A stretch of DNA of 64,000 nucleotides from an uncultured bacterium (GTDB lineage Bacteria > Cyanobacteriota > Vampirovibrionia > Gastranaerophilales > Gastranaerophilaceae), in contig CASDRS010000008.1 in NCBI GenBank assembly GCA_949283255.1, positions 1-64,000 on the forward strand, given 5' to 3'. Positions 1 to 64,000 of this stretch are shown here, piece after piece. The stretch's first letter is position 1, and every line of letters begins with the position of its first letter. The position numbers and the translations under genes were made by a program. The notes under the pieces were generated by a model. It made no database searches and was not told the origin of the DNA. It saw nothing but the letters and a program-made list of their open reading frames with translations.

Positions 1-1
1 C

Positions 2-352
2 TTTGAATTCAAAGAAGGACGCTACATAATCCAACCAATAATGTACATAAGCTATACGTTTGCGAATACGTTTGATTATACAAACGCAGCCGGCGTAAAG
101 ATAGAAAACGATCCAATGCACACCATCCAGTTGCATCCGCAGGTAAGATTTATAATGAATACGAAGAATAACTGGCAGCCTTATATAGCAGCCGGTGTAG
201 TATGGAACCCATTTAATAGCGGACGTTCAAGAGCGAATGGAATAGTCTTACCAGAGATGAGCATAAAACCATACGCAGAATATGGTGTAGGTTTGCAGAA
301 ACGTTGGAGTGATATACCAATGAACAAGTCTACAATGCACCGAAGAAAGTAA
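2..352 (+). CDS. Autotransporter-type outer-membrane beta-barrel protein, C-terminal fragment (5' end outside window)
   Basis: The reading frame is open from the first bases of the window, so only the C-terminal ~116 residues are present. The fragment has alternating aromatic and polar residues typical of beta-strands (IQPIMYISYTFANTF, WQPYIAAGVVWN, IKPYAEYGVGLQKRW). This matches the end of an autotransporter barrel, which would sit in the outer membrane. Family barrels normally end in a last strand with a terminal aromatic residue. This frame instead ends in a short basic tail after KRWSD. Shifting back one base near 311-313 gives a different tail ending at 372, so a frameshift or a diverged terminus is possible. 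It is followed at once by a strong terminator. The barrel call is fairly sure; the exact product is unknown. Confidence 0.55.
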   Translation, partial: FEFKEGRYIIQPIMYISYTFANTFDYTNAAGVKIENDPMHTIQLHPQVRFIMNTKNNWQPYIAAGVVWNPFNSGRSRANGIVLPEMSIKPYAEYGVGLQKRWSDIPMNKSTMHRRK

Positions 353-402
353 TTAAAAAGGCCAGCAGATAAAAGTAAAGTTTTAGATATAAGATAAATT
401 AA

Positions 403-434
403 AAATACTAGAGAATTATCTCTAGTATTTTTTT
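403..434 (+). terminator. Rho-independent terminator after the outer-membrane gene
   Basis: A perfect 12-bp stem (403-414 with 419-430) has a 4-base loop and runs into a T tract at 428-434. It ends the upstream gene and directly abuts the mnmE -10 box. Confidence 0.9.
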
Positions 435-437
435 GTG

Positions 438-443
438 TATAAT
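438..443 (+). promoter_or_regulatory. -10 box of mnmE, leaderless arrangement
   Basis: TATAAT ends 6 bases before the mnmE ATG, and no Shine-Dalgarno sequence lies between. Transcription would start on or next to the start codon. The -35 region falls inside the preceding terminator and is weak. Confidence 0.6.
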
Positions 444-449
444 TAAGTT

Positions 450-1805
450 ATGAATATATTAAATGAATTCGATACAATAACTGCAATTGCAACTCCCATA
501 GGAACAGGTGGAGTCGGTGTAATTAGATTGTCAGGTGAACATAGTTTTGACATTGCCGATAAAATTTTTTCAAAGAAGGATTTAGAGCCTGGAAAGATTT
601 ATCACGGGTGGATTGTTGATGGTGATGTGAAAATAGATGAAGTTTTGTTGTTACCGTTTAAGGCTCCTCATAGTTATACCGGTGAGGATGTTATTGAAAT
701 TCATTGTCATGGCGGTATTAATGTAGTAAGAAATATTTTAAATTTGACGCTAAAATCTGGGGCAAGGCTTGCTGAAAAAGGCGAGTTTACTAAACGAGCG
801 TTTTTAAATAAAAAAATGGATTTGTCTCAGGCTGAAGCTGTTGCGGATTTAATTCATGCAAAGACTAAAAATTTTGCAGTCCAATCAGCAAAAAATTTAT
901 CAGGAGTGTTAAGTCATAAGATTTCGGATATCAGGAATGAGATTTTTGAAGTTTTGTCGAGAATTGTTGCAGGAATTGATTTTCCTGAAGATGTGAGAGA
1001 ACCTGAATATTCTTATCTTATAGAAAGTTTTGAGCATACTTTAGCTCAGATAGATAAAATTCTTGCTTGTTCAAAATCTTCTGACATTTTAAGACAAGGT
1101 GCTAAAATTGCTATTGTTGGCAAACCTAATGTTGGAAAGTCTTCACTTTTTAATACTCTATTGAATGTTGAACGCGCTATTGTGACTGATATTGCAGGTA
1201 CTACAAGAGATGTGTTGAAAGAAAATTTAGACTGGGATGTTGCAATTACTTTAATTGATACTGCGGGTATTCGTGAGGGTGAAGATGTTGGTAAGGTTGA
1301 AGAAATTGGTATTGAATATTCAAAACAGTCTGCTGATGAAGCGGATTTAGTATTGTTTATGTTTGATTCTTCCAGAAAATTTGAAAAGGAAGATTTGGAG
1401 ATATGGAATTTTATTAAGGATAAAAGGTATTTGATTATTGCAAATAAATCTGATCTTGAACCTTATAATAATAAAGCTTTGCCGTTTGATACATCTGAAG
1501 TTATTAAAATATCTACCTTAACAGGTGTAGGAATTGATGAGCTTAAACAAAAAATAAAAGATGTTGTATGTAACTTTTCTGTCGAAGATGTTGAATTTAT
1601 TACTAACAAGCGACAAGAAGAATGTCTCAAAAAATGCAGAGAAAATTTGGTTAATGCGTTGGGAGCTTCTCGAGCTGGTGAGTTGCAGGATATGATATCT
1701 ATTGATTTGAAATCTGCACTTTTATGCTTGGATGAGTTGACAGGTGAAGTTATTACGGATGATATTTTAGATAATATATTTTCTCATTTTTGCATAGGAA
1801 AATAA
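450..1805 (+). CDS. mnmE: tRNA uridine-5-carboxymethylaminomethyl(34) synthesis GTPase MnmE
   Basis: MnmE works with MnmG to modify the wobble uridine of certain tRNAs using a folate one-carbon unit. The 451 residues match the family length. An N-terminal folate-binding domain (about 1-118) contains the SYTGEDVIEIHCHGG motif. A helical domain is interrupted by a G domain with G1 GKPNVGKSS (about 223-231), TTRD, DTAG and NKSD. The C terminus is the family's CIGK motif, whose Cys is conserved. The start at 450 aligns with the canonical N terminus (DTITAIATPIGTGGVGVIRLSG). The 3' end abuts the convergent small gene. Confidence 0.97.
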   Translation: MNILNEFDTITAIATPIGTGGVGVIRLSGEHSFDIADKIFSKKDLEPGKIYHGWIVDGDVKIDEVLLLPFKAPHSYTGEDVIEIHCHGGINVVRNILNLTLKSGARLAEKGEFTKRAFLNKKMDLSQAEAVADLIHAKTKNFAVQSAKNLSGVLSHKISDIRNEIFEVLSRIVAGIDFPEDVREPEYSYLIESFEHTLAQIDKILACSKSSDILRQGAKIAIVGKPNVGKSSLFNTLLNVERAIVTDIAGTTRDVLKENLDWDVAITLIDTAGIREGEDVGKVEEIGIEYSKQSADEADLVLFMFDSSRKFEKEDLEIWNFIKDKRYLIIANKSDLEPYNNKALPFDTSEVIKISTLTGVGIDELKQKIKDVVCNFSVEDVEFITNKRQEECLKKCRENLVNALGASRAGELQDMISIDLKSALLCLDELTGEVITDDILDNIFSHFCIGK

Positions 1806-2105
1806 TTATTTAAAAAGGTATTTAAGGTGCCATTTACGGTTTTGTTTTCTGATTAAAATATCTTCTGTTGTGAGGTTTTTACCAATACTTCCGTCATAGC
1901 TGTCAATGCTTACTTTAAAAATAGATTCCAGACTGTTTTTTGTATTCATATAGTAGTGGTAATTGCTGTTTTCAATTTCCAAGTATATATATATTACAAG
2001 GATGATGGTAAGGATTTGAACACATAACAGTATGATAAACCATGTAGTTGACTTTTCAAACACTTCTCTTAAGTGATTGTTTAGAAGAATTATTGCTTCT
2101 TTCAT
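1806..2105 (-). CDS. Small membrane protein, unknown function
   Basis: This 99-residue protein has one strong hydrophobic segment (about residues 22-42, WFIILLCVQILTIILVIYIYL), an N-terminal amphipathic stretch and a basic C terminus (KQNRKWHLKYLFK). The topology is that of a single-pass inner-membrane protein. An AAAGG sequence precedes the ATG, and TATAAT-like bases lie about 40 nt upstream on the same strand. It is tail-to-tail with mnmE with no spacing. I do not recognise a family. It could be host-encoded or belong to the left edge of the phage region. Confidence 0.6.
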   Translation of the reverse strand: MKEAIILLNNHLREVFEKSTTWFIILLCVQILTIILVIYIYLEIENSNYHYYMNTKNSLESIFKVSIDSYDGSIGKNLTTEDILIRKQNRKWHLKYLFK

Positions 2106-2195
2106 ATTAAACCTTTCTTAATTTCCAACATCCAATTATAATATGTCGCTAAATATCTTGATAAAACATTGTCTTAAGGGATTTGCTTTATCCGT

Positions 2196-2336
2196 TTATA
2201 GGATATTATTGATAATTTGTTTCGAGAATTTTGTAATTACATTATTTTGATGATAATCTGTAAATCCTCTGTTGGTAAGTTGTTCTGCGAAATCTCTTAT
2301 ATTAGAAATGTTACGACATTTGCTAAAACGGGACTT
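2196..2336 (-). pseudogene. Possible 3' remnant of a gene at the left edge of the phage block
   Basis: On the minus strand 46 codons run open to a stop at 2196-2198. The reading is protein-like and charged (RDFAEQLTNRGFTDYH, then a Lys/Ile-rich end). It begins just after a stop codon and has no start codon or ribosome binding site. It may be the stump of a deleted gene on the phage border. A chance open stretch in AT-rich DNA cannot be excluded. Confidence 0.25.
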
Positions 2337-2352
2337 TTAAAGCTCAAAACAC

Positions 2353-2381
2353 TACACAAAATGCCCATAACAGGTTATAAT
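2353..2381 (+). promoter_or_regulatory. Candidate promoter of the phage block
   Basis: TACACA (2353-2358), a 17-bp spacer and TATAAT (2376-2381) resemble a sigma-70 promoter. The predicted transcript starts near 2388 and would read a ~125-nt leader before the Cys-rich gene, then meet the terminator at 2906-2930. Confidence 0.5.
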
Positions 2382-2514
2382 AAGAAATGTAGATGACCGG
2401 AGTTAACTACAGAGTACTAACTGGTTTAAAGCTAATGCAATAGGTTGGATACTATAGATGTTAATGTAGATGGCTCGGTATCGACCGTGGGGAAGGAAGA
2501 GGATAGTTTGTATT

Positions 2515-2874
2515 ATGGAGTATACAGTATTTTGCTGTAACCAGGATCAGCCGTGTAAAGTTTACGAAATGCCTTCAAAGAAGGTATGGAAAAGATTGTA
2601 TTTTTTGGATGCTTGTGCTTTTTGCGGTCAAACGGTCGCTGTTATTTGGGAGTGTTCACTTGATGGGACTCTAAATTTAATTACCAGAAAAACTGGCAAG
2701 AAAGCAGTTAATCTTAGGGACAAAATTATATCAAAAAAAATAGAAATGTTTCAGGTTTTATCTGGAACTGCTTCTAATGAAAAAATTTATTATAACAATA
2801 GAGGAGTAATTTATAATTTTAATAACAGAAGGATTGCTTCTCAGGCAAAGTTTTTAAATTTTACACATTCCTAA
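2515..2874 (+). CDS. Cys-rich small phage protein, possible regulator
   Basis: From the ATG at 2515 the product is 119 residues. That start is preferred over the in-frame ATG at 2470 because an AGGAAGAGG ribosome binding site (2493-2501) precedes it. The N-terminal half has Cys pairs (FCC, then PC, then CAFC) suggesting a zinc ribbon. The C-terminal half is Lys/Asn-rich. It is the first gene of the phage block and is separated from the terminase by a strong terminator. That position would suit a late-gene antiterminator or activator, but this is inference; no family is recognised. Confidence 0.6.
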   Translation: MEYTVFCCNQDQPCKVYEMPSKKVWKRLYFLDACAFCGQTVAVIWECSLDGTLNLITRKTGKKAVNLRDKIISKKIEMFQVLSGTASNEKIYYNNRGVIYNFNNRRIASQAKFLNFTHS

Positions 2875-2905
2875 ATTCTTACTCTCTTTGATTTATTAAT
2901 CTTAC

Positions 2906-2930
2906 GGCAGGATATTGTATCCTGCCTTTT
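2906..2930 (+). terminator. Terminator between the Cys-rich gene and terminase
   Basis: A perfect 9-bp stem (2906-2914 with 2918-2926) closes a 3-base loop and is followed by TTTT. It stands in front of the whole structural operon, so late transcription would need read-through, antitermination or a promoter within 2931-2958. Confidence 0.85.
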
Positions 2931-2958
2931 CCTTAGATGTAAATTTGATGGATGTGAA

Positions 2959-4194
2959 ATGAATAAAAATTTGAAAGATTTAATTGCCCCTACTTTTATG
3001 AAAGTTCATAGAGATATAAAGAGGCATAAGCATACACATTATTGGCTGAAAGGCGGAAGAGGGTCTTCAAAATCCAGTTTTATCAGTATCGAAATGATTG
3101 TTGGTATTATGGACGATCCTCTTGCAAATGGCTTATGCCTTAGAAAATATGGAGTTTCTTTAGAAAAAAGTGTTTATAATCAGTTAAAATGGGCAATTAA
3201 TATGCTTGATGTAAGTGAGGATTGGCGAGCTTATAAAAGTCCTTTAAAACTTGAGTATCTACCGACTGGTCAGGAAATTTTATTTGTAGGCATGGATGAT
3301 CCTCAAAAATTGAAATCTATAAAGCCTGCAAATGGAGGATATTATAAGTACAGTTGGTTTGAAGAGGTTAATGAGGCTGATGGGATAAAAGAAATAAGAA
3401 GTGTTGAGCAATCTATATTAAGGGGTGGTGATTGTTTTGTTTCTTTTAAGTCTTTTAACCCGCCAGCAAATGCCTCAAATTGGGTGAATTTGGAAGTGCA
3501 AGAGCTTCGAGACGACAGATTGATTCATCACTCAACATATTTGGATGTACCTAAAGAGTGGCTTGGAAAACAGTTTTTTTTAGAGGCTGAACATTTAAAA
3601 AAGGTTAATGAGCTTGCATACCGACATGAGTATCTCGGAGAGATGACTGGTACAGGACTTACTGTATTTCAAAATTTAGAAGTTAGAGAAATTTCAGATG
3701 AAGAAATCTCGAATTTTGACAATATAAGAGAGGGAATTGACTGGGGGTATGCTGCTGATCCTTTTTGTTTTGTGCAGTGCCATTTTGTAAAGAGGACGAA
3801 GTATTTGTATGTGTTTAATGAAGTTTTTGAGTATGGGATGTTGAATGCTCTTGCCATTGAAAAAATAGCTGCAATTCATAATTCTTATGCTGAGATAATT
3901 GCAGATAGCGAGGACCCAAAATCAATTGGTGAGTTTTGGGATGCCGGATTCCCGATTTGTGGTGCAAAAAAAGGCCCCGGGTCAAGGGGGTTTGGTTTCA
4001 AGTTTCTTCAGGGAATGGAAAAAATAATTATTGATCCTATCAGGTGCCCGAATGCAAAGAGGGAATTTTCAATGTGTGAATTTGAAAAAAACAGAGACGG
4101 AAGTGTTCGAAATGAATATCCCGATAAAAATGATCATACAATTGATGCAATAAGATATGCCCTTGAAAGAGATATGCCCATTGCAATGAAGTAG
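2959..4194 (+). CDS. Phage terminase large subunit (PBSX/Terminase_3 type)
   Basis: This is the motor that packages DNA into the procapsid and cuts it. The 411 residues include a Walker A loop GGRGSSKSS (32-40) and a Walker B-like WFEEVNE (about 132-138). The C-terminal RNase H-fold nuclease has its acidic residues in GIDWGYAADP (about 258), ADSEDP (about 314) and DHTIDAIRYAL near the end. The length is usual for the family and no motif is missing, so the enzyme looks intact. No small terminase subunit is seen upstream; the only candidate is the unrelated-looking Cys-rich gene. The portal gene follows directly. Confidence 0.93.
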   Translation: MNKNLKDLIAPTFMKVHRDIKRHKHTHYWLKGGRGSSKSSFISIEMIVGIMDDPLANGLCLRKYGVSLEKSVYNQLKWAINMLDVSEDWRAYKSPLKLEYLPTGQEILFVGMDDPQKLKSIKPANGGYYKYSWFEEVNEADGIKEIRSVEQSILRGGDCFVSFKSFNPPANASNWVNLEVQELRDDRLIHHSTYLDVPKEWLGKQFFLEAEHLKKVNELAYRHEYLGEMTGTGLTVFQNLEVREISDEEISNFDNIREGIDWGYAADPFCFVQCHFVKRTKYLYVFNEVFEYGMLNALAIEKIAAIHNSYAEIIADSEDPKSIGEFWDAGFPICGAKKGPGSRGFGFKFLQGMEKIIIDPIRCPNAKREFSMCEFEKNRDGSVRNEYPDKNDHTIDAIRYALERDMPIAMK

Positions 4195-4213
4195 TTTGAA
4201 AAGGTGGAAATGT

Positions 4214-5719
4214 ATGTTTAAAAAATTCGATGAATATATTAAAAATAAAGTTGAAAGCATAGTAAAATCTATGACTCAAAATGAGGAAAAATCTTTTCAT
4301 CCGTTTTATTTACCGGAGGCGGACAGAAATGAACTTTTAGCACATTCTCTGCAAAAAACTCAGAAGGATTTAGTACCTTGTACGTTAGATGGAGTTGTGT
4401 TGGATGGAATTAATGATGGTGGTGGAAAGTTAAATTCTGCGTATGCAATATATGGACAGGTAAATGATATAATTTATACACATTTTTCTCTTCAAGGTTT
4501 TATAGGTTTTCAGGCGTGTGCTATATTAAGTCAAAATTGGTTAATCAACAAATGTTGTATTATTCCGCCAAAAGATGCTATGGCTCCTGACTATGAACTT
4601 TCTTATAAGTCGAAAGATATCTCTGAGGAAGATAAGGAATTATTGGTAGAGATGAAAATGCTCTCTGACAGTAATGATGGATATCGCATAAAGCAGTTGG
4701 CTTTAGAATTTGCAGAGAAAAAACGACAATTTGGTGTTGCTTATGCCTATCCTTTAGTAAGTGGGGTTAATTATGAAAAACCTTTTGATATAAATTTAAT
4801 AAAATCAGGCTCCTATAAAGGTATGGTAAATATAGATCCTTACTGGATATCGCCTGAGCTGGATTATGATGCGGCAACAAATACGTTGTCTGAAAATTTT
4901 TATGAGCCATTGTGGTATAGGCTTCCTGACGGTAAGCGTATTCATAAATCGTGGATAGTAAAATCTGTTAACGGTAACTTGCCCGATATATTGAAACCTA
5001 CTTATTATTATGGAGGGTATCCTATTCCTCAGCTTGTTTATCAGAGAGTTTATGCAGCAGAAAGTGTTGCAAATGAAGCGCCTATGCTTGCTAAGTCAAA
5101 GCGTTTGCTATATATGGACGGTAATTTGAGCAATTATGCTCTTAATCAAAGCAAAGCTGAAAATGATGCAAAAGCTTTTTCTTATTTTCGTGATAATTGG
5201 GGTGTTGTTGTGAAGCGTCCAGATCAAGCTATCGGGCAAATAGACACATCTTTGGCAGATTTTGATTCGGTATTGATGTCTCAATATCAGCTTGTTGCTG
5301 CTGCTGCAGGTATTCAGGCTACAAAGTTGTTGGAAACTCAGCCTAAGGGTTTTAACTCTTCCGGAGACTATGAAAAAGAACAGTATAATTCTTTATTGTA
5401 TTCAATTGAAAAAGAGGATTTTAGGCCGTATTTGAATTTTCATTATATGTTGTTGCAAAAGTCCTTATATGACAAAAAGTATATTATAGATTGTGAGTTT
5501 AAACCTATTGATACTCCATCAAGTAAAGAGCTTGCCGAATGTAATGAAATAAAATCACGCATCAACACAAATTATATATCATCAGGCGTCATCACTAAAG
5601 AGGAGTGTCGCGAGACTCTTAGGGTAGATCCTGTCAGTGGTTTTAATTTTTTAACAGGTGATATTCAAGATGAAAATAATTCGGATGCAGAAGCTCCTAA
5701 TGTGGTTGAAAATCTATAG
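4214..5719 (+). CDS. Phage portal protein (DUF1073 family)
   Basis: The 501-residue product forms the dodecameric portal ring through which DNA enters and leaves the head. Family features are the conserved core around QLVYQRVYAAESVANEAPMLAKS and the QPKGFNSSGDYEKEQYN stretch near the C-terminal third. ATG 4214 is chosen over the upstream TTG (4196) because AGGTGG lies 7 nt before it. It follows the terminase by 19 nt. The C-terminal tail is acidic and Asn-rich. Confidence 0.88.
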   Translation: MFKKFDEYIKNKVESIVKSMTQNEEKSFHPFYLPEADRNELLAHSLQKTQKDLVPCTLDGVVLDGINDGGGKLNSAYAIYGQVNDIIYTHFSLQGFIGFQACAILSQNWLINKCCIIPPKDAMAPDYELSYKSKDISEEDKELLVEMKMLSDSNDGYRIKQLALEFAEKKRQFGVAYAYPLVSGVNYEKPFDINLIKSGSYKGMVNIDPYWISPELDYDAATNTLSENFYEPLWYRLPDGKRIHKSWIVKSVNGNLPDILKPTYYYGGYPIPQLVYQRVYAAESVANEAPMLAKSKRLLYMDGNLSNYALNQSKAENDAKAFSYFRDNWGVVVKRPDQAIGQIDTSLADFDSVLMSQYQLVAAAAGIQATKLLETQPKGFNSSGDYEKEQYNSLLYSIEKEDFRPYLNFHYMLLQKSLYDKKYIIDCEFKPIDTPSSKELAECNEIKSRINTNYISSGVITKEECRETLRVDPVSGFNFLTGDIQDENNSDAEAPNVVENL

Positions 5720-6005
5720 TGCAATTAATAATTTATTACATTTTTTTGTAGGATTTTTTTTTAGCACGCAAAAGATATAAGATTTTTGCTAAAATAAAGA
5801 TATTTTTATCCTCTGTGTGATTGAAAATTTTGTTTCTAAAAACTTACTTATGAAATTTATCATATAAACACTGTAGTAAGTAGAATTCGTATAAAATATT
5901 TTTTTATATTTAGGTGGATTTTCTTTGTTTGTTCCAGTTTGCGGAGGAGTTTTTTAGTTTTTGTTGCTTTGGAAAAGAATATTGAAATTAGAAGAAAGGT
6001 AGAAT
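5720..6005. other. Noncoding gap between portal and protease genes
   Basis: This is very AT-rich DNA with poly-T runs and several TATAAA-like boxes (for example near 5891) but no convincing gene. Related phages often have a head-morphogenesis gene at this point. None is present, so a deletion is possible. A minus-strand open frame here overlaps the protease gene and lacks gene character. Confidence 0.4.
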
Positions 6006-6713
6006 ATGAATCAAGTTGATCATAATGATTTTTGGATGATAACAGATAATCCTGTTTCAAAAGCCGGAGTTTTTCCGTATTTAGGTAGTCAAATTTCGTC
6101 AGATCTGATTCCAGATAAAGTTTATAATGTTTTGCGTTCTGAGGAAGAATTAGGAAGAGCTGATGTTGTTGATTCAATTAAACTTCTTCCTTTGGTTGAC
6201 GGACATGCAATGTTAGGGACTGATGCAGGCATGATAAAGCCCGAAGATAAGGGAATTCATGGTGTTGTGGGAGAAAATGTTTATTTAAAAGATGGCATTT
6301 TATATGCTGATATAAAGGTTTTTTCTGAACATTTGAAAGAACAAATTCTGAATGGCAAAAAGGAGTTATCTATGGGGTTTTTCTGTGATTACGATATTAC
6401 TCCGGGGTTTTATAATGGTCAGCCTTATGATGTTATTCAGAAAAATTTGCGAGGAAATCATTTGGCATTGGTTGAAGAAGGACGAATGGGACACGATATC
6501 TGTATTGAGGCTCCTGATGTTTTGCAAGATGGAGATGAGGTTAGACAAGAGGAAGTCGTTGTAGATGATTTAGAAAATCAGGAAGATAAGGAAGATAAGT
6601 TGCCTGATTTAAAAGAGCTTTCAGATAATGAAAATGTTCCAATCGGGGTAGATTTTTTCTGGAATATTAATGAAAAAGATGAGGCTTTTGAAGAATATTT
6701 AAAGGAAGCATAA
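6006..6713 (+). CDS. Capsid maturation protease-like protein (DUF2213)
   Basis: The 235-residue product resembles DUF2213 prohead proteases, which cleave scaffold and capsid precursors during head assembly. The KELSMGF segment (about 119-125) and the GNHLALVEEGRMG segment (about 155-167) carry the Ser and His expected of the herpesvirus-type assembly protease fold. The C-terminal ~60 residues are acidic and could act as scaffold. They end in AFEEYLKEA, a motif repeated twice in the next gene. The gene lies between portal and capsid, the usual position. Confidence 0.78.
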   Translation: MNQVDHNDFWMITDNPVSKAGVFPYLGSQISSDLIPDKVYNVLRSEEELGRADVVDSIKLLPLVDGHAMLGTDAGMIKPEDKGIHGVVGENVYLKDGILYADIKVFSEHLKEQILNGKKELSMGFFCDYDITPGFYNGQPYDVIQKNLRGNHLALVEEGRMGHDICIEAPDVLQDGDEVRQEEVVVDDLENQEDKEDKLPDLKELSDNENVPIGVDFFWNINEKDEAFEEYLKEA

Positions 6714-6732
6714 TTAGAGGCAGGGTGAAATT

Positions 6733-6942
6733 ATGGAGGAAAATTTATTCAAAGGTAATTTGCATTCTGTAGAAAAGCTTTCTCAAGAAAATACAAATGG
6801 GATTGTTTATTGTTTCCGTAATAGTGGAAATTTTTCGTCTAAAGATGTTGCCTTTGAAGATTATCTTCTTGAAAAAGATAAGACAGGTGATGCTTCAAGA
6901 GTTATTGATTTAGGTTTTGAAGAATATTTAAATGCAAACTGA
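6733..6942 (+). CDS. Small phage protein with repeated FE(E/D)YL motif, possibly scaffold-related
   Basis: This 69-residue acidic protein is preceded by GAGGCAGGG. It contains AFEDYLLEK (about residues 43-51) and ends with GFEEYLNAN. The same short motif ends the preceding protease (AFEEYLKEA). I recognise no family. The motif's recurrence at the C termini of two adjacent head-assembly genes suggests a capsid- or portal-binding peptide, perhaps of a scaffold. That role is inference. Confidence 0.6.
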   Translation: MEENLFKGNLHSVEKLSQENTNGIVYCFRNSGNFSSKDVAFEDYLLEKDKTGDASRVIDLGFEEYLNAN

Positions 6943-7008
6943 TTTTGAAAAGTGCTTGTAATAGGCATTAAGGGGATATATGCCATAAAAATATAAGGAG
7001 AAATTGAA

Positions 7009-7491
7009 ATGACATTACAAAAAAAAGTTTATGAAAAGCAGGCGACAGGTGTTGTGGGAGATTTTGCCGATAATTCTCCAAAACGAGTTGCAGCGTATGT
7101 TGTTAGAGCAAATTCAGATAAAAATCCTTTGATAGGCTGTGCTTGTACATTAAAGGATAAGGATAATGAAGCTCAAATTGGCGGAAGTGGAAGTTTTGCA
7201 GGTGTTATTGTCGGTCCAAAACAGTATGCTTTAGCAACTTTGGAAACTACTCTTGAACTTCCGGATGGTAGTTTGGCTCAGGTGTGCAGTATGGGGAGAG
7301 TTTATGTAGTCTCAAAGAATGCTGTAAAACCCGGATATGTTGCTGCATTTGATCCTGCGACAGGCGAATTATATGCGTATGCTGACGCAGCAGCTGCTAC
7401 AGAAGCTGAGCATAGTTTAATTGCCGGTGCAAGATTTATGTTTTACGAGTCTGAAGCCGGAGAGCCTGCAATTCTCGAATTAAATTCGTAA
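7009..7491 (+). CDS. Capsid cement/decoration protein
   Basis: The 160-residue product resembles the structural cement proteins encoded directly before DUF2184 capsid genes. It has an Ala/Gly-rich N-terminal region with an AGVIVGPKQYA segment, a central beta-rich GSLAQVCSMGRVYVV stretch and a compact C-terminal strand. Such proteins sit on the capsid lattice and stabilise the DNA-filled head. A strong AAGGAG precedes the ATG. The call rests on sequence character and gene order. Confidence 0.7.
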   Translation: MTLQKKVYEKQATGVVGDFADNSPKRVAAYVVRANSDKNPLIGCACTLKDKDNEAQIGGSGSFAGVIVGPKQYALATLETTLELPDGSLAQVCSMGRVYVVSKNAVKPGYVAAFDPATGELYAYADAAAATEAEHSLIAGARFMFYESEAGEPAILELNS

Positions 7492-7531
7492 TTTTATGAC
7501 AATAGTTACTTAAAAATAGGAGATAAAGTAC

Positions 7532-8626
7532 ATGAGACAATCAGAAATTTTAAGTTATATCCCTGCAGAAAAGGTTCATTCTTATGCTATGGATAGTAAA
7601 ACCACTAAACAGACTCTGGAAAAGCTTGGTATTGGTTATACGATGGAAGCTTTTGCCGATATTAAACAATATTCGCATAAGTATGGTATGGATGCTGCAA
7701 TTCCAATGGTTACAACTCCTGGAGTTTCTTCTCCGGCTCAAGTTCTTCAACACTGGATTGCTGAGGCAATAGAAGTTGTTACAGCTGCAAGGGAAATCGA
7801 CAGTATTGTAGGTAGAACTATTGCAGGGAACTGGGCTGATAAGGAAATAGTTCAAAGAGTTTTAGAAAGAACGGGCCGTCCAAGACCTTACGGAGATGAT
7901 ACAGATATTCCGTTATCATCTTGGAATGCCAATTATGAATGCAGGGATATTGTTCGTTTCGAAGAAGGGTGTATGGTCGGAATTCTTGAACAAGAAAGAG
8001 CTGGACGTATGATGATTTCTGCAGAAACGGAAAAAAGAGTTGCGGCAGCTGAAGCCCTTGCTATTGAAATGAATAATGTCGGGTTCTACGGATATAATTC
8101 AGGAAATAACAGAACTTATGGCTTTTTAAATGATCCAAATTTACCTGCGTACGTAACAGTAGCAGAAGGTGCAAAAAGTGATACAAAATGGTCAACAAAA
8201 TCTTATGATGAAATTTGTACTGATATTAGAACTGCGATGAATACATTAAGAGCAAATACAGGTAATTTGTTCAGACCTGAAAGAGATGCTGCCGTTTTAT
8301 CTGTTTCAATTTCTTGTATGGAGTTTTTGTCTGTTCAAAATGATATGGGGACAAGATCCGTTTATGAGTGGGTGAAATCTATGTATCCGAATGTTCGTAT
8401 TGAATCTGCTGTACAGCTTGATGGAGCTAACGGCGGAGAAAATATTTTTGTAGTGCACGCTGAACAGTTGAATGGTAAACGAGTTATGGATCAGTATATT
8501 CAAGAAGTTTTCAGATTGTTGGGCGTTGAAAAGAAAGCAAAAGGCTTTTTGGAAGATTATTCAAACGCTACTGCCGGAATAATCGTTAGACAACCTGTAG
8601 GTGTTGTTAGATATACAGGGATATAA
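7532..8626 (+). CDS. Major capsid protein (DUF2184 family)
   Basis: The 364-residue product is the HK97-fold major capsid protein. Family hallmarks are an N-terminal QLxxI-like region, a central RFEEGCMVGILEQERAG stretch, a GYNSGNNRTYGFLNDP segment (about 187-200) and the C-terminal GIIVRQPVGVVRYTGI strand. AGGAG precedes the ATG. No long pro-sequence is obvious. The length matches related capsid genes, so this subunit should be functional. Confidence 0.88.
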   Translation: MRQSEILSYIPAEKVHSYAMDSKTTKQTLEKLGIGYTMEAFADIKQYSHKYGMDAAIPMVTTPGVSSPAQVLQHWIAEAIEVVTAAREIDSIVGRTIAGNWADKEIVQRVLERTGRPRPYGDDTDIPLSSWNANYECRDIVRFEEGCMVGILEQERAGRMMISAETEKRVAAAEALAIEMNNVGFYGYNSGNNRTYGFLNDPNLPAYVTVAEGAKSDTKWSTKSYDEICTDIRTAMNTLRANTGNLFRPERDAAVLSVSISCMEFLSVQNDMGTRSVYEWVKSMYPNVRIESAVQLDGANGGENIFVVHAEQLNGKRVMDQYIQEVFRLLGVEKKAKGFLEDYSNATAGIIVRQPVGVVRYTGI

Positions 8627-8668
8627 TTTTTATTTTAAAAGTGTTTTCGGGAATATGTGGGAGGAAAA

Positions 8669-9037
8669 ATGACGAAATACATAATGAGTAAAATGAGTGC
8701 AAATGTAAATTATGCAATTTATACAAAAGGTGCAAAAGGATTGAATGAGGTTAAGCAAATAATCACCGTAAACGGCGGTGCTGATGTTGTAGATAAAAAG
8801 ACATTGGTGACGCCTGAGGGAGTGTTAACTGTAGTTAGTGATGAGGATTTTGCAAAGCTTCAGGATAATCCTATATTTAAAAGACATCTTGATAGAGGGG
8901 TGTTGAGTATTTCAAGTAATGAACGAAATGCCCAGAAAAGTTCTGTTGAATTAACGAAGGATGATTCAGCTCAACTAACACCTAAAGATTACAAAAGACA
9001 AGGTAAAAAGAAACCTAAAACCGGAAGGAATCAATAA
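8669..9037 (+). CDS. Head-region protein, unknown
   Basis: The 122-residue product begins at ATG 8669, chosen because GGGAGG lies just upstream; the in-frame start at 8657 lacks one. A globular N-terminal domain (about 1-88) is followed by a basic, Lys/Arg-rich tail (PKDYKRQGKKKPKTGRNQ). It lies between the capsid and DUF4054 genes. A role in head completion or DNA binding in the head is possible but not shown. Confidence 0.6.
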   Translation: MTKYIMSKMSANVNYAIYTKGAKGLNEVKQIITVNGGADVVDKKTLVTPEGVLTVVSDEDFAKLQDNPIFKRHLDRGVLSISSNERNAQKSSVELTKDDSAQLTPKDYKRQGKKKPKTGRNQ

Positions 9038-9039
9038 CA

Positions 9040-9441
9040 ATGTGTGAGACAAATGTTACTTTGGATGAGTTTAAAAAGAGTTTTCCTGAGTTTGTAAATT
9101 TTGAAAATATTGAGTTATACCTTCTTCGAGCACAGTGTTATGTAACTTCAGATAAATACGGAATTTTATCAGGAGACAGTTTAAAGCTGGCTATTTATCT
9201 TTTTACTGCGCATCTTTTGGTATTGCAGAAGAATATAGCACAGGGACAATATTCTTCAGGTATAGCAAATACTGCTACTGTAGATAAAGTTAGTGTTTCG
9301 ATGGTTCCTCCACCAAGTTTGGGGGCGTTTGAATATTGGCTTAATCAAACTCAATATGGTTCCGAGTTACTTGCGTTGTTGAGTTCGAAAACGCCATTGC
9401 CTCTCTTACTTGGTGGTTCCTTTGTCCGTACATTGTTTTAA
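9040..9441 (+). CDS. Head-tail adaptor (DUF4054 family)
   Basis: The 133-residue product matches DUF4054 connectors, which bind under the portal in contractile-tailed phages. The helical N-terminal half resembles gp6/gp15-type adaptors. The C-terminal half has the characteristic VDKVSVSMVPPPSLGAFEYWL stretch followed by TQYGSELLALLSSKT. It starts two bases after the preceding stop. The length is as expected. Confidence 0.78.
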   Translation: MCETNVTLDEFKKSFPEFVNFENIELYLLRAQCYVTSDKYGILSGDSLKLAIYLFTAHLLVLQKNIAQGQYSSGIANTATVDKVSVSMVPPPSLGAFEYWLNQTQYGSELLALLSSKTPLPLLLGGSFVRTLF

Positions 9442-9456
9442 ATCAAGGTAACGATT

Positions 9457-9834
9457 ATGAGTTTAATTAATCAAAATCTGCTTAGTTCTGCTTTGGAAAT
9501 TATTCCAAAGCAGAATTTCAAATATTTAAAATATCTGGGAAATACTATAAACGAGTTTGGAGTTTCTATTCCTCAATATGCTGATTCAGTTGATGTACAG
9601 GGTAGTGTACAGGCAGTGGAAGTCTCTTTGTATAGCAATTTGGATTTAGATATGGAGCAGAATTACAGAATGGTTTATGCTCCGTTGGATATAGGAGGAA
9701 ATGAGAGTCAGGCGCAACCTGACCGATTTATAATCCAAAATTCGGTATGGGAAGTTGTAAAAAATTCTGCTTGGTATGAATTTAATGGCTGGTGCGCAGT
9801 GTTGGTTGTTGAGATAAAGGAATTAAGAAAATGA
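9457..9834 (+). CDS. Neck/head-completion protein
   Basis: The 125-residue beta-rich protein lies between the adaptor and the neck terminator, the slot for a head-closure or collar protein in this phage type. A PDRFIIQNSVWEVVKNSAWYEFNGWC segment near the C terminus is typical of such proteins. Its stop overlaps the next start by 4 nt (ATGA), indicating translational coupling. The function is inferred mainly from order. Confidence 0.6.
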   Translation: MSLINQNLLSSALEIIPKQNFKYLKYLGNTINEFGVSIPQYADSVDVQGSVQAVEVSLYSNLDLDMEQNYRMVYAPLDIGGNESQAQPDRFIIQNSVWEVVKNSAWYEFNGWCAVLVVEIKELRK

Positions 9835-10370
9835 TAAAGATTGAAAATGATATATATAAAGATTTGATTTTTCTTATAAATTTTGCACTGCAAGCTTTTA
9901 ACATAACTGATTGGAATATTTGCCGACTTCCGCAGCCTGTAAAATTCGTAGTGACCAAACCTACTATATATGTTTCGATAAACAAGACTTCTCGGCGTGG
10001 AACTCAATATACAAAAAGGAAAAAAGAAGGTGCAGATTGGGTGTATTTTGAGACCTATCGAGAAGAAATTTATATAACTGTAGGAGCTGTGAAACGTCAG
10101 ATTGCCGGTGAATTAGAAAAATCTTTATCTTCTGTTGATGTATTGAATTTGATATCAACATGGATTGTGAGTCCTGCAGGGCTTGCTCAGGTGAAGAAAC
10201 TTGGTTATGCAATATATAATCCTTCAGATATAAAGCAGCAAAGTTTAAAAAATGATTCTGATAATTTTTCATTAATGCCAAGATTTGACATTACTTTTGT
10301 TACGGAACAAAGTTGGACTCCTTCTACAGAAGAAATTTCAGAGTACAAATTAAAAATGAAAGGGATATAA
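9831..10370 (+). CDS. Tail terminator/neck (gateway-like) protein
   Basis: The 179-residue product resembles neck terminator proteins that cap the tail tube and join it to the head in contractile-tailed phages. It lies immediately before the sheath gene, and the next start is one base after its stop. The pattern is a helical N terminus, then KFVVTKPTIYVSI, then a C-terminal LMPRFDITFVTEQSW strand. Confidence 0.6.
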   Translation: MIKIENDIYKDLIFLINFALQAFNITDWNICRLPQPVKFVVTKPTIYVSINKTSRRGTQYTKRKKEGADWVYFETYREEIYITVGAVKRQIAGELEKSLSSVDVLNLISTWIVSPAGLAQVKKLGYAIYNPSDIKQQSLKNDSDNFSLMPRFDITFVTEQSWTPSTEEISEYKLKMKGI

Positions 10371-10371
10371 A

Positions 10372-11874
10372 ATGCCAATTTCGCAAAATAAATATGTAAG
10401 TATTACCTCATCTCAAGGCGGAGAATCCGCAGCAAAGAGAAAGGATCTTATTTTAAGAGTTTTTACGTCAAATGAACTTTTCCCAACAGGAACAGTTTTG
10501 GAGTTTGCGACTTCTGCTGAGGTATCGGCTTTTGCCGGAGCTAATGCCCTAGAAGCAAAGATTGCTTCTGAGTATTTTGGTTGGGTAAGCAAGCAGACCA
10601 ACAAGGCTAAAAAAATATCATTTATGCGTTATGCAAAAGATGCTACAAAACCATATCTAAGATCAAGTCAAGAGTTAGCACCTCTTTTGAAATTAAAAGA
10701 GGTAACAAATGGTTCAATGATTTTATCTATGGGCGGCGTAAGTTATGAAGTGAAAAATTTATCTTTCACAGAAGCTTCTTCTTATGCTGATATTGCTTCT
10801 GCTATTCAAAGCGCGGTTGTTGCAAATGTTGATGGCGGTGAGTTGTGGACAGGAGCGGAAGTCACTTATGATGCTGAGCTTTCTGCATTCGTTTTAACGG
10901 GTGGTGAAGCCGGAAAAAATATTATAACTTATGCGATGGCTGGTACTGATGGTGATGATGTTTCAAATCTTGTAGGTTGGACAGTTGGTACTAATGCTGT
11001 TGTTTCAAACGGAACAGGTGCTTCTGATGTTAAGAGTGTTTTGAGTGAATCTGTTGATATCTCAAATAATTTTGCATCATTTGCATTTTTGACTGATTTA
11101 ACACCTGAAGATATTGATGCAATAGGTTCTTTTTGTGATGAACAAAATAATGAATATATGTTTGTATTTGATGTGGATAGCACAAATTATTCAGACAGAA
11201 TTGCGGCGGCGCAGAAACATTCCGGCATGTGCGCAAATTATTTAGACACATCAGGCTTGCCTGCATATTTGATGCCAGCCACAATTTTGGCAGCTACAAA
11301 TTATGATAAAGTGAATGGTACAGTAAATTATATGTACCAGCAATTCCCTAATCAAACAGTTGCTGTTGATACTGATATAATGGCAAATAAATTTGATGCT
11401 TTAAAGATTAATTATAACGGTCAAACTCAAAAGTCCGGTACAAAGTTGGAATTTTATCAGGATGGATATTTGGCAGATGGAACTGATATTGGAGTTTATG
11501 CAAATGAAATTTGGTTAAAAGATGCGATGAAAACAGCTATTCTAAATTTGTTGATTGCTCTTGATAAGCTTCCTGCAAATGTTGATGGGATCGGTTTGCT
11601 TGAAGGTGCATTACAAGATGTGGCTTCAGAAGCTAAAAATAATGGAACAATTTCGGCAGAGAAGGAGGTGACGGCAGAGCAAAAAGCTTATATTACTCAA
11701 TATACCGGTGATGAAACAGCTTGGCAAACAATATATTTAAACGGATATGTTCTTTCTGTCGATTTGACACAAGATACTTCTGACGGAAGAACAAAGTATG
11801 TTGCTGAATATACATTGTTATATTCTAAAGGTGATTCTATCCGTAAGGTAGAAGGTACACATACATTAATATAA
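10372..11874 (+). CDS. Contractile tail sheath protein (DUF3383)
   Basis: The 500-residue product forms the contractile outer sheath. The DUF3383 hallmarks are the N-terminal MPISQNKYVSITSS start, the FATSAEVSAFAG segment and the C-terminal VLSVDLTQDTSDGRTKYVAEYTLLYSKGD region, which closes the sheath fold. Full length and intact, it shows that this element is of the myovirus type. Confidence 0.88.
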   Translation: MPISQNKYVSITSSQGGESAAKRKDLILRVFTSNELFPTGTVLEFATSAEVSAFAGANALEAKIASEYFGWVSKQTNKAKKISFMRYAKDATKPYLRSSQELAPLLKLKEVTNGSMILSMGGVSYEVKNLSFTEASSYADIASAIQSAVVANVDGGELWTGAEVTYDAELSAFVLTGGEAGKNIITYAMAGTDGDDVSNLVGWTVGTNAVVSNGTGASDVKSVLSESVDISNNFASFAFLTDLTPEDIDAIGSFCDEQNNEYMFVFDVDSTNYSDRIAAAQKHSGMCANYLDTSGLPAYLMPATILAATNYDKVNGTVNYMYQQFPNQTVAVDTDIMANKFDALKINYNGQTQKSGTKLEFYQDGYLADGTDIGVYANEIWLKDAMKTAILNLLIALDKLPANVDGIGLLEGALQDVASEAKNNGTISAEKEVTAEQKAYITQYTGDETAWQTIYLNGYVLSVDLTQDTSDGRTKYVAEYTLLYSKGDSIRKVEGTHTLI

Positions 11875-11910
11875 AAAGTTAATTATATAAGTAAATGAAA
11901 GGAATAAATT

Positions 11911-12348
11911 ATGCAAGATGTATCAGGTACAGGGTTGTCGTTGACAGTTATAGCTGCATCAACATATCCTAGCGGATTTGTTTGCAAAGCTTTTGCAGAT
12001 GATAGTGATCCGTTAGATTTTCCGGAATTACAAATTACTGAATACGGAATGGGATTAAATGGAGATTTGGTTGTTTGGTCAGCTCCGAAACCTCTTGAAG
12101 TAACAATATCTGTCATTCCGGGTACTGACGAAGAAACCTATTTGGATTTCTTGTTTGAGGCAAATCGAGTTGCAAAAGGCAAACGCTCAAATAAGGATGT
12201 CATTACGTTTATTGCAAATTATCCTGATGGGTCCAAAAAAGTCCTAAGTCCTGGCAGGATTACAAAGGGGCTTCCGGGTAACAGTGTAGCATCAGGTGGA
12301 AGAATAAAAACAAAAACATATAGTTTTGTGTTTGAAAACAGAATATAA
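11911..12348 (+). CDS. Tail tube protein
   Basis: This 145-residue beta-rich protein directly follows the sheath, the expected position of the inner tube subunit. The GDLVVWSAPKPLEVTISVIPGT strand pair and the C-terminal GGRIKTKTYSFVFENRI strand resemble myovirus tube proteins of the KPP10/Pam3 group. GAAAGGAAT precedes the start. The length is usual. Confidence 0.75.
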   Translation: MQDVSGTGLSLTVIAASTYPSGFVCKAFADDSDPLDFPELQITEYGMGLNGDLVVWSAPKPLEVTISVIPGTDEETYLDFLFEANRVAKGKRSNKDVITFIANYPDGSKKVLSPGRITKGLPGNSVASGGRIKTKTYSFVFENRI

Positions 12349-12363
12349 GAAGGGGTTTGTTGT

Positions 12364-12390
12364 CAGTGTGCCTGTTAATCAGGCATGCTG
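12364..12390 (+). other. Hairpin between tail tube and chaperone genes
   Basis: An 11-bp stem with two G-U pairs (12364-12374 with 12380-12390) has a 5-base loop and no T tract. It may be an mRNA-processing or stability element that sets sheath/tube against chaperone levels; this is inference. Confidence 0.45.
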
Positions 12391-12426
12391 GCATTGAATT
12401 TAAAATAATAAAACGGAGGAAATACA

Positions 12427-12849
12427 GTGATTGAACCTAAAGAAATAGAAATAAAAGGTATAAAATTTAATATTTCAAAATTGCCTGCAACCGTAGGTAG
12501 AGAAATTATAGCAAAATATCCGGTGTCAATGATTCCAAAAATAGGTGATTATCGTGTGTCAGAAGAGACAATGATAAAAATGATGGCTTATGTTGAACGT
12601 ATTCGAGATGATGGAACTCCGATAGCATTAGTTAATAAAGCTTTGATTGATAACCATGTTCCTGATTGGGAAGTTTTGGCGCAATTAGAGTTTGCAATGA
12701 TTGAGTATAATTGTAGTTTTTTCGGGAATGGCAAGGGCTTAGCTTTCTTGGAAAAATTCATCTCCCTTGCAGAACCGAAGATTACAGAAATGTTGACCAA
12801 TTTATCGGGCAAATTGTCGCATCAGGAAAAGCCACTTTATACGAATTAA
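12427..12849 (+). CDS. Tail assembly chaperone, short form (gpG-like)
   Basis: The 140-residue protein starts with GTG after a strong CGGAGG. It precedes the tape-measure gene and should coat the tape measure during tail assembly. Codons 97-99 hold the heptamer T TTT TTC (12717-12723), a canonical -1 slippery sequence. Most ribosomes would finish this short form. A minority would shift and make the long form described in the next entry. Helical content and acidic C-terminal segments fit the role. Confidence 0.8.
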   Translation: MIEPKEIEIKGIKFNISKLPATVGREIIAKYPVSMIPKIGDYRVSEETMIKMMAYVERIRDDGTPIALVNKALIDNHVPDWEVLAQLEFAMIEYNCSFFGNGKGLAFLEKFISLAEPKITEMLTNLSGKLSHQEKPLYTN

Positions 12850-12959
12850 AGACGGTATATTCTCTGGAAGATGCTTTCAAAATCTGGGAGGCAGAGGTGA
12901 TACCTAAATACAACGAATATTTAATCTCGGAATATAACAGTAAAAAAATGAGACGTTAA
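12427..12959 (+). CDS. Tail assembly chaperone, -1 frameshift fusion (gpGT-like)
   Basis: The product reads frame 0 from 12427 to 12723, slips back one base on T TTT TTC, then reads 12723-12959, for 177 residues. The -1 frame opens exactly at the slip site (a TAG of that frame ends at the heptamer). It encodes a protein-like 78-residue extension that includes YSLEDAFKIWEAEVIPKYNEYL. This is the lambda G/G-T strategy, where the T domain recruits the tail tube. The slippery site, the frame limits and the position before the tape measure agree. Confidence 0.8.
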
Positions 12960-12960
12960 T

Positions 12961-12993
12961 AAATAGAGGGGAGAAAATTTCCCCCTTCTATTT
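12961..12993. terminator. Terminator-like inverted repeat after the chaperone
   Basis: Outer arms AAATAGA/TCTATTT with inner G4/C5 runs form a stem between the chaperone and the reverse-oriented membrane/TPR gene. It could work in both directions, ending the tail mRNA or the moron mRNA. Confidence 0.55.
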
Positions 12994-13026
12994 CAAAAAA
13001 ATTGCTAATTTGTTTAATGATGTTGT

Positions 13027-13830
13027 TTATTTATTCTCTGTTGAAAAATTCATAAAATCAGGTTTGAATGCCTGAATTAAACGGTATTTTTCTTCAGCCA
13101 TCTCAGGTTTGCCCAGTTGCTCATAGCATTTAGCGAGTGTATATAAGAAAGCACAGTTATCTTCGTTTATTTTTTGGGTTTCAATTCGATATACAGATAA
13201 TTTTTGCAGAGCGACGTCAGGATAACCTATCTTGATAAGAATACTCCCAATAAGTGCAAGAATGCTTGGTCTGTTATTAATTTCCAGTTGAAAATATTTG
13301 CTATTAATATAATCTAAGATTTTTTGGTTTTCTCCCATAGCAAACAAGCATTGAAGATGTTTTACGCGAACCCCTTTTGGGAATGATTTTTCAAGAAACT
13401 CCAGGGCTTCTTGATAGTTACCCATATTGTAATAGCAGTAGTAAATCCAAGAATAAAAATCTGCATCATAATACATATTCTTTTTAATGTTTTGAAAAAT
13501 CTCTAAAGCCTCTTCATATCTACCTTCATTAAATGCTAAAATTCCTGAGTTAATAGTTGCTAATGCTTTATCTTTTTTTGAGTGATTAAAACAAAATATT
13601 GCTAGTGCAATTATTGTAGATATAATTAAGCCTGCGACAGGTTTCCATATTGTGAGTAGGATAAGGACTATTACAGTAGTTCTTATATTCTTTTTTAAAT
13701 TCAGCATCGCCTCTGTATTCCTGATTGCATTGCCGAAAAAGAAGCCCAGTTGCTCTCTGTCAATATTTGTTAAGCTTGTATTTGTTGGAAAGTTCCAAAT
13801 TTTGTAAAATAAAGCTAATTCTTCGTTCAT
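13027..13830 (-). CDS. Membrane-anchored TPR protein, phage moron copy 1
   Basis: The 267-residue product lies antisense to the tail operon. An N-terminal cytoplasmic segment is followed by two adjacent hydrophobic segments (about 49-78, TTVIVLILLTIW and GLIISTIIALAIF). After that come TPR-like repeats (FNEGRYEEALEIF, YNMGNYQEALEFL, LAKCYEQLGKPEMAEEKY). ATG 13830 is chosen because GGGAG precedes it. It is a diverged paralogue of the gene at 14448-15311 and has its own promoter. Phage genes with these traits are typically lysogen-expressed morons. Superinfection exclusion is a plausible role but unproven. Confidence 0.75.
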   Translation of the reverse strand: MNEELALFYKIWNFPTNTSLTNIDREQLGFFFGNAIRNTEAMLNLKKNIRTTVIVLILLTIWKPVAGLIISTIIALAIFCFNHSKKDKALATINSGILAFNEGRYEEALEIFQNIKKNMYYDADFYSWIYYCYYNMGNYQEALEFLEKSFPKGVRVKHLQCLFAMGENQKILDYINSKYFQLEINNRPSILALIGSILIKIGYPDVALQKLSVYRIETQKINEDNCAFLYTLAKCYEQLGKPEMAEEKYRLIQAFKPDFMNFSTENK

Positions 13831-13857
13831 AATTTCTCCCACAGGCTAAGCAGTCAT

Positions 13858-13886
13858 ATTCTACCATGACATTAATAGGGTATCAA
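13858..13886 (-). promoter_or_regulatory. Promoter of moron copy 1
   Basis: On the minus strand TTGATA (13881-13886), a 17-bp spacer and TAGAAT (13858-13863) form a near-consensus sigma-70 promoter reading into the TPR gene. The gene can thus be expressed without the phage late promoter. Confidence 0.7.
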
Positions 13887-13924
13887 TAAGTTAATAAATA
13901 ATAATTTATAAAAGTGAGGTTTAA

Positions 13925-14419
13925 GTGTCTACAAATTCTAATTCTCAAAAGGATATTAATTCTGAGGATAAATATACTTCATTGTATATATCGAGAACTT
14001 CAGAATATGTATCATTAAGTTTAGTTTATTTTAAAATTTTAATGTCTGCATTAAAAGAAGCTGTTGGTTTTGCAATTGACTATTCTGCAGATGTTGCTCA
14101 TATGGCAAGTATGGCAAGGCAAGCTAGGTTAACGATAGAGAAGTTTCAGTCATTATCTAGTGCTGCAAAACAGTCTGGCGGTAGTGCAGAGAATGTTGCA
14201 CAAAGTGTTTCTGTTTTAGGAGATAAGTTAGCTAATCTTAAAAAAGGTGGAGATGGTAATGGATTAAAAGAAACTTTAGAAGCTTTTGAAATAAACCCCG
14301 AAGGGATAAAATCAACAGAGCAATTTTTGGATGTTATATCAGCAAAAATGGCAATGTTGGCAACCGAAACTGAGAAGGTTGATTTTGGACGTGCTTTAGT
14401 GTTGCCTAGTGCAGCCTAG
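13925..14419 (+). pseudogene. Truncated tape-measure protein copy (N-terminal part only)
   Basis: A GTG start after GTGAGGT gives 164 residues homologous to the first ~190 residues of the full tape measure at 15382. Shared blocks are KFQSLSSAAKQSGGSAENVA against KFQTLSNAVKHYGGTADSVA, GGDGNGL against GGNGNGL, and VDFGRAL against LDLGQAL. The copy ends abruptly just after that last block. It lacks the hydrophobic centre and C-terminal domain, so it cannot measure a tail. It is either a remnant of a replaced tape measure or a short partner protein. It is divergent from the TPR gene on its left. Confidence 0.75.
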
Positions 14420-14447
14420 TGTAGTTTCTGTTGTTAAATTAATAATA

Positions 14448-15311
14448 TTAGTTGTTTGTCATATTTTCTATAGTTTTATTTAATTTTTCCTTTATTTCGA
14501 TGCTACCACCATCGAAGTTGAAATTATTTAAAATACTTGCGGTTTTATTTTCTTGTTCAGTATCGCCAGTAGCGTTATAACATTTAGCAAGGAATTGATA
14601 CACTAAATAAAGTTCAGGTTTGTTAGAAGACTTAAAAATGAATTGCTTGCTTGCAATATAATCAATAGCTTTTTGAGGATCTTTGCAGTAGTTCAGATAG
14701 CACAAAGCAGGTAGTACCGCCGCAAACGGATGAGTTTTAAATTCTTCTTCATCAATTACGTTGTTAAGGTAGTCAATAGCTTCTTGATATCTAGCTAATT
14801 GTATGTATTGCAGAAATATTTTAATACGTACATTTGCAATGTTATGGGTGTATAGAAATTCCAGATTTTCTTCTTGTCTGTTAAGAATAATTAGGGAATA
14901 CGAAATCCAGTCATTAGCTCTAACAAATATGATATTGCTTTTGTAAAAATGTTTTAGAGCTTCTTCATATTGTCCATTGTTATAGCATTCCATTCCTTGT
15001 TTTAACGATTTGAATTGTTTGTAATTTATATAAAGATATCCATAAAGAAGAAGGGTTGTGATTGTTAACTCTTTAGGACAAAATGGTATGCTGATTAAGA
15101 TAATTATAAAAATAATTGGATGAGTTAATATTTTTATTAGTAGGAGAAAAGAGTCTAGCATTTTTAAATTTTTATCAAGTTCAATATATTTTTCCGGATA
15201 TCCGTCATTAAACGGATTATTGTTCCCTAATACCTCACCGATTTCTTTAATGATATTGTCTTTAAAAACTCCTTCTAACTTTACATACTTACCAAATAAT
15301 CTTATATGCAT
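14448..15311 (-). CDS. Membrane-anchored TPR protein, phage moron copy 2
   Basis: The 287-residue product is a diverged paralogue of the gene at 13027-13830. It has hydrophobic segments (about 55-90, FLLLIKILTHPIIFIIILISIPF then TITTLLLYGYLYI) followed by TPR-like repeats beginning CYNNGQYEEALKHF. Common marks include LEFL, VRIK/VRVK, DYIxSKxF and LAKCY. The ATG at 15311 follows GGAGGT; an in-frame ATG at 15323 overlaps that site. It is antisense to the tail genes, divergent from the intact tape measure, and has its own promoter. The N-terminal half differs more from copy 1 than the TPR half. Confidence 0.75.
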   Translation of the reverse strand: MHIRLFGKYVKLEGVFKDNIIKEIGEVLGNNNPFNDGYPEKYIELDKNLKMLDSFLLLIKILTHPIIFIIILISIPFCPKELTITTLLLYGYLYINYKQFKSLKQGMECYNNGQYEEALKHFYKSNIIFVRANDWISYSLIILNRQEENLEFLYTHNIANVRIKIFLQYIQLARYQEAIDYLNNVIDEEEFKTHPFAAVLPALCYLNYCKDPQKAIDYIASKQFIFKSSNKPELYLVYQFLAKCYNATGDTEQENKTASILNNFNFDGGSIEIKEKLNKTIENMTNN

Positions 15312-15332
15312 ACATACCTCCATCTAAATATA

Positions 15333-15361
15333 TGTATAACATTTTAAATTTTATAAATCAA
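15333..15361 (-). promoter_or_regulatory. Promoter of moron copy 2
   Basis: Minus strand: TTGATT (15356-15361), a 17-bp spacer and TATACA (15333-15338), with a TG one base upstream of the -10 (extended -10). It has the same architecture as the promoter of copy 1. Confidence 0.7.
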
Positions 15362-15381
15362 GTGACCGAAAGGATATTTAT

Positions 15382-17100
15382 ATGACCAAAAATAATTTTA
15401 GTTATAGTCTAAATTTCAAAAAGGATATTGACAAATTGAATACGGATTTGACAAGCGTTTTTGATATTTTGTCTTTGTTGTCAAATTCTTCAGGTTCTTT
15501 TGTTCGCAATATTTCGGCAATTGGTGGAGCATTTGTTAGTCTATCCAATCCTTTAAAAGTCTTAACGATTGGATTATCCGCATTTAGTGGAGTATTCGAA
15601 GCAACAATGAATTCTGCTGTTAACGGAGAAAAAATGGCAGATTTAGCCGCTCAGAGTGGTATGGCCGTAGATAAATTCCAAACCCTGTCTAATGCAGTAA
15701 AGCATTATGGGGGTACTGCTGATAGTGTAGCGAATACCATGTTGAATCTTCGAAAAAATTTGCAGGATGTGCAAAGTGGTGGAAATGGTAATGGTTTATT
15801 GGAGTTTTTATCAAAAGATGGAATAAATATTTCAGGAATAAAGTCTGCTGAACAATTGCTGCAAATTGTTGCAAGAGAAATGGAAAATTTAGATAGTATT
15901 GCTGAAAAATTAGATTTAGGTCAGGCGCTTGGTTTAGATGATGCTACCATTAGATTAGTTAGTGGCGGTCTTGCAAATTTAAATAATGTAATGGCTGATT
16001 CTGAAAAATATAATTCTTTCTCTGATGAAGATATTGAGCAAGCTCAAGAATTTGAAGCAACCTTGCGTGATATTAGTTCTGGTTTTAGCGCCATTGCTAA
16101 TAATATCGGTTCTGTTGTTTTGCCAATTCTTCAACCAATGTTTTCTCTAGTGAAAAAGATAGTTGATTTCTACGCATCAAATGAAGAGAATCTTAGCATG
16201 CTTGTTAAGGAACTGTCTTTTGTTTTGGGTGGAGTTTTACTTCCAATATTAATTGCTATTGTTGCTGCCGAAGGGTCTGCTCTTGCTCCTATTTTAGCAA
16301 TAATTGTTGCAGTTGCCTTCCTTATAGCAATTTTTTCAGTAATAAACGCTGCACTATTAGGAATAAGGGACTGGGTTTTAGGAGCTCATCCTTTAATAGA
16401 AGGACTTAAACAAAAATGTATTGAGGCCTTGGAGTATTTAATTCGAGGATTTAGAAAATTAGCAGATTTTGTTGTTGAGTTTATTCATAAATTACCTGAA
16501 CGGTTGGCTAAATTACGGGATGCTGCTGAAACTTTGTTTTATAAATTGGCAAATTGTGCAGTCCAAATTTTTCATAAAATAGTTGCCTTAATTAGTAAAA
16601 GGTTTCATAATCTGATTGGTATTGTCAAAGATGTTGTTGGACAAATTTTACAGTTTTTGCCAGAATGGCTTGTTAAATTTTTAAAACAGGGTGGAACTGT
16701 AGGTTTGCTAATAAGAGCAGCTAACAAGGGAAAGGATGCTGTTTTAGGAAGAGATAGAAAATCTGCGACAGCGGCTGCCGGACTCGATTATGTCCCGTAT
16801 GACGGTTACGTTGCAGAGCTTCATAAGGGAGAATCTGTCTTAAATAAAAGCGAATCAAATGTTTGGAGAGATTTGATGCTTGGAAAAGATGCAATTGCGG
16901 CAACTGCTAATATCACTTTGGCTTCTATCCCACAAGGCGCTATTGCTGGTGCGTATAGTAATTCAACAACTACAAAAAACTTTACTATCGGTGATATTAC
17001 TATTCAAACTCAAGCGACTGATGCTGAAGGTATTGCTAATGATTTATTACAAAATATAAAAATGGCTTTTAATGGCTTGGATACAGGAGTTAGAGCATGA
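15382..17100 (+). CDS. Tail tape-measure protein
   Basis: The 572-residue product sets tail length and leaves the tail during DNA ejection. The N-terminal ~190 residues resemble the truncated copy upstream. Hydrophobic segments at about 282-330 could insert in a membrane. A second helical region follows, then a C-terminal VPYDGYVAELHKGESVL motif (about 469) common in tape-measure C-terminal domains. At about 0.15 nm per residue (an established rule of thumb) the tail would be short, roughly 85 nm. GAAAGGA precedes the start. The 3' end overlaps the next gene by 4 nt. Confidence 0.85.
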   Translation: MTKNNFSYSLNFKKDIDKLNTDLTSVFDILSLLSNSSGSFVRNISAIGGAFVSLSNPLKVLTIGLSAFSGVFEATMNSAVNGEKMADLAAQSGMAVDKFQTLSNAVKHYGGTADSVANTMLNLRKNLQDVQSGGNGNGLLEFLSKDGINISGIKSAEQLLQIVAREMENLDSIAEKLDLGQALGLDDATIRLVSGGLANLNNVMADSEKYNSFSDEDIEQAQEFEATLRDISSGFSAIANNIGSVVLPILQPMFSLVKKIVDFYASNEENLSMLVKELSFVLGGVLLPILIAIVAAEGSALAPILAIIVAVAFLIAIFSVINAALLGIRDWVLGAHPLIEGLKQKCIEALEYLIRGFRKLADFVVEFIHKLPERLAKLRDAAETLFYKLANCAVQIFHKIVALISKRFHNLIGIVKDVVGQILQFLPEWLVKFLKQGGTVGLLIRAANKGKDAVLGRDRKSATAAAGLDYVPYDGYVAELHKGESVLNKSESNVWRDLMLGKDAIAATANITLASIPQGAIAGAYSNSTTTKNFTIGDITIQTQATDAEGIANDLLQNIKMAFNGLDTGVRA

Positions 17101-17612
17101 ATTTGAAGTCTGTTGTTACGAATGTTGTTCTTCGGGTTGTGCTGAATTTGAAAAATAAAAATTTCGCGCTCTATAAAGACAACTCTGAAGTGTTAACTAA
17201 TGTGATGTTTATTGATGGCAGTATCGATGATGATGCTAGTCTTATGACACATCCTCTTGAAAATGGTGCTGTTATAACTGATCATATGGTTTTTAACCCT
17301 CATAAAGGCTCATTGTCGGTGTTGGTTGAGGATGAGGATCAAAGTTCACTTTCGGAAATTAGTGAATATTTTCATAATGGAACTTTACTTACGATTAAGG
17401 CTAAAGGTGAAATTTTCCCAAATATGGTTATTTCAGCCAAGCCTTTCAAAGTAAATTCAAATTATTTTAATATGACACAATATTCCCTTTCTTTTTGTGA
17501 AGTGCAGTTAGCTGATACTCAGTATTTGAAATTGACAGAGGAACAAGTGAAGGAAATGAAAAACACTTCAACCTCAAAAATCGGTCAGAAAACTGCTGTT
17601 AAACAATTATAA
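17097..17612 (+). CDS. Baseplate/distal tail (Dit-like) protein
   Basis: The 171-residue product starts in an ATGA overlap with the tape measure, the usual position for the first baseplate protein. The VFNPHKGSLSVLVEDEDQSSLSEI segment and the EIFPNMVISAKPFKVN strand match the Dit-like N-terminal domain that forms the ring at the tube tip. The assignment rests on these motifs and gene order. Confidence 0.65.
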   Translation: MNLKSVVTNVVLRVVLNLKNKNFALYKDNSEVLTNVMFIDGSIDDDASLMTHPLENGAVITDHMVFNPHKGSLSVLVEDEDQSSLSEISEYFHNGTLLTIKAKGEIFPNMVISAKPFKVNSNYFNMTQYSLSFCEVQLADTQYLKLTEEQVKEMKNTSTSKIGQKTAVKQL

Positions 17613-17644
17613 TTACGGCTTTGTTTTGTATAAGGATTTTATTT

Positions 17645-17944
17645 ATGACTACTTATGTTATTGATTTGAAACAAATTCCTAACCAGGAATTTTTTATTAA
17701 TCTTTTGAATAAAGATATGACAATTAGGATTATTGATAGGGGCATTCCTCTCTTTTCTGTTTCTATTAACAATGAATATTTAGTTCAAAATGTGCCTTGT
17801 TTCGCAAATCAAGATGTTTTGCCATACCCGTATATGGTTGCTGAGATTGGTGGAAATTTCAGGTTTGTTTCTTCCGATGACGAGTATCCTAATTGGGAAA
17901 ACTTCGGTTCCACTTGTAACTTGATTTTTGTTACTGAAGAATAA
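17645..17944 (+). CDS. Baseplate plug protein (cyanophage Pam3 gp18-like)
   Basis: The 99-residue product begins at ATG 17645. Features of the Pam3-type plug family are the start MTTYVIDLKQIPNQEF, a central NVPCFANQDVLPYPYM stretch, then GGNFRFVSSDDEYPNWENFGSTCNLIF. The plug closes the tube at the baseplate. This family links the element to contractile cyanophages. Confidence 0.72.
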   Translation: MTTYVIDLKQIPNQEFFINLLNKDMTIRIIDRGIPLFSVSINNEYLVQNVPCFANQDVLPYPYMVAEIGGNFRFVSSDDEYPNWENFGSTCNLIFVTEE

Positions 17945-18003
17945 TCTTTTTTTGTTTTGTATAGTGGCATATTTACTTGTTTTTTATCTTTTTGAGGTGC
18001 TTC

Positions 18004-18858
18004 ATGAAAAGACGAATTTGTTATGTTGAGATTTCGACTCCATCCGGTGTAAAGCAGATTAAAAATATTGCGATTTCCGGTACTGTTAAACGCAGAATGG
18101 GTAGTGTTGCTGCTGAAGCTAAGGTCTCTATTGCAAATCTGGCAAAAGACGATATCGAATATCTTTCTACATATATGTCATCGTATGTTGAACCGGCGAA
18201 GCAGAAAAAGATAAGTATTTATGCCGGCTATGAGGATACAGGATATGGAATGATTTTTTCAGGCGATATAATACAAGCGATACCTGAAGGTCATACTGAT
18301 GTTTGGCTGAAAATTGACGCTAAAACAAATTATTTTAACAGACAAAATATAATAACTTATTCGACTACTTCTCCTGTTACTTCTTTTCAGATGGCGCAGA
18401 ATATAGCAAATGAATTAGATGTTCCGTTGTCGTGGAAAAGTAAATCGAAAAAACTTATTGATTCATTTAATTTTGCCGGTGCAAAAGCAAAACTTATAGA
18501 CGAATTAAATAAATATGGCGACTTTACCGCATTCCTTGATAATGGAATGTTGAAAGTTGTTGATAAGGATGAAGTGCCTAACAATCAATCAGGCTCAGGT
18601 AGTACGGAGGGGGACATAAAGCTTATAAATATACATTCAGGGCTTATAGGCTTTCCGATGTCAACAGAGTACGGGGCTAAATTTAAGGTTTTATTAGACC
18701 CGACTCTTAACCCTTCGGATTGGGTAAAACTTGAGTCCGAAAAATTTCCTGCAATTAATGATTATTACCAAATATATGACTTAACATTTGATTTTTCATC
18801 TTATGACCAAAATTTTTATTGCGAAATTCAGGGTAAAAATTATAAAAGGAATAAATAA
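18004..18858 (+). CDS. Baseplate hub protein
   Basis: The 284-residue product starts at ATG 18004 after TTGAGGTG. It has the gp27/gpD-like hub layout. An N-terminal beta domain with VKRRMGSVAAEAKVSIANLAKDDIEYL is followed by a central domain, a Gly/Ser-rich linker (NNQSGSGSTEG, about 197-207) and a C-terminal domain ending in NFYCEIQGKNYKR. The hub connects tube and spike. Its position between plug and spike supports this. Confidence 0.68.
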   Translation: MKRRICYVEISTPSGVKQIKNIAISGTVKRRMGSVAAEAKVSIANLAKDDIEYLSTYMSSYVEPAKQKKISIYAGYEDTGYGMIFSGDIIQAIPEGHTDVWLKIDAKTNYFNRQNIITYSTTSPVTSFQMAQNIANELDVPLSWKSKSKKLIDSFNFAGAKAKLIDELNKYGDFTAFLDNGMLKVVDKDEVPNNQSGSGSTEGDIKLINIHSGLIGFPMSTEYGAKFKVLLDPTLNPSDWVKLESEKFPAINDYYQIYDLTFDFSSYDQNFYCEIQGKNYKRNK

Positions 18859-18860
18859 TA

Positions 18861-19499
18861 ATGACTGATATAACACAAACTATTCCTGCACGTGAACCTG
18901 CAGATACAAATTCTTTGGAAGGGTTGTGCAGACTGATTAAGGATATTACTTTGATGGATATGGAAAAAGTTATCCCGGGAATTGTGCAATCTTATGACAG
19001 AAGTACTAATCGAGCAAATGTAAAACCTGCTATTACGGGTATTGCTTCTTTAGGTCAAAAAATATCCAAGCCTGTTCTTGTAAATATTCCTGTTCTAACT
19101 TTACAGGGTGGTGGAATTTTTTTGAGCTTCCCGTTAAAGGCAGGTGATAGGGGTTGGTTGCTTGCTTGCGATAGAGATATCTCGGTTTTTAAACAGAGTT
19201 TGGAAGAGTCTTCTCCTAACTCTTATCGAAAACATTGTTTTAATGATGCCTTTTTTATTCCCGACAAAATTAACAATATAACTGTTAGTGAAGATGATGC
19301 TTCTGCTTTTGTTATTTCTACTGTTGACGGCGGGACAAAATTTTCGATAAAAGAAAATGAAGTTAAAATTGTCGGTAATACTTCTATTGAAGGTTCTTTA
19401 ACTGTTTCTGGAGATGTAATCGGAAATGGGATAAGCTTGTCTGCGCATGTACATAGCGGAGTTCAAACAGGTTCAGGAAATACGGGGGTGCCTCAATGA
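18861..19499 (+). CDS. Baseplate spike protein (Gp138-like)
   Basis: The 212-residue product opens with an N-terminal OB-fold region matching the Gp138 family (IPGIVQSYDRSTNRANVKPAI, about 36-56, then FPLKAGDRGWLLACDRDIS). It ends in a short beta-helix-like repeat (TSIEGSLTVSGDVIGNG) and a histidine-containing SAHVHSGVQTGSGNTGVPQ tip, like metal-binding membrane-piercing spikes. It would form the central spike. The 3' end overlaps the next ATG by 4 nt. Confidence 0.78.
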   Translation: MTDITQTIPAREPADTNSLEGLCRLIKDITLMDMEKVIPGIVQSYDRSTNRANVKPAITGIASLGQKISKPVLVNIPVLTLQGGGIFLSFPLKAGDRGWLLACDRDISVFKQSLEESSPNSYRKHCFNDAFFIPDKINNITVSEDDASAFVISTVDGGTKFSIKENEVKIVGNTSIEGSLTVSGDVIGNGISLSAHVHSGVQTGSGNTGVPQ

Positions 19500-19840
19500 A
19501 GACAATAGCTACTGATGATAAAAATGATTTGTATATAGATGCAGGCGGTAATATAGCTATTTTAAATGATATTGATGCTCTTGCAAATATATCTAAAAAT
19601 GCTGTGTTAACAAATGCCGGGGAGTTGTCTTTTAACAAGCAAAAGGGAATTCCTTATATGGATACTATTTTTGCTGATGAAGCGAATATTGATATTTTTC
19701 AAGCTAGCATAATTCAGACGCTTGAAAGTCTAGATGGTGTAGAAAGAGTTTCTTCATTCTCTTATTCCGTAGATGGTGGAGTTTATTCTTATAAAGTTGA
19801 AGAAACAACAGAATTCGGAACGGTGGTTTTAAATGGCTAA
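19496..19840 (+). CDS. Baseplate wedge protein (gp25/W-like)
   Basis: The 114-residue product resembles the gp25-like wedge proteins that start sheath polymerisation at the baseplate. It has an N-terminal AGGNIAILNDIDALANISKNAVLTNAGEL region, followed by FNKQKGIPYMDTIF and a C-terminal GVERVSSFSYSVDGGVYSYKV strand pair. ATGA overlaps the preceding spike gene, and its own stop overlaps the next start by 8 nt. Confidence 0.75.
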   Translation: MKTIATDDKNDLYIDAGGNIAILNDIDALANISKNAVLTNAGELSFNKQKGIPYMDTIFADEANIDIFQASIIQTLESLDGVERVSSFSYSVDGGVYSYKVEETTEFGTVVLNG

Positions 19841-21029
19841 TTATAATTATATTACCAGTAGTGGTACTGTTGTGCCTGATACTGCTGATGTAAAAGAAAT
19901 TGTACAAAACGAGTATAAAGAAGCTTTGGGCGATGATATTTCATTGGAGGACAGTACTCCTCAAGGCAGGCTTATTGATATTGAGACTACAGCAAGGACT
20001 GCAGTGATTGAGAATAATGCTTTGGTGGCAAATCTTTTCAACGTAATGTTATCTTATGGTATTTTTCTTGATGCAATGTTGGCTAATTTCGGGATGTATA
20101 GAGAAGGTGCAACTGCAAGCCGGGTTGAAGTTATTTTAACAGGGCAAAAAGGTACTGTTATCCCTGCAGGATCGCAAGCTTCTACTTCTGCCGGTGTTAT
20201 TTTTTATTCTGAAAACGATTTAACTATAGGAGAAGACGGTACTGTTAATGGTGATTTTCTATCCTTAGATTTGGGTGAGATTGCTTGTGCAGCAGGCGAA
20301 TTGAATAAAATTGTTGATGGAACCTTCGGGTGGGAAACAATTTCAAACCCTGCCCCCGCGGATTTAGGAACAGATAAAGAAAGTGATGCGCATTTTAAAC
20401 AGAGATTTTTAAATTCAGGGTTGTTTACAGGAAAAGCTCTGCTTGAAAATTATTATAAAGTTATATTGGATACGGAAAATGTAAAAAGCGCTTTTGTATA
20501 TGATAATTATACAGATACGCAGGTAGAATATGATACTGTCACAATTTTACCACACTCTGTTTATTGTTGTGTAGATGGTGGTAATGATGAGGATATTGCT
20601 AATGCAATATTTTCTGTAAAATCAGTCGGATGCGGTTTTACAGGTACAACTTCTGTTCAGGTAAAAGATGATATTTTTGGAGTTTTGTATAATGTAAAGT
20701 TTAGCCGTCCCGAACTTGTTAAAATTTATGTTTCTATAACTGTGGATAAGGGAACTTCTGCGTCTACTGAACTTGAAAATACAATAAAGGAAGCTGTTCA
20801 AAAGTTTGCAAGTGGTGATATCTCAGGGTATGACGGATTAAATATAGGAGTCAATGTTTCTCCGTTTGAGATGGCGGCTGCTGTTAATACATATATCCCG
20901 GGAATTACTGTTAAAAATTTGCAGGTCGGTTATTCTGAAGATGAGCTCTCTGTCGAGGAATTAACTATCCATGTTTGCGAGCGTGCTGTTGTTTATAACG
21001 ATAATATTAAGGTGGTTATTAATGAGTAA
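19833..21029 (+). CDS. Baseplate J-like protein
   Basis: The 398-residue product matches the J/gp47 wedge family. Family features are the N-terminal DSTPQGRLIDIETTARTAVIENNALVANLFN, the central FKQRFLNSGLFTGKALLENYYKVILDTENVKSAFVYDN and a C-terminal VNVSPFEMAAAVNTYIPGI region. It forms the baseplate periphery that carries the fibres. It sits between gp25-like and DUF2612 genes in the canonical order, with overlapping starts and stops. Confidence 0.88.
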   Translation: MANYNYITSSGTVVPDTADVKEIVQNEYKEALGDDISLEDSTPQGRLIDIETTARTAVIENNALVANLFNVMLSYGIFLDAMLANFGMYREGATASRVEVILTGQKGTVIPAGSQASTSAGVIFYSENDLTIGEDGTVNGDFLSLDLGEIACAAGELNKIVDGTFGWETISNPAPADLGTDKESDAHFKQRFLNSGLFTGKALLENYYKVILDTENVKSAFVYDNYTDTQVEYDTVTILPHSVYCCVDGGNDEDIANAIFSVKSVGCGFTGTTSVQVKDDIFGVLYNVKFSRPELVKIYVSITVDKGTSASTELENTIKEAVQKFASGDISGYDGLNIGVNVSPFEMAAAVNTYIPGITVKNLQVGYSEDELSVEELTIHVCERAVVYNDNIKVVINE

Positions 21030-21624
21030 ATTTTTTGAATTTGCGAACGAAATTAATCTTGAAAGTCAAATTCTTTGGCAGTACGCAAATGCAGATAAAA
21101 TGAATAGTTTGCTTTACCAAAAACAAGATTGGTACAGTGAAAAACAGCAAGGCTTTTGGCAGAATTGGGCAAATGATGTTTTGAATATTTCAACCGCCAA
21201 TGATTACGGGCTCTCAATTTGGGGTAATTTACTTCAGGTTGCAAGAACTTATGACGTAAACGGTGAAATGATTACGCTTGATACAGAACAATATAGATTG
21301 CTTTTGAAGGGTAGATTACTTTATTTAAGGATGAACGGTAGCGCACCTGACATCAATGAATACCTTAATCTATTGTTTAAGGAAGATGGAAGGGCTTTTG
21401 TTCGGGATAATTTGGATATGTCAATGACTTATATATTGGAGTTTATCCCGACTGCTGAACAGCTTGTAGTATTGTTGAATACAGGAGTTTTACCTCGCCC
21501 AGCAGGGGTTGGGTATAAGATTTATGTGATTGTTCCTGATAAAGTTTTCGGATTTGCAGGCAGTAATCTTGTAGGGTTTGATCAAGTCCCGTTTTGGGAT
21601 GGTTTGGATTGGAAGAATAAGTAA
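21022..21624 (+). CDS. Baseplate protein, tail protein I-like (DUF2612)
   Basis: The 200-residue product starts at ATG 21022 after AAGGTGG; the upstream in-frame start lies deep in the J gene. It has the WGNLLQVARTY segment, a short helical LLLKGRLLYLRMNGSAPDINEYLNLLF core and the C-terminal FGFAGSNLVGFDQVPFWDG end typical of DUF2612 baseplate proteins. These proteins bridge the J protein and the tail fibre. Confidence 0.75.
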   Translation: MSKFFEFANEINLESQILWQYANADKMNSLLYQKQDWYSEKQQGFWQNWANDVLNISTANDYGLSIWGNLLQVARTYDVNGEMITLDTEQYRLLLKGRLLYLRMNGSAPDINEYLNLLFKEDGRAFVRDNLDMSMTYILEFIPTAEQLVVLLNTGVLPRPAGVGYKIYVIVPDKVFGFAGSNLVGFDQVPFWDGLDWKNK

Positions 21625-21637
21625 AAACGGAGGTTTT

Positions 21638-22861
21638 ATGAAATCAACTGAATTGATTAAGCCAACGGTGCTTGATGCGCCTTTGGCCTATCGTGGAGAT
21701 AAAAGTGTTATTCCAAATAAGGCTACTGGTTCTAATGGGGCTTCGATTGAGGAAGGCTTTCCTTCAATTACGTCTTTGCCCATATCTCAAGGGGGGCTGC
21801 CTCCCGAAAGAGCTGATTTTAACGGATTGTTTTATTTGTCTACTGATCAAAAAGTTTATCTGCAAAATGGTGGAGTTATAACTTTTAGCGAGGATGTTTC
21901 AAATGCTATTGGCGGATACCCGAAAGGCGCAGTACTTGATTATATTGACAGCTTTGGAAATTATTCTAAAGTGCTGAGTCTAATAGAGGATAATACTTAT
22001 AATTTTGTGACAAATCCAAACTATATTGATGACAGTCATTGGAAAATTCTTTTGTCGGAAAGTTTAATGCTAACTAGTAAAATTACAAACTGTATTCTTG
22101 AAGCTCCGAATGGAGTCGCAACGTACAGTGGAAGTACGGTTACATTAAAACAAGGGTTGAAAGTTTTAATACCTGATGGGCGTAATGCTGATGGAACATT
22201 AAAAAATATTGAATATACAATAAATGCAGATATATCAGGAGAATTAGCTGTGAGTAATCCAGCTATTCCAATGATAACGATTTTCAACACAGTAAGCGTA
22301 GAAGCTAGAAGTGCAGATAATATTTATTATGGTTTAGACATAAATAAACAGTCTATATTAGAAAATCATGACTGTATATATTACGCTACAGATACTAATT
22401 ATTGGTATTATTACGATACAGATACATCTCAAGTAAAAACAGCACCTTTTGTTCCTGTCGCTATTTATTATAAAACTACGGGTGAAAACATCACATCCCT
22501 AACACCTTTTAAAACTTTCAGAGCAGTTGATTATAACGATACCGAGTTTATGGCACATCAGGCATCTCCGAGTGGAAAGTATATTGATTTAAGTTTAAAG
22601 GCTAGTGATGACCCTGATGGATATATAGCTCCTGCTGATGGGTGGTTTGTTGTAAATAAGAATGGTAATGCGGGTCAATATTTATCAATGGCTGGTACAA
22701 CATCACAAGTTCAATATATGATATATTCGTCAAGCAACAATACGATTACGGCATTATCTGTACCTGTCTCCAAAGGTGAAAAAGCTATAATAGGCTATAC
22801 ATTAACGGGTACTACTAATAGATTTAGATTTATATACGCACAAGGAGCAACACATGACTAA
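21638..22861 (+). CDS. Tail fibre protein
   Basis: The 407-residue product starts at ATG 21638 after CGGAGG. The first ~150 residues have the conserved attachment region (GGLPPERADFNGLFYLSTDQKVYLQNGG, GGYPKGAVLDYI, DNTYNFVTNPNYIDDSHW). The rest is a beta-rich, low-similarity receptor-binding part. The fibre is short, so the host range determinant is compact. The last 8 bases overlap the next gene. Confidence 0.82.
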   Translation: MKSTELIKPTVLDAPLAYRGDKSVIPNKATGSNGASIEEGFPSITSLPISQGGLPPERADFNGLFYLSTDQKVYLQNGGVITFSEDVSNAIGGYPKGAVLDYIDSFGNYSKVLSLIEDNTYNFVTNPNYIDDSHWKILLSESLMLTSKITNCILEAPNGVATYSGSTVTLKQGLKVLIPDGRNADGTLKNIEYTINADISGELAVSNPAIPMITIFNTVSVEARSADNIYYGLDINKQSILENHDCIYYATDTNYWYYYDTDTSQVKTAPFVPVAIYYKTTGENITSLTPFKTFRAVDYNDTEFMAHQASPSGKYIDLSLKASDDPDGYIAPADGWFVVNKNGNAGQYLSMAGTTSQVQYMIYSSSNNTITALSVPVSKGEKAIIGYTLTGTTNRFRFIYAQGATHD

Positions 22862-23366
22862 TTATTACTTAGAAAAAAACGGAAAAATTATAACTTCAAA
22901 CACTGATAAAGCAGCAGTGGAAAACACTTTAATCTTTTGTCCTGACTTGCAGGGTACAGAAATTAAAGAAACTGAAAGACCAATTGTTCAGCTTGATGAT
23001 ACGAGTTTTGTATTTGGTGATACTGAAGAATATTTGCAAGAGCAAGTAGAAAAACGTCAAGCACTATTTAATCAAGAATTTTTCTTGACCTCTTTGGGGT
23101 ATATAAGACGTCAGGTAAATATGGCAACAGGTGAGAAAAAAGACTTTCTATCCGATTTGTTGCCGACTATCTCAATGGCAGTACAGCTCGGGCAGGCAGT
23201 TCCAATCATTACATACAAAACGCCTGATTTCACAAAAGAATTTACTTTGGAATATATGGAAAGTTTACAAGAAGTTAAAAACGTAACAACGGAATTTGTG
23301 CAAGAATGCGCTTTGCAAGTGTCAAAGGACTTCATGCCAACGCCGTTAGTTGTTGTGGAGGGTTAA
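22854..23366 (+). CDS. Tail-fibre-associated protein (assembly or accessory)
   Basis: The 170-residue product directly overlaps the fibre gene. It begins MTNYYLEKNGKIITS and carries a helical segment (EYLQEQVEKRQALFNQEFF) and a second helical half. This layout is common for small fibre accessory or chaperone proteins. I recognise no specific family, so the role is inferred from position. Confidence 0.55.
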   Translation: MTNYYLEKNGKIITSNTDKAAVENTLIFCPDLQGTEIKETERPIVQLDDTSFVFGDTEEYLQEQVEKRQALFNQEFFLTSLGYIRRQVNMATGEKKDFLSDLLPTISMAVQLGQAVPIITYKTPDFTKEFTLEYMESLQEVKNVTTEFVQECALQVSKDFMPTPLVVVEG

Positions 23367-23371
23367 TTTGT

Positions 23372-23593
23372 ATGAATAAAATCTTATTACTTTTAATTTG
23401 TTTATCTTTAGCTTTGCCTTGTTTGGCTGAAGTAAAGCAGAATGTTGAAAATGAAAATGGGTATGTTATTGCAAATTTTGAAAAGACTCCAACAGCAGAA
23501 GGGACGCAGATGATAAAAAATACAAAGTCTTGGTTTTGCATAAACATAATTATAAATGGGAAAGTTAAAGAAGATGAAAAACAAACTGATTGA
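23372..23593 (+). CDS. Small exported phage protein
   Basis: The 73-residue product starts at ATG 23372 after GGAGGG. Residues 1-19 (MNKILLLLICLSLALPCLA) form a clear signal peptide; the Cys could mark a lipoprotein-like site, but the spacing is not ideal. The mature part is ~54 residues, acidic then basic. It lies between fibre and lysis genes, so an envelope or spanin-like role is possible, without proof. It overlaps the next gene by 20 nt. Confidence 0.55.
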   Translation: MNKILLLLICLSLALPCLAEVKQNVENENGYVIANFEKTPTAEGTQMIKNTKSWFCINIIINGKVKEDEKQTD

Positions 23594-24110
23594 TGTGATA
23601 TTTCAGCCATTTCCTCAAGTGGGGCAGAGAATAAAAAAAGATGAAGACAAAAATATAATTTTGGATAGCAAAAGTGGTTATACTTTGTACGATGATAAAG
23701 AAAATTTCCCGAGTATATTTGAAAATATCTTTAATGTGCTTGTAATAACTGAAAAGTATCGTTTTATATTTGAAGTAAAAGGACATAATAAAATAGCAAA
23801 TGATCCTCGTTATCGATGGAATAATGCTGATATAAAAGGTGTTTTGAAGTACTTTTGCTCTCCTGATGACAGGCGAATAATTCTGCCAAGCGGGATTCAT
23901 GATTATATGCTTGAATTTAAGGCTGAAATATATGCGAAAATTAAATATGTTTGTACTCCTGATGAGTTTCGACGTTTGACTAGTGACATATTCATAATGC
24001 TTTGTGAAGAACAGGGGTTTTCGAAAATGAAATCAAAATTAATGGGAAATTTAGTTGATTGTTTTCAAAAGTATTTCCAAAAACGTAAGTGGAGGAGTCT
24101 TGATGGATAA
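23574..24110 (+). CDS. Phage protein of unknown function before the lysis genes
   Basis: This 178-residue soluble protein is taken from ATG 23574; ATG 23556 is also in frame. It has no recognised motif. The composition is mixed alpha/beta with many aromatic residues (IFEVKGHNKIANDPRYRWNN) and basic C-terminal helices (KYFQKRKWRSLDG). It overlaps the genes on both sides, so it is co-translated with the lysis region. Confidence 0.55.
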   Translation: MKNKLIDVIFQPFPQVGQRIKKDEDKNIILDSKSGYTLYDDKENFPSIFENIFNVLVITEKYRFIFEVKGHNKIANDPRYRWNNADIKGVLKYFCSPDDRRIILPSGIHDYMLEFKAEIYAKIKYVCTPDEFRRLTSDIFIMLCEEQGFSKMKSKLMGNLVDCFQKYFQKRKWRSLDG

Positions 24111-24366
24111 ATGGCTTTTTTACGGCCCTTGTGCCGCGTTTGTTATAACTTCACTAATCAATCTCAAGATATTTGCAAGAGCTGAAGATTTAAGTAAATT
24201 GAAGGCGGAGTTAATGGCATATACTTCTGAACATTTTGTAAACAGGGAAACCTATAGTGATAATCACAAAGCACTTCAAGATCAGATGTTGCAAATTCAT
24301 CAGGATGTGTCAGATGTGAAAAATATTCTTATAAGTATTGTAAACGCTCATAGTAGTAGGAATTAG
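24103..24366 (+). CDS. Holin-like small membrane protein
   Basis: The 87-residue product starts at ATG 24103 with GGAGG 8 nt upstream. One N-terminal hydrophobic segment (about 4-24) is followed by a charged helical tail (DLSKLKAELMAY, LQDQMLQIHQDVSDVKNIL). It lies just before an endolysin, so a holin or a holin partner is likely. Sequence alone does not separate these. Confidence 0.6.
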   Translation: MDKWLFYGPCAAFVITSLINLKIFARAEDLSKLKAELMAYTSEHFVNRETYSDNHKALQDQMLQIHQDVSDVKNILISIVNAHSSRN

Positions 24367-24370
24367 AGAA

Positions 24371-24787
24371 ATGCAGTTAACAAAAAATTTTACTTTAAAT
24401 GAAATGACATATTCATCAACTGCTGTGGCTAATGATATTGATAATCGACCTTCGGTGGCTGTTGTTGAAAATCTTAAAAGACTTTGTGTTAATGTTTTGC
24501 AGCCATTAAGAGAACATTATAACTGCCCTGTAATTATTTCAAGCGGGTATAGGTGTGTTGAGCTTAATAAAAAAGTCGGAGGAGCTCGTAATTCTCAGCA
24601 TCTGCTCGGCGAAGCTGCAGATTTCATTATCCCATCCAAAAATTTAAAAGATGTGTTTGAGTGGCTTAGATTAAATCTGGAATATGATCAGCTTTTATAT
24701 GAATACAATTCTAGATGCCGATGGATTCATGTTTCTTTTCACTCCGGACTAAATAGACGGCAATGTATAGATAACTATAAGGCATAA
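24371..24787 (+). CDS. Endolysin, M15-family D-Ala-D-Ala peptidase-like
   Basis: The 138-residue product matches peptidase M15A lysins that cut peptide cross-links in peptidoglycan. The zinc ligands are visible in SQHLLGEAADF (SxHxxGxAxD, about 76-86) and in the WIHVSFH segment (about 120). The N-terminal ISSGYRCVELNKKVGG stretch is also typical. There is no signal peptide, so release needs a holin. It is the last gene of the phage block. Confidence 0.88.
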   Translation: MQLTKNFTLNEMTYSSTAVANDIDNRPSVAVVENLKRLCVNVLQPLREHYNCPVIISSGYRCVELNKKVGGARNSQHLLGEAADFIIPSKNLKDVFEWLRLNLEYDQLLYEYNSRCRWIHVSFHSGLNRRQCIDNYKA

Positions 24788-24810
24788 AGAAAGAAGATTG
24801 TATAAATAAA

Positions 24811-24831
24811 AGAGCAGTTAAGTACTGCTCT
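24811..24831 (+). terminator. Hairpin after the endolysin gene
   Basis: An 8-bp perfect stem (24811-24818 with 24824-24831) closes a 5-base loop, but no T tract follows. It is a weak or factor-dependent terminator at the end of the phage operon. Confidence 0.45.
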
Positions 24832-24887
24832 GCATATAACTTTAGCTAGTTATGAATAAGTTAATGACATTTACCATTGCGTTTTAC

Positions 24888-24909
24888 TTTGTTAGGATAG
24901 CCTAACAAA
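24888..24909. repeat. Perfect inverted repeat at the right phage boundary
   Basis: A 9-bp perfect stem with a 4-base loop (24888-24896 with 24901-24909) lies between the phage block and the pilC promoter. It could be an operator, a terminator remnant or an old junction. I found no matching copy at the left edge. Confidence 0.45.
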
Positions 24910-24962
24910 TATATCTTACAATCTTTATTTAATTTTGTCAAGTAAAGCCTACTGTTATAAAT

Positions 24963-24991
24963 TTGTGTTTTCAGGAAATATGCTCTATAAT
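24963..24991 (+). promoter_or_regulatory. Promoter of pilC-like gene
   Basis: TTGTGT (24963-24968), a 17-bp spacer and TATAAT (24986-24991). Predicted transcription starts near 24998, 2-3 nt before ATG 25001. Confidence 0.6.
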
Positions 24992-25000
24992 GTAATGAGT

Positions 25001-26227
25001 ATGACTCAATATTATTATAAAGCTTTAAAGGATCATAAAGAGTTTGTAGAGGGCTATGTTGAGGCAAATTCTCAAAGGGAAGCCAGAGACAAAGTCCGAA
25101 GTTTGGGTTTTTTGCCAACCAATATATATGAAGAAATGCCAGTCTCTGTTGGAGCTAAGTCGAAAGGAGCTAAAAGTCTTTCTAATATATCTCTTAGCCT
25201 TGCAGATAAAATATTTTTTACTTCCGAATTGCAAGTTTTACTAGATTCGGGCATTTCCATTTTGGATGCGCTTGAGTCTGTAGCAAAGTATTCTAAAAAA
25301 AATAAAATATCTATGATTGCTAAAGATTTGGAATTCAGTATTAAGGCAGGTAAAACTTTTACAGAATCTCTTGAAAAATATTCAAAAAGTTTTGGTGAAA
25401 TATATGTCGCCTTGTGTTATGCAGGAGAGTCATCAGGAACATTACCAGGTGTTTTAAATTATTTATTATTGCTTTTAAGAAAACAGGAAAGTTTAAAAAA
25501 TAAATATATCCAGATGTCAATTTATCCCGCTATATTGGTGATTTTTACAATTGCTGTATGGTTTTTGTTGGGTGGACTTGTTTTCCCGAAATTGGTAGCA
25601 AGTCTTAATATAGAAAATGTTCCATTTACAGTTTCCGCTCTTGTAAATAGTGTTTCATTTGTATGCGATTACTGGTGGTTTTTATTGTTGTGTATTGCCG
25701 GTATTTTGTACGGAATTAATGTCGTGTTTGGCTTTGGTGCAATCAAGAAAAAGTTTGCACAATTTATGATGAGTGTACCTGTATTATCAGATTGTGTTCA
25801 ATATTTTTCATTAGCTCATTATATTTCTGTAATGCATATTGCTTACGATTCAGGGATTCCTATTCTCAATGCTATGAATATGGCAAATTCTACAATAAGT
25901 AATGACGTGATGCGTGTTAGGGCAGAGCGTGCCGTTAAACTTGTTGAAAAAGGTGAGAGTCTTACTGATGCATATAACTTAAGTGAGCTTATACCACCAA
26001 TGATTTTACCTTTGATTTCTACGGGTGAAAAGACCGGGAAATTAGGTCAGATGTTCAGAGATGCTTCTATCGGAATAGAGAAAAAACTTGATATGGCGTT
26101 AGAAGCTTTGTCAAAGGCTTTTGAGCCTACGCTGTTAGTTATAATATCCGTCATTGTAGGGTATTTTATTATTGCCTTTTCGCAGATGTATTCTGAGGGG
26201 ATGCTCTCCATTTTGAATGGTATATAG
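25001..26227 (+). CDS. pilC: Type IV pilus/type II secretion inner-membrane platform protein (PilC/GspF)
   Basis: PilC/GspF is the inner-membrane platform for pilin polymerisation. ATG 25001 gives 408 residues and fits the promoter. An N-terminal YYYKALKDHKEFVEGYVEANSQREARDKVRSLG domain is followed by two repeats of the GspF domain. Each repeat has the FTSELQVLLDSGISILDAL or ISVMHIAYDSGIPILNAM motif. Three hydrophobic segments are visible (about 182-200, 230-250 and 375-395). It stands alone here without pilB/pilT. The prepilin peptidase is at 60346. Confidence 0.9.
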   Translation: MTQYYYKALKDHKEFVEGYVEANSQREARDKVRSLGFLPTNIYEEMPVSVGAKSKGAKSLSNISLSLADKIFFTSELQVLLDSGISILDALESVAKYSKKNKISMIAKDLEFSIKAGKTFTESLEKYSKSFGEIYVALCYAGESSGTLPGVLNYLLLLLRKQESLKNKYIQMSIYPAILVIFTIAVWFLLGGLVFPKLVASLNIENVPFTVSALVNSVSFVCDYWWFLLLCIAGILYGINVVFGFGAIKKKFAQFMMSVPVLSDCVQYFSLAHYISVMHIAYDSGIPILNAMNMANSTISNDVMRVRAERAVKLVEKGESLTDAYNLSELIPPMILPLISTGEKTGKLGQMFRDASIGIEKKLDMALEALSKAFEPTLLVIISVIVGYFIIAFSQMYSEGMLSILNGI

Positions 26228-26230
26228 TCG

Positions 26231-26259
26231 TTTACATACTAGTTTTATTGTGTTATAAT
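26231..26259 (+). promoter_or_regulatory. Promoter of the PadR-like gene, leaderless
   Basis: TTTACA (26231-26236), a 17-bp spacer, and TATAAT (26254-26259) with TGT immediately before it (extended -10). Only 7 nt separate the -10 from the ATG, so the mRNA should be leaderless. Confidence 0.75.
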
Positions 26260-26266
26260 CATTGAT

Positions 26267-26794
26267 ATGATAGAGCTTTTAGTACTGTATGTTTTAATGC
26301 GTCGTGAATTTACAATGTATGGAATATCAAAGGAGATTGAGAGTAAATTCGCAGCATATACTTCTCCAAGTTTTGGAGCATTGAAGCCTGCTCTTAGAAG
26401 GCTAGAGAGTAATGGCTTTTTGAGTTCTAAAAAAAGTATGTCCGATGGCGGAAAGCTTTCTGTATATTATTCAATTTCAAAAGATGGAGAAAAAGAATTA
26501 AAGCGTTTGATATTGGAACCTTTAAGCGAAAATCCTATACAATTTATTACAAATGCAAAATTAAAACTTTCTTGTGCAGGTTTTCTTAATAATGAAGAGC
26601 AGAGAGAGTTGTTTTTGCACGTGAAAACTTTAGCTCTTTCAATAAAAAATAAGACAGAAAAAATACTTACGGATGAGTATACTCAAAAAGATTTTTATCA
26701 AAGGATTTTGTTGGATAATACTCTTGTAGAGTATTCGAATTTGATTACAATAGTGGAAGGGTTTGAAAAGGATAATGAGCGCAATAGTAAATAG
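26267..26794 (+). CDS. PadR-family transcriptional regulator
   Basis: The 175-residue product has an N-terminal winged helix (about 1-75; LYVLMRREFTMYGI, FGALKPALRRLESNGFLSSK, YYSISKDGEKELKRLI). A C-terminal helical dimerisation region of the Vir_AS type follows. Such regulators usually repress a nearby gene in response to a small molecule. No transporter or detoxification gene lies next to it; its 3' end overlaps the DUF512 gene by 20 nt, which suggests co-expression. Its target cannot be told from the window. Confidence 0.82.
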   Translation: MIELLVLYVLMRREFTMYGISKEIESKFAAYTSPSFGALKPALRRLESNGFLSSKKSMSDGGKLSVYYSISKDGEKELKRLILEPLSENPIQFITNAKLKLSCAGFLNNEEQRELFLHVKTLALSIKNKTEKILTDEYTQKDFYQRILLDNTLVEYSNLITIVEGFEKDNERNSK

Positions 26795-28040
26795 TGTGGT
26801 AGAAGGATCTATTGCAGAAGAATTAGAGATACAGCCGGGTGATGAAATAGTCTCTATTGATGAGACTAAAATGCAGGATATGATTGATTACAACTTTTTG
26901 ACCAAATCAGATTTTTTGACTTTGGAGGTTAAGAAGGCTAATGGCGAAGTCGAAGTAATTGAGTTGGAAAAAGATTTTGATGAAGATTTAGGAATTGTAT
27001 TTGAAAGCGCTGTTTTTGATAGAGTAAAACCTTGTTTAAATCATTGTATTTTTTGTTTCGTTGATCAACAGCCAAAAGGTTTAAGAGAAACTTTGTATGT
27101 AAAAGATGATGATTACAGATTGTCATATTTGCAAGGAACTTATATAACCTTAACTAATTTGACTGAAAAAGATAAAGAGCGTATAAAAAGGATGAATTTA
27201 GGGCCGTTTTATGTTTCTATACATACAACAAATCCTGAACTAAGAGTTAAGATGCTGAAAAATCCAAATGCAGGTAAGGCTTTGGATAATTTAAAGTGGT
27301 TTAGAAAAAATAAGATACCTTTTCATGCTCAGATTGTGCTGTGTCCTGGGTATAACGATGGTAAAGAATTAGAAAGGACGCTTTCTGATTTGACAGAGCT
27401 GAAAAATACAGTTCTTTCGGTTGCTATTGTCCCTGTTGGCGTTACAAAGTTTAGAGAAAATGAGTTAGTACAGGTTGATAAGCAATGTGCTATTGAGACA
27501 ATTGAAATTGCATCAAAATATAAGAGAGTTTGTTGTTCCGATGAATTTTTCTTGCTTGCAGATAAACCTATTCCTCCTTCAAAATATTATGGCAATTTTG
27601 TTCAATTAGAAGACGGTGTTGGGTCTATAAGGTTATTGCTGGATGATTTTAAAAAGTTAGAGTTACCAAAGTCGCTTAGTGTGCCGAAGAAATTCCTTTT
27701 TGCAACATCTTATGCGGCATCCGATGCGATAAAGCTGGTTTGCAAGAAGTTAGCCAAGATAAAAAATTTGGATGTTGAAGTTTTGCCTGTAAAATCGACT
27801 TATTGGGGTAAAAATATTACAGTTGCCGGTCTTATTACGACTGATGATTTAATTAATACCGTAAAAGACCAAGACGGCGATTGCGTAATTATTCCATCAA
27901 TAATGCTTAGACCATACAGTGAAGATTTCCTGGATGGTAAAACTTTAGATTATGTGAAAAAAGAGACTGGAAAAGACTTTTTTGTAATAAAAAATATTTA
28001 TTCTATGAAAGAGTTGGTAGATTATTTGAAAACATTATAA
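26775..28040 (+). CDS. DUF512-family radical-SAM/PDZ iron-sulfur protein
   Basis: The 421-residue product starts at ATG 26775 after AAAGGATA. A PDZ-like N terminus (about 4-60, VEGSIAEELEIQPGDEIVSID) precedes the cluster motif CLNHCIFCFVDQQPKGLRETLYVKDDDYRLSYLQGTY-type region (Cys at about 88, 92 and 95, CxxxCxxC). Then come a radical-SAM-like barrel and the C-terminal DUF512 domain. The family is conserved in Cyanobacteria and many Firmicutes, and its reaction is not established. Its presence supports the proposed lineage. Confidence 0.88.
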   Translation: MSAIVNSVVEGSIAEELEIQPGDEIVSIDETKMQDMIDYNFLTKSDFLTLEVKKANGEVEVIELEKDFDEDLGIVFESAVFDRVKPCLNHCIFCFVDQQPKGLRETLYVKDDDYRLSYLQGTYITLTNLTEKDKERIKRMNLGPFYVSIHTTNPELRVKMLKNPNAGKALDNLKWFRKNKIPFHAQIVLCPGYNDGKELERTLSDLTELKNTVLSVAIVPVGVTKFRENELVQVDKQCAIETIEIASKYKRVCCSDEFFLLADKPIPPSKYYGNFVQLEDGVGSIRLLLDDFKKLELPKSLSVPKKFLFATSYAASDAIKLVCKKLAKIKNLDVEVLPVKSTYWGKNITVAGLITTDDLINTVKDQDGDCVIIPSIMLRPYSEDFLDGKTLDYVKKETGKDFFVIKNIYSMKELVDYLKTL

Positions 28041-28063
28041 ATACAAATACTCAATGTAATATG

Positions 28064-28109
28064 TAAAAAAAGAGGAACCTTGTATGAGTCAAGGTTCCTC
28101 TTTTTTTTT
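28064..28109. terminator. Bidirectional terminator between DUF512 gene and glnA
   Basis: A 12-bp perfect stem (28071-28082 with 28090-28101) has A7 on the left and T9 on the right. It can terminate transcripts from both convergent genes. Confidence 0.95.
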
Positions 28110-28119
28110 GTTTGTGCAA

Positions 28120-29484
28120 TTAATATCTTTCGAGATATCGGTCAATTTCCCACTGAGAAACGTATGTTCTAAATGAATCCCATTCTTTTCTTTTTGCCGA
28201 CATAAATTCATTAAACGCGTGTTCCCCAAGAGCAGCTCTTCCGACAAGTGATTTATCTAACGCTTCTAAAGCTTCTGCCAATGAGCCAGGTAGTGAATCA
28301 ATTCTTTGTTTTTTACGTTCTTTTGTTGTTAATTTGTAAATGTTACTTTCAACAGGAGCAGGCGGATCAATTTTGTTTCTAACACCGTCAAGACAAGCTT
28401 CCAAAATTGCAGCAAATGCAAGATATGGGTTACAAGCAGGGTCTGGAGAACGAAGTTCTACTCTTGTAGAGTTTCCTCTTTTTGCAGGAACTCTTAGCAA
28501 GGCACTTCTGTTAGCAAGAGACCAAGCCAAATATACAGGAGCTTCATAACCAGGAACAAGTCTTTTGTAACTATTTACTGTCGGGTTAAGGATGGCTGTA
28601 ATACTTTTTACGTGTTTCAACATCCCACCTATAGCATATTTTGCAGTTTCTGAAAGTTCAAATTCAGCTTTAGGATCATAAAATGCATTTTTACCATTCT
28701 TAAATAGTGAGACGTTACAGTGCATTCCGGAACCGTTAATTCCGTAAATTGGTTTTGGCATAAATGTTGCATGTAAATTATGCTTAGCAGCGATTGCCTT
28801 TACTGCAATTTTGAATGTTGCAACATTATCAGCAGTTGTTAAAATATCTGCATATCTGAAATCAACTTCGTGTTGACCATCTGCAACTTCGTGGTGGGAA
28901 GCTTCAATATCAAATCCCATTTCCTGTAATGTAAGTACAATATCCGAACGAACATCTTCACCTAAATCTTCAGGGCCAACATCATAATATCCTGCTCTGT
29001 CTTGTGTAGTTGTAGTTACTTTGCCGTCTTTGTCTTTAGCAAATAAGAAGAATTCAGCCTCAGGTCCCATATTCATTGAGAAACCCATTTTGTCAGCTTC
29101 TTTCATAACTCTTTTTAAGTTACATCTAGGACAGCCTTCAAATGGTGTTCCGTCTGCGTTGTAAATATCGCAAATTAGTCTTGCTGAATGTATTCCGCTC
29201 TGTTCTCTCCAAGGTAAAATTTGGAAGGTGTTTTTATCAGGGTGGAAGAACATATCTGATGTTTCAATACTTCTGAAACCTTTGATTGATGAGCCGTCAA
29301 GCATTATTTCATTATCAAGAGCTTTATCTATATGTTCAGAAGGAATTGTCATGTTTTTAACTTGTCCGTTTATATCAACAAACTGAAGTTTTATAAACTT
29401 AATATTGTATTCTTTGATGAGCTTTTTTATTTCGTCATCACTAAATTGTTTGTTGTCTAGTCTTGTGTGTGTAAATTCTTTCAT
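28120..29484 (-). CDS. glnA: Glutamine synthetase, type I
   Basis: This enzyme makes glutamine from glutamate, ammonia and ATP in the cytoplasm. The 454-residue product has the N-terminal beta-grasp domain (YNIKFIKLQFVDINGQVKNM), the DGSSIKGF loop, metal ligands in MGPEAEFFLF and the GSGMHCNVSLF active-site stretch. The C-terminal adenylylation-site motif of GSI-beta enzymes is not evident (SNIYKLTTKERKK instead), so it resembles the GSI-alpha group. GGGAGAG precedes the ATG. It is a single-gene transcript between a terminator and its own promoter. Confidence 0.96.
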   Translation of the reverse strand: MKEFTHTRLDNKQFSDDEIKKLIKEYNIKFIKLQFVDINGQVKNMTIPSEHIDKALDNEIMLDGSSIKGFRSIETSDMFFHPDKNTFQILPWREQSGIHSARLICDIYNADGTPFEGCPRCNLKRVMKEADKMGFSMNMGPEAEFFLFAKDKDGKVTTTTQDRAGYYDVGPEDLGEDVRSDIVLTLQEMGFDIEASHHEVADGQHEVDFRYADILTTADNVATFKIAVKAIAAKHNLHATFMPKPIYGINGSGMHCNVSLFKNGKNAFYDPKAEFELSETAKYAIGGMLKHVKSITAILNPTVNSYKRLVPGYEAPVYLAWSLANRSALLRVPAKRGNSTRVELRSPDPACNPYLAFAAILEACLDGVRNKIDPPAPVESNIYKLTTKERKKQRIDSLPGSLAEALEALDKSLVGRAALGEHAFNEFMSAKRKEWDSFRTYVSQWEIDRYLERY

Positions 29485-29533
29485 GGCATTTCTCTCCCAA
29501 TTGTTTTCTACTATTTTTGTAAACTCATTTTTA

Positions 29534-29562
29534 ATTAGAATACTTTTTTCTTAAAAGGTCAA
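29534..29562 (-). promoter_or_regulatory. glnA promoter
   Basis: Minus strand: TTGACC (29557-29562), a 17-bp spacer and TCTAAT (29534-29539), about 50 nt before the glnA start with a normal leader and Shine-Dalgarno sequence. Confidence 0.7.
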
Positions 29563-29793
29563 TAGTCAGGGATGTAAAGATTAAATAAAGCTTTTAGCTT
29601 AATTTGGGTTTATATATTGTTTGTTTATTTAATATTAAAATTTATTTTATAAAAACTAACTTTTTTAAGATTGTTTTTGATGTTGGCTAATTATTTATCA
29701 CACAAAATTTTTAAAATTGCATAAATTTAAAATTATATAAATTTCTTAATTTTAGTTTACATTTTGAATCGTTTAATTTAAGAAGTATTACAA

Positions 29794-29826
29794 TGATGGT
29801 GTAAAAAGTTTAATTTTACAATCATT
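29794..29826. promoter_or_regulatory. Palindromic candidate operator upstream of nifU
   Basis: Inner arms TGTAAAA (29800-29806) and TTTTACA (29814-29820) are flanked by AATGAT and ATCATT, giving near-perfect 13-base arms with a 2-base bulge. It lies about 80 nt upstream of nifU, outside the likely promoter. It is a plausible site for an iron- or Fe-S-responsive regulator; which one is unknown. Confidence 0.5.
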
Positions 29827-29907
29827 ATGAAAAAATTAAGACTATGGGTTGTTTAGTATTTTTAGGTTAAAATATAGCTATTGTAGTAGATAAATAAGGA
29901 AAGTGAT

Positions 29908-30768
29908 ATGTGGGAATATTCTGAAAAAGTAATGGATCATTACAGAAATCCTAGAAATGTAGGAAAAATAGATGATGCTGATGCTGTTGGTATAGCCGGT
30001 TCATTAACATGTGGTGATCAATTAAAAATATATTTAAAAATAAAAGATGGTATTGTAACAGATGCAAAGTTCCAAACATTTGGTTGTGGTTCAGCTGTTG
30101 CAAGTTCAAGTATTTTAACAGAGATGATTATAGGTAAATCTGTAGACGAAGTTCGTAAGATTACTAATAAAGATATCGTAGATGAGCTTGGTGGTTTGCC
30201 ACCTGAAAAAATGCATTGTTCTGTTATGGGTTATGAAGCTTTGGAAGATGCCTTAAAAGGTTATGTCGATAAGGACGAGTTGGACGAAGCTTTTGATGCT
30301 CTTGGCGGCGAAAAGGAACATTCTGATAAAATAGTTTGTACATGTTTTGGTGTAACAGAAAATCAAATTTGGGAAGCTATTAAGGTCAATAATTTGAAAA
30401 CTGTAGAAGAAGTTACAAATTATACAAAAGCAGGTGGAGCTTGCGGTAAGTGTAAAGGGCTTATTCAAGATATTATAGATACATATTATCATAAGGAAAA
30501 ACACGCTGAGAAGGAAGAAAAGCCATCACTTTCTCCTGCTCAAAAAATATTGAAGATAAATAGCATTATAGAAAATCAAATTTCTCCTGAACTTCAAAAA
30601 GATGGCGGGGATATAACTTTAGTTGATATTGATGGAGACAAGGTTTATGTTCGTTTGAGAGGCAGATGTTCAGGTTGTAAAAACTCAATGCTTACATTGA
30701 AGTCATTTGTAGAAACTTCTTTAAAGGAAGCAGTTGATTCAAATATTGAAGTTGTAGAGGTAAATTAA
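29908..30768 (+). CDS. nifU: Fe-S cluster scaffold NifU (three-domain)
   Basis: NifU builds Fe-S clusters from sulfur supplied by NifS. The 286-residue product contains all three domains. An IscU-like N terminus has Cys in LTCGDQ, FGCGSA and MHCSVMG. A central [2Fe-2S] BFD-like domain has CTCFGV and GGACGKCKG. The C-terminal NifU domain has the GRCSGCKNS CxxC (about 254-262). AAGGAAAG precedes the ATG. NifS begins 1 nt after the stop. No nitrogenase genes are in the window, so general Fe-S assembly is likely. Confidence 0.95.
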   Translation: MWEYSEKVMDHYRNPRNVGKIDDADAVGIAGSLTCGDQLKIYLKIKDGIVTDAKFQTFGCGSAVASSSILTEMIIGKSVDEVRKITNKDIVDELGGLPPEKMHCSVMGYEALEDALKGYVDKDELDEAFDALGGEKEHSDKIVCTCFGVTENQIWEAIKVNNLKTVEEVTNYTKAGGACGKCKGLIQDIIDTYYHKEKHAEKEEKPSLSPAQKILKINSIIENQISPELQKDGGDITLVDIDGDKVYVRLRGRCSGCKNSMLTLKSFVETSLKEAVDSNIEVVEVN

Positions 30769-30769
30769 G

Positions 30770-31972
30770 ATGAGTAATAAATTGATATATCTGGATAATA
30801 ATGCGACAACTCGTGTAGATGACCGTGTATATGAAGCAATGTTGCCATATTTTAAGGAAGAATATGCAAATCCTTCAAGTATGTACCAGTTTGCAACAAC
30901 AGCTTCAAGAGCATTGAAAGATGCGCGAGAACAGGTCAGAGAATTTTTTAACGCAAAAAGTGAAAAAGAAATAATCTTTACATCTTGTGGTTCAGAAAGT
31001 GCAAATACTGCTATTCGCGGTGTGCTCGGTATGAACAAAAATAAAAAGCATATAATTACATCAAAGGTTGAGCATCCTTGTGTTTTGAATTTGTATCAGA
31101 CATTGGAAAAGCAAGGATATAAAGTTGATTATATCGGTGTAAATTCTGTCGGTGAACTTGATCTGGAACAGTTGAGTGAGGCTATTAATGATGATACGGC
31201 TCTAGTTTCAATAATGTATGCCAATAATGAAACTGGTGTTATAAATCCGATAGCTAAGATATCAGATATAATTAAAAGTAAGAATCCAAATACCAAATTT
31301 TTTGTTGATGCAGTTCAAGTAGCAGGAAAAATTCCTATTGATGTACAAGAATGCGGAGTTGATCTTATGGGTGTTTCAGGTCATAAGTTCCATGCTCCAA
31401 AAGGTGTAGGTGCTTTGTACGTAAATTCTAAAACAATTATCACTCCGTTGATTATAGGTGGACACCAAGAACGAGGCAAACGTGCAGGTACAGAAAATGT
31501 ACCGTATATCGTAGGTTTGGGTAAGGCTTGTGATGTTGCAAGAGATTTTATGAAGTATGAAGCAACAGAGGTAAAGAGATTAAGAGATAAGCTTGAAAAC
31601 GGTATTTTGAAGAATGTTTATAATGCTCGATTAAATACAGGTTTGGCTAATAGGGTTCCTAACACGACAAATATAGGATTTGAATACATAGAAGGTGAAT
31701 TAATCTTATTACATTTAAGTGATTTAGGAATTTGTGCTAGTTCAGGTTCAGCTTGTACTTCAGGATCATTGGAACCTAGCCATGTTTTAAGAGCAATGAA
31801 TGTTCCATTTACTGCAATTCACGGAAGTATAAGATTTTCTCTAAGTAAATATACTACAGAATCTGAGATTGATTACGTAAATTCAGTCCTTCCTGGTATA
31901 ATTGAAAAGATTAGGAATATTTCGCCATACCAAGAAGAATTGGCGGAGTTAAAACGTAGAAAATCTTTATAA
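30770..31972 (+). CDS. nifS: Cysteine desulfurase NifS
   Basis: This PLP enzyme takes sulfur from cysteine and passes it to NifU. The 400-residue product begins with the typical IYLDNNATTRVD. The PLP lysine lies in SGHKFHAPKGVGALYV (about 202-217) and the active-site Cys in the flexible SSGSACTSGSLEPSHVL loop (about 325-341). It is co-transcribed with nifU and followed by a strong terminator. Confidence 0.96.
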   Translation: MSNKLIYLDNNATTRVDDRVYEAMLPYFKEEYANPSSMYQFATTASRALKDAREQVREFFNAKSEKEIIFTSCGSESANTAIRGVLGMNKNKKHIITSKVEHPCVLNLYQTLEKQGYKVDYIGVNSVGELDLEQLSEAINDDTALVSIMYANNETGVINPIAKISDIIKSKNPNTKFFVDAVQVAGKIPIDVQECGVDLMGVSGHKFHAPKGVGALYVNSKTIITPLIIGGHQERGKRAGTENVPYIVGLGKACDVARDFMKYEATEVKRLRDKLENGILKNVYNARLNTGLANRVPNTTNIGFEYIEGELILLHLSDLGICASSGSACTSGSLEPSHVLRAMNVPFTAIHGSIRFSLSKYTTESEIDYVNSVLPGIIEKIRNISPYQEELAELKRRKSL

Positions 31973-31988
31973 AGATATATAGGCTAAG

Positions 31989-32016
31989 CTCCCTCATTGA
32001 GAGGGAGTTTTTTTTT
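31989..32016 (+). terminator. Terminator of the nifU-nifS operon
   Basis: CTCCCTC/GAGGGAG stem (31989-31995 with 32001-32007), 5-base loop, followed by nine T. Confidence 0.93.
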
Positions 32017-32018
32017 AT

Positions 32019-32052
32019 ACTACTTTTGTAAATCTTTTGTTACAAAAGTAGT
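32019..32052. repeat. Long perfect inverted repeat after the terminator
   Basis: A 13-bp perfect stem (32019-32031 with 32040-32052) has an 8-base loop and lies directly behind the nif terminator and before the AAA+ gene. AT-rich downstream bases could make it a second terminator; it could also be a 5' leader element of the AAA+ mRNA. Confidence 0.6.
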
Positions 32053-32100
32053 AGTTTTATTTTTTTTGTTTTAGAATATCTCCAAATGGAGGTCTAAAAC

Positions 32101-33501
32101 GTGCGTATTCAAAGTATAGGAAGTTCTGTAAATTTCGGGTATAACAAACAGTTGAATGATACTGTAAATAAAAAATTGGAAAAAACTAGGGGAAATAAAG
32201 AGTTGGCAAAAACTCTTCTTGAGTTGAATAAGTTTACTAATAAAACTGAAGATAGGCTTAGAGCGGCTGAGAGTGCCAATAACAGAAGGCTTGTAGATAT
32301 GTATTCTACTATATTGGTATCAGTAAAACCTATTATTACTCAACAATTGGAAGAAAGATTTCCTAATTTGAATTATCGTAAGACGGAAATAGACACTTAT
32401 CAGAAAGAAATTGCGGAAAGAAACGGTGATTATACTTGGCGAAATGAACTTTCAGAAGAGATCATAGATGATGAGGAATTCTTCAAACATTTGGCACTTC
32501 AGAACAAGGCTGAAGATTCTGATGAACCTAATGACATCGATGAACCTGAAGACATTGCTGAAGATGTTAAACCAACAAACAAGGGACCTGAAACTAAAAC
32601 AAAGTCAAATAAGTTACCTGCAGGAGCAAGTTATGTTGAAAAATTTGAACCAACAAAATATTCACCAACAGGTTTTTCTAGTTTAGGTGGTATGGATAAG
32701 TTAAAGTCAGACCTTTTTGATAAAATAGTATATCCTATCTACCATCCTGAGATGGCGGAGTTGGATGAGATAGAGTATGGGAAGTCAACTCCTAGGGGAG
32801 AACTATTTTATGGACCTCCTGGATGCGGAAAAACTGCGGTAATTCAAGCTTTATCAATGGAAAGTGGGCTTCCTCTTTACAACTTAAAATTATCCAAAGC
32901 AGGTTCAGCATTTGTCAATAAGAGTGCAACCAACATTCAAAGTGCTTATGAATATGTAGCTTCAATAGCTGAACAAACAGGCAAACCAGTATTGTTTGTA
33001 ATGGATGAAATGGAGTCTATGACAGCAAAACGCAGGGGCGGGGAATCCGGTAGAGAAGACGATAAAGTTGTAGGTGCTCTGTTGCAAATTATAGAAGAAG
33101 CCAGAGGTAACAACGTAATTATCTTAGGCGCAACAAATTGTTATGATCAGTTAGATGATGCGATAAAGAGTCGTTTTGAAGATAAGATTTATATTGGTCT
33201 TCCTGATGATGCAACCAGAAAGAGTGTATTGAAAATCTTATTAAATCGTATGACTAAAGGTCAGGAATTAGCAGCGAATGATGAAGAATTGGATAAGGTT
33301 GTTAAATTGACTAAAGGATTTTCAAACAGAGATTTAACAATTTTGACATCAAAAGCTGCATTACTCGCAAGAGAAGATAACAGACGTAATATAATGGCTT
33401 CTGATTATGAAAAACCTGTAGCTGAAAATCAGAGTATGAAGGTAAAAGAATCTGATTATCAGTCAAAGCAATCTCGCAGTATTATAGGTTTTAATAAATA
33501 A
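32101..33501 (+). CDS. AAA+ ATPase with unusual N-terminal region
   Basis: The 466-residue product starts with GTG after GGAGGT. The AAA module has Walker A GPPGCGKT (about 237-244), Walker B VLFVMDEMESM (about 297-307), the second-region SRF arginine-finger motif (KSRFEDKI) and sensor-type ATNCYDQL. It resembles FtsH/Vps4/PAN-type ATPases. The N-terminal ~190 residues are helical, then acidic (DEPNDIDEPEDIAED), and not recognised. The first residues contain SVNFGYN, a variant of the N-terminal motif discussed in the findings. No protease partner is adjacent. Substrate unknown. Confidence 0.75.
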   Translation: MRIQSIGSSVNFGYNKQLNDTVNKKLEKTRGNKELAKTLLELNKFTNKTEDRLRAAESANNRRLVDMYSTILVSVKPIITQQLEERFPNLNYRKTEIDTYQKEIAERNGDYTWRNELSEEIIDDEEFFKHLALQNKAEDSDEPNDIDEPEDIAEDVKPTNKGPETKTKSNKLPAGASYVEKFEPTKYSPTGFSSLGGMDKLKSDLFDKIVYPIYHPEMAELDEIEYGKSTPRGELFYGPPGCGKTAVIQALSMESGLPLYNLKLSKAGSAFVNKSATNIQSAYEYVASIAEQTGKPVLFVMDEMESMTAKRRGGESGREDDKVVGALLQIIEEARGNNVIILGATNCYDQLDDAIKSRFEDKIYIGLPDDATRKSVLKILLNRMTKGQELAANDEELDKVVKLTKGFSNRDLTILTSKAALLAREDNRRNIMASDYEKPVAENQSMKVKESDYQSKQSRSIIGFNK

Positions 33502-33523
33502 TCAAAATATAAACGGTAGCAGG

Positions 33524-33551
33524 TTGAAATATTTATAAATATCATTATAAA
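33524..33551 (+). promoter_or_regulatory. Promoter of the DnaJ-like gene, leaderless
   Basis: TTGAAA (33524-33529), a 16-bp spacer and TATAAA (33546-33551). The -10 ends 7 nt before the ATG and no Shine-Dalgarno is present. Confidence 0.6.
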
Positions 33552-33558
33552 TATTTCT

Positions 33559-34665
33559 ATGACGATCAAGAATTGCAAAAATTATTATGATATTCTCGGG
33601 GTTACTCCGGACAGTGAGGCCGGAGAGGTGAAATCTGCTTACCGAAAACTTGCGAGAAAATTTCATCCTGATATAAACAAAGCTCCTGATAGTGCCCAGA
33701 AATTTAAAGATGTTCTTGAGGCTTATGAGACTTTGTCCGATGAAATCAAGCGCAAAAAATATGATATGGTAAACGGATTTTACAAGACCCCGAAGAGTGA
33801 TACGTTTACCAGAACTAAAAAAGATGATAGTATCTATCGAAAGAGTGAATTTGCAAAGCATGACTTTAATGCCAAAAAAGAGTCCAGCTATCAGCAAAAA
33901 CCAAAAAAAGAAAAGGAGCCCGCTTCTTCAGCTCCTAAGAGTGAGGATTTGTATAGAAAAAGATTTTTTAGAGATTCTATTAATTCAGTTCTTGATGAAA
34001 TAACTAAAAATCATAAAGCTCACAAAGAAACAAAAATACCTAAAAATGGTGATGATATTTATACTGATATTTATATTGACTTAGCAGAATCAATAAATGG
34101 TACAGAGCGAATTTTAAACATTATGCATAAGGAATTGTGTCCAAATTGTCGAGGGCGCAAATTTATTAATGGTTCAAAGTGCTCAACTTGCAACGGCTCG
34201 GGAGAATATTCAACCCATAAGAAAATAACCGTTAAAATTCCTGCCAATATTAAAAACAATGCGAAATTAAGACTTGTGAATGAAGGTAATCCCGGATTTT
34301 ATGGCGGTAAAAACGGCACTTTGTATATTACTGTAAAAATAGAAAAACATTCATTTTTGCAAGTTGAAGGGGCAAATTTGTTATGTAAAATTCCTATAAC
34401 ACCTTATGAAGCGGTACTTGGCGGAAAAGTTGAAATCCCTGTATTTAATGGGAATATTAATTTGACAATCCCTCCGATGACTCATTCCGGACAAAAATTC
34501 AGGTTGGCAAATCAGGGTTTGAAGACAAATGGAAAATTTGGTGATATGATAGTCACTGTAGAAATTCAAATTCCAAAACATTTGTCTTCTGATGAGGTCA
34601 AAATGTACGAGAAATTGAAAAAGATGAGTCAGGGTAGTATAAGAGAAAATTTGAAAAATGTCTAA
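33559..34665 (+). CDS. DnaJ-like co-chaperone with reduced zinc domain
   Basis: The 368-residue product has an N-terminal J domain (about 6-72) with the HPD motif (FHPDINKAP) and a long, charged linker (about 80-150). Its zinc domain has only two CxxC units (CPNCRGRKF and CSTCNGSGEY) instead of four. The substrate-binding C-terminal domains end with a NLTIPPMTHSGQKFRL segment. It would stimulate an Hsp70. The reduced zinc centre separates it from canonical DnaJ. The next gene starts 8 nt before its stop. Confidence 0.85.
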   Translation: MTIKNCKNYYDILGVTPDSEAGEVKSAYRKLARKFHPDINKAPDSAQKFKDVLEAYETLSDEIKRKKYDMVNGFYKTPKSDTFTRTKKDDSIYRKSEFAKHDFNAKKESSYQQKPKKEKEPASSAPKSEDLYRKRFFRDSINSVLDEITKNHKAHKETKIPKNGDDIYTDIYIDLAESINGTERILNIMHKELCPNCRGRKFINGSKCSTCNGSGEYSTHKKITVKIPANIKNNAKLRLVNEGNPGFYGGKNGTLYITVKIEKHSFLQVEGANLLCKIPITPYEAVLGGKVEIPVFNGNINLTIPPMTHSGQKFRLANQGLKTNGKFGDMIVTVEIQIPKHLSSDEVKMYEKLKKMSQGSIRENLKNV

Positions 34666-35332
34666 AGCTTTTATAAGAGAAATTTTTTTGTCAATTCAAG
34701 GTGAGGGACCATATCTAGGAGAAGAACAACTTTTTATAAGATTTTGTGGGTGTAATCTGTACTGCAGGTATTGTGATACTGACTTTGAGATATCAAAAGC
34801 AAAGGAGTATTCCCCTGAGGAACTTTTAAGAGAGGTAAATTCTTTTGGCAAAAATTTGATGTTATCGCTTACAGGTGGTGAACCTTTAGTTTCAGTGGAG
34901 TTTTTGAAGGAATTTTTGCCTCTTGCGCGTGCTGAAGGACATAGAATTTATCTTGAGACAAATGCAACTTTAGCTGATAATTTGAAAGAAATCATTAACA
35001 GTGTTGATATTGTTTCTGCTGATATCAAACTTGCCAGTGCGACAGGTGAAGTTATTCCATGGTGGACGTTTGATGACTTTTTTGCGGTTTCAAAAGGTAA
35101 GGATTGTTTTGCAAAGCTTGTTTTTAACTCAGATTTGACAGACGAAGAAATTGAAGAATCTGTAAAAATTGCCAAAAGATATAATATTCCGATAATACTT
35201 CAGCCTGAGATGAGAGGTAATGAGTTTGCGGTTACAAAGTCTGATATGGAAAAGATTTTTAAAAAATTCCATTCGGCTTATAAACCTACTCGCTTAATTC
35301 CTCAGGTTCACAAGTTCCTTGACGTAAGATAA
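34658..35332 (+). CDS. queE: 7-carboxy-7-deazaguanine synthase QueE
   Basis: This radical-SAM enzyme makes the deazaguanine ring precursor of queuosine. The 224-residue product has the CxxxCxxC cluster motif in FCGCNLYCRYCDTDF (Cys at about 30, 34 and 37), a preceding FLSIQGEGPYLGEEQLFIRFCG stretch and the LTGGEPL SAM-binding loop. Length and motifs are those of QueE. It overlaps the dnaJ-like gene, so it is co-transcribed. The other queuosine genes are not in the window. Confidence 0.93.
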   Translation: MSKAFIREIFLSIQGEGPYLGEEQLFIRFCGCNLYCRYCDTDFEISKAKEYSPEELLREVNSFGKNLMLSLTGGEPLVSVEFLKEFLPLARAEGHRIYLETNATLADNLKEIINSVDIVSADIKLASATGEVIPWWTFDDFFAVSKGKDCFAKLVFNSDLTDEEIEESVKIAKRYNIPIILQPEMRGNEFAVTKSDMEKIFKKFHSAYKPTRLIPQVHKFLDVR

Positions 35333-35374
35333 CTGCTTATAGTATATTGATGGTGATAAGTGTGTGAGGTATTT

Positions 35375-35938
35375 ATGACAGTTAGAAATGTATTAACCTA
35401 TGGAACAGCATCTTTGAGAGAACCTTCAAAGGAAGTTCATAAGGTTTCAAAAAAGATTACAGAGTTGGTAAATGATTTGTTAGAAACGATGTATGCTAAA
35501 AATGGGGTAGGGTTAGCTGCACCTCAGGTTGGCGTAAATTATAGAGTTTTTGTAATTGATGTTTCATCAAACGATGAGCCTCTTAATCCGATTGTTTTTA
35601 TCAATCCGAAAATTATAAAAAAATCAGGTGCTGTAATAAGTAATGAGGGCTGTTTAAGTTTCCCTGAAGCTTACACTGATGTTAGAAGATATAAAAATGT
35701 AACAGTTAAAGCTTTGGATATTCATGGAAGACCTTTTATAATGGAAGGAAAAGACGGCAGCCTTTTAGCTCGTGCTATGCAGCACGAATTTGATCATTTA
35801 AACGGAGTTTTATTTATTGACCATTGTGTAAACCGTTTTGAGGCTGATAATATTTTGAGTAAATATAATCTTCCTCCGGTAGAAGTTGACAGATTAATAG
35901 ATGAGCCTGAATTGGAGGCAGAATTAAAAAATGATTAA
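35375..35938 (+). CDS. def: Peptide deformylase
   Basis: This enzyme removes the N-formyl group from new proteins. The 187-residue product starts at ATG 35375, with GAGGT at 35366-35370; the in-frame GTG at 35360 is upstream of that site and rejected. All three family motifs are present: GVGLAAPQVG (about 45-54), EGCLSFPEAY (metal Cys) and QHEFDHLNG (catalytic Glu and metal His). The 3' end overlaps fmt by 8 nt, giving the usual def-fmt pair. Confidence 0.96.
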   Translation: MTVRNVLTYGTASLREPSKEVHKVSKKITELVNDLLETMYAKNGVGLAAPQVGVNYRVFVIDVSSNDEPLNPIVFINPKIIKKSGAVISNEGCLSFPEAYTDVRRYKNVTVKALDIHGRPFIMEGKDGSLLARAMQHEFDHLNGVLFIDHCVNRFEADNILSKYNLPPVEVDRLIDEPELEAELKND

Positions 35939-36842
35939 GGTCGTGTTTTTCGGAACTCCATCTATAGGTGTGAAGTCTTTGGAGTATTTATATAATTCGT
36001 CAAAGATTAATGTTGTTGGTGTTGTAACTCAGCCTGACAAACCCGCAGGAAGAGGACATAAGCTTACAATGTCACCAGTAAAGCAGTTTGCTTTAGAACA
36101 TAATTTACCTGTTTTTCAGCCAAAATCAATACGTAAGGAACCTGAAATCCAAAAAGAGTTGAAACTGTTAGAGCCGGATTTCTTTGTTACCTTCGCTTTT
36201 GGGCAAATCCTGTCTCAGGATGTTTTGGATATCCCAAAATATGAGACGATAAATCTTCACGCATCTTTGTTACCGAAATATCGTGGGGCTAATCCGATAC
36301 AGCGAGCCATTATAAATGGAGATAAAGAAACTGGAATCTGTACTATGATTACAGAATTGGGGCTTGATTGCGGAGATATTTGCAAAAAAGTAGTTATACC
36401 AATACCCAATGAGATGACTTGTGAGGATTTGTACGAAGAAATCAGCGAAAAATCTCCGAAACTGATTGAGGAGACTTTGCTTGGTTTGGCTGACGGCTCA
36501 CTTGAACCTGTAAAACAGTGCGAAGATGGAGTTTGTATGGCAAATAAATTGAGCAAGGAAGAGACTCTTATTGATTGGTCAAAAACTGCTGAAGAAATTC
36601 ACAATTTGGTAAGAGGTATATATAAATCACCTTCCGCATACTTTATTTATAACGGTAAAGTAATAAAAATCCTAAAGACTGAAGTTTGTGAAGGTTGCGG
36701 TAGTGCCGGAGAATTTGTTGAAGTTTGCAAGTATGGTATAAAAGTCGCTTGCGGTAAAGATTGCCTGATGCTTGAACGTGTTAAACCTGAAGGTAAGGGC
36801 GAGATGAGTGCAAGAGATTGGTATAACGGGTTAAAGAAATGA
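35931..36842 (+). CDS. fmt: Methionyl-tRNA formyltransferase
   Basis: The enzyme formylates initiator Met-tRNA. The 303-residue product begins VVFFGTPSIGVKSLEYL and has TQPDKPAGRG, the formyltransferase active-site HASLLPKYRGANPIQRAI (about 106-123) and LDCGDI. A C-terminal tRNA-binding OB domain follows. It pairs with def, and the next gene begins 4 nt before its stop. Confidence 0.96.
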   Translation: MIKVVFFGTPSIGVKSLEYLYNSSKINVVGVVTQPDKPAGRGHKLTMSPVKQFALEHNLPVFQPKSIRKEPEIQKELKLLEPDFFVTFAFGQILSQDVLDIPKYETINLHASLLPKYRGANPIQRAIINGDKETGICTMITELGLDCGDICKKVVIPIPNEMTCEDLYEEISEKSPKLIEETLLGLADGSLEPVKQCEDGVCMANKLSKEETLIDWSKTAEEIHNLVRGIYKSPSAYFIYNGKVIKILKTEVCEGCGSAGEFVEVCKYGIKVACGKDCLMLERVKPEGKGEMSARDWYNGLKK

Positions 36843-37189
36843 TTTCAAAGGGTATAAGAGGAGCAATTACTGTTGAAGAAAATTCGGTTGATGCCATTAA
36901 GGCTGCAACTGTTGAATTGCTTGAGGCTCTTGTAAAAGAAAATGATATTATCGAAAAAAATATATCACATGTGATATTTACTCTGACCGAAGATTTGAAC
37001 AAAGCTTTTCCTGCAAAATATGCGCGAACTGTGTTAGGTTGGAATAAGACGGCAATGATGTGTTTTCATGAGCTGGATGTTGAGGGGTCTTTGAAAATGT
37101 GCTTGCGTGTTCTTATTGTTCTTAATTGTGATGAAGATTTTGAGCCAAAGTTTGTTTATTTAAAAGGCGCAAGTAATTTAAGAAAATAA
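36839..37189 (+). CDS. aroH: Chorismate mutase AroH type
   Basis: The enzyme converts chorismate to prephenate for Phe and Tyr synthesis. The 116-residue product has the AroH trimer fold signature: RGAITVEENSVDAIKAAT (Arg about 6) with catalytic Glu-rich helix residues, and SFTLTEDLNKAFPAKYAR-like residues (IFTLTEDLNKAFPAKYAR). Met-type AroQ motifs are absent. It is last in the queE-def-fmt-aroH run, linked by an ATGA overlap with fmt. Confidence 0.93.
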   Translation: MISKGIRGAITVEENSVDAIKAATVELLEALVKENDIIEKNISHVIFTLTEDLNKAFPAKYARTVLGWNKTAMMCFHELDVEGSLKMCLRVLIVLNCDEDFEPKFVYLKGASNLRK

Positions 37190-37219
37190 TCTGCAGCGTC
37201 AAAAAAAACAGGCAAAAAA

Positions 37220-37243
37220 AAACTCTATCTTTTGATAGAGTTT
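37220..37243 (+). terminator. Terminator after aroH
   Basis: A 10-bp perfect stem (37220-37229 with 37234-37243) closes a TTTT loop. Only short T runs follow, so it is probably an intermediate-strength terminator. Confidence 0.7.
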
Positions 37244-37471
37244 GGAATCTTTTACAATTCCTCGTGTGTAGAAGGTTAGTGTGTAGTAGGTAGTGTAAAT
37301 AGTTTGTGTGTTTTATATCTCGTGTTTATTTAATTCGTTATTTCTTACATATTAATAAAGTATTTTTGTTGTATATAATTGCTATATCTTGTGTATTTCG
37401 TTACAAAACTTAATATAATTTTTTACAGTAAAAACTTTGATACAAAGGAATGTTATAAATTCTTAACCTGT

Positions 37472-37500
37472 TTGACAGAAGGGTAAAAATATAGTCTAAT
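37472..37500 (+). promoter_or_regulatory. smc promoter
   Basis: TTGACA (37472-37477), a 17-bp spacer, TCTAAT (37495-37500). Consensus -35 and good spacing; the leader would be about 22 nt. Confidence 0.75.
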
Positions 37501-37528
37501 AGTAAGGAACACTTTGATTAGGTAAGAT

Positions 37529-40500
37529 ATGTACATAAAACAACTGGAAATAGACAATTTTAAGTCATTTGCAAATAAATCTGAAATCCCGCTGTTAAAG
37601 GGGTTTACGACAGTATCGGGACCGAACGGGTCTGGGAAGAGCAATATAATTGACAGTATTTTGTTTGCATTGGGTTTGGCCAATGCAAGTGAATTGCGTG
37701 CAGAAAATTTATCCCACTTTATATCAACTTATACCAAGCGGAATGATGCCTTTGTAAAGGTAACATTTGGGGATGTTGAAGGAGAGGGCGATTTAAGTAT
37801 TGCAAGACGTATAAGAAAGTCTACTCAGGGTTATGCGAGTACATATTACATAAATGACAGTGTAACAACGTTGTCGAATGTTCATGCTGTATTGGAGAAG
37901 TATAACGTTACTCCTAACAGTTATAATGTCATGATGCAAGGTGATGTGCAGGGGATAACTAACTGTTCTCCAAAAAACAGAAGAAAAATTATTGACGAAA
38001 TTGCAGGAATTGCGGATTTTGATCGTCGAATAGAACAGGCAACAAACGAGCTTAGCGATGTTGAACAGAGAGTTGAGCGTTCAAGTCTTATTTTGAATGA
38101 GATTGAGGGAATGCTTGAGCAGTTAAAAGAAGAACGTGAAGTTGCAATAAAGTACCAAAAATTGAGAGAAGAAAAGCAGGGGCTTGAGAGTCAGGTTATT
38201 AAAGTTAGATTTTTTGATATTAAGCGTAACCTTGAAAAGGCTCATGAAAATATTCTTGAATTTACTAAGAAAAAGAAAGAAGAAGAGTTAAAGAATAAAG
38301 ATTTAGATGAAAAGATCAAGCTTATCCGCAAAAAATATGAAGACATTTCAAATGAAGTAAAGGAAAAAGGCGAAGAACAGCAGCTGGAGCTTAAAAGACA
38401 GCAGGAAGCTTTAAAGGGTGAGATTGACAGAAAACAGAATGCGCTTAATTTTGCAGACAAGCAAATTATGGATAACAAGCGTACGGCTGAAAATGCCAGA
38501 AATGGTATTGATACTTTCAAAAAGCAGATTGAGGATATCAAATTAAATATCACCTTAAAAATAGAAAACGCTCAGAAAATTGAAGGTGAAATCAAAGAAA
38601 AGAATGCGGAATTAAAGAAGATATTGGAAGATATGACAGGTTTGAGCTCAACAGCCGAGCAGCATATCGAAAACAGAAACAGATTGAGAAAAGAGCTGGA
38701 AGATTTACAGGATAAAGAAAATCAGCTTTTAAAAGAGAAGTATCCGCTTGAAAGCGAGCTAAAGACTTTGCTTGAGGCTATAGAAGAAGCTAAGAAAAAG
38801 CTCGCAGAGCTTGAAGAAATGAAAGCAAATTATGCTTCAAATTATGATTTGAAGAAGTCTTTAGTAGAGCAGTTGCAAACAGAGATGAATGAATTTAAGG
38901 AAATTCAGCAGTCGACTTTGCATGATTTGGATACTACTAATAACGAAATAAATGACATAAATTACAATATAAGAATGGCTTATGGCAAGCTTTCAAGATT
39001 AGAGGCCCAGAAGCAGGTTGCCGCAAATTCGGCTTCAAATATGGCAATTGATACTGTCATGAATGCAAAATTAAGAGGTGTTCACGCTCCTTTGATGCAG
39101 CTTGGAACAGTCGATAAAGAATATTCAACCGCATTAGAGATTGCATTTGGCGGAAGGCTTGGTCATATTGTAGTTGATGATGAGCATGTAGCATCTGTTG
39201 CTATTGAACTTTTGAAGTCCGCAAGAGCCGGAAGAACAACATTTATTCCTTTGAATAAGGTTGCAAAAGCTCCTACCAGATTGGCATTGCCAAAAGATAA
39301 AGGTGTAATTGATTTTGCAATAAACCTTGTAGATTTTGATGATGAATATATAAATGCGTTTTATTATGCCGTAGGTGATACCATTGTTGTTGAGGATATG
39401 GAGTGCGCGAAACGCCTTATCGGAAAATATCGTATGGTAACCTTGGCAGGTGAGTTGTTTGAAAAATCAGGTGCGATAACAGGTGGTTCCGTTCGCAAGT
39501 CAGGATTTTCATTCTCACAAAATGATGATGCCGAGTTAGAAGAATTCAAGAGCAAGGTTAAAGAGATGGAAGCTTCTCTTGGCAAGTTGGAAGGCAAAAA
39601 GACATCTCTTGAGGCTAAGCTTCAAGATGTACGTCAGAAATATTCAGATTGCGTGAGCGAGCATTCAAAGGCTAAAGTTGAGCTTGATAATATGTCACGT
39701 AATTATGAAAACAGTGAAAACATTTTGAAAGAAAAAACTGATTTTGTTGCTCAATCGGAGCCAAAAGTTCAGGAATTAAACAAAAAATTAGACAAGCTTG
39801 AAGAAAAAAATCTTGAGATTAACGATAAAATGCTTGAGGTTAAATCAGGTATAGAAGAGATTGAAAAGCTTATTAATGACAAAGATTTGAAAGATTTGAA
39901 GGAAAAAACAGAGGGTGTCGAATCTGAAATTAAGCGTTTGCAGTCTCATTTAATGGCCAACAATAACGATAAAAATGATCTTGAGCGCCGTATTAACTTT
40001 AACGAAGATTTAATCAAGACTAAGCAGGAAGAAATCGAGGAAAAAGAAAAGGCTAACGTTAAGCTTGAAGAAGATAAGAATGTATTTAAGTCCGAAATAG
40101 AAGCTTTGAATAAAAAAGTGGAAGCTTTGGAAGAGCAGATTGCAGTAATTCAGGACAAGCTTGGTGAGCTTTTGAAACAGCGAGATGAGATCTCTAACAA
40201 TATTAATGAATTGGAAAAAGAACGTCATATAAAATCTTCTGATATCGAGCGTATTGCTGAGCAGATAGAATCATTCAAGGCAAGACGCAGAGAGTTGGAG
40301 CCACAGCTCGATACAGCAAAGAAAGAATTGGAAGATACTGGGGCGGATATATCAAAGCTCGAACCAGTTGAGATTTCTATTGATGAAATAACTTCAAAGA
40401 TACAACGTCTTGATAAGAAAATGACAGAGCTTGGTGATGTTAATATGAGAGCGTTAACATCTTATGATGAAAAACTTGCTCGTCAGAATGAGCTAAAAGA

Positions 40501-41023
40501 GAGAATCGAAGTTCTTTCAAAAGAGCGAAAAGAAATTTTAGAGAGAATGAGCGGTTACGAACAATTGAAGAAAGAAACGTTTATGAAAACTTATAATAAC
40601 ATAAACGAAAACTTCAAGAGTGTATTCCATCAGCTTTCTGAAGGCGAAGGTGAACTAAAACTTGAAAATCCTGAAGATCCTCTAAATGGTGGTATGACAA
40701 TTGAAGCTCAACCGCGAGATAAGAAACTTCAGAGACTTGAAAGTATGTCAGGCGGTGAAAAATCCCTAACAGCGTTGGCGTTTGTCTTTGCAATACAGCG
40801 TTATATGCCATCACCGTTTTATGCATTTGATGAAGTTGATGCAAGTTTGGATACTATGAATGTTGAGCGTATCGCTCAAATGGTGCAGGATCAATCAAAA
40901 GATACGCAATTTATAGTAGTTAGTCACCGTAAACCTATGATAGAATCAGCTAATAGGACAATAGGTGTAACTCAAAAAGAAAAAGGTATAACAAGGGTAA
41001 CGGGAGTAAAATTAAGAGATTAG
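37529..41023 (+). CDS. smc: Chromosome partition protein SMC
   Basis: SMC is the ATPase of the bacterial condensin that organises and segregates the chromosome. The 1164-residue product has Walker A GPNGSGKSN (about 31-39), long coiled coils (about 165-505 and 670-1000) and a globular hinge (about 505-665). The ABC signature MSGGEKSLTALAF lies at about 1072 and Walker B FYAFDEVDASLD at about 1097. Length and order are typical. scpA starts 1 nt after the stop, so the three condensin subunits form one operon. Confidence 0.97.
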   Translation: MYIKQLEIDNFKSFANKSEIPLLKGFTTVSGPNGSGKSNIIDSILFALGLANASELRAENLSHFISTYTKRNDAFVKVTFGDVEGEGDLSIARRIRKSTQGYASTYYINDSVTTLSNVHAVLEKYNVTPNSYNVMMQGDVQGITNCSPKNRRKIIDEIAGIADFDRRIEQATNELSDVEQRVERSSLILNEIEGMLEQLKEEREVAIKYQKLREEKQGLESQVIKVRFFDIKRNLEKAHENILEFTKKKKEEELKNKDLDEKIKLIRKKYEDISNEVKEKGEEQQLELKRQQEALKGEIDRKQNALNFADKQIMDNKRTAENARNGIDTFKKQIEDIKLNITLKIENAQKIEGEIKEKNAELKKILEDMTGLSSTAEQHIENRNRLRKELEDLQDKENQLLKEKYPLESELKTLLEAIEEAKKKLAELEEMKANYASNYDLKKSLVEQLQTEMNEFKEIQQSTLHDLDTTNNEINDINYNIRMAYGKLSRLEAQKQVAANSASNMAIDTVMNAKLRGVHAPLMQLGTVDKEYSTALEIAFGGRLGHIVVDDEHVASVAIELLKSARAGRTTFIPLNKVAKAPTRLALPKDKGVIDFAINLVDFDDEYINAFYYAVGDTIVVEDMECAKRLIGKYRMVTLAGELFEKSGAITGGSVRKSGFSFSQNDDAELEEFKSKVKEMEASLGKLEGKKTSLEAKLQDVRQKYSDCVSEHSKAKVELDNMSRNYENSENILKEKTDFVAQSEPKVQELNKKLDKLEEKNLEINDKMLEVKSGIEEIEKLINDKDLKDLKEKTEGVESEIKRLQSHLMANNNDKNDLERRINFNEDLIKTKQEEIEEKEKANVKLEEDKNVFKSEIEALNKKVEALEEQIAVIQDKLGELLKQRDEISNNINELEKERHIKSSDIERIAEQIESFKARRRELEPQLDTAKKELEDTGADISKLEPVEISIDEITSKIQRLDKKMTELGDVNMRALTSYDEKLARQNELKERIEVLSKERKEILERMSGYEQLKKETFMKTYNNINENFKSVFHQLSEGEGELKLENPEDPLNGGMTIEAQPRDKKLQRLESMSGGEKSLTALAFVFAIQRYMPSPFYAFDEVDASLDTMNVERIAQMVQDQSKDTQFIVVSHRKPMIESANRTIGVTQKEKGITRVTGVKLRD

Positions 41024-41024
41024 T

Positions 41025-41840
41025 ATGAGTACGGCTTTAGTAAATTACAATTTAGACTTACCTGAGATAGAGAAGACCGCCGAGAACGAAGGTATAGGTA
41101 TTCTTGTGTCTATGGCAAAGGCCGGTAAAATCGATCCTTGGAACATTGATATTATTGATGTTACGGATAAGTATTTGGCTCATTTTTGTTCTATGAAATC
41201 TCAAAATTTAAGGATTACAGGCCGAACATATCTTTTTGCGTCCGTTCTTCTGAATATGAAGTCAAAAATCCTTGACGGGGTTGATGTACTTCAGTTTCAG
41301 GATATGCCTGAAGAAAATATAGAGTATGACGATGACGGGTTTATTGTAGAATATCCAGAGGATGATATCCCGACAGCTAACGCTCAGACAATAGATGACG
41401 TATTGCAAAGACGTACCAGTGTCAGATTAAATCGTAATCGTGTAGTTACGTTGCGTGATTTGATCAGACAGTTACAGTTTTATGAAAAGTTGGAACAAAA
41501 GCAATCTTTAAAGCAAGCTCACGAGCGTGCTAAAAACAGGGTTAGATCTTATGCAAGATTTACTCCTGATGATATCATAAATCTTGCACACGAAGAGTAT
41601 ATTGAAGATTGTGTGTTAAGATTAAAAGAAAATTTAGTGCATATTTTTGAGCATCAAGATAAGGTTGAATTAAACGATTTGACTCTATTGGGGATGGATA
41701 AGATAAGTGCATATATTGCGCTGTTGTTTTTGAGCGCAGAGACAGATTATGATTTGGAACAAGAAGAGTTTTATTCGGACTTATATGTTGTAAGAGGTAG
41801 TAATGGAACAGCAGACATCAATGGAACATCTGAAAGCTAG
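41025..41840 (+). CDS. scpA: Segregation and condensation protein A
   Basis: ScpA is the kleisin that bridges the SMC heads. The 271-residue product has the N-terminal helical domain (IGILVSMAKAGKIDPWNIDIIDVTDKYLAHF, Smc neck-binding). An acidic linker is followed by the C-terminal winged helix, with ISAYIALLFLSAETDYDLEQEEFYSDLYV. The 3' end overlaps scpB by 38 nt. Confidence 0.95.
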   Translation: MSTALVNYNLDLPEIEKTAENEGIGILVSMAKAGKIDPWNIDIIDVTDKYLAHFCSMKSQNLRITGRTYLFASVLLNMKSKILDGVDVLQFQDMPEENIEYDDDGFIVEYPEDDIPTANAQTIDDVLQRRTSVRLNRNRVVTLRDLIRQLQFYEKLEQKQSLKQAHERAKNRVRSYARFTPDDIINLAHEEYIEDCVLRLKENLVHIFEHQDKVELNDLTLLGMDKISAYIALLFLSAETDYDLEQEEFYSDLYVVRGSNGTADINGTSES

Positions 41841-42342
41841 AATTGAAGCTGTTTTATTTACGACAGCTCAGGCTTTATCAATAAAAGACATCGCCGAAAT
41901 TTTGGGTGAAGAAGATTTGGAAAAAACAGAAGAAGCCATGTTAGAATTAATTATGGACTATTCATCTCGCCCAGGAGCGTTAGAAATAGATGACGAAAAC
42001 GGTTATATTTTGCAGGTCAAGGAAGAGCACATGGACATAGTTGAAAAGCTTTGTCCTGTTGAATTGAAGCCTGCAGCATTAAGGACTCTGTCAGTAATTG
42101 CGCTAAAAGAGCCTATAAGACAGTCGGAATTGAAGGAATTGCGCGGGTCTAATGCGTATGAACACGTTCAAGAATTGTTGGAAAAGGGGTTAATAAGCAG
42201 AACCAGAGATAAAAACGGTAGAAGTTATAATTTGAAAACTACTCCAAAATTTTCAGAGTATTTTAAGTTGAAGGGTGATACTCGTTCTTTGGCAAAACTG
42301 CTTGAAGTTGATAAAGGAATTAAGGATAGTGCTGACAATTAA
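41803..42342 (+). CDS. scpB: Segregation and condensation protein B
   Basis: ScpB is the winged-helix partner of ScpA. The 179-residue product has two winged-helix units and typical sequences (IEAVLFTTAQALSIKDIAEIL, LRTLSVIALKEPIRQSELKELRG). AGAGGT lies just before ATG 41803. It closes the smc-scpA-scpB operon and overlaps the downstream protease gene's start. Confidence 0.95.
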   Translation: MEQQTSMEHLKARIEAVLFTTAQALSIKDIAEILGEEDLEKTEEAMLELIMDYSSRPGALEIDDENGYILQVKEEHMDIVEKLCPVELKPAALRTLSVIALKEPIRQSELKELRGSNAYEHVQELLEKGLISRTRDKNGRSYNLKTTPKFSEYFKLKGDTRSLAKLLEVDKGIKDSADN

Positions 42343-43675
42343 AAAACTTGTTGCAGGGTTGTCAATTGTACTTGTTATATTGCTGACTTTTGCGTTAAAT
42401 CTGGTCCCGGATTATTTTTTTGCAAGTGGACTAAAATATTTTAAGGCAGGGAATTATCAAAAAGCTTATGAAAAGTTTTCTATTGCCAGACGGATGTCTC
42501 CTTCAAATAGTGATTATCGCTATTATGTAGTTCAGACTTTAATTCAATTTAAACCTACTGTAAGGATACAGAAAAAGCTGTTTGAATTTGTTGACGACGG
42601 AATAAAAGATAGTGCGAGTGTGGCTGCAGGAATACAGGTGGCTGTTTGGAAGAATAATATAGATCAGCTTTACGGCTCCACTTATATTGAGCAGGCCCCG
42701 ATAAATAGTGATATTATCAGATGGAATCCTAAAACTTTTCCTTTGAAAGTTTATATAGATTTGCAGGATGTTTCTGAAGTTCCTGAATATTATAACACTG
42801 AGGTTCCTCGAGCTTTTGGGCAGTGGCAGGCCTCTTCAGGGTTTTTGTCTTTTAAATTTATAAATTCACCGGATAACGCTGATATAGTTGTAAAATTTGC
42901 ACCGCTACCAAAGAATAATTGCAGTAAGGCTGGGTGTAAGTATGTTGTAGCTCATACTATCCCGACTATAAAGAAAAATATTTTGAAACAAATGACAATT
43001 ACTGTATATGATAGAGATGCTAACGGCAATTATTTCTCAGACAAAGAGCTTTATAATACGGTTTTGCATGAGATAGGTCATGCTTTGGGAATTATGGGGC
43101 ACAGCTATAGTACTGATGATTTGATGTATATGGCAAAAGAAGGTGCGAATAATCCTTTGTTTACGATGTTCAGAAGTGATTTTCAGTATATTTCGGTACA
43201 AGATATTAGTACTTTAAGGCTTTTGTATAATATAGTTCCGACAATAACTAATACACCTATAGATAAAATAGATACGAATAATCTTATATACCCTCCTGTA
43301 ATTTTGGGCACAACTAAAAATATGAGTTTACAAAAAATTAAAGAAGCTGAAAATTATATTGCTCAGGCTCCTAATATTCCAAACGGATATATTGATCTTG
43401 CAATTGCTTATGATGAACTTGGCAAGTTTGAAGATGCTCTCTCAGCTCTTCAGAAAGCATTTAATCTTTCAAGGTCTGATACTGATAAGTATATAGTTTT
43501 ATATAATATTGCTGCTATGTATTTGAATAACAATAAGCCTGATACAGCTTTAGGTTATGCATTACAAGCACAAAATATTAGTGATACTGATGAAATTGCA
43601 GATTTAATCAGTAACATTCAACATTCTATTGAAACTAAGACTTCACCGTTTAAGGGTAATAAGTTACTTAAATAG
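42329..43675 (+). CDS. Membrane-anchored matrixin-like zinc metalloprotease with TPRs
   Basis: The 448-residue product is taken from GTG 42329, with AAGGA about 10 nt upstream; other starts overlap scpB more. An N-terminal hydrophobic segment (about 7-27) anchors or exports it. A TPR-like unit (YFKAGNYQKAYEKFSIARRM) is followed by a protease domain. That domain carries HEIGHALGIMGHS (about 250) with a DLMYM Met-turn, as in M10A matrixins. Two C-terminal TPR units end the protein. It likely acts outside the cytoplasmic membrane, so its link to the condensin operon is probably only transcriptional. The substrate is unknown. Confidence 0.85.
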   Translation: MLTIKKLVAGLSIVLVILLTFALNLVPDYFFASGLKYFKAGNYQKAYEKFSIARRMSPSNSDYRYYVVQTLIQFKPTVRIQKKLFEFVDDGIKDSASVAAGIQVAVWKNNIDQLYGSTYIEQAPINSDIIRWNPKTFPLKVYIDLQDVSEVPEYYNTEVPRAFGQWQASSGFLSFKFINSPDNADIVVKFAPLPKNNCSKAGCKYVVAHTIPTIKKNILKQMTITVYDRDANGNYFSDKELYNTVLHEIGHALGIMGHSYSTDDLMYMAKEGANNPLFTMFRSDFQYISVQDISTLRLLYNIVPTITNTPIDKIDTNNLIYPPVILGTTKNMSLQKIKEAENYIAQAPNIPNGYIDLAIAYDELGKFEDALSALQKAFNLSRSDTDKYIVLYNIAAMYLNNNKPDTALGYALQAQNISDTDEIADLISNIQHSIETKTSPFKGNKLLK

Positions 43676-44404
43676 TTCATACATTGTAATTGCACAAGAA
43701 ATGCTCAAATTTAATGATTCAACTTTTTCACTCATTTCTATTTTGACTGAATCTGTTGCGTAATTGATTAAGTCTTCACTTAATCCGTCAGCTTCTGAAC
43801 CAAACATTATAAGCAATTTGTCTTTTGGCTTAAATTCTTTAAGCAGCGTTTTAGCTCTTGGTAGTGTTGCTATGCGTTGCCAAGAATTAAATTCTCCGTC
43901 AAGTTTATTTAATTGTACAACCGGAATTTTCCATAAGTTGCCAACTGCAGAGCGAACACATTTTGGATTGTACAAATCGGCACAATCTCCGTATAAAATT
44001 ACCCCGTCTGCTCCAAAAGCCACGGCAGAACGCAGAATAGTTCCGAGATTGCCAAGATCTCTTATATTTTCCAATAAAATAAGTCTTTTGGCGTTACGAA
44101 GTTCTTTGATTGAAAAATGCTTTTGTAATCCGACACCAACTGCTTCTGGGGCTGAGTCTGTTGTTGAAACTTTGCTCAAAACTGCTTCTGTTGTCGGGAT
44201 TGCTCTATCATTTAGAAAGCTGTATTTATTTACTTTGTTTTTTTCGACAAAGGCATATTTTAATTCAATACCTGCATCGAAGGCTTCTTTTATAGCTTTA
44301 TAGCCTTCTAATAAAAACAAATTGGTGTTATCTCTGTATTTTTTTTGTTGAAGTTTATGTGTCTCTTTTACAAGTTGGTTGTTTACTGATGTAATCTCTT
44401 CCAT
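43664..44404 (-). CDS. TrmH/SpoU-family RNA 2'-O-methyltransferase
   Basis: The 246-residue product has an N-terminal substrate-binding region. The SPOUT knot motifs are visible: LILLENIRDLGNLGTILRSAVAFGAD (about 109-134), VRSAVGNLWKIPVV and the C-terminal VKIEMSEKVESLNLSISCAITMYEL (about 219-243). It methylates a ribose in rRNA or tRNA; which one is not clear. Its 3' end overlaps the convergent protease gene by 12 nt. It is 1 nt from pepP, so the two are co-transcribed. Confidence 0.9.
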   Translation of the reverse strand: MEEITSVNNQLVKETHKLQQKKYRDNTNLFLLEGYKAIKEAFDAGIELKYAFVEKNKVNKYSFLNDRAIPTTEAVLSKVSTTDSAPEAVGVGLQKHFSIKELRNAKRLILLENIRDLGNLGTILRSAVAFGADGVILYGDCADLYNPKCVRSAVGNLWKIPVVQLNKLDGEFNSWQRIATLPRAKTLLKEFKPKDKLLIMFGSEADGLSEDLINYATDSVKIEMSEKVESLNLSISCAITMYELFK

Positions 44405-45951
44405 TAAATTACCTCAAATTCTTCAAGCCAGATTTTTTCTTGCTCACTGAGCAGTGAAAAATCTATCAGCTTCTTTTCATAATTCATGTGTACAAACGAG
44501 TGAATCTTTCCATCTTTTTTGTAACAAGAATTTTCTAATCTTACTCCAAAATGCTCCTGATTGTATAATCCAGGTTCTATTGTAAAGCACATGTTTTCTT
44601 CAATAGGAACTTTTGCAATTTCTCCGCAGCTAAGATTTGGCGGGTATTCGTGAACACTTATCCCGATACCGTGGCCCAGTCCGTGATTAAATACAAATCC
44701 TTCAATTGGGTTTTTGGCAAAAATCTTTCTGGCATTATCATCAATTTCAAAACCGTTTGTTGGAACAGCGTGAAATGAATTTAAAAATACCTTTAGAACA
44801 GTTGTATAAACTTTTTTCTGTAAAGCATTTGGTGTTCCTTTTACAAACACTCTTGTAATATCTGTTGCGAGCCCGCCTTCGTAATATCCGCCGCAATCAA
44901 TTAATACAAGACTGCCGTCTTTGATAATTTCTTCTTTTGAACATTTTGAGTAATGAGCAAGAGCGGAATTTTGGTCTTTTGCAACAATTGACTTGAAACT
45001 AAGTCCTATTGCACCGTATTTTATAAATTCTTCTTCAAGCCTTTGAGCAATGTCAGCTTCTGAAATGTTGTCTGTATTTTCGATATAATCTCTTGTCGCT
45101 TTGAGTGCAAGGTCTGTTTTCTTGAAAGCTTCTATGTAATGATTAATTTCAGCTTCTGTTTTTATTGCTTTCATTTGCATAACAGGGCTTTTGTCAAAAT
45201 AAGCAGCTTTTGAGCCAACAAGTAGAAAATCTCTGCCATTTATAGTGGATTTGTCTATGTAAATTTTTCCTTCTATAGCGGCTATTGTTTTTTTATATGC
45301 TTCAAAGTCTTCTTTAGCAAAAAGTTGAGCATCTGTTTGTGTGATTATTGCGCGTTTTGATATTTTACTTGAGTATGGTGTTGTATAATTTCTAAGGTTA
45401 AAAATATAAGAAACTTCTTCAAGATTACTTATCAAAATTGCATCTTTTTCTCCAAATTTTGAGCGGAGCATTTTGATTTTTTCATCTGAAGATTTGCCTG
45501 CAAGTTTTTCATCTACGGCAGTATCCGGAGTTTCTTTGGTAATTGCTCCTTTTTCTATCGGATCTGTGTCCAAAAGCTTAAGTTGAAAATGCTTTTCCAG
45601 TGCCTCGATTTGTTTTTGAGAGTTCTTTGCTGAAACAACTCCTAACGTTGAATCTTTAGGTAAAAGTTCACATATCTTTTTCAGCTGAGTTTCGCCAGTT
45701 TGCAGTTTAACAACGGTTACCATATCGTGGTTAACCTCGTTATCAGCTTGTATATGATATCTTCCATCTACAAACAGATAAATTTTATCGACAGTAACAA
45801 CGGCATCTCCGGTAGAGCCTGAAAATCCTGTCAATGTGTATCTTGAATTTTCTTCCAATCGGTTATACTCCACCAAAAATTCATTGGTGGAGTTTACCAA
45901 TAATGCATCAAGTTTGTTATTTTTTAAAAATTTACGAATATTTTCAATCAT
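44404..45951 (-). CDS. pepP: Aminopeptidase P-family metallopeptidase (M24)
   Basis: The 515-residue product cleaves N-terminal residues before proline. ATG 45951 overlaps the parvulin stop (TAATG) and is preferred; an in-frame ATG at 45984 lies further inside that gene. Two creatinase-like N-terminal domains precede the M24 pita-bread domain. The metal ligands are visible in VLIDCGGYYEGGLATDITRVF, FNHGLGHGIGISVHEYP and ENMCFTIEPGLY, followed by FGVRLENSC. It resembles the long, bi-domain XPNPEP1-like group. Confidence 0.92.
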   Translation of the reverse strand: MIENIRKFLKNNKLDALLVNSTNEFLVEYNRLEENSRYTLTGFSGSTGDAVVTVDKIYLFVDGRYHIQADNEVNHDMVTVVKLQTGETQLKKICELLPKDSTLGVVSAKNSQKQIEALEKHFQLKLLDTDPIEKGAITKETPDTAVDEKLAGKSSDEKIKMLRSKFGEKDAILISNLEEVSYIFNLRNYTTPYSSKISKRAIITQTDAQLFAKEDFEAYKKTIAAIEGKIYIDKSTINGRDFLLVGSKAAYFDKSPVMQMKAIKTEAEINHYIEAFKKTDLALKATRDYIENTDNISEADIAQRLEEEFIKYGAIGLSFKSIVAKDQNSALAHYSKCSKEEIIKDGSLVLIDCGGYYEGGLATDITRVFVKGTPNALQKKVYTTVLKVFLNSFHAVPTNGFEIDDNARKIFAKNPIEGFVFNHGLGHGIGISVHEYPPNLSCGEIAKVPIEENMCFTIEPGLYNQEHFGVRLENSCYKKDGKIHSFVHMNYEKKLIDFSLLSEQEKIWLEEFEVI

Positions 45952-46232
45952 TAATTTTTGCCTGTTAATAGTATTAAGTGCCATCCGAATTGTGTCTCAA
46001 CCGGTTCTGATAATTCTCCGACTTCAAGTGCGAATGCTGCATCTTCAAAAGGTTTTACCATCATGCCTTTTGAAAAGAAGCCTAAATCCCCGCCTGCAGC
46101 ACCTGATGGGCATAGTGAATATTCTGCTGCCGCATCAGCAAAATCTTTGCCCGCTTTAATTTCATCATATAATTTTTTAGCTTCCTCTTCTGTTTTTACG
46201 AGAATATGGCTTGCTCTAACTTCTGTAGTCAT
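45951..46232 (-). CDS. Parvulin-type peptidyl-prolyl isomerase
   Basis: The 93-residue single-domain parvulin begins with [26 protein letters not shown] and has [13 protein letters not shown], then [12 protein letters not shown]. These are the conserved PpiC motifs, including both active-site His. There is no signal peptide, so it is cytoplasmic. AAGGAGT precedes the ATG and a TATAAT box lies about 30 nt upstream. It heads the operon with pepP and the methyltransferase. Confidence 0.93.
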
Positions 46233-46333
46233 TTGTTTACTCCTTACTTAACTTTTTACTTCCAAATTATACCATGCAAAGTAAAAATAATTCAAAACAC
46301 GTATCGTTTTTTATAAAGATTGACACAGGATAA

Positions 46334-46364
46334 CAAAAAACCTTGCTCATGGAGGTGAACAAGG
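46334..46364 (-). terminator. Terminator of the small RNA candidate
   Basis: Read on the minus strand, a 9-bp stem with one G-U pair (46356-46364 with 46341-46349) is followed by six T. Confidence 0.8.
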
Positions 46365-46498
46365 CGATATATCAAACGTGAAAACCATTAAGAAGATTTG
46401 TGCTTTTTAAGAGCAAGCTCACCATATTTTCAACCAAACCCGCTCTAAGAAAAATCTTGTCGCAACCCCGAAAAAAGTGCTTGGATATGATAAGCTTG
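46335..46498 (-). ncRNA. Probable structured small RNA (6S-like?)
   Basis: A promoter-like GTGAAA-17-TATATT (46506-46534, minus) and a strong terminator (46334-46364) bracket ~164 nt without a reading frame. The middle can fold into a long hairpin pairing AAGATTT with AAATCTT and AGAGC with GCTCT. A GGTGAGC-N2-GCTC segment recalls the 6S RNA region of other bacteria. The RNA call is moderate; the 6S identity is only a suggestion. It is not tmRNA, SRP RNA or RNase P RNA by their usual signatures. Confidence 0.5.
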
Positions 46499-46505
46499 TA
46501 TATAT

Positions 46506-46534
46506 AATATAACCTTTTTTTGCGCTATTTTCAC
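46506..46534 (-). promoter_or_regulatory. Promoter of the small RNA candidate
   Basis: Minus strand: GTGAAA (46529-46534), a 17-bp spacer, TATATT (46506-46511). The -35 matches 4 of 6. Confidence 0.45.
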
Positions 46535-46674
46535 CACTCTTGAGGATGGATTTTACACTTTTTTTACTAATTCTTTAGGGTTAATTTTTTTTATAAAATC
46601 AGGCATCTTACTTGACTATGAATTATCTTCTTAGTATTCTGTTATATGCAGATGCTTTAGGGGAGTGTGCATTA

Positions 46675-48066
46675 ATGGAAGAAAAGAATAATGTTGTGAA
46701 AAAGTTTACGACAGCAAATTTTTTAAATTTTTGTTTAGGCTTTTTTGGATTACAGTTTGCTTGGCAGATGAGAATAATTCTCTCTGGGCCCGTTACAGAG
46801 GGGCTTGGTGCTTCTCCGTTTTTATATGGATTGATATGGCTAGCCGGACCTTTTACAGGGATGGTTGTTCAGCCTCTTGTCGGTGCAATGAGTGACAAAA
46901 CTAAATCACCTTTCGGGCGTAGAAGGCCGTATTTGTTATCGGGTGCTGTTATTGCATCTCTTGCCTTATTAGTTTTTCCTAATTCAGCATCTGTTGCGAA
47001 TTGGTTGCATGGAATTACTGGTTTAAATCTGCCTGCGTGGACGGCTCTTTTGATTGCTGCGATTATGATTTGGATAATTGATGCTTGCATTAATATTGCT
47101 CAAGGTCCTTATAGAGCTTTAATTCCTGATGTGGTTCCTCAAGAACAGCATTCTTTGGCTAATTCTTATCTTAGTCTTGCTATTGGGTTAGGTTCTGTTG
47201 TTGCAGCTGCTACTGCTCCGTTTTTGAAGTGGGCGTTTGATTATCAAATGTCTATTCCGGCTCAGTTTATTATGGCTGCTCTTGCTTTTACTTTGGGTAT
47301 GTTATGGACTTGTATTACAATTCAAGAAAAATCTTCTACTCAGGTTGAGAGTAGTGGCGAAGAAAATTCTGATGAATCCGCACAAAAAGTATCTTTCTGG
47401 CAGTCTCTAAAAGAATTTTTTGAGTTGTCTCCTGAGGTTGGTAAAATCTGCGTTATGCAGTTCTTTACTTGGATTGGTACTATGTGTATGATGATTTTCT
47501 TTACGCAGTATGCAGTTCATACAGTGTTTGGTGTTCCTGATTTGACTACTGTTGACGGTATCAGTGCAAAATTATACGAGAACGCTACACTTAACGGTAC
47601 AAATTTTTCATCAGTTTGTTTTGCAATATTTAATTTGGTTTGTTTCCTTGTTGCAATTCCAATCGGAATTTTGTCAGCAAAATTCGGTAACAAAAAGGTT
47701 CATATTATTTCCATAATTTCTATGGTATTTGCATACTTAGGTATGGCTTTTTCTCATAACCTTTATGTAGTTGCTGGTTTGATGGGGCTTGCAGGTATTG
47801 GTTGGGCAAGTATTTGTGCTTTGCCTTTTGCAATGTTGTCTCAATATATCAAGCCTGGGACTGAAGGTTCTGTGATGGGTATTTTTAATATTTTCATTGC
47901 GGGCCCGCAGGTATTTGTTTGTACTGTTGTTGCTTGGATTATTTCAAAGTGCTCATTTCCTGTTGGTGAAGGGCTAGTTAATTACCATTGGGAATATACT
48001 TTCTTGATTGGTGCACTTTGTCTTATTCTAGCTGCGCTTGTCGCTAAGTCCGTAAAGGAGAAATAA
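46675..48066 (+). CDS. MFS sugar transporter, SLC45-like
   Basis: The 463-residue integral membrane protein starts at ATG 46675 after GGGGAG. About 12 hydrophobic segments are visible. The SLC45/glycoside-symporter signature is near the start (LIWLAGPFTGMVVQPLVGAMSDKTKSPFGRRRPYLLSG). It is predicted to import a disaccharide or related sugar with protons or cations; the exact substrate is unknown. It is followed 3 nt later by the radical-SAM gene, with which it may be co-transcribed. Confidence 0.88.
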   Translation: MEEKNNVVKKFTTANFLNFCLGFFGLQFAWQMRIILSGPVTEGLGASPFLYGLIWLAGPFTGMVVQPLVGAMSDKTKSPFGRRRPYLLSGAVIASLALLVFPNSASVANWLHGITGLNLPAWTALLIAAIMIWIIDACINIAQGPYRALIPDVVPQEQHSLANSYLSLAIGLGSVVAAATAPFLKWAFDYQMSIPAQFIMAALAFTLGMLWTCITIQEKSSTQVESSGEENSDESAQKVSFWQSLKEFFELSPEVGKICVMQFFTWIGTMCMMIFFTQYAVHTVFGVPDLTTVDGISAKLYENATLNGTNFSSVCFAIFNLVCFLVAIPIGILSAKFGNKKVHIISIISMVFAYLGMAFSHNLYVVAGLMGLAGIGWASICALPFAMLSQYIKPGTEGSVMGIFNIFIAGPQVFVCTVVAWIISKCSFPVGEGLVNYHWEYTFLIGALCLILAALVAKSVKEK

Positions 48067-48069
48067 GGT

Positions 48070-49497
48070 ATGGACGAAAACAAAACTAGTAATGCTGAAG
48101 AAAGAAAAAAAAGAATTTTATTGATTTATCCCCCTTCTCCTGTTTTAAATAGAGAAGACAGATGTCAGCAGCCAACTAAGGAACTTTTGGTTATTCCGCC
48201 TCTACCTCCTACGGATTTGCTTTATCTTGCGGCTGTTGCCGAGGAATGTTCTTATGAAGCTAAAATCGTTGATTACAGTCAAGGTGGAGATTTTGAGGCT
48301 GATTTAAGAGAATTTAAGCCTGATTATTTGGTAGTTAATGTTGCTACTCCTACTTTCAAGAGTGATATTAATGCGTTCACCATTGCAAAAGAAATTTGTC
48401 CTGATATTGTTACTATCGGTAAAGGTGCAGCGTTTTTGACTGTAGCTTTTGAGGTTATGTATTTTGCTAAGGATCTTGATTTAATTATCTATGGCGAACC
48501 TGAAGAAACTTTAAAAGAAATTTTGGAAGGGAAAAAATACAGTGATATTCTCGGTATTTATTACAGGGATGATTTAAGAGTTAAGTTTACAGGAGCAAGA
48601 CCTTTTATTGAGGATTTGGATTCTTTGCCTTTTCCTGCAAGGCACCTTGTTGATAACAGCATTTACAGAAGACCGGATACCGGTGAAGTTCAGGGGGTTA
48701 TTAAAGTTTCCAGAGGGTGTCCTTTCCATTGCTTTTTCTGTCTTGCAACTCCTGTATCCGGTGCAAAAGTTAGAAAGCGTTCTCCACAAAATATTGTTGA
48801 TGAAATTAAAGAGTGCGTAGAGTTGTATAAAATTAAAAATTTCGTATTTTGGTCTGATATCTTTAATATAGATAAAGAATGGGTAATGGATCTTTGTCAA
48901 CATATTATAGATAGCGGGTTAGATATTACTTGGTCTGCTAATACGAGAGCTGATACTGCTGATGAAGAAATGGCCGAGATGATGTATAAGGCTGGTTGTA
49001 GACTCGTTAGTATAGGTGTAGAAAGCGGTTCTCAAGAGATGCTTAATCATATTGGAAAGAAAATTACGCTTGACGATGTCAGATTAACAGTCAGATTATT
49101 TAAAAAATTTGGTATAAAAATATATAATTATTTTGTAATAGGGTTGCCTTGGGAGACTGAGGAGACTGTTGAGGATACGATTGACTTTGCTATTGAATTG
49201 GATAGTGATTTTATAAGTTTTTATACCGCGACACCGCTTCCGGGGACGAAGTTTTATGATTATGCTAAGGAGCATAATTTGATTAATGCGGATACTTCTT
49301 TCAAGAGTGCTTATTATTATCCTTCTGTTAATGCTCATAGCTTGACTAAGGAGCAGATATTTAAACTTCACAAACGTGCGATTAGAAAATTCTATCTTCG
49401 TCCTGAATATATTTTTAGAACTCTTTTGAAGATTAAATCATTTAAGGAGTTTAAAAATTATTTTGCAGCAGGTTTAAATTTATTGTTCAGAAGATAG
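48070..49497 (+). CDS. B12-binding-domain radical-SAM protein
   Basis: The 475-residue product has an N-terminal cobalamin-binding-like Rossmann domain (about 15-150, LLIYPPSPVLNRED, PPTDLLYLAAVAEE). The radical-SAM domain carries the CxxxCxxC motif in VSRGCPFHCFFCLATPVSG (Cys at about 219, 223 and 226). A C-terminal region follows. The family includes methylases and ring-forming enzymes of lipid and hopanoid pathways. No partner gene points to the substrate. Confidence 0.9.
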   Translation: MDENKTSNAEERKKRILLIYPPSPVLNREDRCQQPTKELLVIPPLPPTDLLYLAAVAEECSYEAKIVDYSQGGDFEADLREFKPDYLVVNVATPTFKSDINAFTIAKEICPDIVTIGKGAAFLTVAFEVMYFAKDLDLIIYGEPEETLKEILEGKKYSDILGIYYRDDLRVKFTGARPFIEDLDSLPFPARHLVDNSIYRRPDTGEVQGVIKVSRGCPFHCFFCLATPVSGAKVRKRSPQNIVDEIKECVELYKIKNFVFWSDIFNIDKEWVMDLCQHIIDSGLDITWSANTRADTADEEMAEMMYKAGCRLVSIGVESGSQEMLNHIGKKITLDDVRLTVRLFKKFGIKIYNYFVIGLPWETEETVEDTIDFAIELDSDFISFYTATPLPGTKFYDYAKEHNLINADTSFKSAYYYPSVNAHSLTKEQIFKLHKRAIRKFYLRPEYIFRTLLKIKSFKEFKNYFAAGLNLLFRR

Positions 49498-49550
49498 CGC
49501 TGAAAGTGCATGTATAAAATAAGAAAAAAATAAGTATGTAGTTCAAAATA

Positions 49551-49588
49551 AAAAAAAGAAGGGCTTTTGTTAGTCCTTCTTTTTTTAT
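49551..49588. terminator. Terminator between convergent genes
   Basis: AGAAGG/CCTTCT arms (49557-49562 with 49575-49580), preceded by seven A and followed by seven T. It can serve both directions. Confidence 0.88.
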
Positions 49589-49594
49589 GAGATT

Positions 49595-50875
49595 TTAATT
49601 TATTTCTTTAATAAATTTATCTACCCATTTTACCAGTTCAGATATCTCGTATGGTTTTGGCAGGTATAAGTCCGCTCCTGCTCTTAAAATGGTTTCTTTA
49701 TCGTGAAATACTGATGTCATTATCAACTTTGTATTTTTATATTTTTCATTTTGTTTGATTTCTCTGCAAGTGGAAATTCCTGAATTATTACCGTTCCCTG
49801 CATCATCTATTATCATTATTGCAGGAATTTCGTTTGTTCCCTCTGATAGTATTTCATATCCTTGAAGCCCAAGTATGGTAGACAGTAATAGTGATAGGGC
49901 TTCGTCAGGTTCTTTGATTAAAATTTTGTTGTTATAAGTGCTTTTGAGTATTGAATTGTCTCCTGATAATTTTGTTCGCTCTATCAAATAATTTGATTTT
50001 TGAGGCATATTTGCAAGGTTGTGAATGTTTATCAAATCCGCAATCAGGTCTTGTGGGTCCTTATAGTTCCTTGTGTTTGCGGTTACGATTCCAATTGTAG
50101 TATGCACAAAGTCAGAGCGTTTGCCGGCTTGTGTTTCTCCTTGCGTTATCATAAACCCTCTTTCAAGATCTTGTGAGGAATAAAATTTTTCAGATACCAT
50201 ATCAAATGCAAAAATCAGGTAATTTGCAATTTTTTCTACTTTTATTTCATCTGTGATTACAAGAAATTCATTATCTGAAATACAGCCAAGATAATCTGCT
50301 TCGCCAAGCGCAGAGGTAATTATCGCAGAATAAGTTTGAGCCAACTTATCAGAGGCAAGTTTTGTGTAGGCCTCTTCATAGTTTTTAAAATTTTCAATGC
50401 TAATCAGCATGCACGCCCAGTTTTTCTTTGTTGAAATTATTCTTTTTATTGCTCTTAAAGAGTAATTTTTATTCGGAAGAAATTTTTTTCTGTCAAGATT
50501 AGATTCAAATTCTCTTCTTAGGTGTGCTTTTACTCGCATTGTAAATTCTTCTGAATTTACAGGTTCACTGATGAAATCGTCAGCTCCGCTTCTTAATACA
50601 TTAAGTTTGTCTTCTAATTCTGCTGATTTTGACAGGGCAATGATTACTGGTCGCATATTGTATGTAAGTCCTCGAATTTTTTTGCAAAATCCTGCCAAGT
50701 CTCCGTCTATACTGTCTGATATTATAATTAAATCAGGCTCCTTATCCTTGATATATTTAATTGCAGAAAGCAAGTCTTTAGTTATAATTACTAAAGAATA
50801 TTTGTTTTCCAGTAATTTTTTATATTTTACCGAAAGTTCGCGGCGCTTATCTATAATCAGTGTTACTGTTTGCAT
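49595..50875 (-). CDS. Response regulator with REC, degenerate GGDEF-like and second REC domains
   Basis: The 426-residue product has an N-terminal receiver (about 1-118; the acceptor Asp lies in DLIIISDSIDG, but the usual conserved Lys-Pro is replaced by EP in DFISEPV). A central ~170-residue region has the fold and spacing of a GGDEF domain, but its signature is SDNEF, so no cyclase activity is expected. The C-terminal receiver has DD and YLPKPYE intact. It overlaps the upstream kinase gene by 13 nt. Output is likely by protein binding. Confidence 0.78.
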   Translation of the reverse strand: MQTVTLIIDKRRELSVKYKKLLENKYSLVIITKDLLSAIKYIKDKEPDLIIISDSIDGDLAGFCKKIRGLTYNMRPVIIALSKSAELEDKLNVLRSGADDFISEPVNSEEFTMRVKAHLRREFESNLDRKKFLPNKNYSLRAIKRIISTKKNWACMLISIENFKNYEEAYTKLASDKLAQTYSAIITSALGEADYLGCISDNEFLVITDEIKVEKIANYLIFAFDMVSEKFYSSQDLERGFMITQGETQAGKRSDFVHTTIGIVTANTRNYKDPQDLIADLINIHNLANMPQKSNYLIERTKLSGDNSILKSTYNNKILIKEPDEALSLLLSTILGLQGYEILSEGTNEIPAIMIIDDAGNGNNSGISTCREIKQNEKYKNTKLIMTSVFHDKETILRAGADLYLPKPYEISELVKWVDKFIKEIN

Positions 50876-51603
50876 TTCACCTCCGCTTGCAGTTCGATGC
50901 TGTATACAGGAAATTTTACTTCAAATGTTGTTGAAGATTTTTCCTGTGAGATCTTTTCAGATTTGACTGATATTTGACCATGCATTTTTTCTACAATACT
51001 TTTTGTTATGTAAAGACCTAGCCCGCTTCCTTGAACTTTTCTTGTTAGTGGGTTGTCTATTCTTGAGAATTTATTGAAAATTTGTTCGTAATCCTTTGCC
51101 TCTATCCCAACACCTTCGTCTGTTATTTTTATGGATACATACTCGCAGTTTTCACAAAATCCGCTTGTAATGTGTATTATTGTGTTATCATACGAGTATT
51201 TTGCCGCATTTTCTATTAAGTTCATCATAACTTGTTGGAATTTGTCTCTATCAACAAAAATCGTTGGGGTTTTGGAATCTATTTTTATTTCAAATTCTCT
51301 TTTGCTGTATTGATTTTTTACAATTTGTACTACACTTGATATAATTGGTTTGATATCTGTTTCTTTGTATACAAGGGTTTCTTTTGAGGTATGGAGTCTT
51401 GTGACAGACAACATATTTTCAACAAGTGATATTAATCTGTTCGATTGTTCTTCTATGATTTTTAAAAATTTTTTTTTGCTTTCATCATCCAGCTTGTCCC
51501 ACGAGGAAAGCATAGTTTGCGAAAACCCTCTTATTGAAGTTAGAGGTGTGCGCAGCTCGTGGCTTACTGTTGATATAAAGTCTTCATAACTTTGTTCACT
51601 CAT
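50863..51603 (-). CDS. Soluble sensor histidine kinase
   Basis: The 246-residue kinase has no sensor or membrane segment. Residues 1-75 form a HisKA domain with the phospho-His in FISTVSHELRTPLTSIRG. The HATPase domain follows with NLIENAAKYS, DEGVGIE and GSGLGLYITKSIVEKMHG. It is likely cytoplasmic and would sense an intracellular partner. Its promoter is leaderless (51610-51638). The downstream regulator is its natural partner. Confidence 0.9.
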   Translation of the reverse strand: MSEQSYEDFISTVSHELRTPLTSIRGFSQTMLSSWDKLDDESKKKFLKIIEEQSNRLISLVENMLSVTRLHTSKETLVYKETDIKPIISSVVQIVKNQYSKREFEIKIDSKTPTIFVDRDKFQQVMMNLIENAAKYSYDNTIIHITSGFCENCEYVSIKITDEGVGIEAKDYEQIFNKFSRIDNPLTRKVQGSGLGLYITKSIVEKMHGQISVKSEKISQEKSSTTFEVKFPVYSIELQAEVKCKQ

Positions 51604-51609
51604 AGCCTG

Positions 51610-51638
51610 ATTATAACATTAATTTTCCCTTTCCTCAA
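51610..51638 (-). promoter_or_regulatory. Promoter of the histidine kinase gene, leaderless
   Basis: Minus strand: TTGAGG (51633-51638), a 17-bp spacer, TATAAT (51610-51615) with TGT before it, ending 6 nt before the ATG. No ribosome binding site. Confidence 0.8.
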
Positions 51639-51664
51639 GGGATGTTATTTTATGCATAAAAAAA

Positions 51665-51687
51665 AGCCGTCTTTAATAAGAACGGCT
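51665..51687 (-). terminator. Minus-strand terminator upstream of the small ORF
   Basis: A 9-bp stem with one bulged base (51665-51673 with 51678-51687) is followed by eight T on the minus strand. It should end a transcript coming from the TPR gene or an antisense RNA. Confidence 0.75.
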
Positions 51688-51707
51688 ACCAGACTTGGGG
51701 AGGAGGT

Positions 51708-51854
51708 ATGAAAAACTTGCGTTTCTCATATCTTATATTTTTTATTACGGTCGTGATTTTTGCAATCTTCACTTTTTCGTCAAATTATCCTCTATTTGAT
51801 GTAGATGTTACTTATTTTGTTTATTTTTTGTGGTATATATATCGGAACGGGTAA
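51708..51854 (+). CDS. 48-residue hydrophobic peptide
   Basis: An ATG 4 nt after GGGAGG opens 48 codons. The peptide has a basic start (MKNLRF), a hydrophobic segment (SYLIFFITVVIFAIFTFSS), a short polar link and an aromatic second segment (TYFVYFLWYIYRNG). Its stop codon lies in the stem of a strong terminator. It is shorter than most gene finders accept. The layout (small membrane peptide, full antisense transcription from the TPR side, tight terminators) resembles type I toxins or small membrane regulators. Function is inferred only from form. Confidence 0.55.
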   Translation: MKNLRFSYLIFFITVVIFAIFTFSSNYPLFDVDVTYFVYFLWYIYRNG

Positions 51855-51882
51855 AGCTAGCAGTTTAACTTTACCCGTTTTT
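51846..51882 (+). terminator. Terminator of the 48-residue ORF
   Basis: An 11-bp perfect stem (51846-51856 with 51869-51879) with T5, overlapping the stop codon. Confidence 0.9.
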
Positions 51883-51910
51883 ATATTTATTTATTATTAT
51901 AAGCAATTTA

Positions 51911-53569
51911 TTAAACTTCAAAAAGTTTTCTGAGTCTTCTCATTATATCTTCTTCATCAAGTTCATTTGTCTCTTTGTTTAAGTCGATTGCCATTTGATA
52001 ATAATGAGCGGCATCATTTGTAAAGCCCATTTCTTGGCTTGCTCTACCTGCATTGAAATATGCAAGTGTATAATCTGATTTTAGCTCAATTGCTTCCTCA
52101 AAATATTCTAATGCTTCTTCTGCATCAAGAAGTCCGTCAAGATAGAGTATTCCGAGATTGTTGTGTGCGTATGGGTTTTCAGGATTTAGCTCTATTGATT
52201 TGTGATAAGCTACCAAAGCTTCTTCCACGTAATCTTTTTCGTATAGTGCAATCCCGGCTTTTGAGTATGCTCGATAGTCTTCCGGATTTGCAAGGATAGC
52301 ATCGCAGTATGCTTTTATTGCTTTATCAAGATCATATTCTGCCATGTGAACATCTCCCAATGCCAGATATAAATCATAATTTTGCGGATTTAGAATAATT
52401 CCTGCCTGATATGTTGCAACAGCGGCTTCTATATTTCCGTTTACTTCTGCATAAATTGCTCCAAGTGCCTGACAAACTATTGATGTCCATTCATTATCCG
52501 GGTTTAGTGCAATTGCTTTTTGGTAATGTTCTATTGCGTCATCATATAGTTGTGCTCTTGAATATGCATAAGCTAGAGAATTATTATAATAAGGGTTTTC
52601 AGGATCTCTTTCAAGTGCTAACTTGAATGCGCTTATTGAATTTATTTTATCTTCTCTTCTTAAGTACAGATGTCCCAACTCGTAGTATATTGAGGCTGAA
52701 TCTATATCAAATTCTAATAGCTTTTCATAACACTCAATGGTCTCAGTTGTGTTTTCTGGGTAATAAGTTTGCAATACTGTCGCAAGTTTTACCAGTACGT
52801 CTCTGTTAAGTGGATCTGTTTCCAATATTTTTCTGTAACAATTTGCGCAAAGGTCGATTTCATTGTTCTTTAATGCTATATCACCTATTCTGTCGTAGAA
52901 AAGATCTGCATGTTTTGTATCTGTAATTGCTTTTCGGTATAGGTTTTCAGCTTTATCATATTGTTTAAACTTTTCAAGGAAGTTTCCTACTGTGTTGTAG
53001 GTGAAAACTGTGAAATCATCTGACATTTTTTTGTAGAACATTTTAAGACAAGGTCTGTCCCATGCCAGCATGATGCTTCCTGAAAGGAAATAATATAAAA
53101 ATTGTAAGTAATCTCCTGCATTACCTTGGTTTGTATTTATTTTCTGAAGGATTGCCTGAGATAAAACTAATCTTGGTCTTGCAGATTTAAATTTGCCTGT
53201 CTTAATCGCTGACTTAAATTCTTCAACGGCTTCAGGATAATTTTCTGCCATCTGCATGAAGTATCCTGCGTATAAGTGAGCGTTCATATTTTCAGGAGCC
53301 AGCGACACTGCTGTCTTGCACTGATCTATTGCGGCATTGATGCTTATTTGACCTTGTTCCCACATTAAAGTTGCTAGTCTATAGTATGTTTCAGGGATAG
53401 TAGGGTCATATTTTACTGCATCAATGTAATTATCTATAGCTTCCTGTAAATCGGAATGATTTTTCCTGATTAGATATTTTTCGTGGCTTACTCTTGCCAA
53501 TTCTAACGATTTACGTGCTTTTTCACTTTTTTCCGTATTTGCAGGATTTATTAAAATTTGTTCTGACAT
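51911..53569 (-). CDS. Large TPR-repeat protein
   Basis: The 552-residue product consists almost entirely of TPR units (for example IETYYRLATLMWEQGQI-like start, LYLRREDKINSISAF, YAYSRAQLYDDAIEHYQKAIALNPDN, YLDGLLDAEEALEYFEEAIEL). There is no signal peptide and no catalytic domain. It would be a cytoplasmic scaffold; partners are unknown. GGAGCT precedes the ATG. Its mRNA would run over the antisense strand of the 48-residue ORF. Confidence 0.85.
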   Translation of the reverse strand: MSEQILINPANTEKSEKARKSLELARVSHEKYLIRKNHSDLQEAIDNYIDAVKYDPTIPETYYRLATLMWEQGQISINAAIDQCKTAVSLAPENMNAHLYAGYFMQMAENYPEAVEEFKSAIKTGKFKSARPRLVLSQAILQKINTNQGNAGDYLQFLYYFLSGSIMLAWDRPCLKMFYKKMSDDFTVFTYNTVGNFLEKFKQYDKAENLYRKAITDTKHADLFYDRIGDIALKNNEIDLCANCYRKILETDPLNRDVLVKLATVLQTYYPENTTETIECYEKLLEFDIDSASIYYELGHLYLRREDKINSISAFKLALERDPENPYYNNSLAYAYSRAQLYDDAIEHYQKAIALNPDNEWTSIVCQALGAIYAEVNGNIEAAVATYQAGIILNPQNYDLYLALGDVHMAEYDLDKAIKAYCDAILANPEDYRAYSKAGIALYEKDYVEEALVAYHKSIELNPENPYAHNNLGILYLDGLLDAEEALEYFEEAIELKSDYTLAYFNAGRASQEMGFTNDAAHYYQMAIDLNKETNELDEEDIMRRLRKLFEV

Positions 53570-53766
53570 GTCTGAGCTCCAATAAAATGTGTATAAGTAT
53601 TTTTTCGGTGTAAGTTTTTTAAACTTTACTTATTGCATAAAATATCCTCCATTTGTATTAGAAACCTATCTTATTATTTGTAACTATTTTGTAATATCGC
53701 GCAATTGTCTTAGTTAAATTTACTTTATATATATACAGGGGAAATAGAAATTAAGGGGTTATAGAA

Positions 53767-54606
53767 TTGTTTGATTTGAGTATTAACAAATCAATGTATA
53801 GTTTAAAACAGGCAAATTCATATTTGACGCCTGCTGCTAATCCTTTTCAAGCTGTTTCATCCACTAATCCGTTTTCAGATTATAGTAATTTCTTCATGCA
53901 GCCACAGTGTTGCGTTTATAAACAGCCTTTATTTCCTGTAAACACTAATTTGACATTGACAGGTAATTCTATGTTATTCCCTGCTGCGCCTACTATTGGA
54001 AATTCTTTTGACAGTAATTTGTATTTAGGCTCTTTTGGATTAGGGGTATCTTCTCTTATGGATAGGTCTTTGCTTTCCATTGTCATGGCGGCTTCAAATC
54101 CTGTCGAACCGTTCTTTAATTTTACATTCCCGACTTTTTCTTTGCCAAAATTTTTATCTAAAAAATCTTCCGGTACAAGGTATAGTCTGGATACTTCCGT
54201 TAAGTTTAAGTCATTAAAAGATGCAGGATATAATCAAACTTTAGCTAAAAAGTTAGCGCAAGATGCGGTTTCGCATGCCGAATCTCATTCTACGGGGTAT
54301 TGTGCAAAATATGTAAGCAATGCAATGGCACGTTTGGGTATTGCTGGTAAGCGAGGGGATGCCTGGGAGTTGCGTGATAGTTTGAGAAATAATCCGCATT
54401 TTAAAGAAATTGATATTAATAGCGTAGATGTTACGAAATTGCCTGCTGGCTGTGTTCTTGTTTACCAAAGAGGTGCTGCCGGTTATAGTAATGCATACGG
54501 CCATGTTGAAATTACCCTAGGTAATGGTAAAGCAGCAAGTGATTTTGTAAATAATAATATTAAGAAATCCTCAAATATGAGTGTATTTGTGCCCGTTAGC
54601 GCTTAA
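53767..54606 (+). CDS. NlpC/P60- or CHAP-like protein with NPF-rich N terminus
   Basis: The 279-residue product starts at TTG after AAGGGG (an ATG lies at 53794). The N-terminal ~130 residues are Pro/Asn/Phe-rich and contain two NPF motifs. The C-terminal ~120 residues have the papain-like triad layout: GYCAKYVSNAMARLG (Cys), YGHVEITLGNGKAASDF (His and following Asp). Such domains cut peptidoglycan peptides. No signal peptide is seen, so the export route is open. Its 3' end overlaps coaE by 11 nt (convergent). Confidence 0.72.
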   Translation: MFDLSINKSMYSLKQANSYLTPAANPFQAVSSTNPFSDYSNFFMQPQCCVYKQPLFPVNTNLTLTGNSMLFPAAPTIGNSFDSNLYLGSFGLGVSSLMDRSLLSIVMAASNPVEPFFNFTFPTFSLPKFLSKKSSGTRYSLDTSVKFKSLKDAGYNQTLAKKLAQDAVSHAESHSTGYCAKYVSNAMARLGIAGKRGDAWELRDSLRNNPHFKEIDINSVDVTKLPAGCVLVYQRGAAGYSNAYGHVEITLGNGKAASDFVNNNIKKSSNMSVFVPVSA

Positions 54607-55177
54607 TTGTCCGATTTAGAAACTCGTCTACATGAGTTTCTAAATCGCTTTGAGTGCTGTTGTTATAAATTATATCATCGCATAGTGCTTTTTTCTCGTC
54701 TTGCGATTGTTGGGATTTCATTCGAATTTCCGCATATTCGGATGTATAATTATTCCTTGCCATAAGCCGCGCTTTTCTTATAGTATCATCTGTGTAGATT
54801 AATAGTATTTTATCAAAGATGTCATTCATGTTAGTTTCAAACAAAAGTGGTATCCCGACAAATACGGCTTCTTCGTTTGCGTTTTTACAAAAAAATGACA
54901 ATATCTTTTCTCTTATTGCAGGGTGAATTATTTGCTCAAGTTTTTCTTTAGCTTCTTTATTTCTAAATACCAGCTGCCCAAGTTTTTCTCTTGAAATTTT
55001 ACCGTCTTTATCAAATATGTCTTGATTTTTAAAAGTCGCTTTTATTTCCGGCATTTCTTGCAACAAATCATGCCCGACTTTGTCAGTATCTAAAACTTTA
55101 AACCCTCTCCGTTCGATAATATTTTGTACGGTGGTTTTGCCTGATGCAATATTACCTGTTATTGCAATTTTTATCAT
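54596..55177 (-). CDS. coaE: Dephospho-CoA kinase
   Basis: This is the last step of coenzyme A synthesis. The 193-residue product has the P-loop GNIASGKT (about 8-15), the LDTDKVGHDLL substrate region, PLLFETNM and RLMARNNY lid motifs. It is 1 nt from rluB, in one reverse operon with rluB and the thioesterase. Confidence 0.95.
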   Translation of the reverse strand: MIKIAITGNIASGKTTVQNIIERRGFKVLDTDKVGHDLLQEMPEIKATFKNQDIFDKDGKISREKLGQLVFRNKEAKEKLEQIIHPAIREKILSFFCKNANEEAVFVGIPLLFETNMNDIFDKILLIYTDDTIRKARLMARNNYTSEYAEIRMKSQQSQDEKKALCDDIIYNNSTQSDLETHVDEFLNRTIKR

Positions 55178-55908
55178 TATTTTTTTGCCAATCTGTTTAA
55201 AAAGTTTCTAAGCTCTTTTATCTGTGCAGGTTTTATCGGTTTAAATTCTCCTCGCTTTAATCCTGTAAGTTGGATTGTTGCGTGTTGTATTCTTTTTAAA
55301 GACTTAACTTCATAGCCGATATACTCAAACATTTTTCTGATTTGCCTATTCAAACCTTGATAAAGTGTAATTTGCATTACTGTTTTGTCATGATTTGCTT
55401 CAAGAACTTCTATGTCAGCGTATGCAATCTTGCCGGGTTCGATTTCTACTCCGTTTGCAAGCTGTTCTAATTGATGCGGATGTAATAAGCCGCCGACTTG
55501 TACTAAATATACCTTTGGAACTTTTACTGACGGATGTGTTAACTCCTGTATAAGTTCGCCATCGTTTGTTAGTATAATTAAGCCGGTTGAATCTTTATCC
55601 AATCTGCCGACAGGTTTTAAGCCGAACAACTCTTTTGGAAGCAGATCATATATTGTTTTTCTGCCATTCTCATCATCTGCCGTTGTTATATATCCTGCAG
55701 GTTTATAAAATCTGTAATATTGATGCTTGACTGGGTGAATAAGCTTTTGATTTACAAAAACTTTATCTTTGTCTTGCACCTGAAAACCCAGTTCGGTAAC
55801 TTTTTTACCGTTAACTGTTACTGCACCCTGCTCTATCAGCTCATCAGCTTTTCTTCTTGAGCATATTCCTGATGATGCTATGTATTTATTTAAGCGGGTT
55901 GAAGACAT
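55177..55908 (-). CDS. rluB: rRNA pseudouridine synthase, RluB/RsuA type
   Basis: The 243-residue product has an N-terminal S4 RNA-binding domain (RLNKYIASSGICSRRKADELI) and the catalytic GRLDKDSTGLIILTNDG (Asp about 100). It also has HQYYRFYKPAGYITT and LNRQIRKMFEYIGYEV. It pseudouridylates 23S or 16S rRNA; the family member is not separable here. It overlaps the thioesterase gene by 19 nt. Confidence 0.92.
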   Translation of the reverse strand: MSSTRLNKYIASSGICSRRKADELIEQGAVTVNGKKVTELGFQVQDKDKVFVNQKLIHPVKHQYYRFYKPAGYITTADDENGRKTIYDLLPKELFGLKPVGRLDKDSTGLIILTNDGELIQELTHPSVKVPKVYLVQVGGLLHPHQLEQLANGVEIEPGKIAYADIEVLEANHDKTVMQITLYQGLNRQIRKMFEYIGYEVKSLKRIQHATIQLTGLKRGEFKPIKPAQIKELRNFLNRLAKK

Positions 55909-56318
55909 TTTAATTCACCTTCAAAAGTCTTTGCCAATATTTCAGGCATTCTTCTGTACAGTTTTCCTGTTGAACGTGATGTCGCTACAGCCTCAAATTC
56001 CGCTTCTATTAACGTTTTGCCTGTAGATTTTAATTTGATGGCTTGTTTGAATGATACAGAAAAACCGTTAAATTTTGAAATTTCAGATTCAATAATTATC
56101 TCATCATTTAATTTTGCTGACATTTTATACTTTACGTTCATATTTATAACCGGAAGCAAAATGTCTTGTTCTTCTGTCAGTTTTAATAGGCTGTGTCCGA
56201 GTTGTTCGCAAAGCTCAACTCTTCCTCTTTCCAACCATCTGAGGTATGAACCGTGCCATACTACTCCATAGCAATCCGTGTCTGCATAAAATACTCTTTG
56301 TTCAAATGTATGTTTCAT
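55890..56318 (-). CDS. YbgC-type acyl-CoA thioesterase
   Basis: The 142-residue hotdog-fold thioesterase shows the motif VFYADTDCYGVVWHGSYLRWLERGR (catalytic Asp about 14, followed by the helix). It ends in a GKLYRRMPEILA stretch. The substrate is a thioester, often of short or 4-hydroxybenzoyl type. Its -10 (TATAAT, 56328-56333) ends 9 nt before the ATG, so the mRNA has almost no leader. Confidence 0.9.
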   Translation of the reverse strand: MKHTFEQRVFYADTDCYGVVWHGSYLRWLERGRVELCEQLGHSLLKLTEEQDILLPVINMNVKYKMSAKLNDEIIIESEISKFNGFSVSFKQAIKLKSTGKTLIEAEFEAVATSRSTGKLYRRMPEILAKTFEGELKCLQPA

Positions 56319-56386
56319 AATACCTTGATTATATCACAGGTATTTCGTTGAGGCAATCTTATTTTAATATTCAATTAATAATTTTG

Positions 56387-56395
56387 TGCTATAAT
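56387..56395 (+). promoter_or_regulatory. Extended -10 of the UPF0104 gene, leaderless
   Basis: TGC followed by TATAAT (56390-56395) is an extended -10. Seven nt separate it from the ATG, with no Shine-Dalgarno. Confidence 0.7.
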
Positions 56396-56402
56396 CTTCT
56401 TT

Positions 56403-57413
56403 ATGAGTAAGAGGAAGATTGTAGCTTTAGTTATAACACTGGCTTTGCTTGCTGTTATCTTTTACAAGATTAACTGGCATGAGCTTTTTGTTACTTTTAA
56501 AAATTTTAATTTTAAAAATATTTGGGCTATTGTCATCTTGTATGTATTGACGATGTTTATTCGCGGTATTAGATGGAAAGCTCTTTTACTCAATGATAAG
56601 AGATATTCTAGTTTGCATTTGGCACAGGTATTCACTGTCGGGAGTATGCTTAACGTATTTTTACCTGCAAGAGCTGGGGATTTATATCGAGCATATTATC
56701 TTGGCTCTGTAAAAAATGAGAAGAAAATGAAGGTTTTCGGATCTATTATTTTAGAGCGTACTCTTGATGGAGTTAGTGTGTTTTTGATTTTGCTCGCGGC
56801 GGTTCTTCTTTATTGTAAGCAGCAGTGGATATTACATATTTCTTATGGGATAGGTGCTTTATTCATTGGAAGTTTGCTGTTTTTTTATTGGATTTTTAAG
56901 TTTGATAAAATTGATTGGATTTGTAAAAAGATGCTTGCTTGCGTAAAGTTTTTCCCGAAGAAATTAGCCGCTCCGGTTGGAACTTTTCTTGAGAAGGTTT
57001 GCGGATATTCAAAATCGTTCATGGAAGGTTTTGAGGTTTTGGATAGCTTTAAATATTCCATGATTGCCGTCGTTTCAAGTTTTCTTATATGGGGAATTGA
57101 GGCTTATGTTGCATTTTTGATTTTGGAAAGCTTTAATTTGGGTTTGGGCTTTGCTGCCAGTTTATTTGTTATAAGTCTTATATCTTTCTCAACAATGATC
57201 CCGTCTACTTCGGTATTTTTAGGGCCTTATCAGTATGCTTATATTCTTGCTCTTGGTATTTTTGGGGTGCAGAAGTCTACGACTCTTGCTATTTCAACAG
57301 TTCATCAGGGGATTTTAGTTCTAATTCTTGTTGCAATCGGCGGATATTATTTGTTAAAGTTTAATATATCTGTTAAGGATATTGAAAATATTGAAAAAGA
57401 GAAGATTAAATAA
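56403..57413 (+). CDS. UPF0104/lysylphosphatidylglycerol synthase-type membrane protein
   Basis: This 336-residue protein has about eight hydrophobic segments and the family motif SMLNVFLPARAGDLYRAYYLG (about 80-100). It also has LERTLDGVSVFLILL and STMIPSTSVFLGPYQYAYIL. It belongs to the membrane domain family of MprF/AglD. Without a synthetase domain it may act as a lipid flippase-like protein. Its terminator overlaps its stop codon. Confidence 0.85.
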   Translation: MSKRKIVALVITLALLAVIFYKINWHELFVTFKNFNFKNIWAIVILYVLTMFIRGIRWKALLLNDKRYSSLHLAQVFTVGSMLNVFLPARAGDLYRAYYLGSVKNEKKMKVFGSIILERTLDGVSVFLILLAAVLLYCKQQWILHISYGIGALFIGSLLFFYWIFKFDKIDWICKKMLACVKFFPKKLAAPVGTFLEKVCGYSKSFMEGFEVLDSFKYSMIAVVSSFLIWGIEAYVAFLILESFNLGLGFAASLFVISLISFSTMIPSTSVFLGPYQYAYILALGIFGVQKSTTLAISTVHQGILVLILVAIGGYYLLKFNISVKDIENIEKEKIK

Positions 57414-57429
57414 AATCTTCTCTTTTTTA
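57397..57429. terminator. Terminator overlapping the UPF0104 stop
   Basis: Arms 57397-57408 and 57415-57426 pair, and T follow. It lies between convergent genes. Confidence 0.88.
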
Positions 57430-57455
57430 TTGGTTTAATTTACAAGTTTATAAAC

Positions 57456-59084
<1,629 letters not shown>

Positions 59085-59124
59085 TCAAATTTGAAAATTT
59101 CTATTCTTAATTAATTGACTAAAT

Positions 59125-59406
59125 TTAGTTGATTTTTGGAACTTTGAAAAATCCGTTTTCTTCTTCCGGAGCGTTTGCCATCAATTGTTCTCTTGTTTGT
59201 TCATATACAACTTTGTCTTCTCTCATAACGTTTACAAAGTCAATAACCTGTGTCATTGGTTTTACGTTAGATGTATCAACTTCATTCATTTGATCAACAT
59301 ATTTTAAAACATCACCCAATTGTTTTGTATAAAGTTCTTTTTCTTCTTCTGTCAGTTCTAATCTGGCTAATTTTGCTACGTGTTCAACATCTTTTATTGT
59401 AATCAT
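59125..59406 (-). CDS. gatC: Glutamyl-tRNA(Gln) amidotransferase subunit C
   Basis: GatC stabilises the GatA-GatB amidotransferase that makes Gln-tRNA from mischarged Glu-tRNA. The 93-residue product has the typical ITIKDVEHVAKLARLELTEEEKELYTKQL start and FVNVMREDKV region. CGGAGAG precedes the ATG. gatA and gatB are elsewhere. It is divergent from the sigma factor gene, with a shared 136-base promoter region. Confidence 0.94.
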   Translation of the reverse strand: MITIKDVEHVAKLARLELTEEEKELYTKQLGDVLKYVDQMNEVDTSNVKPMTQVIDFVNVMREDKVVYEQTREQLMANAPEEENGFFKVPKIN

Positions 59407-59530
59407 TGATCTCTCCGATTATTCCTATTTACTAATTTATACCATAGCAAAATCATATCATAAAATTACAAAATAGAATGAAATATTACATAAATTTAAA
59501 TTATTTTACATTACATTAGATGTATGTTAG

Positions 59531-59536
59531 TATACT
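59531..59536 (+). promoter_or_regulatory. -10 box of the sigma factor gene, leaderless
   Basis: TATACT ends 6 nt before the ATG at 59543; no ribosome binding site lies between. The -35 is not clear (TTTACA at 59505-59510 is 20 bp away). Confidence 0.55.
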
Positions 59537-59542
59537 GAGAGA

Positions 59543-60334
59543 ATGGGAGTGTTTTCCATAGTGAATAGTACCGATAAAAGACAATCATTGGAAGAAATAG
59601 TTGCTTTATATAAGAATTGTAAGGATGAAAAAAGAAAGAAGCTTTTTCATCTGAAGATTATTGAACGTTCTATGGAGCTTGTAAAAAAGATTGCTACTCC
59701 TATTGCCGTTCAGACGGGTTTGCCTACGGAAGATTTAGTGCAGGTTGGGGCATTGGGGCTTATTAAGGCGATAGAGTTTTATGAGACAGGTAAAAATGCA
59801 AAGTTTGAGACTTATGCTAATTATTTTATAAAAGGCGAAATTCGCCATTACGTCCGAGATAAGGCTGGGTTGATAAAGATGCCGCGTAAGGTGCAGGAAT
59901 TGATGCATAAGATTAATTCTGCACGTAAAACTCTTATGGACGAAACAGGAGCAGAGCCTACTGATGAGATGATTGCTGAGTTTTTGCACCTTCCGGTTGC
60001 TCAAATTCGTGATGTGTTAAAGGTTGAACAGTATAAAAGTTTGATTTCATTGGATCAGTCTGTTTCTTCTGGTGATGATGATGATTTGTCTTTGTTGGAA
60101 AAAATTCCAGCTGATCAATATGACGGTTTTGGCAGTTCTTTTGAAGATAGGTTAACTATAGCTTTTGTTATTGAAAAATTACCTCCTGAATTGAGACAAA
60201 TTATTGAATTAAGTTTTTATCAGGATTTGAATCAACGTGAGATTTCAGAAAAATTGCATATTTCTCAGATGCAGGTTTCAAGAAGGCTTAAAAAGGCTTT
60301 GAATAAAATGTATGAGTTAATTAAGAAGAATTAG
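59543..60334 (+). CDS. Group-3 sigma factor, SigF/SigB-like
   Basis: The 263-residue product lacks region 1 and has region 2 (LPTEDLVQVGALGLIKAIEFYETGKNAKFETYANYFIKGEIRHYVRD), region 3 and region 4 (LPPELRQIIELSFYQDLNQREISEKLHISQMQVSRRLKKAL). It resembles stress and motility sigma factors. In cyanobacteria SigF controls pilin genes, and here the next gene, 11 nt downstream, is a prepilin peptidase. No anti-sigma factor lies near. The start codon has no Shine-Dalgarno. Confidence 0.9.
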   Translation: MGVFSIVNSTDKRQSLEEIVALYKNCKDEKRKKLFHLKIIERSMELVKKIATPIAVQTGLPTEDLVQVGALGLIKAIEFYETGKNAKFETYANYFIKGEIRHYVRDKAGLIKMPRKVQELMHKINSARKTLMDETGAEPTDEMIAEFLHLPVAQIRDVLKVEQYKSLISLDQSVSSGDDDDLSLLEKIPADQYDGFGSSFEDRLTIAFVIEKLPPELRQIIELSFYQDLNQREISEKLHISQMQVSRRLKKALNKMYELIKKN

Positions 60335-60345
60335 GGATATATATT

Positions 60346-61380
60346 ATGACAATAGAGCTGATTATGATTTTGATGGTTTTATTTTTTGTATTTTGCGTAG
60401 GGACAGTAATCGGAAGTTTTTTGAATGTTGTTATTCTTCGCGCTTTTAGCGGAGAATCAATCGTTTTACCTCCGTCAAAATGCCCAAAATGCGGCAATAA
60501 GCTTAAATGGTGGCATAATATTCCTATTATTTCGTATATATTGTTGCGAGGAAAGTGTTATTTCTGTCATGAGAAAATCAGTATTCAGTATCCTATTATA
60601 GAGGCTCTTACTGGTTTTGTATTCCTTGCAGTTTTTATAAAGTTCGGTTTAACTTGGGATACTTTATTTGCTTTTGCCGTTGCAAGCTTATTGATTGTAA
60701 TTTCCGTAACTGATATAAAAGAGCGCGTTGTGTTTGATATGCACACTTACTCGTTAATTTTAGTTGGGCTTGTTTATAATTTGTATATAACAGGTTATGG
60801 AGTTGTTCAGCAGTTTAATACTATTGTTGGATTCCATGTTACATCAGAGTGGTGTTTGACTAATCCGCTTACAGTTTCTTTATTAGGCTTGATTTTAGGC
60901 GCTGTAATAATGGAGGCTGCAGCAAGAATTGGGTATCTGATAGCCGGTGAAAGAGCTTTTGGTGAAGGTGATACTTATATTGCAATGGGGCTGTGTGCTG
61001 TATTCGGCTGGCTCAATATTATTGCTATTATTGTTTTGGCAATTTTTATTCAGTTGCTTTTAACTTTGCCTTTGTTCTTGAAAAAATTGGCTCAGAATAA
61101 ACATTGGTGGACAATTATTTCGCTTGTCGTATTTTTTGTTTATGCCGTTGCGTTTTATTCTGTAGAACACTTCGGAAGTGCTTTTGATAACATTCTAATT
61201 CACCTTGGGGCTATGGGTGTGATGTTTGTGCTTGGGCTTTGGGCTTGTTTCTGTGTTATTAAAGGATTGAAAGATAACAAAGATAACCTTACTTATTTGC
61301 CTTTCGGTCCTGCGCTTGCTATTGCGGGTTTGTTACTCCTAGTAACTAATGCTAATTTGCTTTTAGGGTTAGGCGGTTAG
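60346..61380 (+). CDS. pilD: Prepilin peptidase (PilD/GspO)
   Basis: This integral membrane aspartic protease cleaves and methylates type IV prepilins. The 344-residue product has the zinc-binding CPKCGNKLKWWHN...CYFCHEK segment (Cys pairs at about 46-49 and 70-73). The catalytic Asp residues lie in SVTDIKERVVFDMHTY and GEGDTYIAMGL. About eight hydrophobic segments follow. It works with the PilC-like protein at 25001. It follows the sigma gene closely, so the two form an operon. Confidence 0.93.
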   Translation: MTIELIMILMVLFFVFCVGTVIGSFLNVVILRAFSGESIVLPPSKCPKCGNKLKWWHNIPIISYILLRGKCYFCHEKISIQYPIIEALTGFVFLAVFIKFGLTWDTLFAFAVASLLIVISVTDIKERVVFDMHTYSLILVGLVYNLYITGYGVVQQFNTIVGFHVTSEWCLTNPLTVSLLGLILGAVIMEAAARIGYLIAGERAFGEGDTYIAMGLCAVFGWLNIIAIIVLAIFIQLLLTLPLFLKKLAQNKHWWTIISLVVFFVYAVAFYSVEHFGSAFDNILIHLGAMGVMFVLGLWACFCVIKGLKDNKDNLTYLPFGPALAIAGLLLLVTNANLLLGLGG

Positions 61381-61406
61381 TTATTAAATCTCAATATATG
61401 GGAGGA

Positions 61407-61418
61407 TGTAAATTTACA
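61407..61418. repeat. Perfect 12-bp palindrome downstream of pilD
   Basis: TGTAAATTTACA. It has the same half-site type (TGTAAA/TTTACA) as the palindrome before nifU; a common regulator is possible but AT-richness makes chance likely. Confidence 0.3.
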
Positions 61419-61498
61419 ATTTTTAATATTTAATATACGATGGATGACTTATTGATTGTTTTCATTAATAAATCATTGTAGTAAGTGAGGTTCTGTAA

Positions 61499-61738
61499 AT
61501 GGCGAATATTGTAAATCTTTTGTCACAGGTTTTAACACCGGTTCAAGTTCAAACAACTGCTCCGGTAACGACTAAATCAAGCAATCCGTTTGATAATAAC
61601 CCTTTTGTTAATTACAACGGACATCAGTATAACAGTGCTTCTTATGCTAAGAATAAACCTGTCAAGGGTGGTTATTTTGCCGGTTATTATAACGGTAAGC
61701 AAAATATTGTAGGGCGCCGTTTGTTTGTTGAAGTGTAA
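61499..61738 (+). CDS. Small NPF-motif protein
   Basis: The 79-residue product has GTGAGG before the ATG. It contains SSNPFDNNPFVNY (about 27-39) followed by a Tyr/Gly/Asn-rich tail (YNSASYAKNK, GGYFAGYYNGKQN). No membrane segment is seen. The NPF doublet also occurs in the N-terminal region of the NlpC/P60-like protein at 53767. The family is unknown; it may be lineage-specific. Confidence 0.6.
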   Translation: MANIVNLLSQVLTPVQVQTTAPVTTKSSNPFDNNPFVNYNGHQYNSASYAKNKPVKGGYFAGYYNGKQNIVGRRLFVEV

Positions 61739-61757
61739 GTTTTGAAACAAAAAGGAG

Positions 61758-61784
61758 TGCGCAGTTCCGATTTAGGGACTGTGC
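61758..61784. terminator. Terminator between the NPF gene and the convergent SFKG gene
   Basis: An 11-bp stem with two mismatch or wobble positions (61758-61768 with 61774-61784), weak T run. Confidence 0.6.
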
Positions 61785-61790
61785 ATTTGT

Positions 61791-62408
61791 TTATTCTTTT
61801 GAAAAATTGATATCGCTAAGCTGCATTTTGAATGTTGATTTACCGTATTTTTTATTGCTTTCCATAAAAATATCCATTTCAACCGGTTTCCCGATTTTTT
61901 GGTTTGTAGCTTTGTTGAAAAATTCGGTAATTCGATGTTTAAGGTTATTTGTAGCTTCTTTTATAAATGATTCGTAATTCCTTTTAGCGACGTAAACATC
62001 AAAACTATATGGGCAATTATTTAATTTTGCAGTGTTTTTTTCAGTGCCTACCTGTTTGCCTAATTTTGCGATATGCATCCCCTGATGTCCGGTAAAGAGA
62101 TAGTATTTACCGTCGTTAGCTTTTACCAATCTGAAAAAATCTGATGGAGTTGCCTTTTTCCATTTTTCAGGCAACTTCAATCCGTAGTATGCTTGTTGAA
62201 AATCGTAATCGGGATCTCTGAGTGAAAGTTTTCTGGAAATTCTTATAGCTTTTTCGTTGTCCTTAGTCGGACCTGCAAGTAATTTTATTAGTTGACGGTT
62301 GGCGCTTTTAATATTTTTTTCGTTGAAAGTTTCCATCCCGTCTATATAAACTCTAATAGGGATTACGCCTTTAAAACTAGTTGAATTTCGAGACCCGTTA
62401 ATTTGCAT
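61791..62408 (-). CDS. Conserved-lineage protein with N-terminal SFKG motif, unknown function
   Basis: This 205-residue soluble protein begins MQINGSRNSTSFKGVIPIRV. The first 14 residues carry the FKG-type motif that recurs in this lineage. The rest is alpha/beta with LYYLFTGHQGMHIAKLGKQ-like central residues and a basic C-terminal half. AAGG lies 8 nt upstream. It is not recognised by family. It is convergent with the NPF-motif gene and divergent from dnaA. Confidence 0.6.
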   Translation of the reverse strand: MQINGSRNSTSFKGVIPIRVYIDGMETFNEKNIKSANRQLIKLLAGPTKDNEKAIRISRKLSLRDPDYDFQQAYYGLKLPEKWKKATPSDFFRLVKANDGKYYLFTGHQGMHIAKLGKQVGTEKNTAKLNNCPYSFDVYVAKRNYESFIKEATNNLKHRITEFFNKATNQKIGKPVEMDIFMESNKKYGKSTFKMQLSDINFSKE

Positions 62409-62481
62409 TCATTTAACCTTATCGTTTGTAAGTTATTGTTTGTAAAAACTGTAAAAAATAATTTTTGCTAATAAATTTTTT

Positions 62482-62492
62482 TATAATAAAAT
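62482..62492 (+). promoter_or_regulatory. Overlapping -10 boxes of dnaA
   Basis: TATAAT (62482-62487) and TAAAAT (62487-62492) end 11 and 6 nt before the dnaA ATG; no Shine-Dalgarno lies between. A leaderless or very short leader is likely. Confidence 0.5.
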
Positions 62493-62498
62493 AATTTT

Positions 62499-63896
62499 AT
62501 GGATATTTTGGAAGCTAAAAGAATATGGGCCGAAGTAAAAAATGAGTTAAGAACTGTATTGCCGGATCATGCTTTTTATCCTTGGGTTAATGAAATGGAT
62601 GTCTCGGGTTGTGTGGATGGCAAGTTTACGCTTATCACGGTTCATGCTATGGCGCCTCAGATAATCAGGCAGAATTATTATAATAAAATTGTTGAGGCTT
62701 TCAAAAAGGTTACGGGAAAAGATTATGATTTTTCCGTAATGTACGATGATGAGTTTGCTAAAAAATACGAAAAAGCTAAGAAAAAAGAAAGTTTGAAGCT
62801 TAAGAGAACAGTTGCTTTAGAAGAGGATGATGAAAATTCTGCAATGAGTAATTTGGCTCAAATGCAGTCTTTTGCCAATCTTAATTTAAAGTATAAATTT
62901 GAGAATTTTGTCGTTGGGGATAACAGTGAATTTACTTATGCATTAGCTCAAAATGTTGCTCATAACCCTGCTAAAAAATATAATCCGCTTTTTATATACG
63001 GAGCTCCGGGGCTTGGCAAAACTCATATAATGCAGGCTATCGGGCATTATATTATTTTTAATAAACCAAAGCTAAGAGTTAAATATATTAAGACTGAAGA
63101 GTATGTAAATGAATTGATTAAGTCTATACAAAAAGGTACTGACAGAAATTGTAAAATGGAATCTTTCCGTCAAAAATACAGAAATGTCGATGTGCTTTTG
63201 ATTGATGATATTCAGTTTATCGAGTCAAAAAAGCGAACTATGGACGAGATTTTTCACACTTTTGACAGTTTGCTTAATAAGAATAAGCAGATTGTAATAA
63301 CTTCAGACAGGTTGCCTTCAGAAATTCCGACTCTCCCTGCAAGATTGCAAAGCCGCTTTGAGATGGGTATAATGACAGAGATTACGGCTCCTGATTTTGA
63401 GACTAGGGTTGCTATTTTACAAAATCTGGCAGAGCAGGACGGTATTGAGGCTGATTTCAAGGTCTTTGAGTATATTGCAAACAACTTTGTGAACAACGTT
63501 AGAGAGCTTGAGGGTGCTTATAATAAGGTTAGTGCTTATGCTGCTTTTTCAAAATCTGCTTTGACATTGGATTTGGTTAAAAAAGTGTTGAAATGTGAGT
63601 CTAAAAAGCAGGATATAACTTTTGATGAAATAGCAAAGGCTGTTGCTGATTATTACGGAGTGACCGTCGAAGATTTTAAGAGTCCTTCAAGAGGTCAGAA
63701 AATTTCTAATGCCCGCCATGTTGCGGTTTATCTTTCAAGGGAAGTTACGGATAAGAGTTTTGAATTAATTGCCAAATACTTTAATAAAAAACATCCGACA
63801 ATGCTTTATTCCTATGACAAAATTAAGAAGGATATGAAGAATAATCAGGAACTTGAACGTTCTGTGAATGAGATTAAAAAGTCATTAAGAGGTTAG
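62499..63896 (+). CDS. dnaA: Chromosomal replication initiator DnaA
   Basis: DnaA binds DnaA boxes and opens oriC. The 465-residue product has domain I (about 1-90). The AAA+ domain III has GAPGLGKTHIMQAIGHY (Walker A, about 168-184), VLLIDDIQFIE (Walker B) and the RLQSRFEMGI box VII arginine. Domain IV carries NARHVAVYLSREVTDKSFELIAKYFNKKHPTMLYSY (DNA-binding signature). No cluster of DnaA boxes is seen in the 90 bases upstream. ruvA follows after 6 nt. Confidence 0.97.
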   Translation: MDILEAKRIWAEVKNELRTVLPDHAFYPWVNEMDVSGCVDGKFTLITVHAMAPQIIRQNYYNKIVEAFKKVTGKDYDFSVMYDDEFAKKYEKAKKKESLKLKRTVALEEDDENSAMSNLAQMQSFANLNLKYKFENFVVGDNSEFTYALAQNVAHNPAKKYNPLFIYGAPGLGKTHIMQAIGHYIIFNKPKLRVKYIKTEEYVNELIKSIQKGTDRNCKMESFRQKYRNVDVLLIDDIQFIESKKRTMDEIFHTFDSLLNKNKQIVITSDRLPSEIPTLPARLQSRFEMGIMTEITAPDFETRVAILQNLAEQDGIEADFKVFEYIANNFVNNVRELEGAYNKVSAYAAFSKSALTLDLVKKVLKCESKKQDITFDEIAKAVADYYGVTVEDFKSPSRGQKISNARHVAVYLSREVTDKSFELIAKYFNKKHPTMLYSYDKIKKDMKNNQELERSVNEIKKSLRG

Positions 63897-63902
63897 ATTT
63901 AT

Positions 63903-64000
63903 ATGTATGATTATATTCGCGGTGCTTTAGCCGGTAAAATTAATAATTCAAAGGGGTGCTTTGTTACCGTTGAGGCTTGTGGTATTGGGTATTTAATTGA
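63903..64000 (+). CDS. ruvA: Holliday junction DNA helicase subunit RuvA, N-terminal fragment
   Basis: The gene is cut by the window end. The 32 visible codons read MYDYIRGALAGKI, then VTVEACGIGYLI, matching the RuvA OB-fold start (YIRGxL, V-GxGY). It follows dnaA directly in the same transcript. Confidence 0.85.
   Translation, partial: MYDYIRGALAGKINNSKGCFVTVEACGIGYLI

Follow-up and report, generated by a model that had tools for sequence, protein, structure and literature searches.

In the window analysed here, a 64,000-nucleotide stretch from the genome of a gut bacterium of the order Gastranaerophilales, a contractile-tail phage element carries antisense genes and a truncated tape measure protein (TMP) gene between its tail assembly chaperone and its full-length TMP. 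The question raised by this locus is whether these genes are debris, inserts at a permissive site, or parts of a unit that changes together with the TMP. A sequence-only reading of the same DNA had described two tandem units, each consisting of a minus-strand TPR gene divergent from a TMP start, and open reading frames are indeed present in this order: chaperone, TPR1 (-), truncated TMP (+), TPR2 (-) and full-length TMP (+) (Table 1).

Content and inheritance of the phage element

On the chromosome, the element has a fixed position, with mnmE on one side and a T2SSF-family gene on the other. The same borders are found in G238 and G027, two genomes that, together with that of the window (G000), represent three related species forming one clade (94/97). 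Synonymous divergence (pS) is 0.690 for the element and 0.684 for the flanking host genes; thus, the element has been inherited vertically at a fixed locus, as a GTA or a domesticated phage particle would be. Head, packaging and tail genes are present, while neither family matches nor inspection of the remaining ORFs revealed integrase, replication or repressor genes in the element, and this gene content is also that of a domesticated particle. The dN/dS values of the element genes are mostly 0.02–0.3. The element appears to be old, host-owned and domesticated, and it probably still makes a particle. The ordinary-prophage setting assumed in the sequence-only reading does not apply to an element that lacks an integrase and is vertically inherited in three species. 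Specifically, an ordinary active prophage was rejected because the integrase is absent from this locus in all three. A tRNA attachment site was set aside as well, the window containing no tRNA.

Table 1. Features of the element and its variable slot (window coordinates)
Feature	Position	Strand	Basis or remark
Contractile-tail phage element without integrase	about 2470..24787	+	genes for terminase, portal, capsid, sheath
Tail assembly chaperone gene, left slot flank	12427..12958	+	weak PHROG match
Bidirectional intrinsic terminator, chaperone/TPR1 gap	12968..12985		terminator scan
TPR1 and TMP-fragment module, absent from G238	13004..14435		blastn junction
TPR1: short N-terminus, hydrophobic hairpin, TPR domain	13027..13830	-	Pfam TPR
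Promoter-like site of TPR1 (TTGATA-17-TAGAAT, 10/12)	13858..13886	-	position only; not above chance
Truncated TMP, 164 aa: N-terminus and globular domain	13925..14419	+	PHROG tape-measure match
TPR2: hydrophobic hairpin and TPR domain	14448..15311	-	sub-cut-off TPR model matches
TPR2 transmembrane segment, residues about 51-105	14986..15140	-	divergent in the G000/G238 comparison
Weak promoter-like site of TPR2 (TTGATT-17-TATACA, 8/12)	15333..15361	-	sequence reading; absent from promoter scan
Full-length TMP, 572 aa	15382..17100	+	PHROG TMP, E 6e-26
TMP globular domain, residues about 82-190	15625..15951	+	alignment; structure model
TMP 3' end, right slot flank	16757..17107	+	96-100% identical to G238

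The slot and the exchange of its cassettes

The slot begins behind the chaperone gene, which is made up of ORF 12427–12849 and an overlapping frame reaching about 12958. Terminator-like sites are enriched in the region (8 found, 1.0 expected); the bidirectional terminator in the chaperone/TPR1 gap had been overlooked in the sequence-only reading. The near-consensus promoters proposed there for both TPR genes were overstated, since the region contains 13 promoter-like sites versus 14.5 in shuffles and the TPR2 site matches the consensus at merely 8 of 12 positions.

TPR1 exceeds several Pfam TPR cut-offs and TPR2 matches TPR models below cut-off. As had been suggested, the two proteins are related but strongly diverged (25% identity, E 2e-10); the nearest relative of TPR1 is TPR-A of G027 (35% over 268 aligned positions, E 9e-51). 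Each contains one hydrophobic hairpin at about residues 51–84, from which an inner-membrane location is predicted. The PH-domain (bPH_3) proteins, which the slot takes besides TPR proteins, display no obvious membrane segment on inspection. The AlphaFold model of TPR2 is a helical repeat (pLDDT 71) whose structural neighbours are generic TPR proteins, none below E 0.001. Comparison of the TPR family with defence and phage libraries gave nothing beyond generic repeat matches, PADLOC defence models gave only weak generic repeat matches with no system matched, and domain searches found no nuclease or effector domain in the antisense proteins of the slot.

Both TMPs of the window match PHROG tape-measure families and are homologous in a domain at residues 51–189, where the fragment aligns with residues 51–188 of the full-length protein (38% identity, E 1e-23). 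The relationship of the two N termini noted earlier holds for the globular domain (about residues 80–190) but does not extend to the first 58 and 83 residues, which are not detectably similar (z 0.3). The globular domain is common to all TMPs and TMP fossils aligned, and the AlphaFold model of the TMP is confident only for about residues 81–214 (pLDDT 69–90 over residues 81–210). The fragment stops at the position corresponding to TMP residue 189, where the homology of fragment B of G027 stops too. In G027 the globular domain recurs as DNA repeats of 78–96% identity, and it is a probable homology arm for cassette exchange. Pfam and PHROG searches found no known toxin domain in the TMP.

Comparison of the three species reveals how the slot changes. 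Between G000 and G238, two stretches, one running from the middle of the chaperone gene to TPR2 and one covering the TMP 3' end, are 94–100% identical against a background of ~73%, while TMP residues 1–458 are wholly different alleles. According to sliding identity, the near-identical block starts at about 12551, inside the chaperone gene, where pS is 0.167 (12551–12849) versus 0.61 upstream. In the TMP 3' end pS is 0.063, and identity falls to about 66% at the stop codon. The TPR2 transmembrane segment stands out with 54–62% identity per 50-base window in surroundings of 84–100%, and with 48 nonsynonymous differences per 131 sites. In G238, blastn blocks 7512–13003 and 14436–15365 abut in a clean junction, leaving no TPR1/TMP-fragment module; TPR2 is kept as an orphan (84% identity), and a PH gene, a new TPR gene and a new TMP N-terminal part lie between the equivalents of 15365 and 16757. 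The G027 slot reads fragment A, TPR-A, fragment B, PH, TPR-B, TPR-C and full TMP, i.e. three TPR genes, one PH-domain gene and two TMP fossils.

These comparisons bear out the proposal, made from the window alone, of a cassette exchange in which the TMP N-terminal part is replaced together with neighbouring antisense genes and older copies persist. Relative to the window, G238 has had the variable TMP end and the partner gene replaced jointly, as in CDI-like systems. Displaced modules are retained in all three genomes: the TMP fragment with TPR1, its former partner, in the window, TPR2 in G238, and fragments A and B in G027. Cassette exchange with retention of old partners is well supported, and the divergence values show that the G000/G238 block moved between species recently while the rest of the element was inherited vertically. 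Taken by itself, this architectural and evolutionary part of our explanation is highly probable.

A possible function of the antisense proteins

Our preferred explanation is that a vertically inherited contractile phage element holds a hypervariable slot, which extends from the tail chaperone to the conserved TMP C-terminus. An incoming cassette would bring a new N-terminal part of the TMP and at least one antisense moron, be it a TPR membrane protein, a PH-domain protein or both. It would become linked to the resident tail through recombination in either the conserved domain or the C-terminus of the TMP. The exchange would truncate or delete the old TMP N-terminus, and the old antisense gene would remain. 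The antisense protein would be an inner-membrane protein of the producer, made at times when the particle genes are silent, and would keep particles with the cognate TMP from delivering DNA or damaging the membrane, an exclusion or immunity role for which HK97 gp15 is a precedent. Joint replacement of TMP front and antisense gene, with former partners staying in place, is what such a shield would lead one to expect. Orphan antisense genes would keep protection against former siblings, a role also suggested for the orphan immunity genes of CDI systems. The entire statement of a domesticated element, a cassette slot and cognate exclusion has, in our estimate, an even chance of being correct. If it is, the tape measure, usually regarded as a ruler and DNA conduit, becomes a polymorphic determinant of self and non-self whose history is recorded in genetic fossils, and Gastranaerophilales possess a domesticated phage particle of the contractile type. 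Furthermore, the part of the TMP recognised at the inner membrane becomes testable, because the cassettes found in nature vary in defined segments of the N-terminus and in defined partner genes.

Among 286 genomes, all seven TPR2-like matches and both PH matches sit in the TMP slot. TPR genes away from tape measures, which the sequence-only reading had named as contrary to its proposal, were not found for the TPR2-like group in this set, and an origin as dispersed host genes was set aside for the same reason. Weak TPR1 matches at E about 1e-6 resemble generic TPR proteins. Neither the TMP alignment nor TPR2 found relatives in IMG/VR, and TPR2 matched none of 50,697 phage records. A TMP C-terminal motif search yielded 60 viral contigs, 56 of which have a readable TMP start; none of these 56 showed a convincing antisense gene. 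The few antisense ORFs listed for them resemble shadow ORFs by inspection, those of L136 and L140 less clearly so.

The slot might instead be a permissive recombination hotspot, its TPR and PH genes being generic morons that help the host otherwise and lie beside the TMP because the site tolerates inserts. The slot does accept unrelated genes (TPR, bPH_3 and, in the true prophage G027:C19, a two-TM protein), tail-fibre ends are likewise exchanged, so mosaicism is not peculiar to the TMP, and co-variation between the types of TPR protein and of TMP N-terminus is not significant (r = 0.36, 15 of 120 permutations as high, just 5 pairs), although N-terminal length classes 58/59 and 83–88 correspond to two TPR groups. 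This explanation nevertheless appears rather unlikely: in G238 the TMP alleles and antisense genes change in the same events, TPR2-like genes are restricted to the slot, and gp15 of HK97, whose gene has the equivalent position, acts in a way linked to TMP type (PMC10883804). A general defence that senses the TMPs of foreign phages is decidedly unlikely. Its model would be SNIPE, a membrane nuclease that cuts DNA and interacts with the TMP during injection; the TMPs concerned are those of siphoviruses, and some homologues attach to the membrane via PH-like domains (PMC13190303), and related prophages do occur in the same hosts (G027:C19). However, the antisense proteins contain neither SNIPE domains nor any detected nuclease or effector domain, and the TMP N-terminus with which their genes move is the element's own; this argues for a target in self rather than in foreign phages.

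Client-protein binding is common for TPR domains, and a TPR protein might serve as a TMP-specific assembly factor or regulator, either as a chaperone of the variable N-terminus or by controlling TMP expression in a divergent or antisense manner. The divergent gene arrangement and the bidirectional terminator agree with such a role, but it is highly improbable given that the distant relatives L025, L075 and L076 have the same tail without such an antisense gene, that G238 keeps TPR2 despite losing its TMP N-terminus, and that the TPR members have hydrophobic hairpins. Finally, the absence of integrase, replication and regulatory genes and the shortened TMP fragments could be signs of a decaying prophage with the antisense genes as debris. 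This is barely plausible for an element whose structural ORFs are unbroken in three species with low dN/dS, whose TPR2 is under purifying selection outside the hairpin (p 0.003), and in which one block was swapped recently across species while the remainder stayed vertical.

Comparison with known systems

RcGTA keeps its structural and packaging genes vertically and has no integrase or replication genes. The element described here is similar in these respects, but it is contractile (it has a sheath gene) and resides in Gastranaerophilales; GTA exclusion cassettes are unreported as far as we searched. The carotovoricin tailocin of Pectobacterium is also a vertical, one-site phage-tail cluster with cross-species exchange at one hypervariable locus (PMC13195805). 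Unlike here, the exchange concerns tail fibres, the particle is headless, and there is no TMP/partner cassette.

Exclusion directed at the TMP has precedents. The Ltp lipoprotein of Streptococcus thermophilus phage TP-J34 is an exclusion moron that targets the TMP, and allelic differences alter its activity (PMC3952083); unlike the TPR proteins, it is surface-exposed, single-copy, and belongs to a siphovirus of a Gram-positive host. HK97 gp15, a superinfection-exclusion moron with a predicted inner-membrane location, blocks DNA injection, and HK97 hybrids with the tail tube and TMP genes of HK022 escape it (PMC10883804). Its gene lies between the tail assembly chaperone (gp13/14) and the tape measure (gp16), with a terminator, and the slot genes of the window and its relatives lie between the same neighbours. 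The claim of a new self/non-self system at the tape-measure locus must therefore be narrowed: a locus whose product excludes by tape-measure type is not wholly new. What differs is that gp15 is about 62 aa long, encoded on the strand of the tail genes, single-copy and part of an ordinary siphovirus prophage without TMP fossils or an array, and that no homology between gp15 and the TPR family was seen. None of the known exclusion proteins directed at the TMP is a TPR protein, and the examples cited here target siphoviruses, which counts against the exclusion reading. The non-significant co-variation, the weak promoters, the purely generic library matches of the TPR family and the PH proteins with no obvious membrane segment count against it as well.

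In CDI and Rhs systems, a new variable end with its partner gene integrates into the large structural gene and displaces the old module, and orphans may stay for immunity (PMC4927057). The slot likewise swaps a variable end with its partner and retains orphans, but here the C-terminus is conserved and the N-terminus variable, the partners are antisense and the TMP has no known toxin domain. We tentatively put forward, as a possibility on the doubtful side, a mirror image of polymorphic immunity, in which a vertically inherited, GTA- or bacteriocin-like contractile particle would have its specificity in the TMP N-terminus and its immunity in the antisense TPR/PH proteins, with orphans accumulating upstream through interspecies cassette exchange.

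The structural gene cluster and its inheritance

The antisense TPR genes lie in a phage-like structural gene cluster (the element) that encodes terminase, portal, capsid, sheath, tube, chaperone, tape measure protein (TMP), baseplate, fibre and, judged by inspection, an M15-like peptidase. In the phage region of the window, no gene could be recognised for an integrase, a repressor or replication. The element is bordered by mnmE, a 99-aa minus-strand gene and a 134-aa gene upstream of the terminase gene and by a T2SSF-family gene after the M15-like gene. The cluster recurs, between the same neighbours, in two genomes of the genus, G238 and G027, in the latter spread over contigs C14, C30 and C17 (the C14/C30 overlap is 77 bases). 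The sheath gene is found in 3 of 13 genus genomes, these carriers only; an mnmE tree built from 11 members of the genus groups them in one clade (support 94/97). Synonymous divergence between the window and G238 is 0.690 in structural genes and 0.684 in flanking host genes. The simplest reading is that the element was acquired once and then inherited vertically under purifying selection. Contractile, lacking an integrase and passed on vertically at a single site in three species of Gastranaerophilales, the cluster may be a gene transfer agent or a domesticated particle. A separate G027 prophage of the same tail type (contig C19) does carry replication-type genes.

Features of the element and its borders in the window
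Feature	Position	Strand	Description
99-aa gene	1806-2105	-	Membrane-like; between mnmE and element; 75-78% conserved in the three carriers; may belong to host or element
Element	2470-24787		Contractile structural cluster
Module	13004-14435		TPR1 and TMP fragment; missing in G238, clean junction
TPR1	13027-13830	-	267 aa; short N-terminal part, hydrophobic hairpin, C-terminal TPR domain
TMP fragment	13925-14419	+	
TPR2	14448-15311	-	287 aa; same architecture as TPR1
Full TMP	15382-17100	+	
Tail fibre	21578-22861		First 139 residues (69%) common with G238 orthologue; remainder unrelated
M15-like peptidase	24371-24787		Putative endolysin; 39% identity to G238 gene, 58% to G027, far under most neighbours

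The tail fibre is a second exchanged locus, since only the shared N-terminal stretch matches the G238 orthologue; the M15-like peptidase is possibly another swapped gene. In L067 (17468-19503) and L023 (1-957; G027 contig C14), additional genes, one of 415 aa and one a long ORF rich in Lys and Glu, sit between matches to window 6006-6713 and 7009-7491; they are missing in the window and G238.

Antisense genes and their tape measures

The four ORFs singled out by the sequence-only reading (TPR1, TMP fragment, TPR2 and full TMP) are present as described, and the likeness of the two TPR proteins is confirmed (25% identity, E 2e-10); their hydrophobic hairpins both fall at about residues 51-84. 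At 38% identity (E 1e-23), the TMP fragment aligns to full-TMP residues 51-188; each of the two matches PHROG tape-measure families. Their common part is a globular domain (about residues 81-214, confident in AlphaFold). The claimed similarity of the TMP N-termini holds for this domain but not for the first 58 and 83 residues, which are not detectably similar. The promoters proposed for the TPR genes are candidates by position only: promoter-like sites are no commoner than in shuffles, and the TPR2 site has only 8 of 12 consensus bases. A bidirectional terminator lies between chaperone and TPR1.

TPR genes were also said to be tied to tape measures. Among 286 genomes of the order, all TPR2-like (7/7) and PH-domain (2/2) matches fall in the slot (the stretch between the tail chaperone and the conserved TMP C-terminus). 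Two antisense PH-domain (bPH_3) genes follow the chaperone, nearly to the contig end, in an 8-kb viral contig (L074, 71% sheath). In the C19 prophage (L022 6536-7186), the same slot holds, beside the TMP, an antisense gene that has no relation to the TPR family; its product has two hydrophobic segments. The antisense gene is absent in four more distant relatives (L025, L075, L076, L077; chaperone-to-TMP gap about 90-140 bases). In 56 other viral contigs with the TMP C-terminal motif no convincing antisense gene was seen, most of the antisense ORFs listed there being apparent shadow ORFs and two undecided.

Exchange at the slot

The element background between the window and G238 is ~73% DNA identity. 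Two blocks reach 94-100%: one begins within the chaperone gene (about 12551) and takes in most of TPR2, the other runs from 16757 to the TMP stop, beyond which identity is about 66%. Synonymous divergence (pS) in the exchanged pieces is 0.167, about 0.08 and 0.063; given the otherwise near-saturated synonymous divergence, the region was recently exchanged between the two species. Within TPR2 the transmembrane segment has diverged (54-62% identity), whereas the rest is near-identical. In G238 the stretch between the equivalents of 15365 and 16757 holds a PH-domain gene and a new TPR gene, and the TMP N-terminal part there is a different one (nonsynonymous divergence, pN, 0.39-0.56 vs 0.15 for the element), so the TPR2 of G238 is an orphan. 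Outside the hairpin, TPR2 shows 14 nonsynonymous and 11 synonymous differences, the former fewer than neutral (p 0.003).

The G027 slot reads chaperone, TMP fragment A, TPR-A(-), TMP fragment B, PH(-), TPR-B(-), TPR-C(-), full TMP. Fragment B has 139 bases in common with fragment A (95.7%) and 288 with the full TMP (78%); the TMP domain thus supplies direct repeats for recombination. Fragment B and the window TMP fragment stop at about the same TMP position. With three related loci and one partial contig as comparison base, this evolutionary description of element and slot is very probably correct.

Proposed exclusion function and known systems

The sequence-only reading held that TPR gene and TMP N-terminus are exchanged as a matched exclusion pair, leaving old copies. 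Across five TPR/TMP pairs, chosen by adjacency, the TPR groups (window TPR1 and G027 TPR-A; window TPR2, G027 TPR-C and the new G238 TPR) coincide with TMP N-terminal lengths (58, 59; 83, 88, 87), a pattern noticed post hoc, but r = 0.36 was equalled or exceeded in 15/120 permutations. The window TMP and the G027 TMP have like N-termini (z 10.7), and their TPRs are alike too (z 18.6); between the two short N-termini no similarity is detectable (z 1.2). The sequences are suggestive of co-variation.

In HK97 the same slot houses the gene for gp15, a superinfection-exclusion protein predicted to be inner-membrane; HK97 hybrids that carry the tail tube and TMP genes of HK022 are described as escaping it (PMC10883804). 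Ltp has the TMP as its target (PMC3952083), and an interaction with the TMP is described for SNIPE (PMC13190303). By analogy with these proteins, the targets of the TPR and PH proteins would be particles bearing a matching TMP, with the inner membrane as the site of action; we give such an immunity function roughly even chances. The antisense genes are presumably expressed, and particles presumably produced. In our incomplete coverage of the literature, neither a gene transfer agent from Gastranaerophilales nor a tape-measure cassette with antisense genes was found to have been reported. Orphan CDI modules are proposed fossils retained for immunity (PMC4927057); the slot would follow the same retained-orphan logic with conserved and variable ends reversed. 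It also resembles tailocin fibres, where one hypervariable locus is exchanged within an otherwise conserved phage-tail cluster (PMC13195805).
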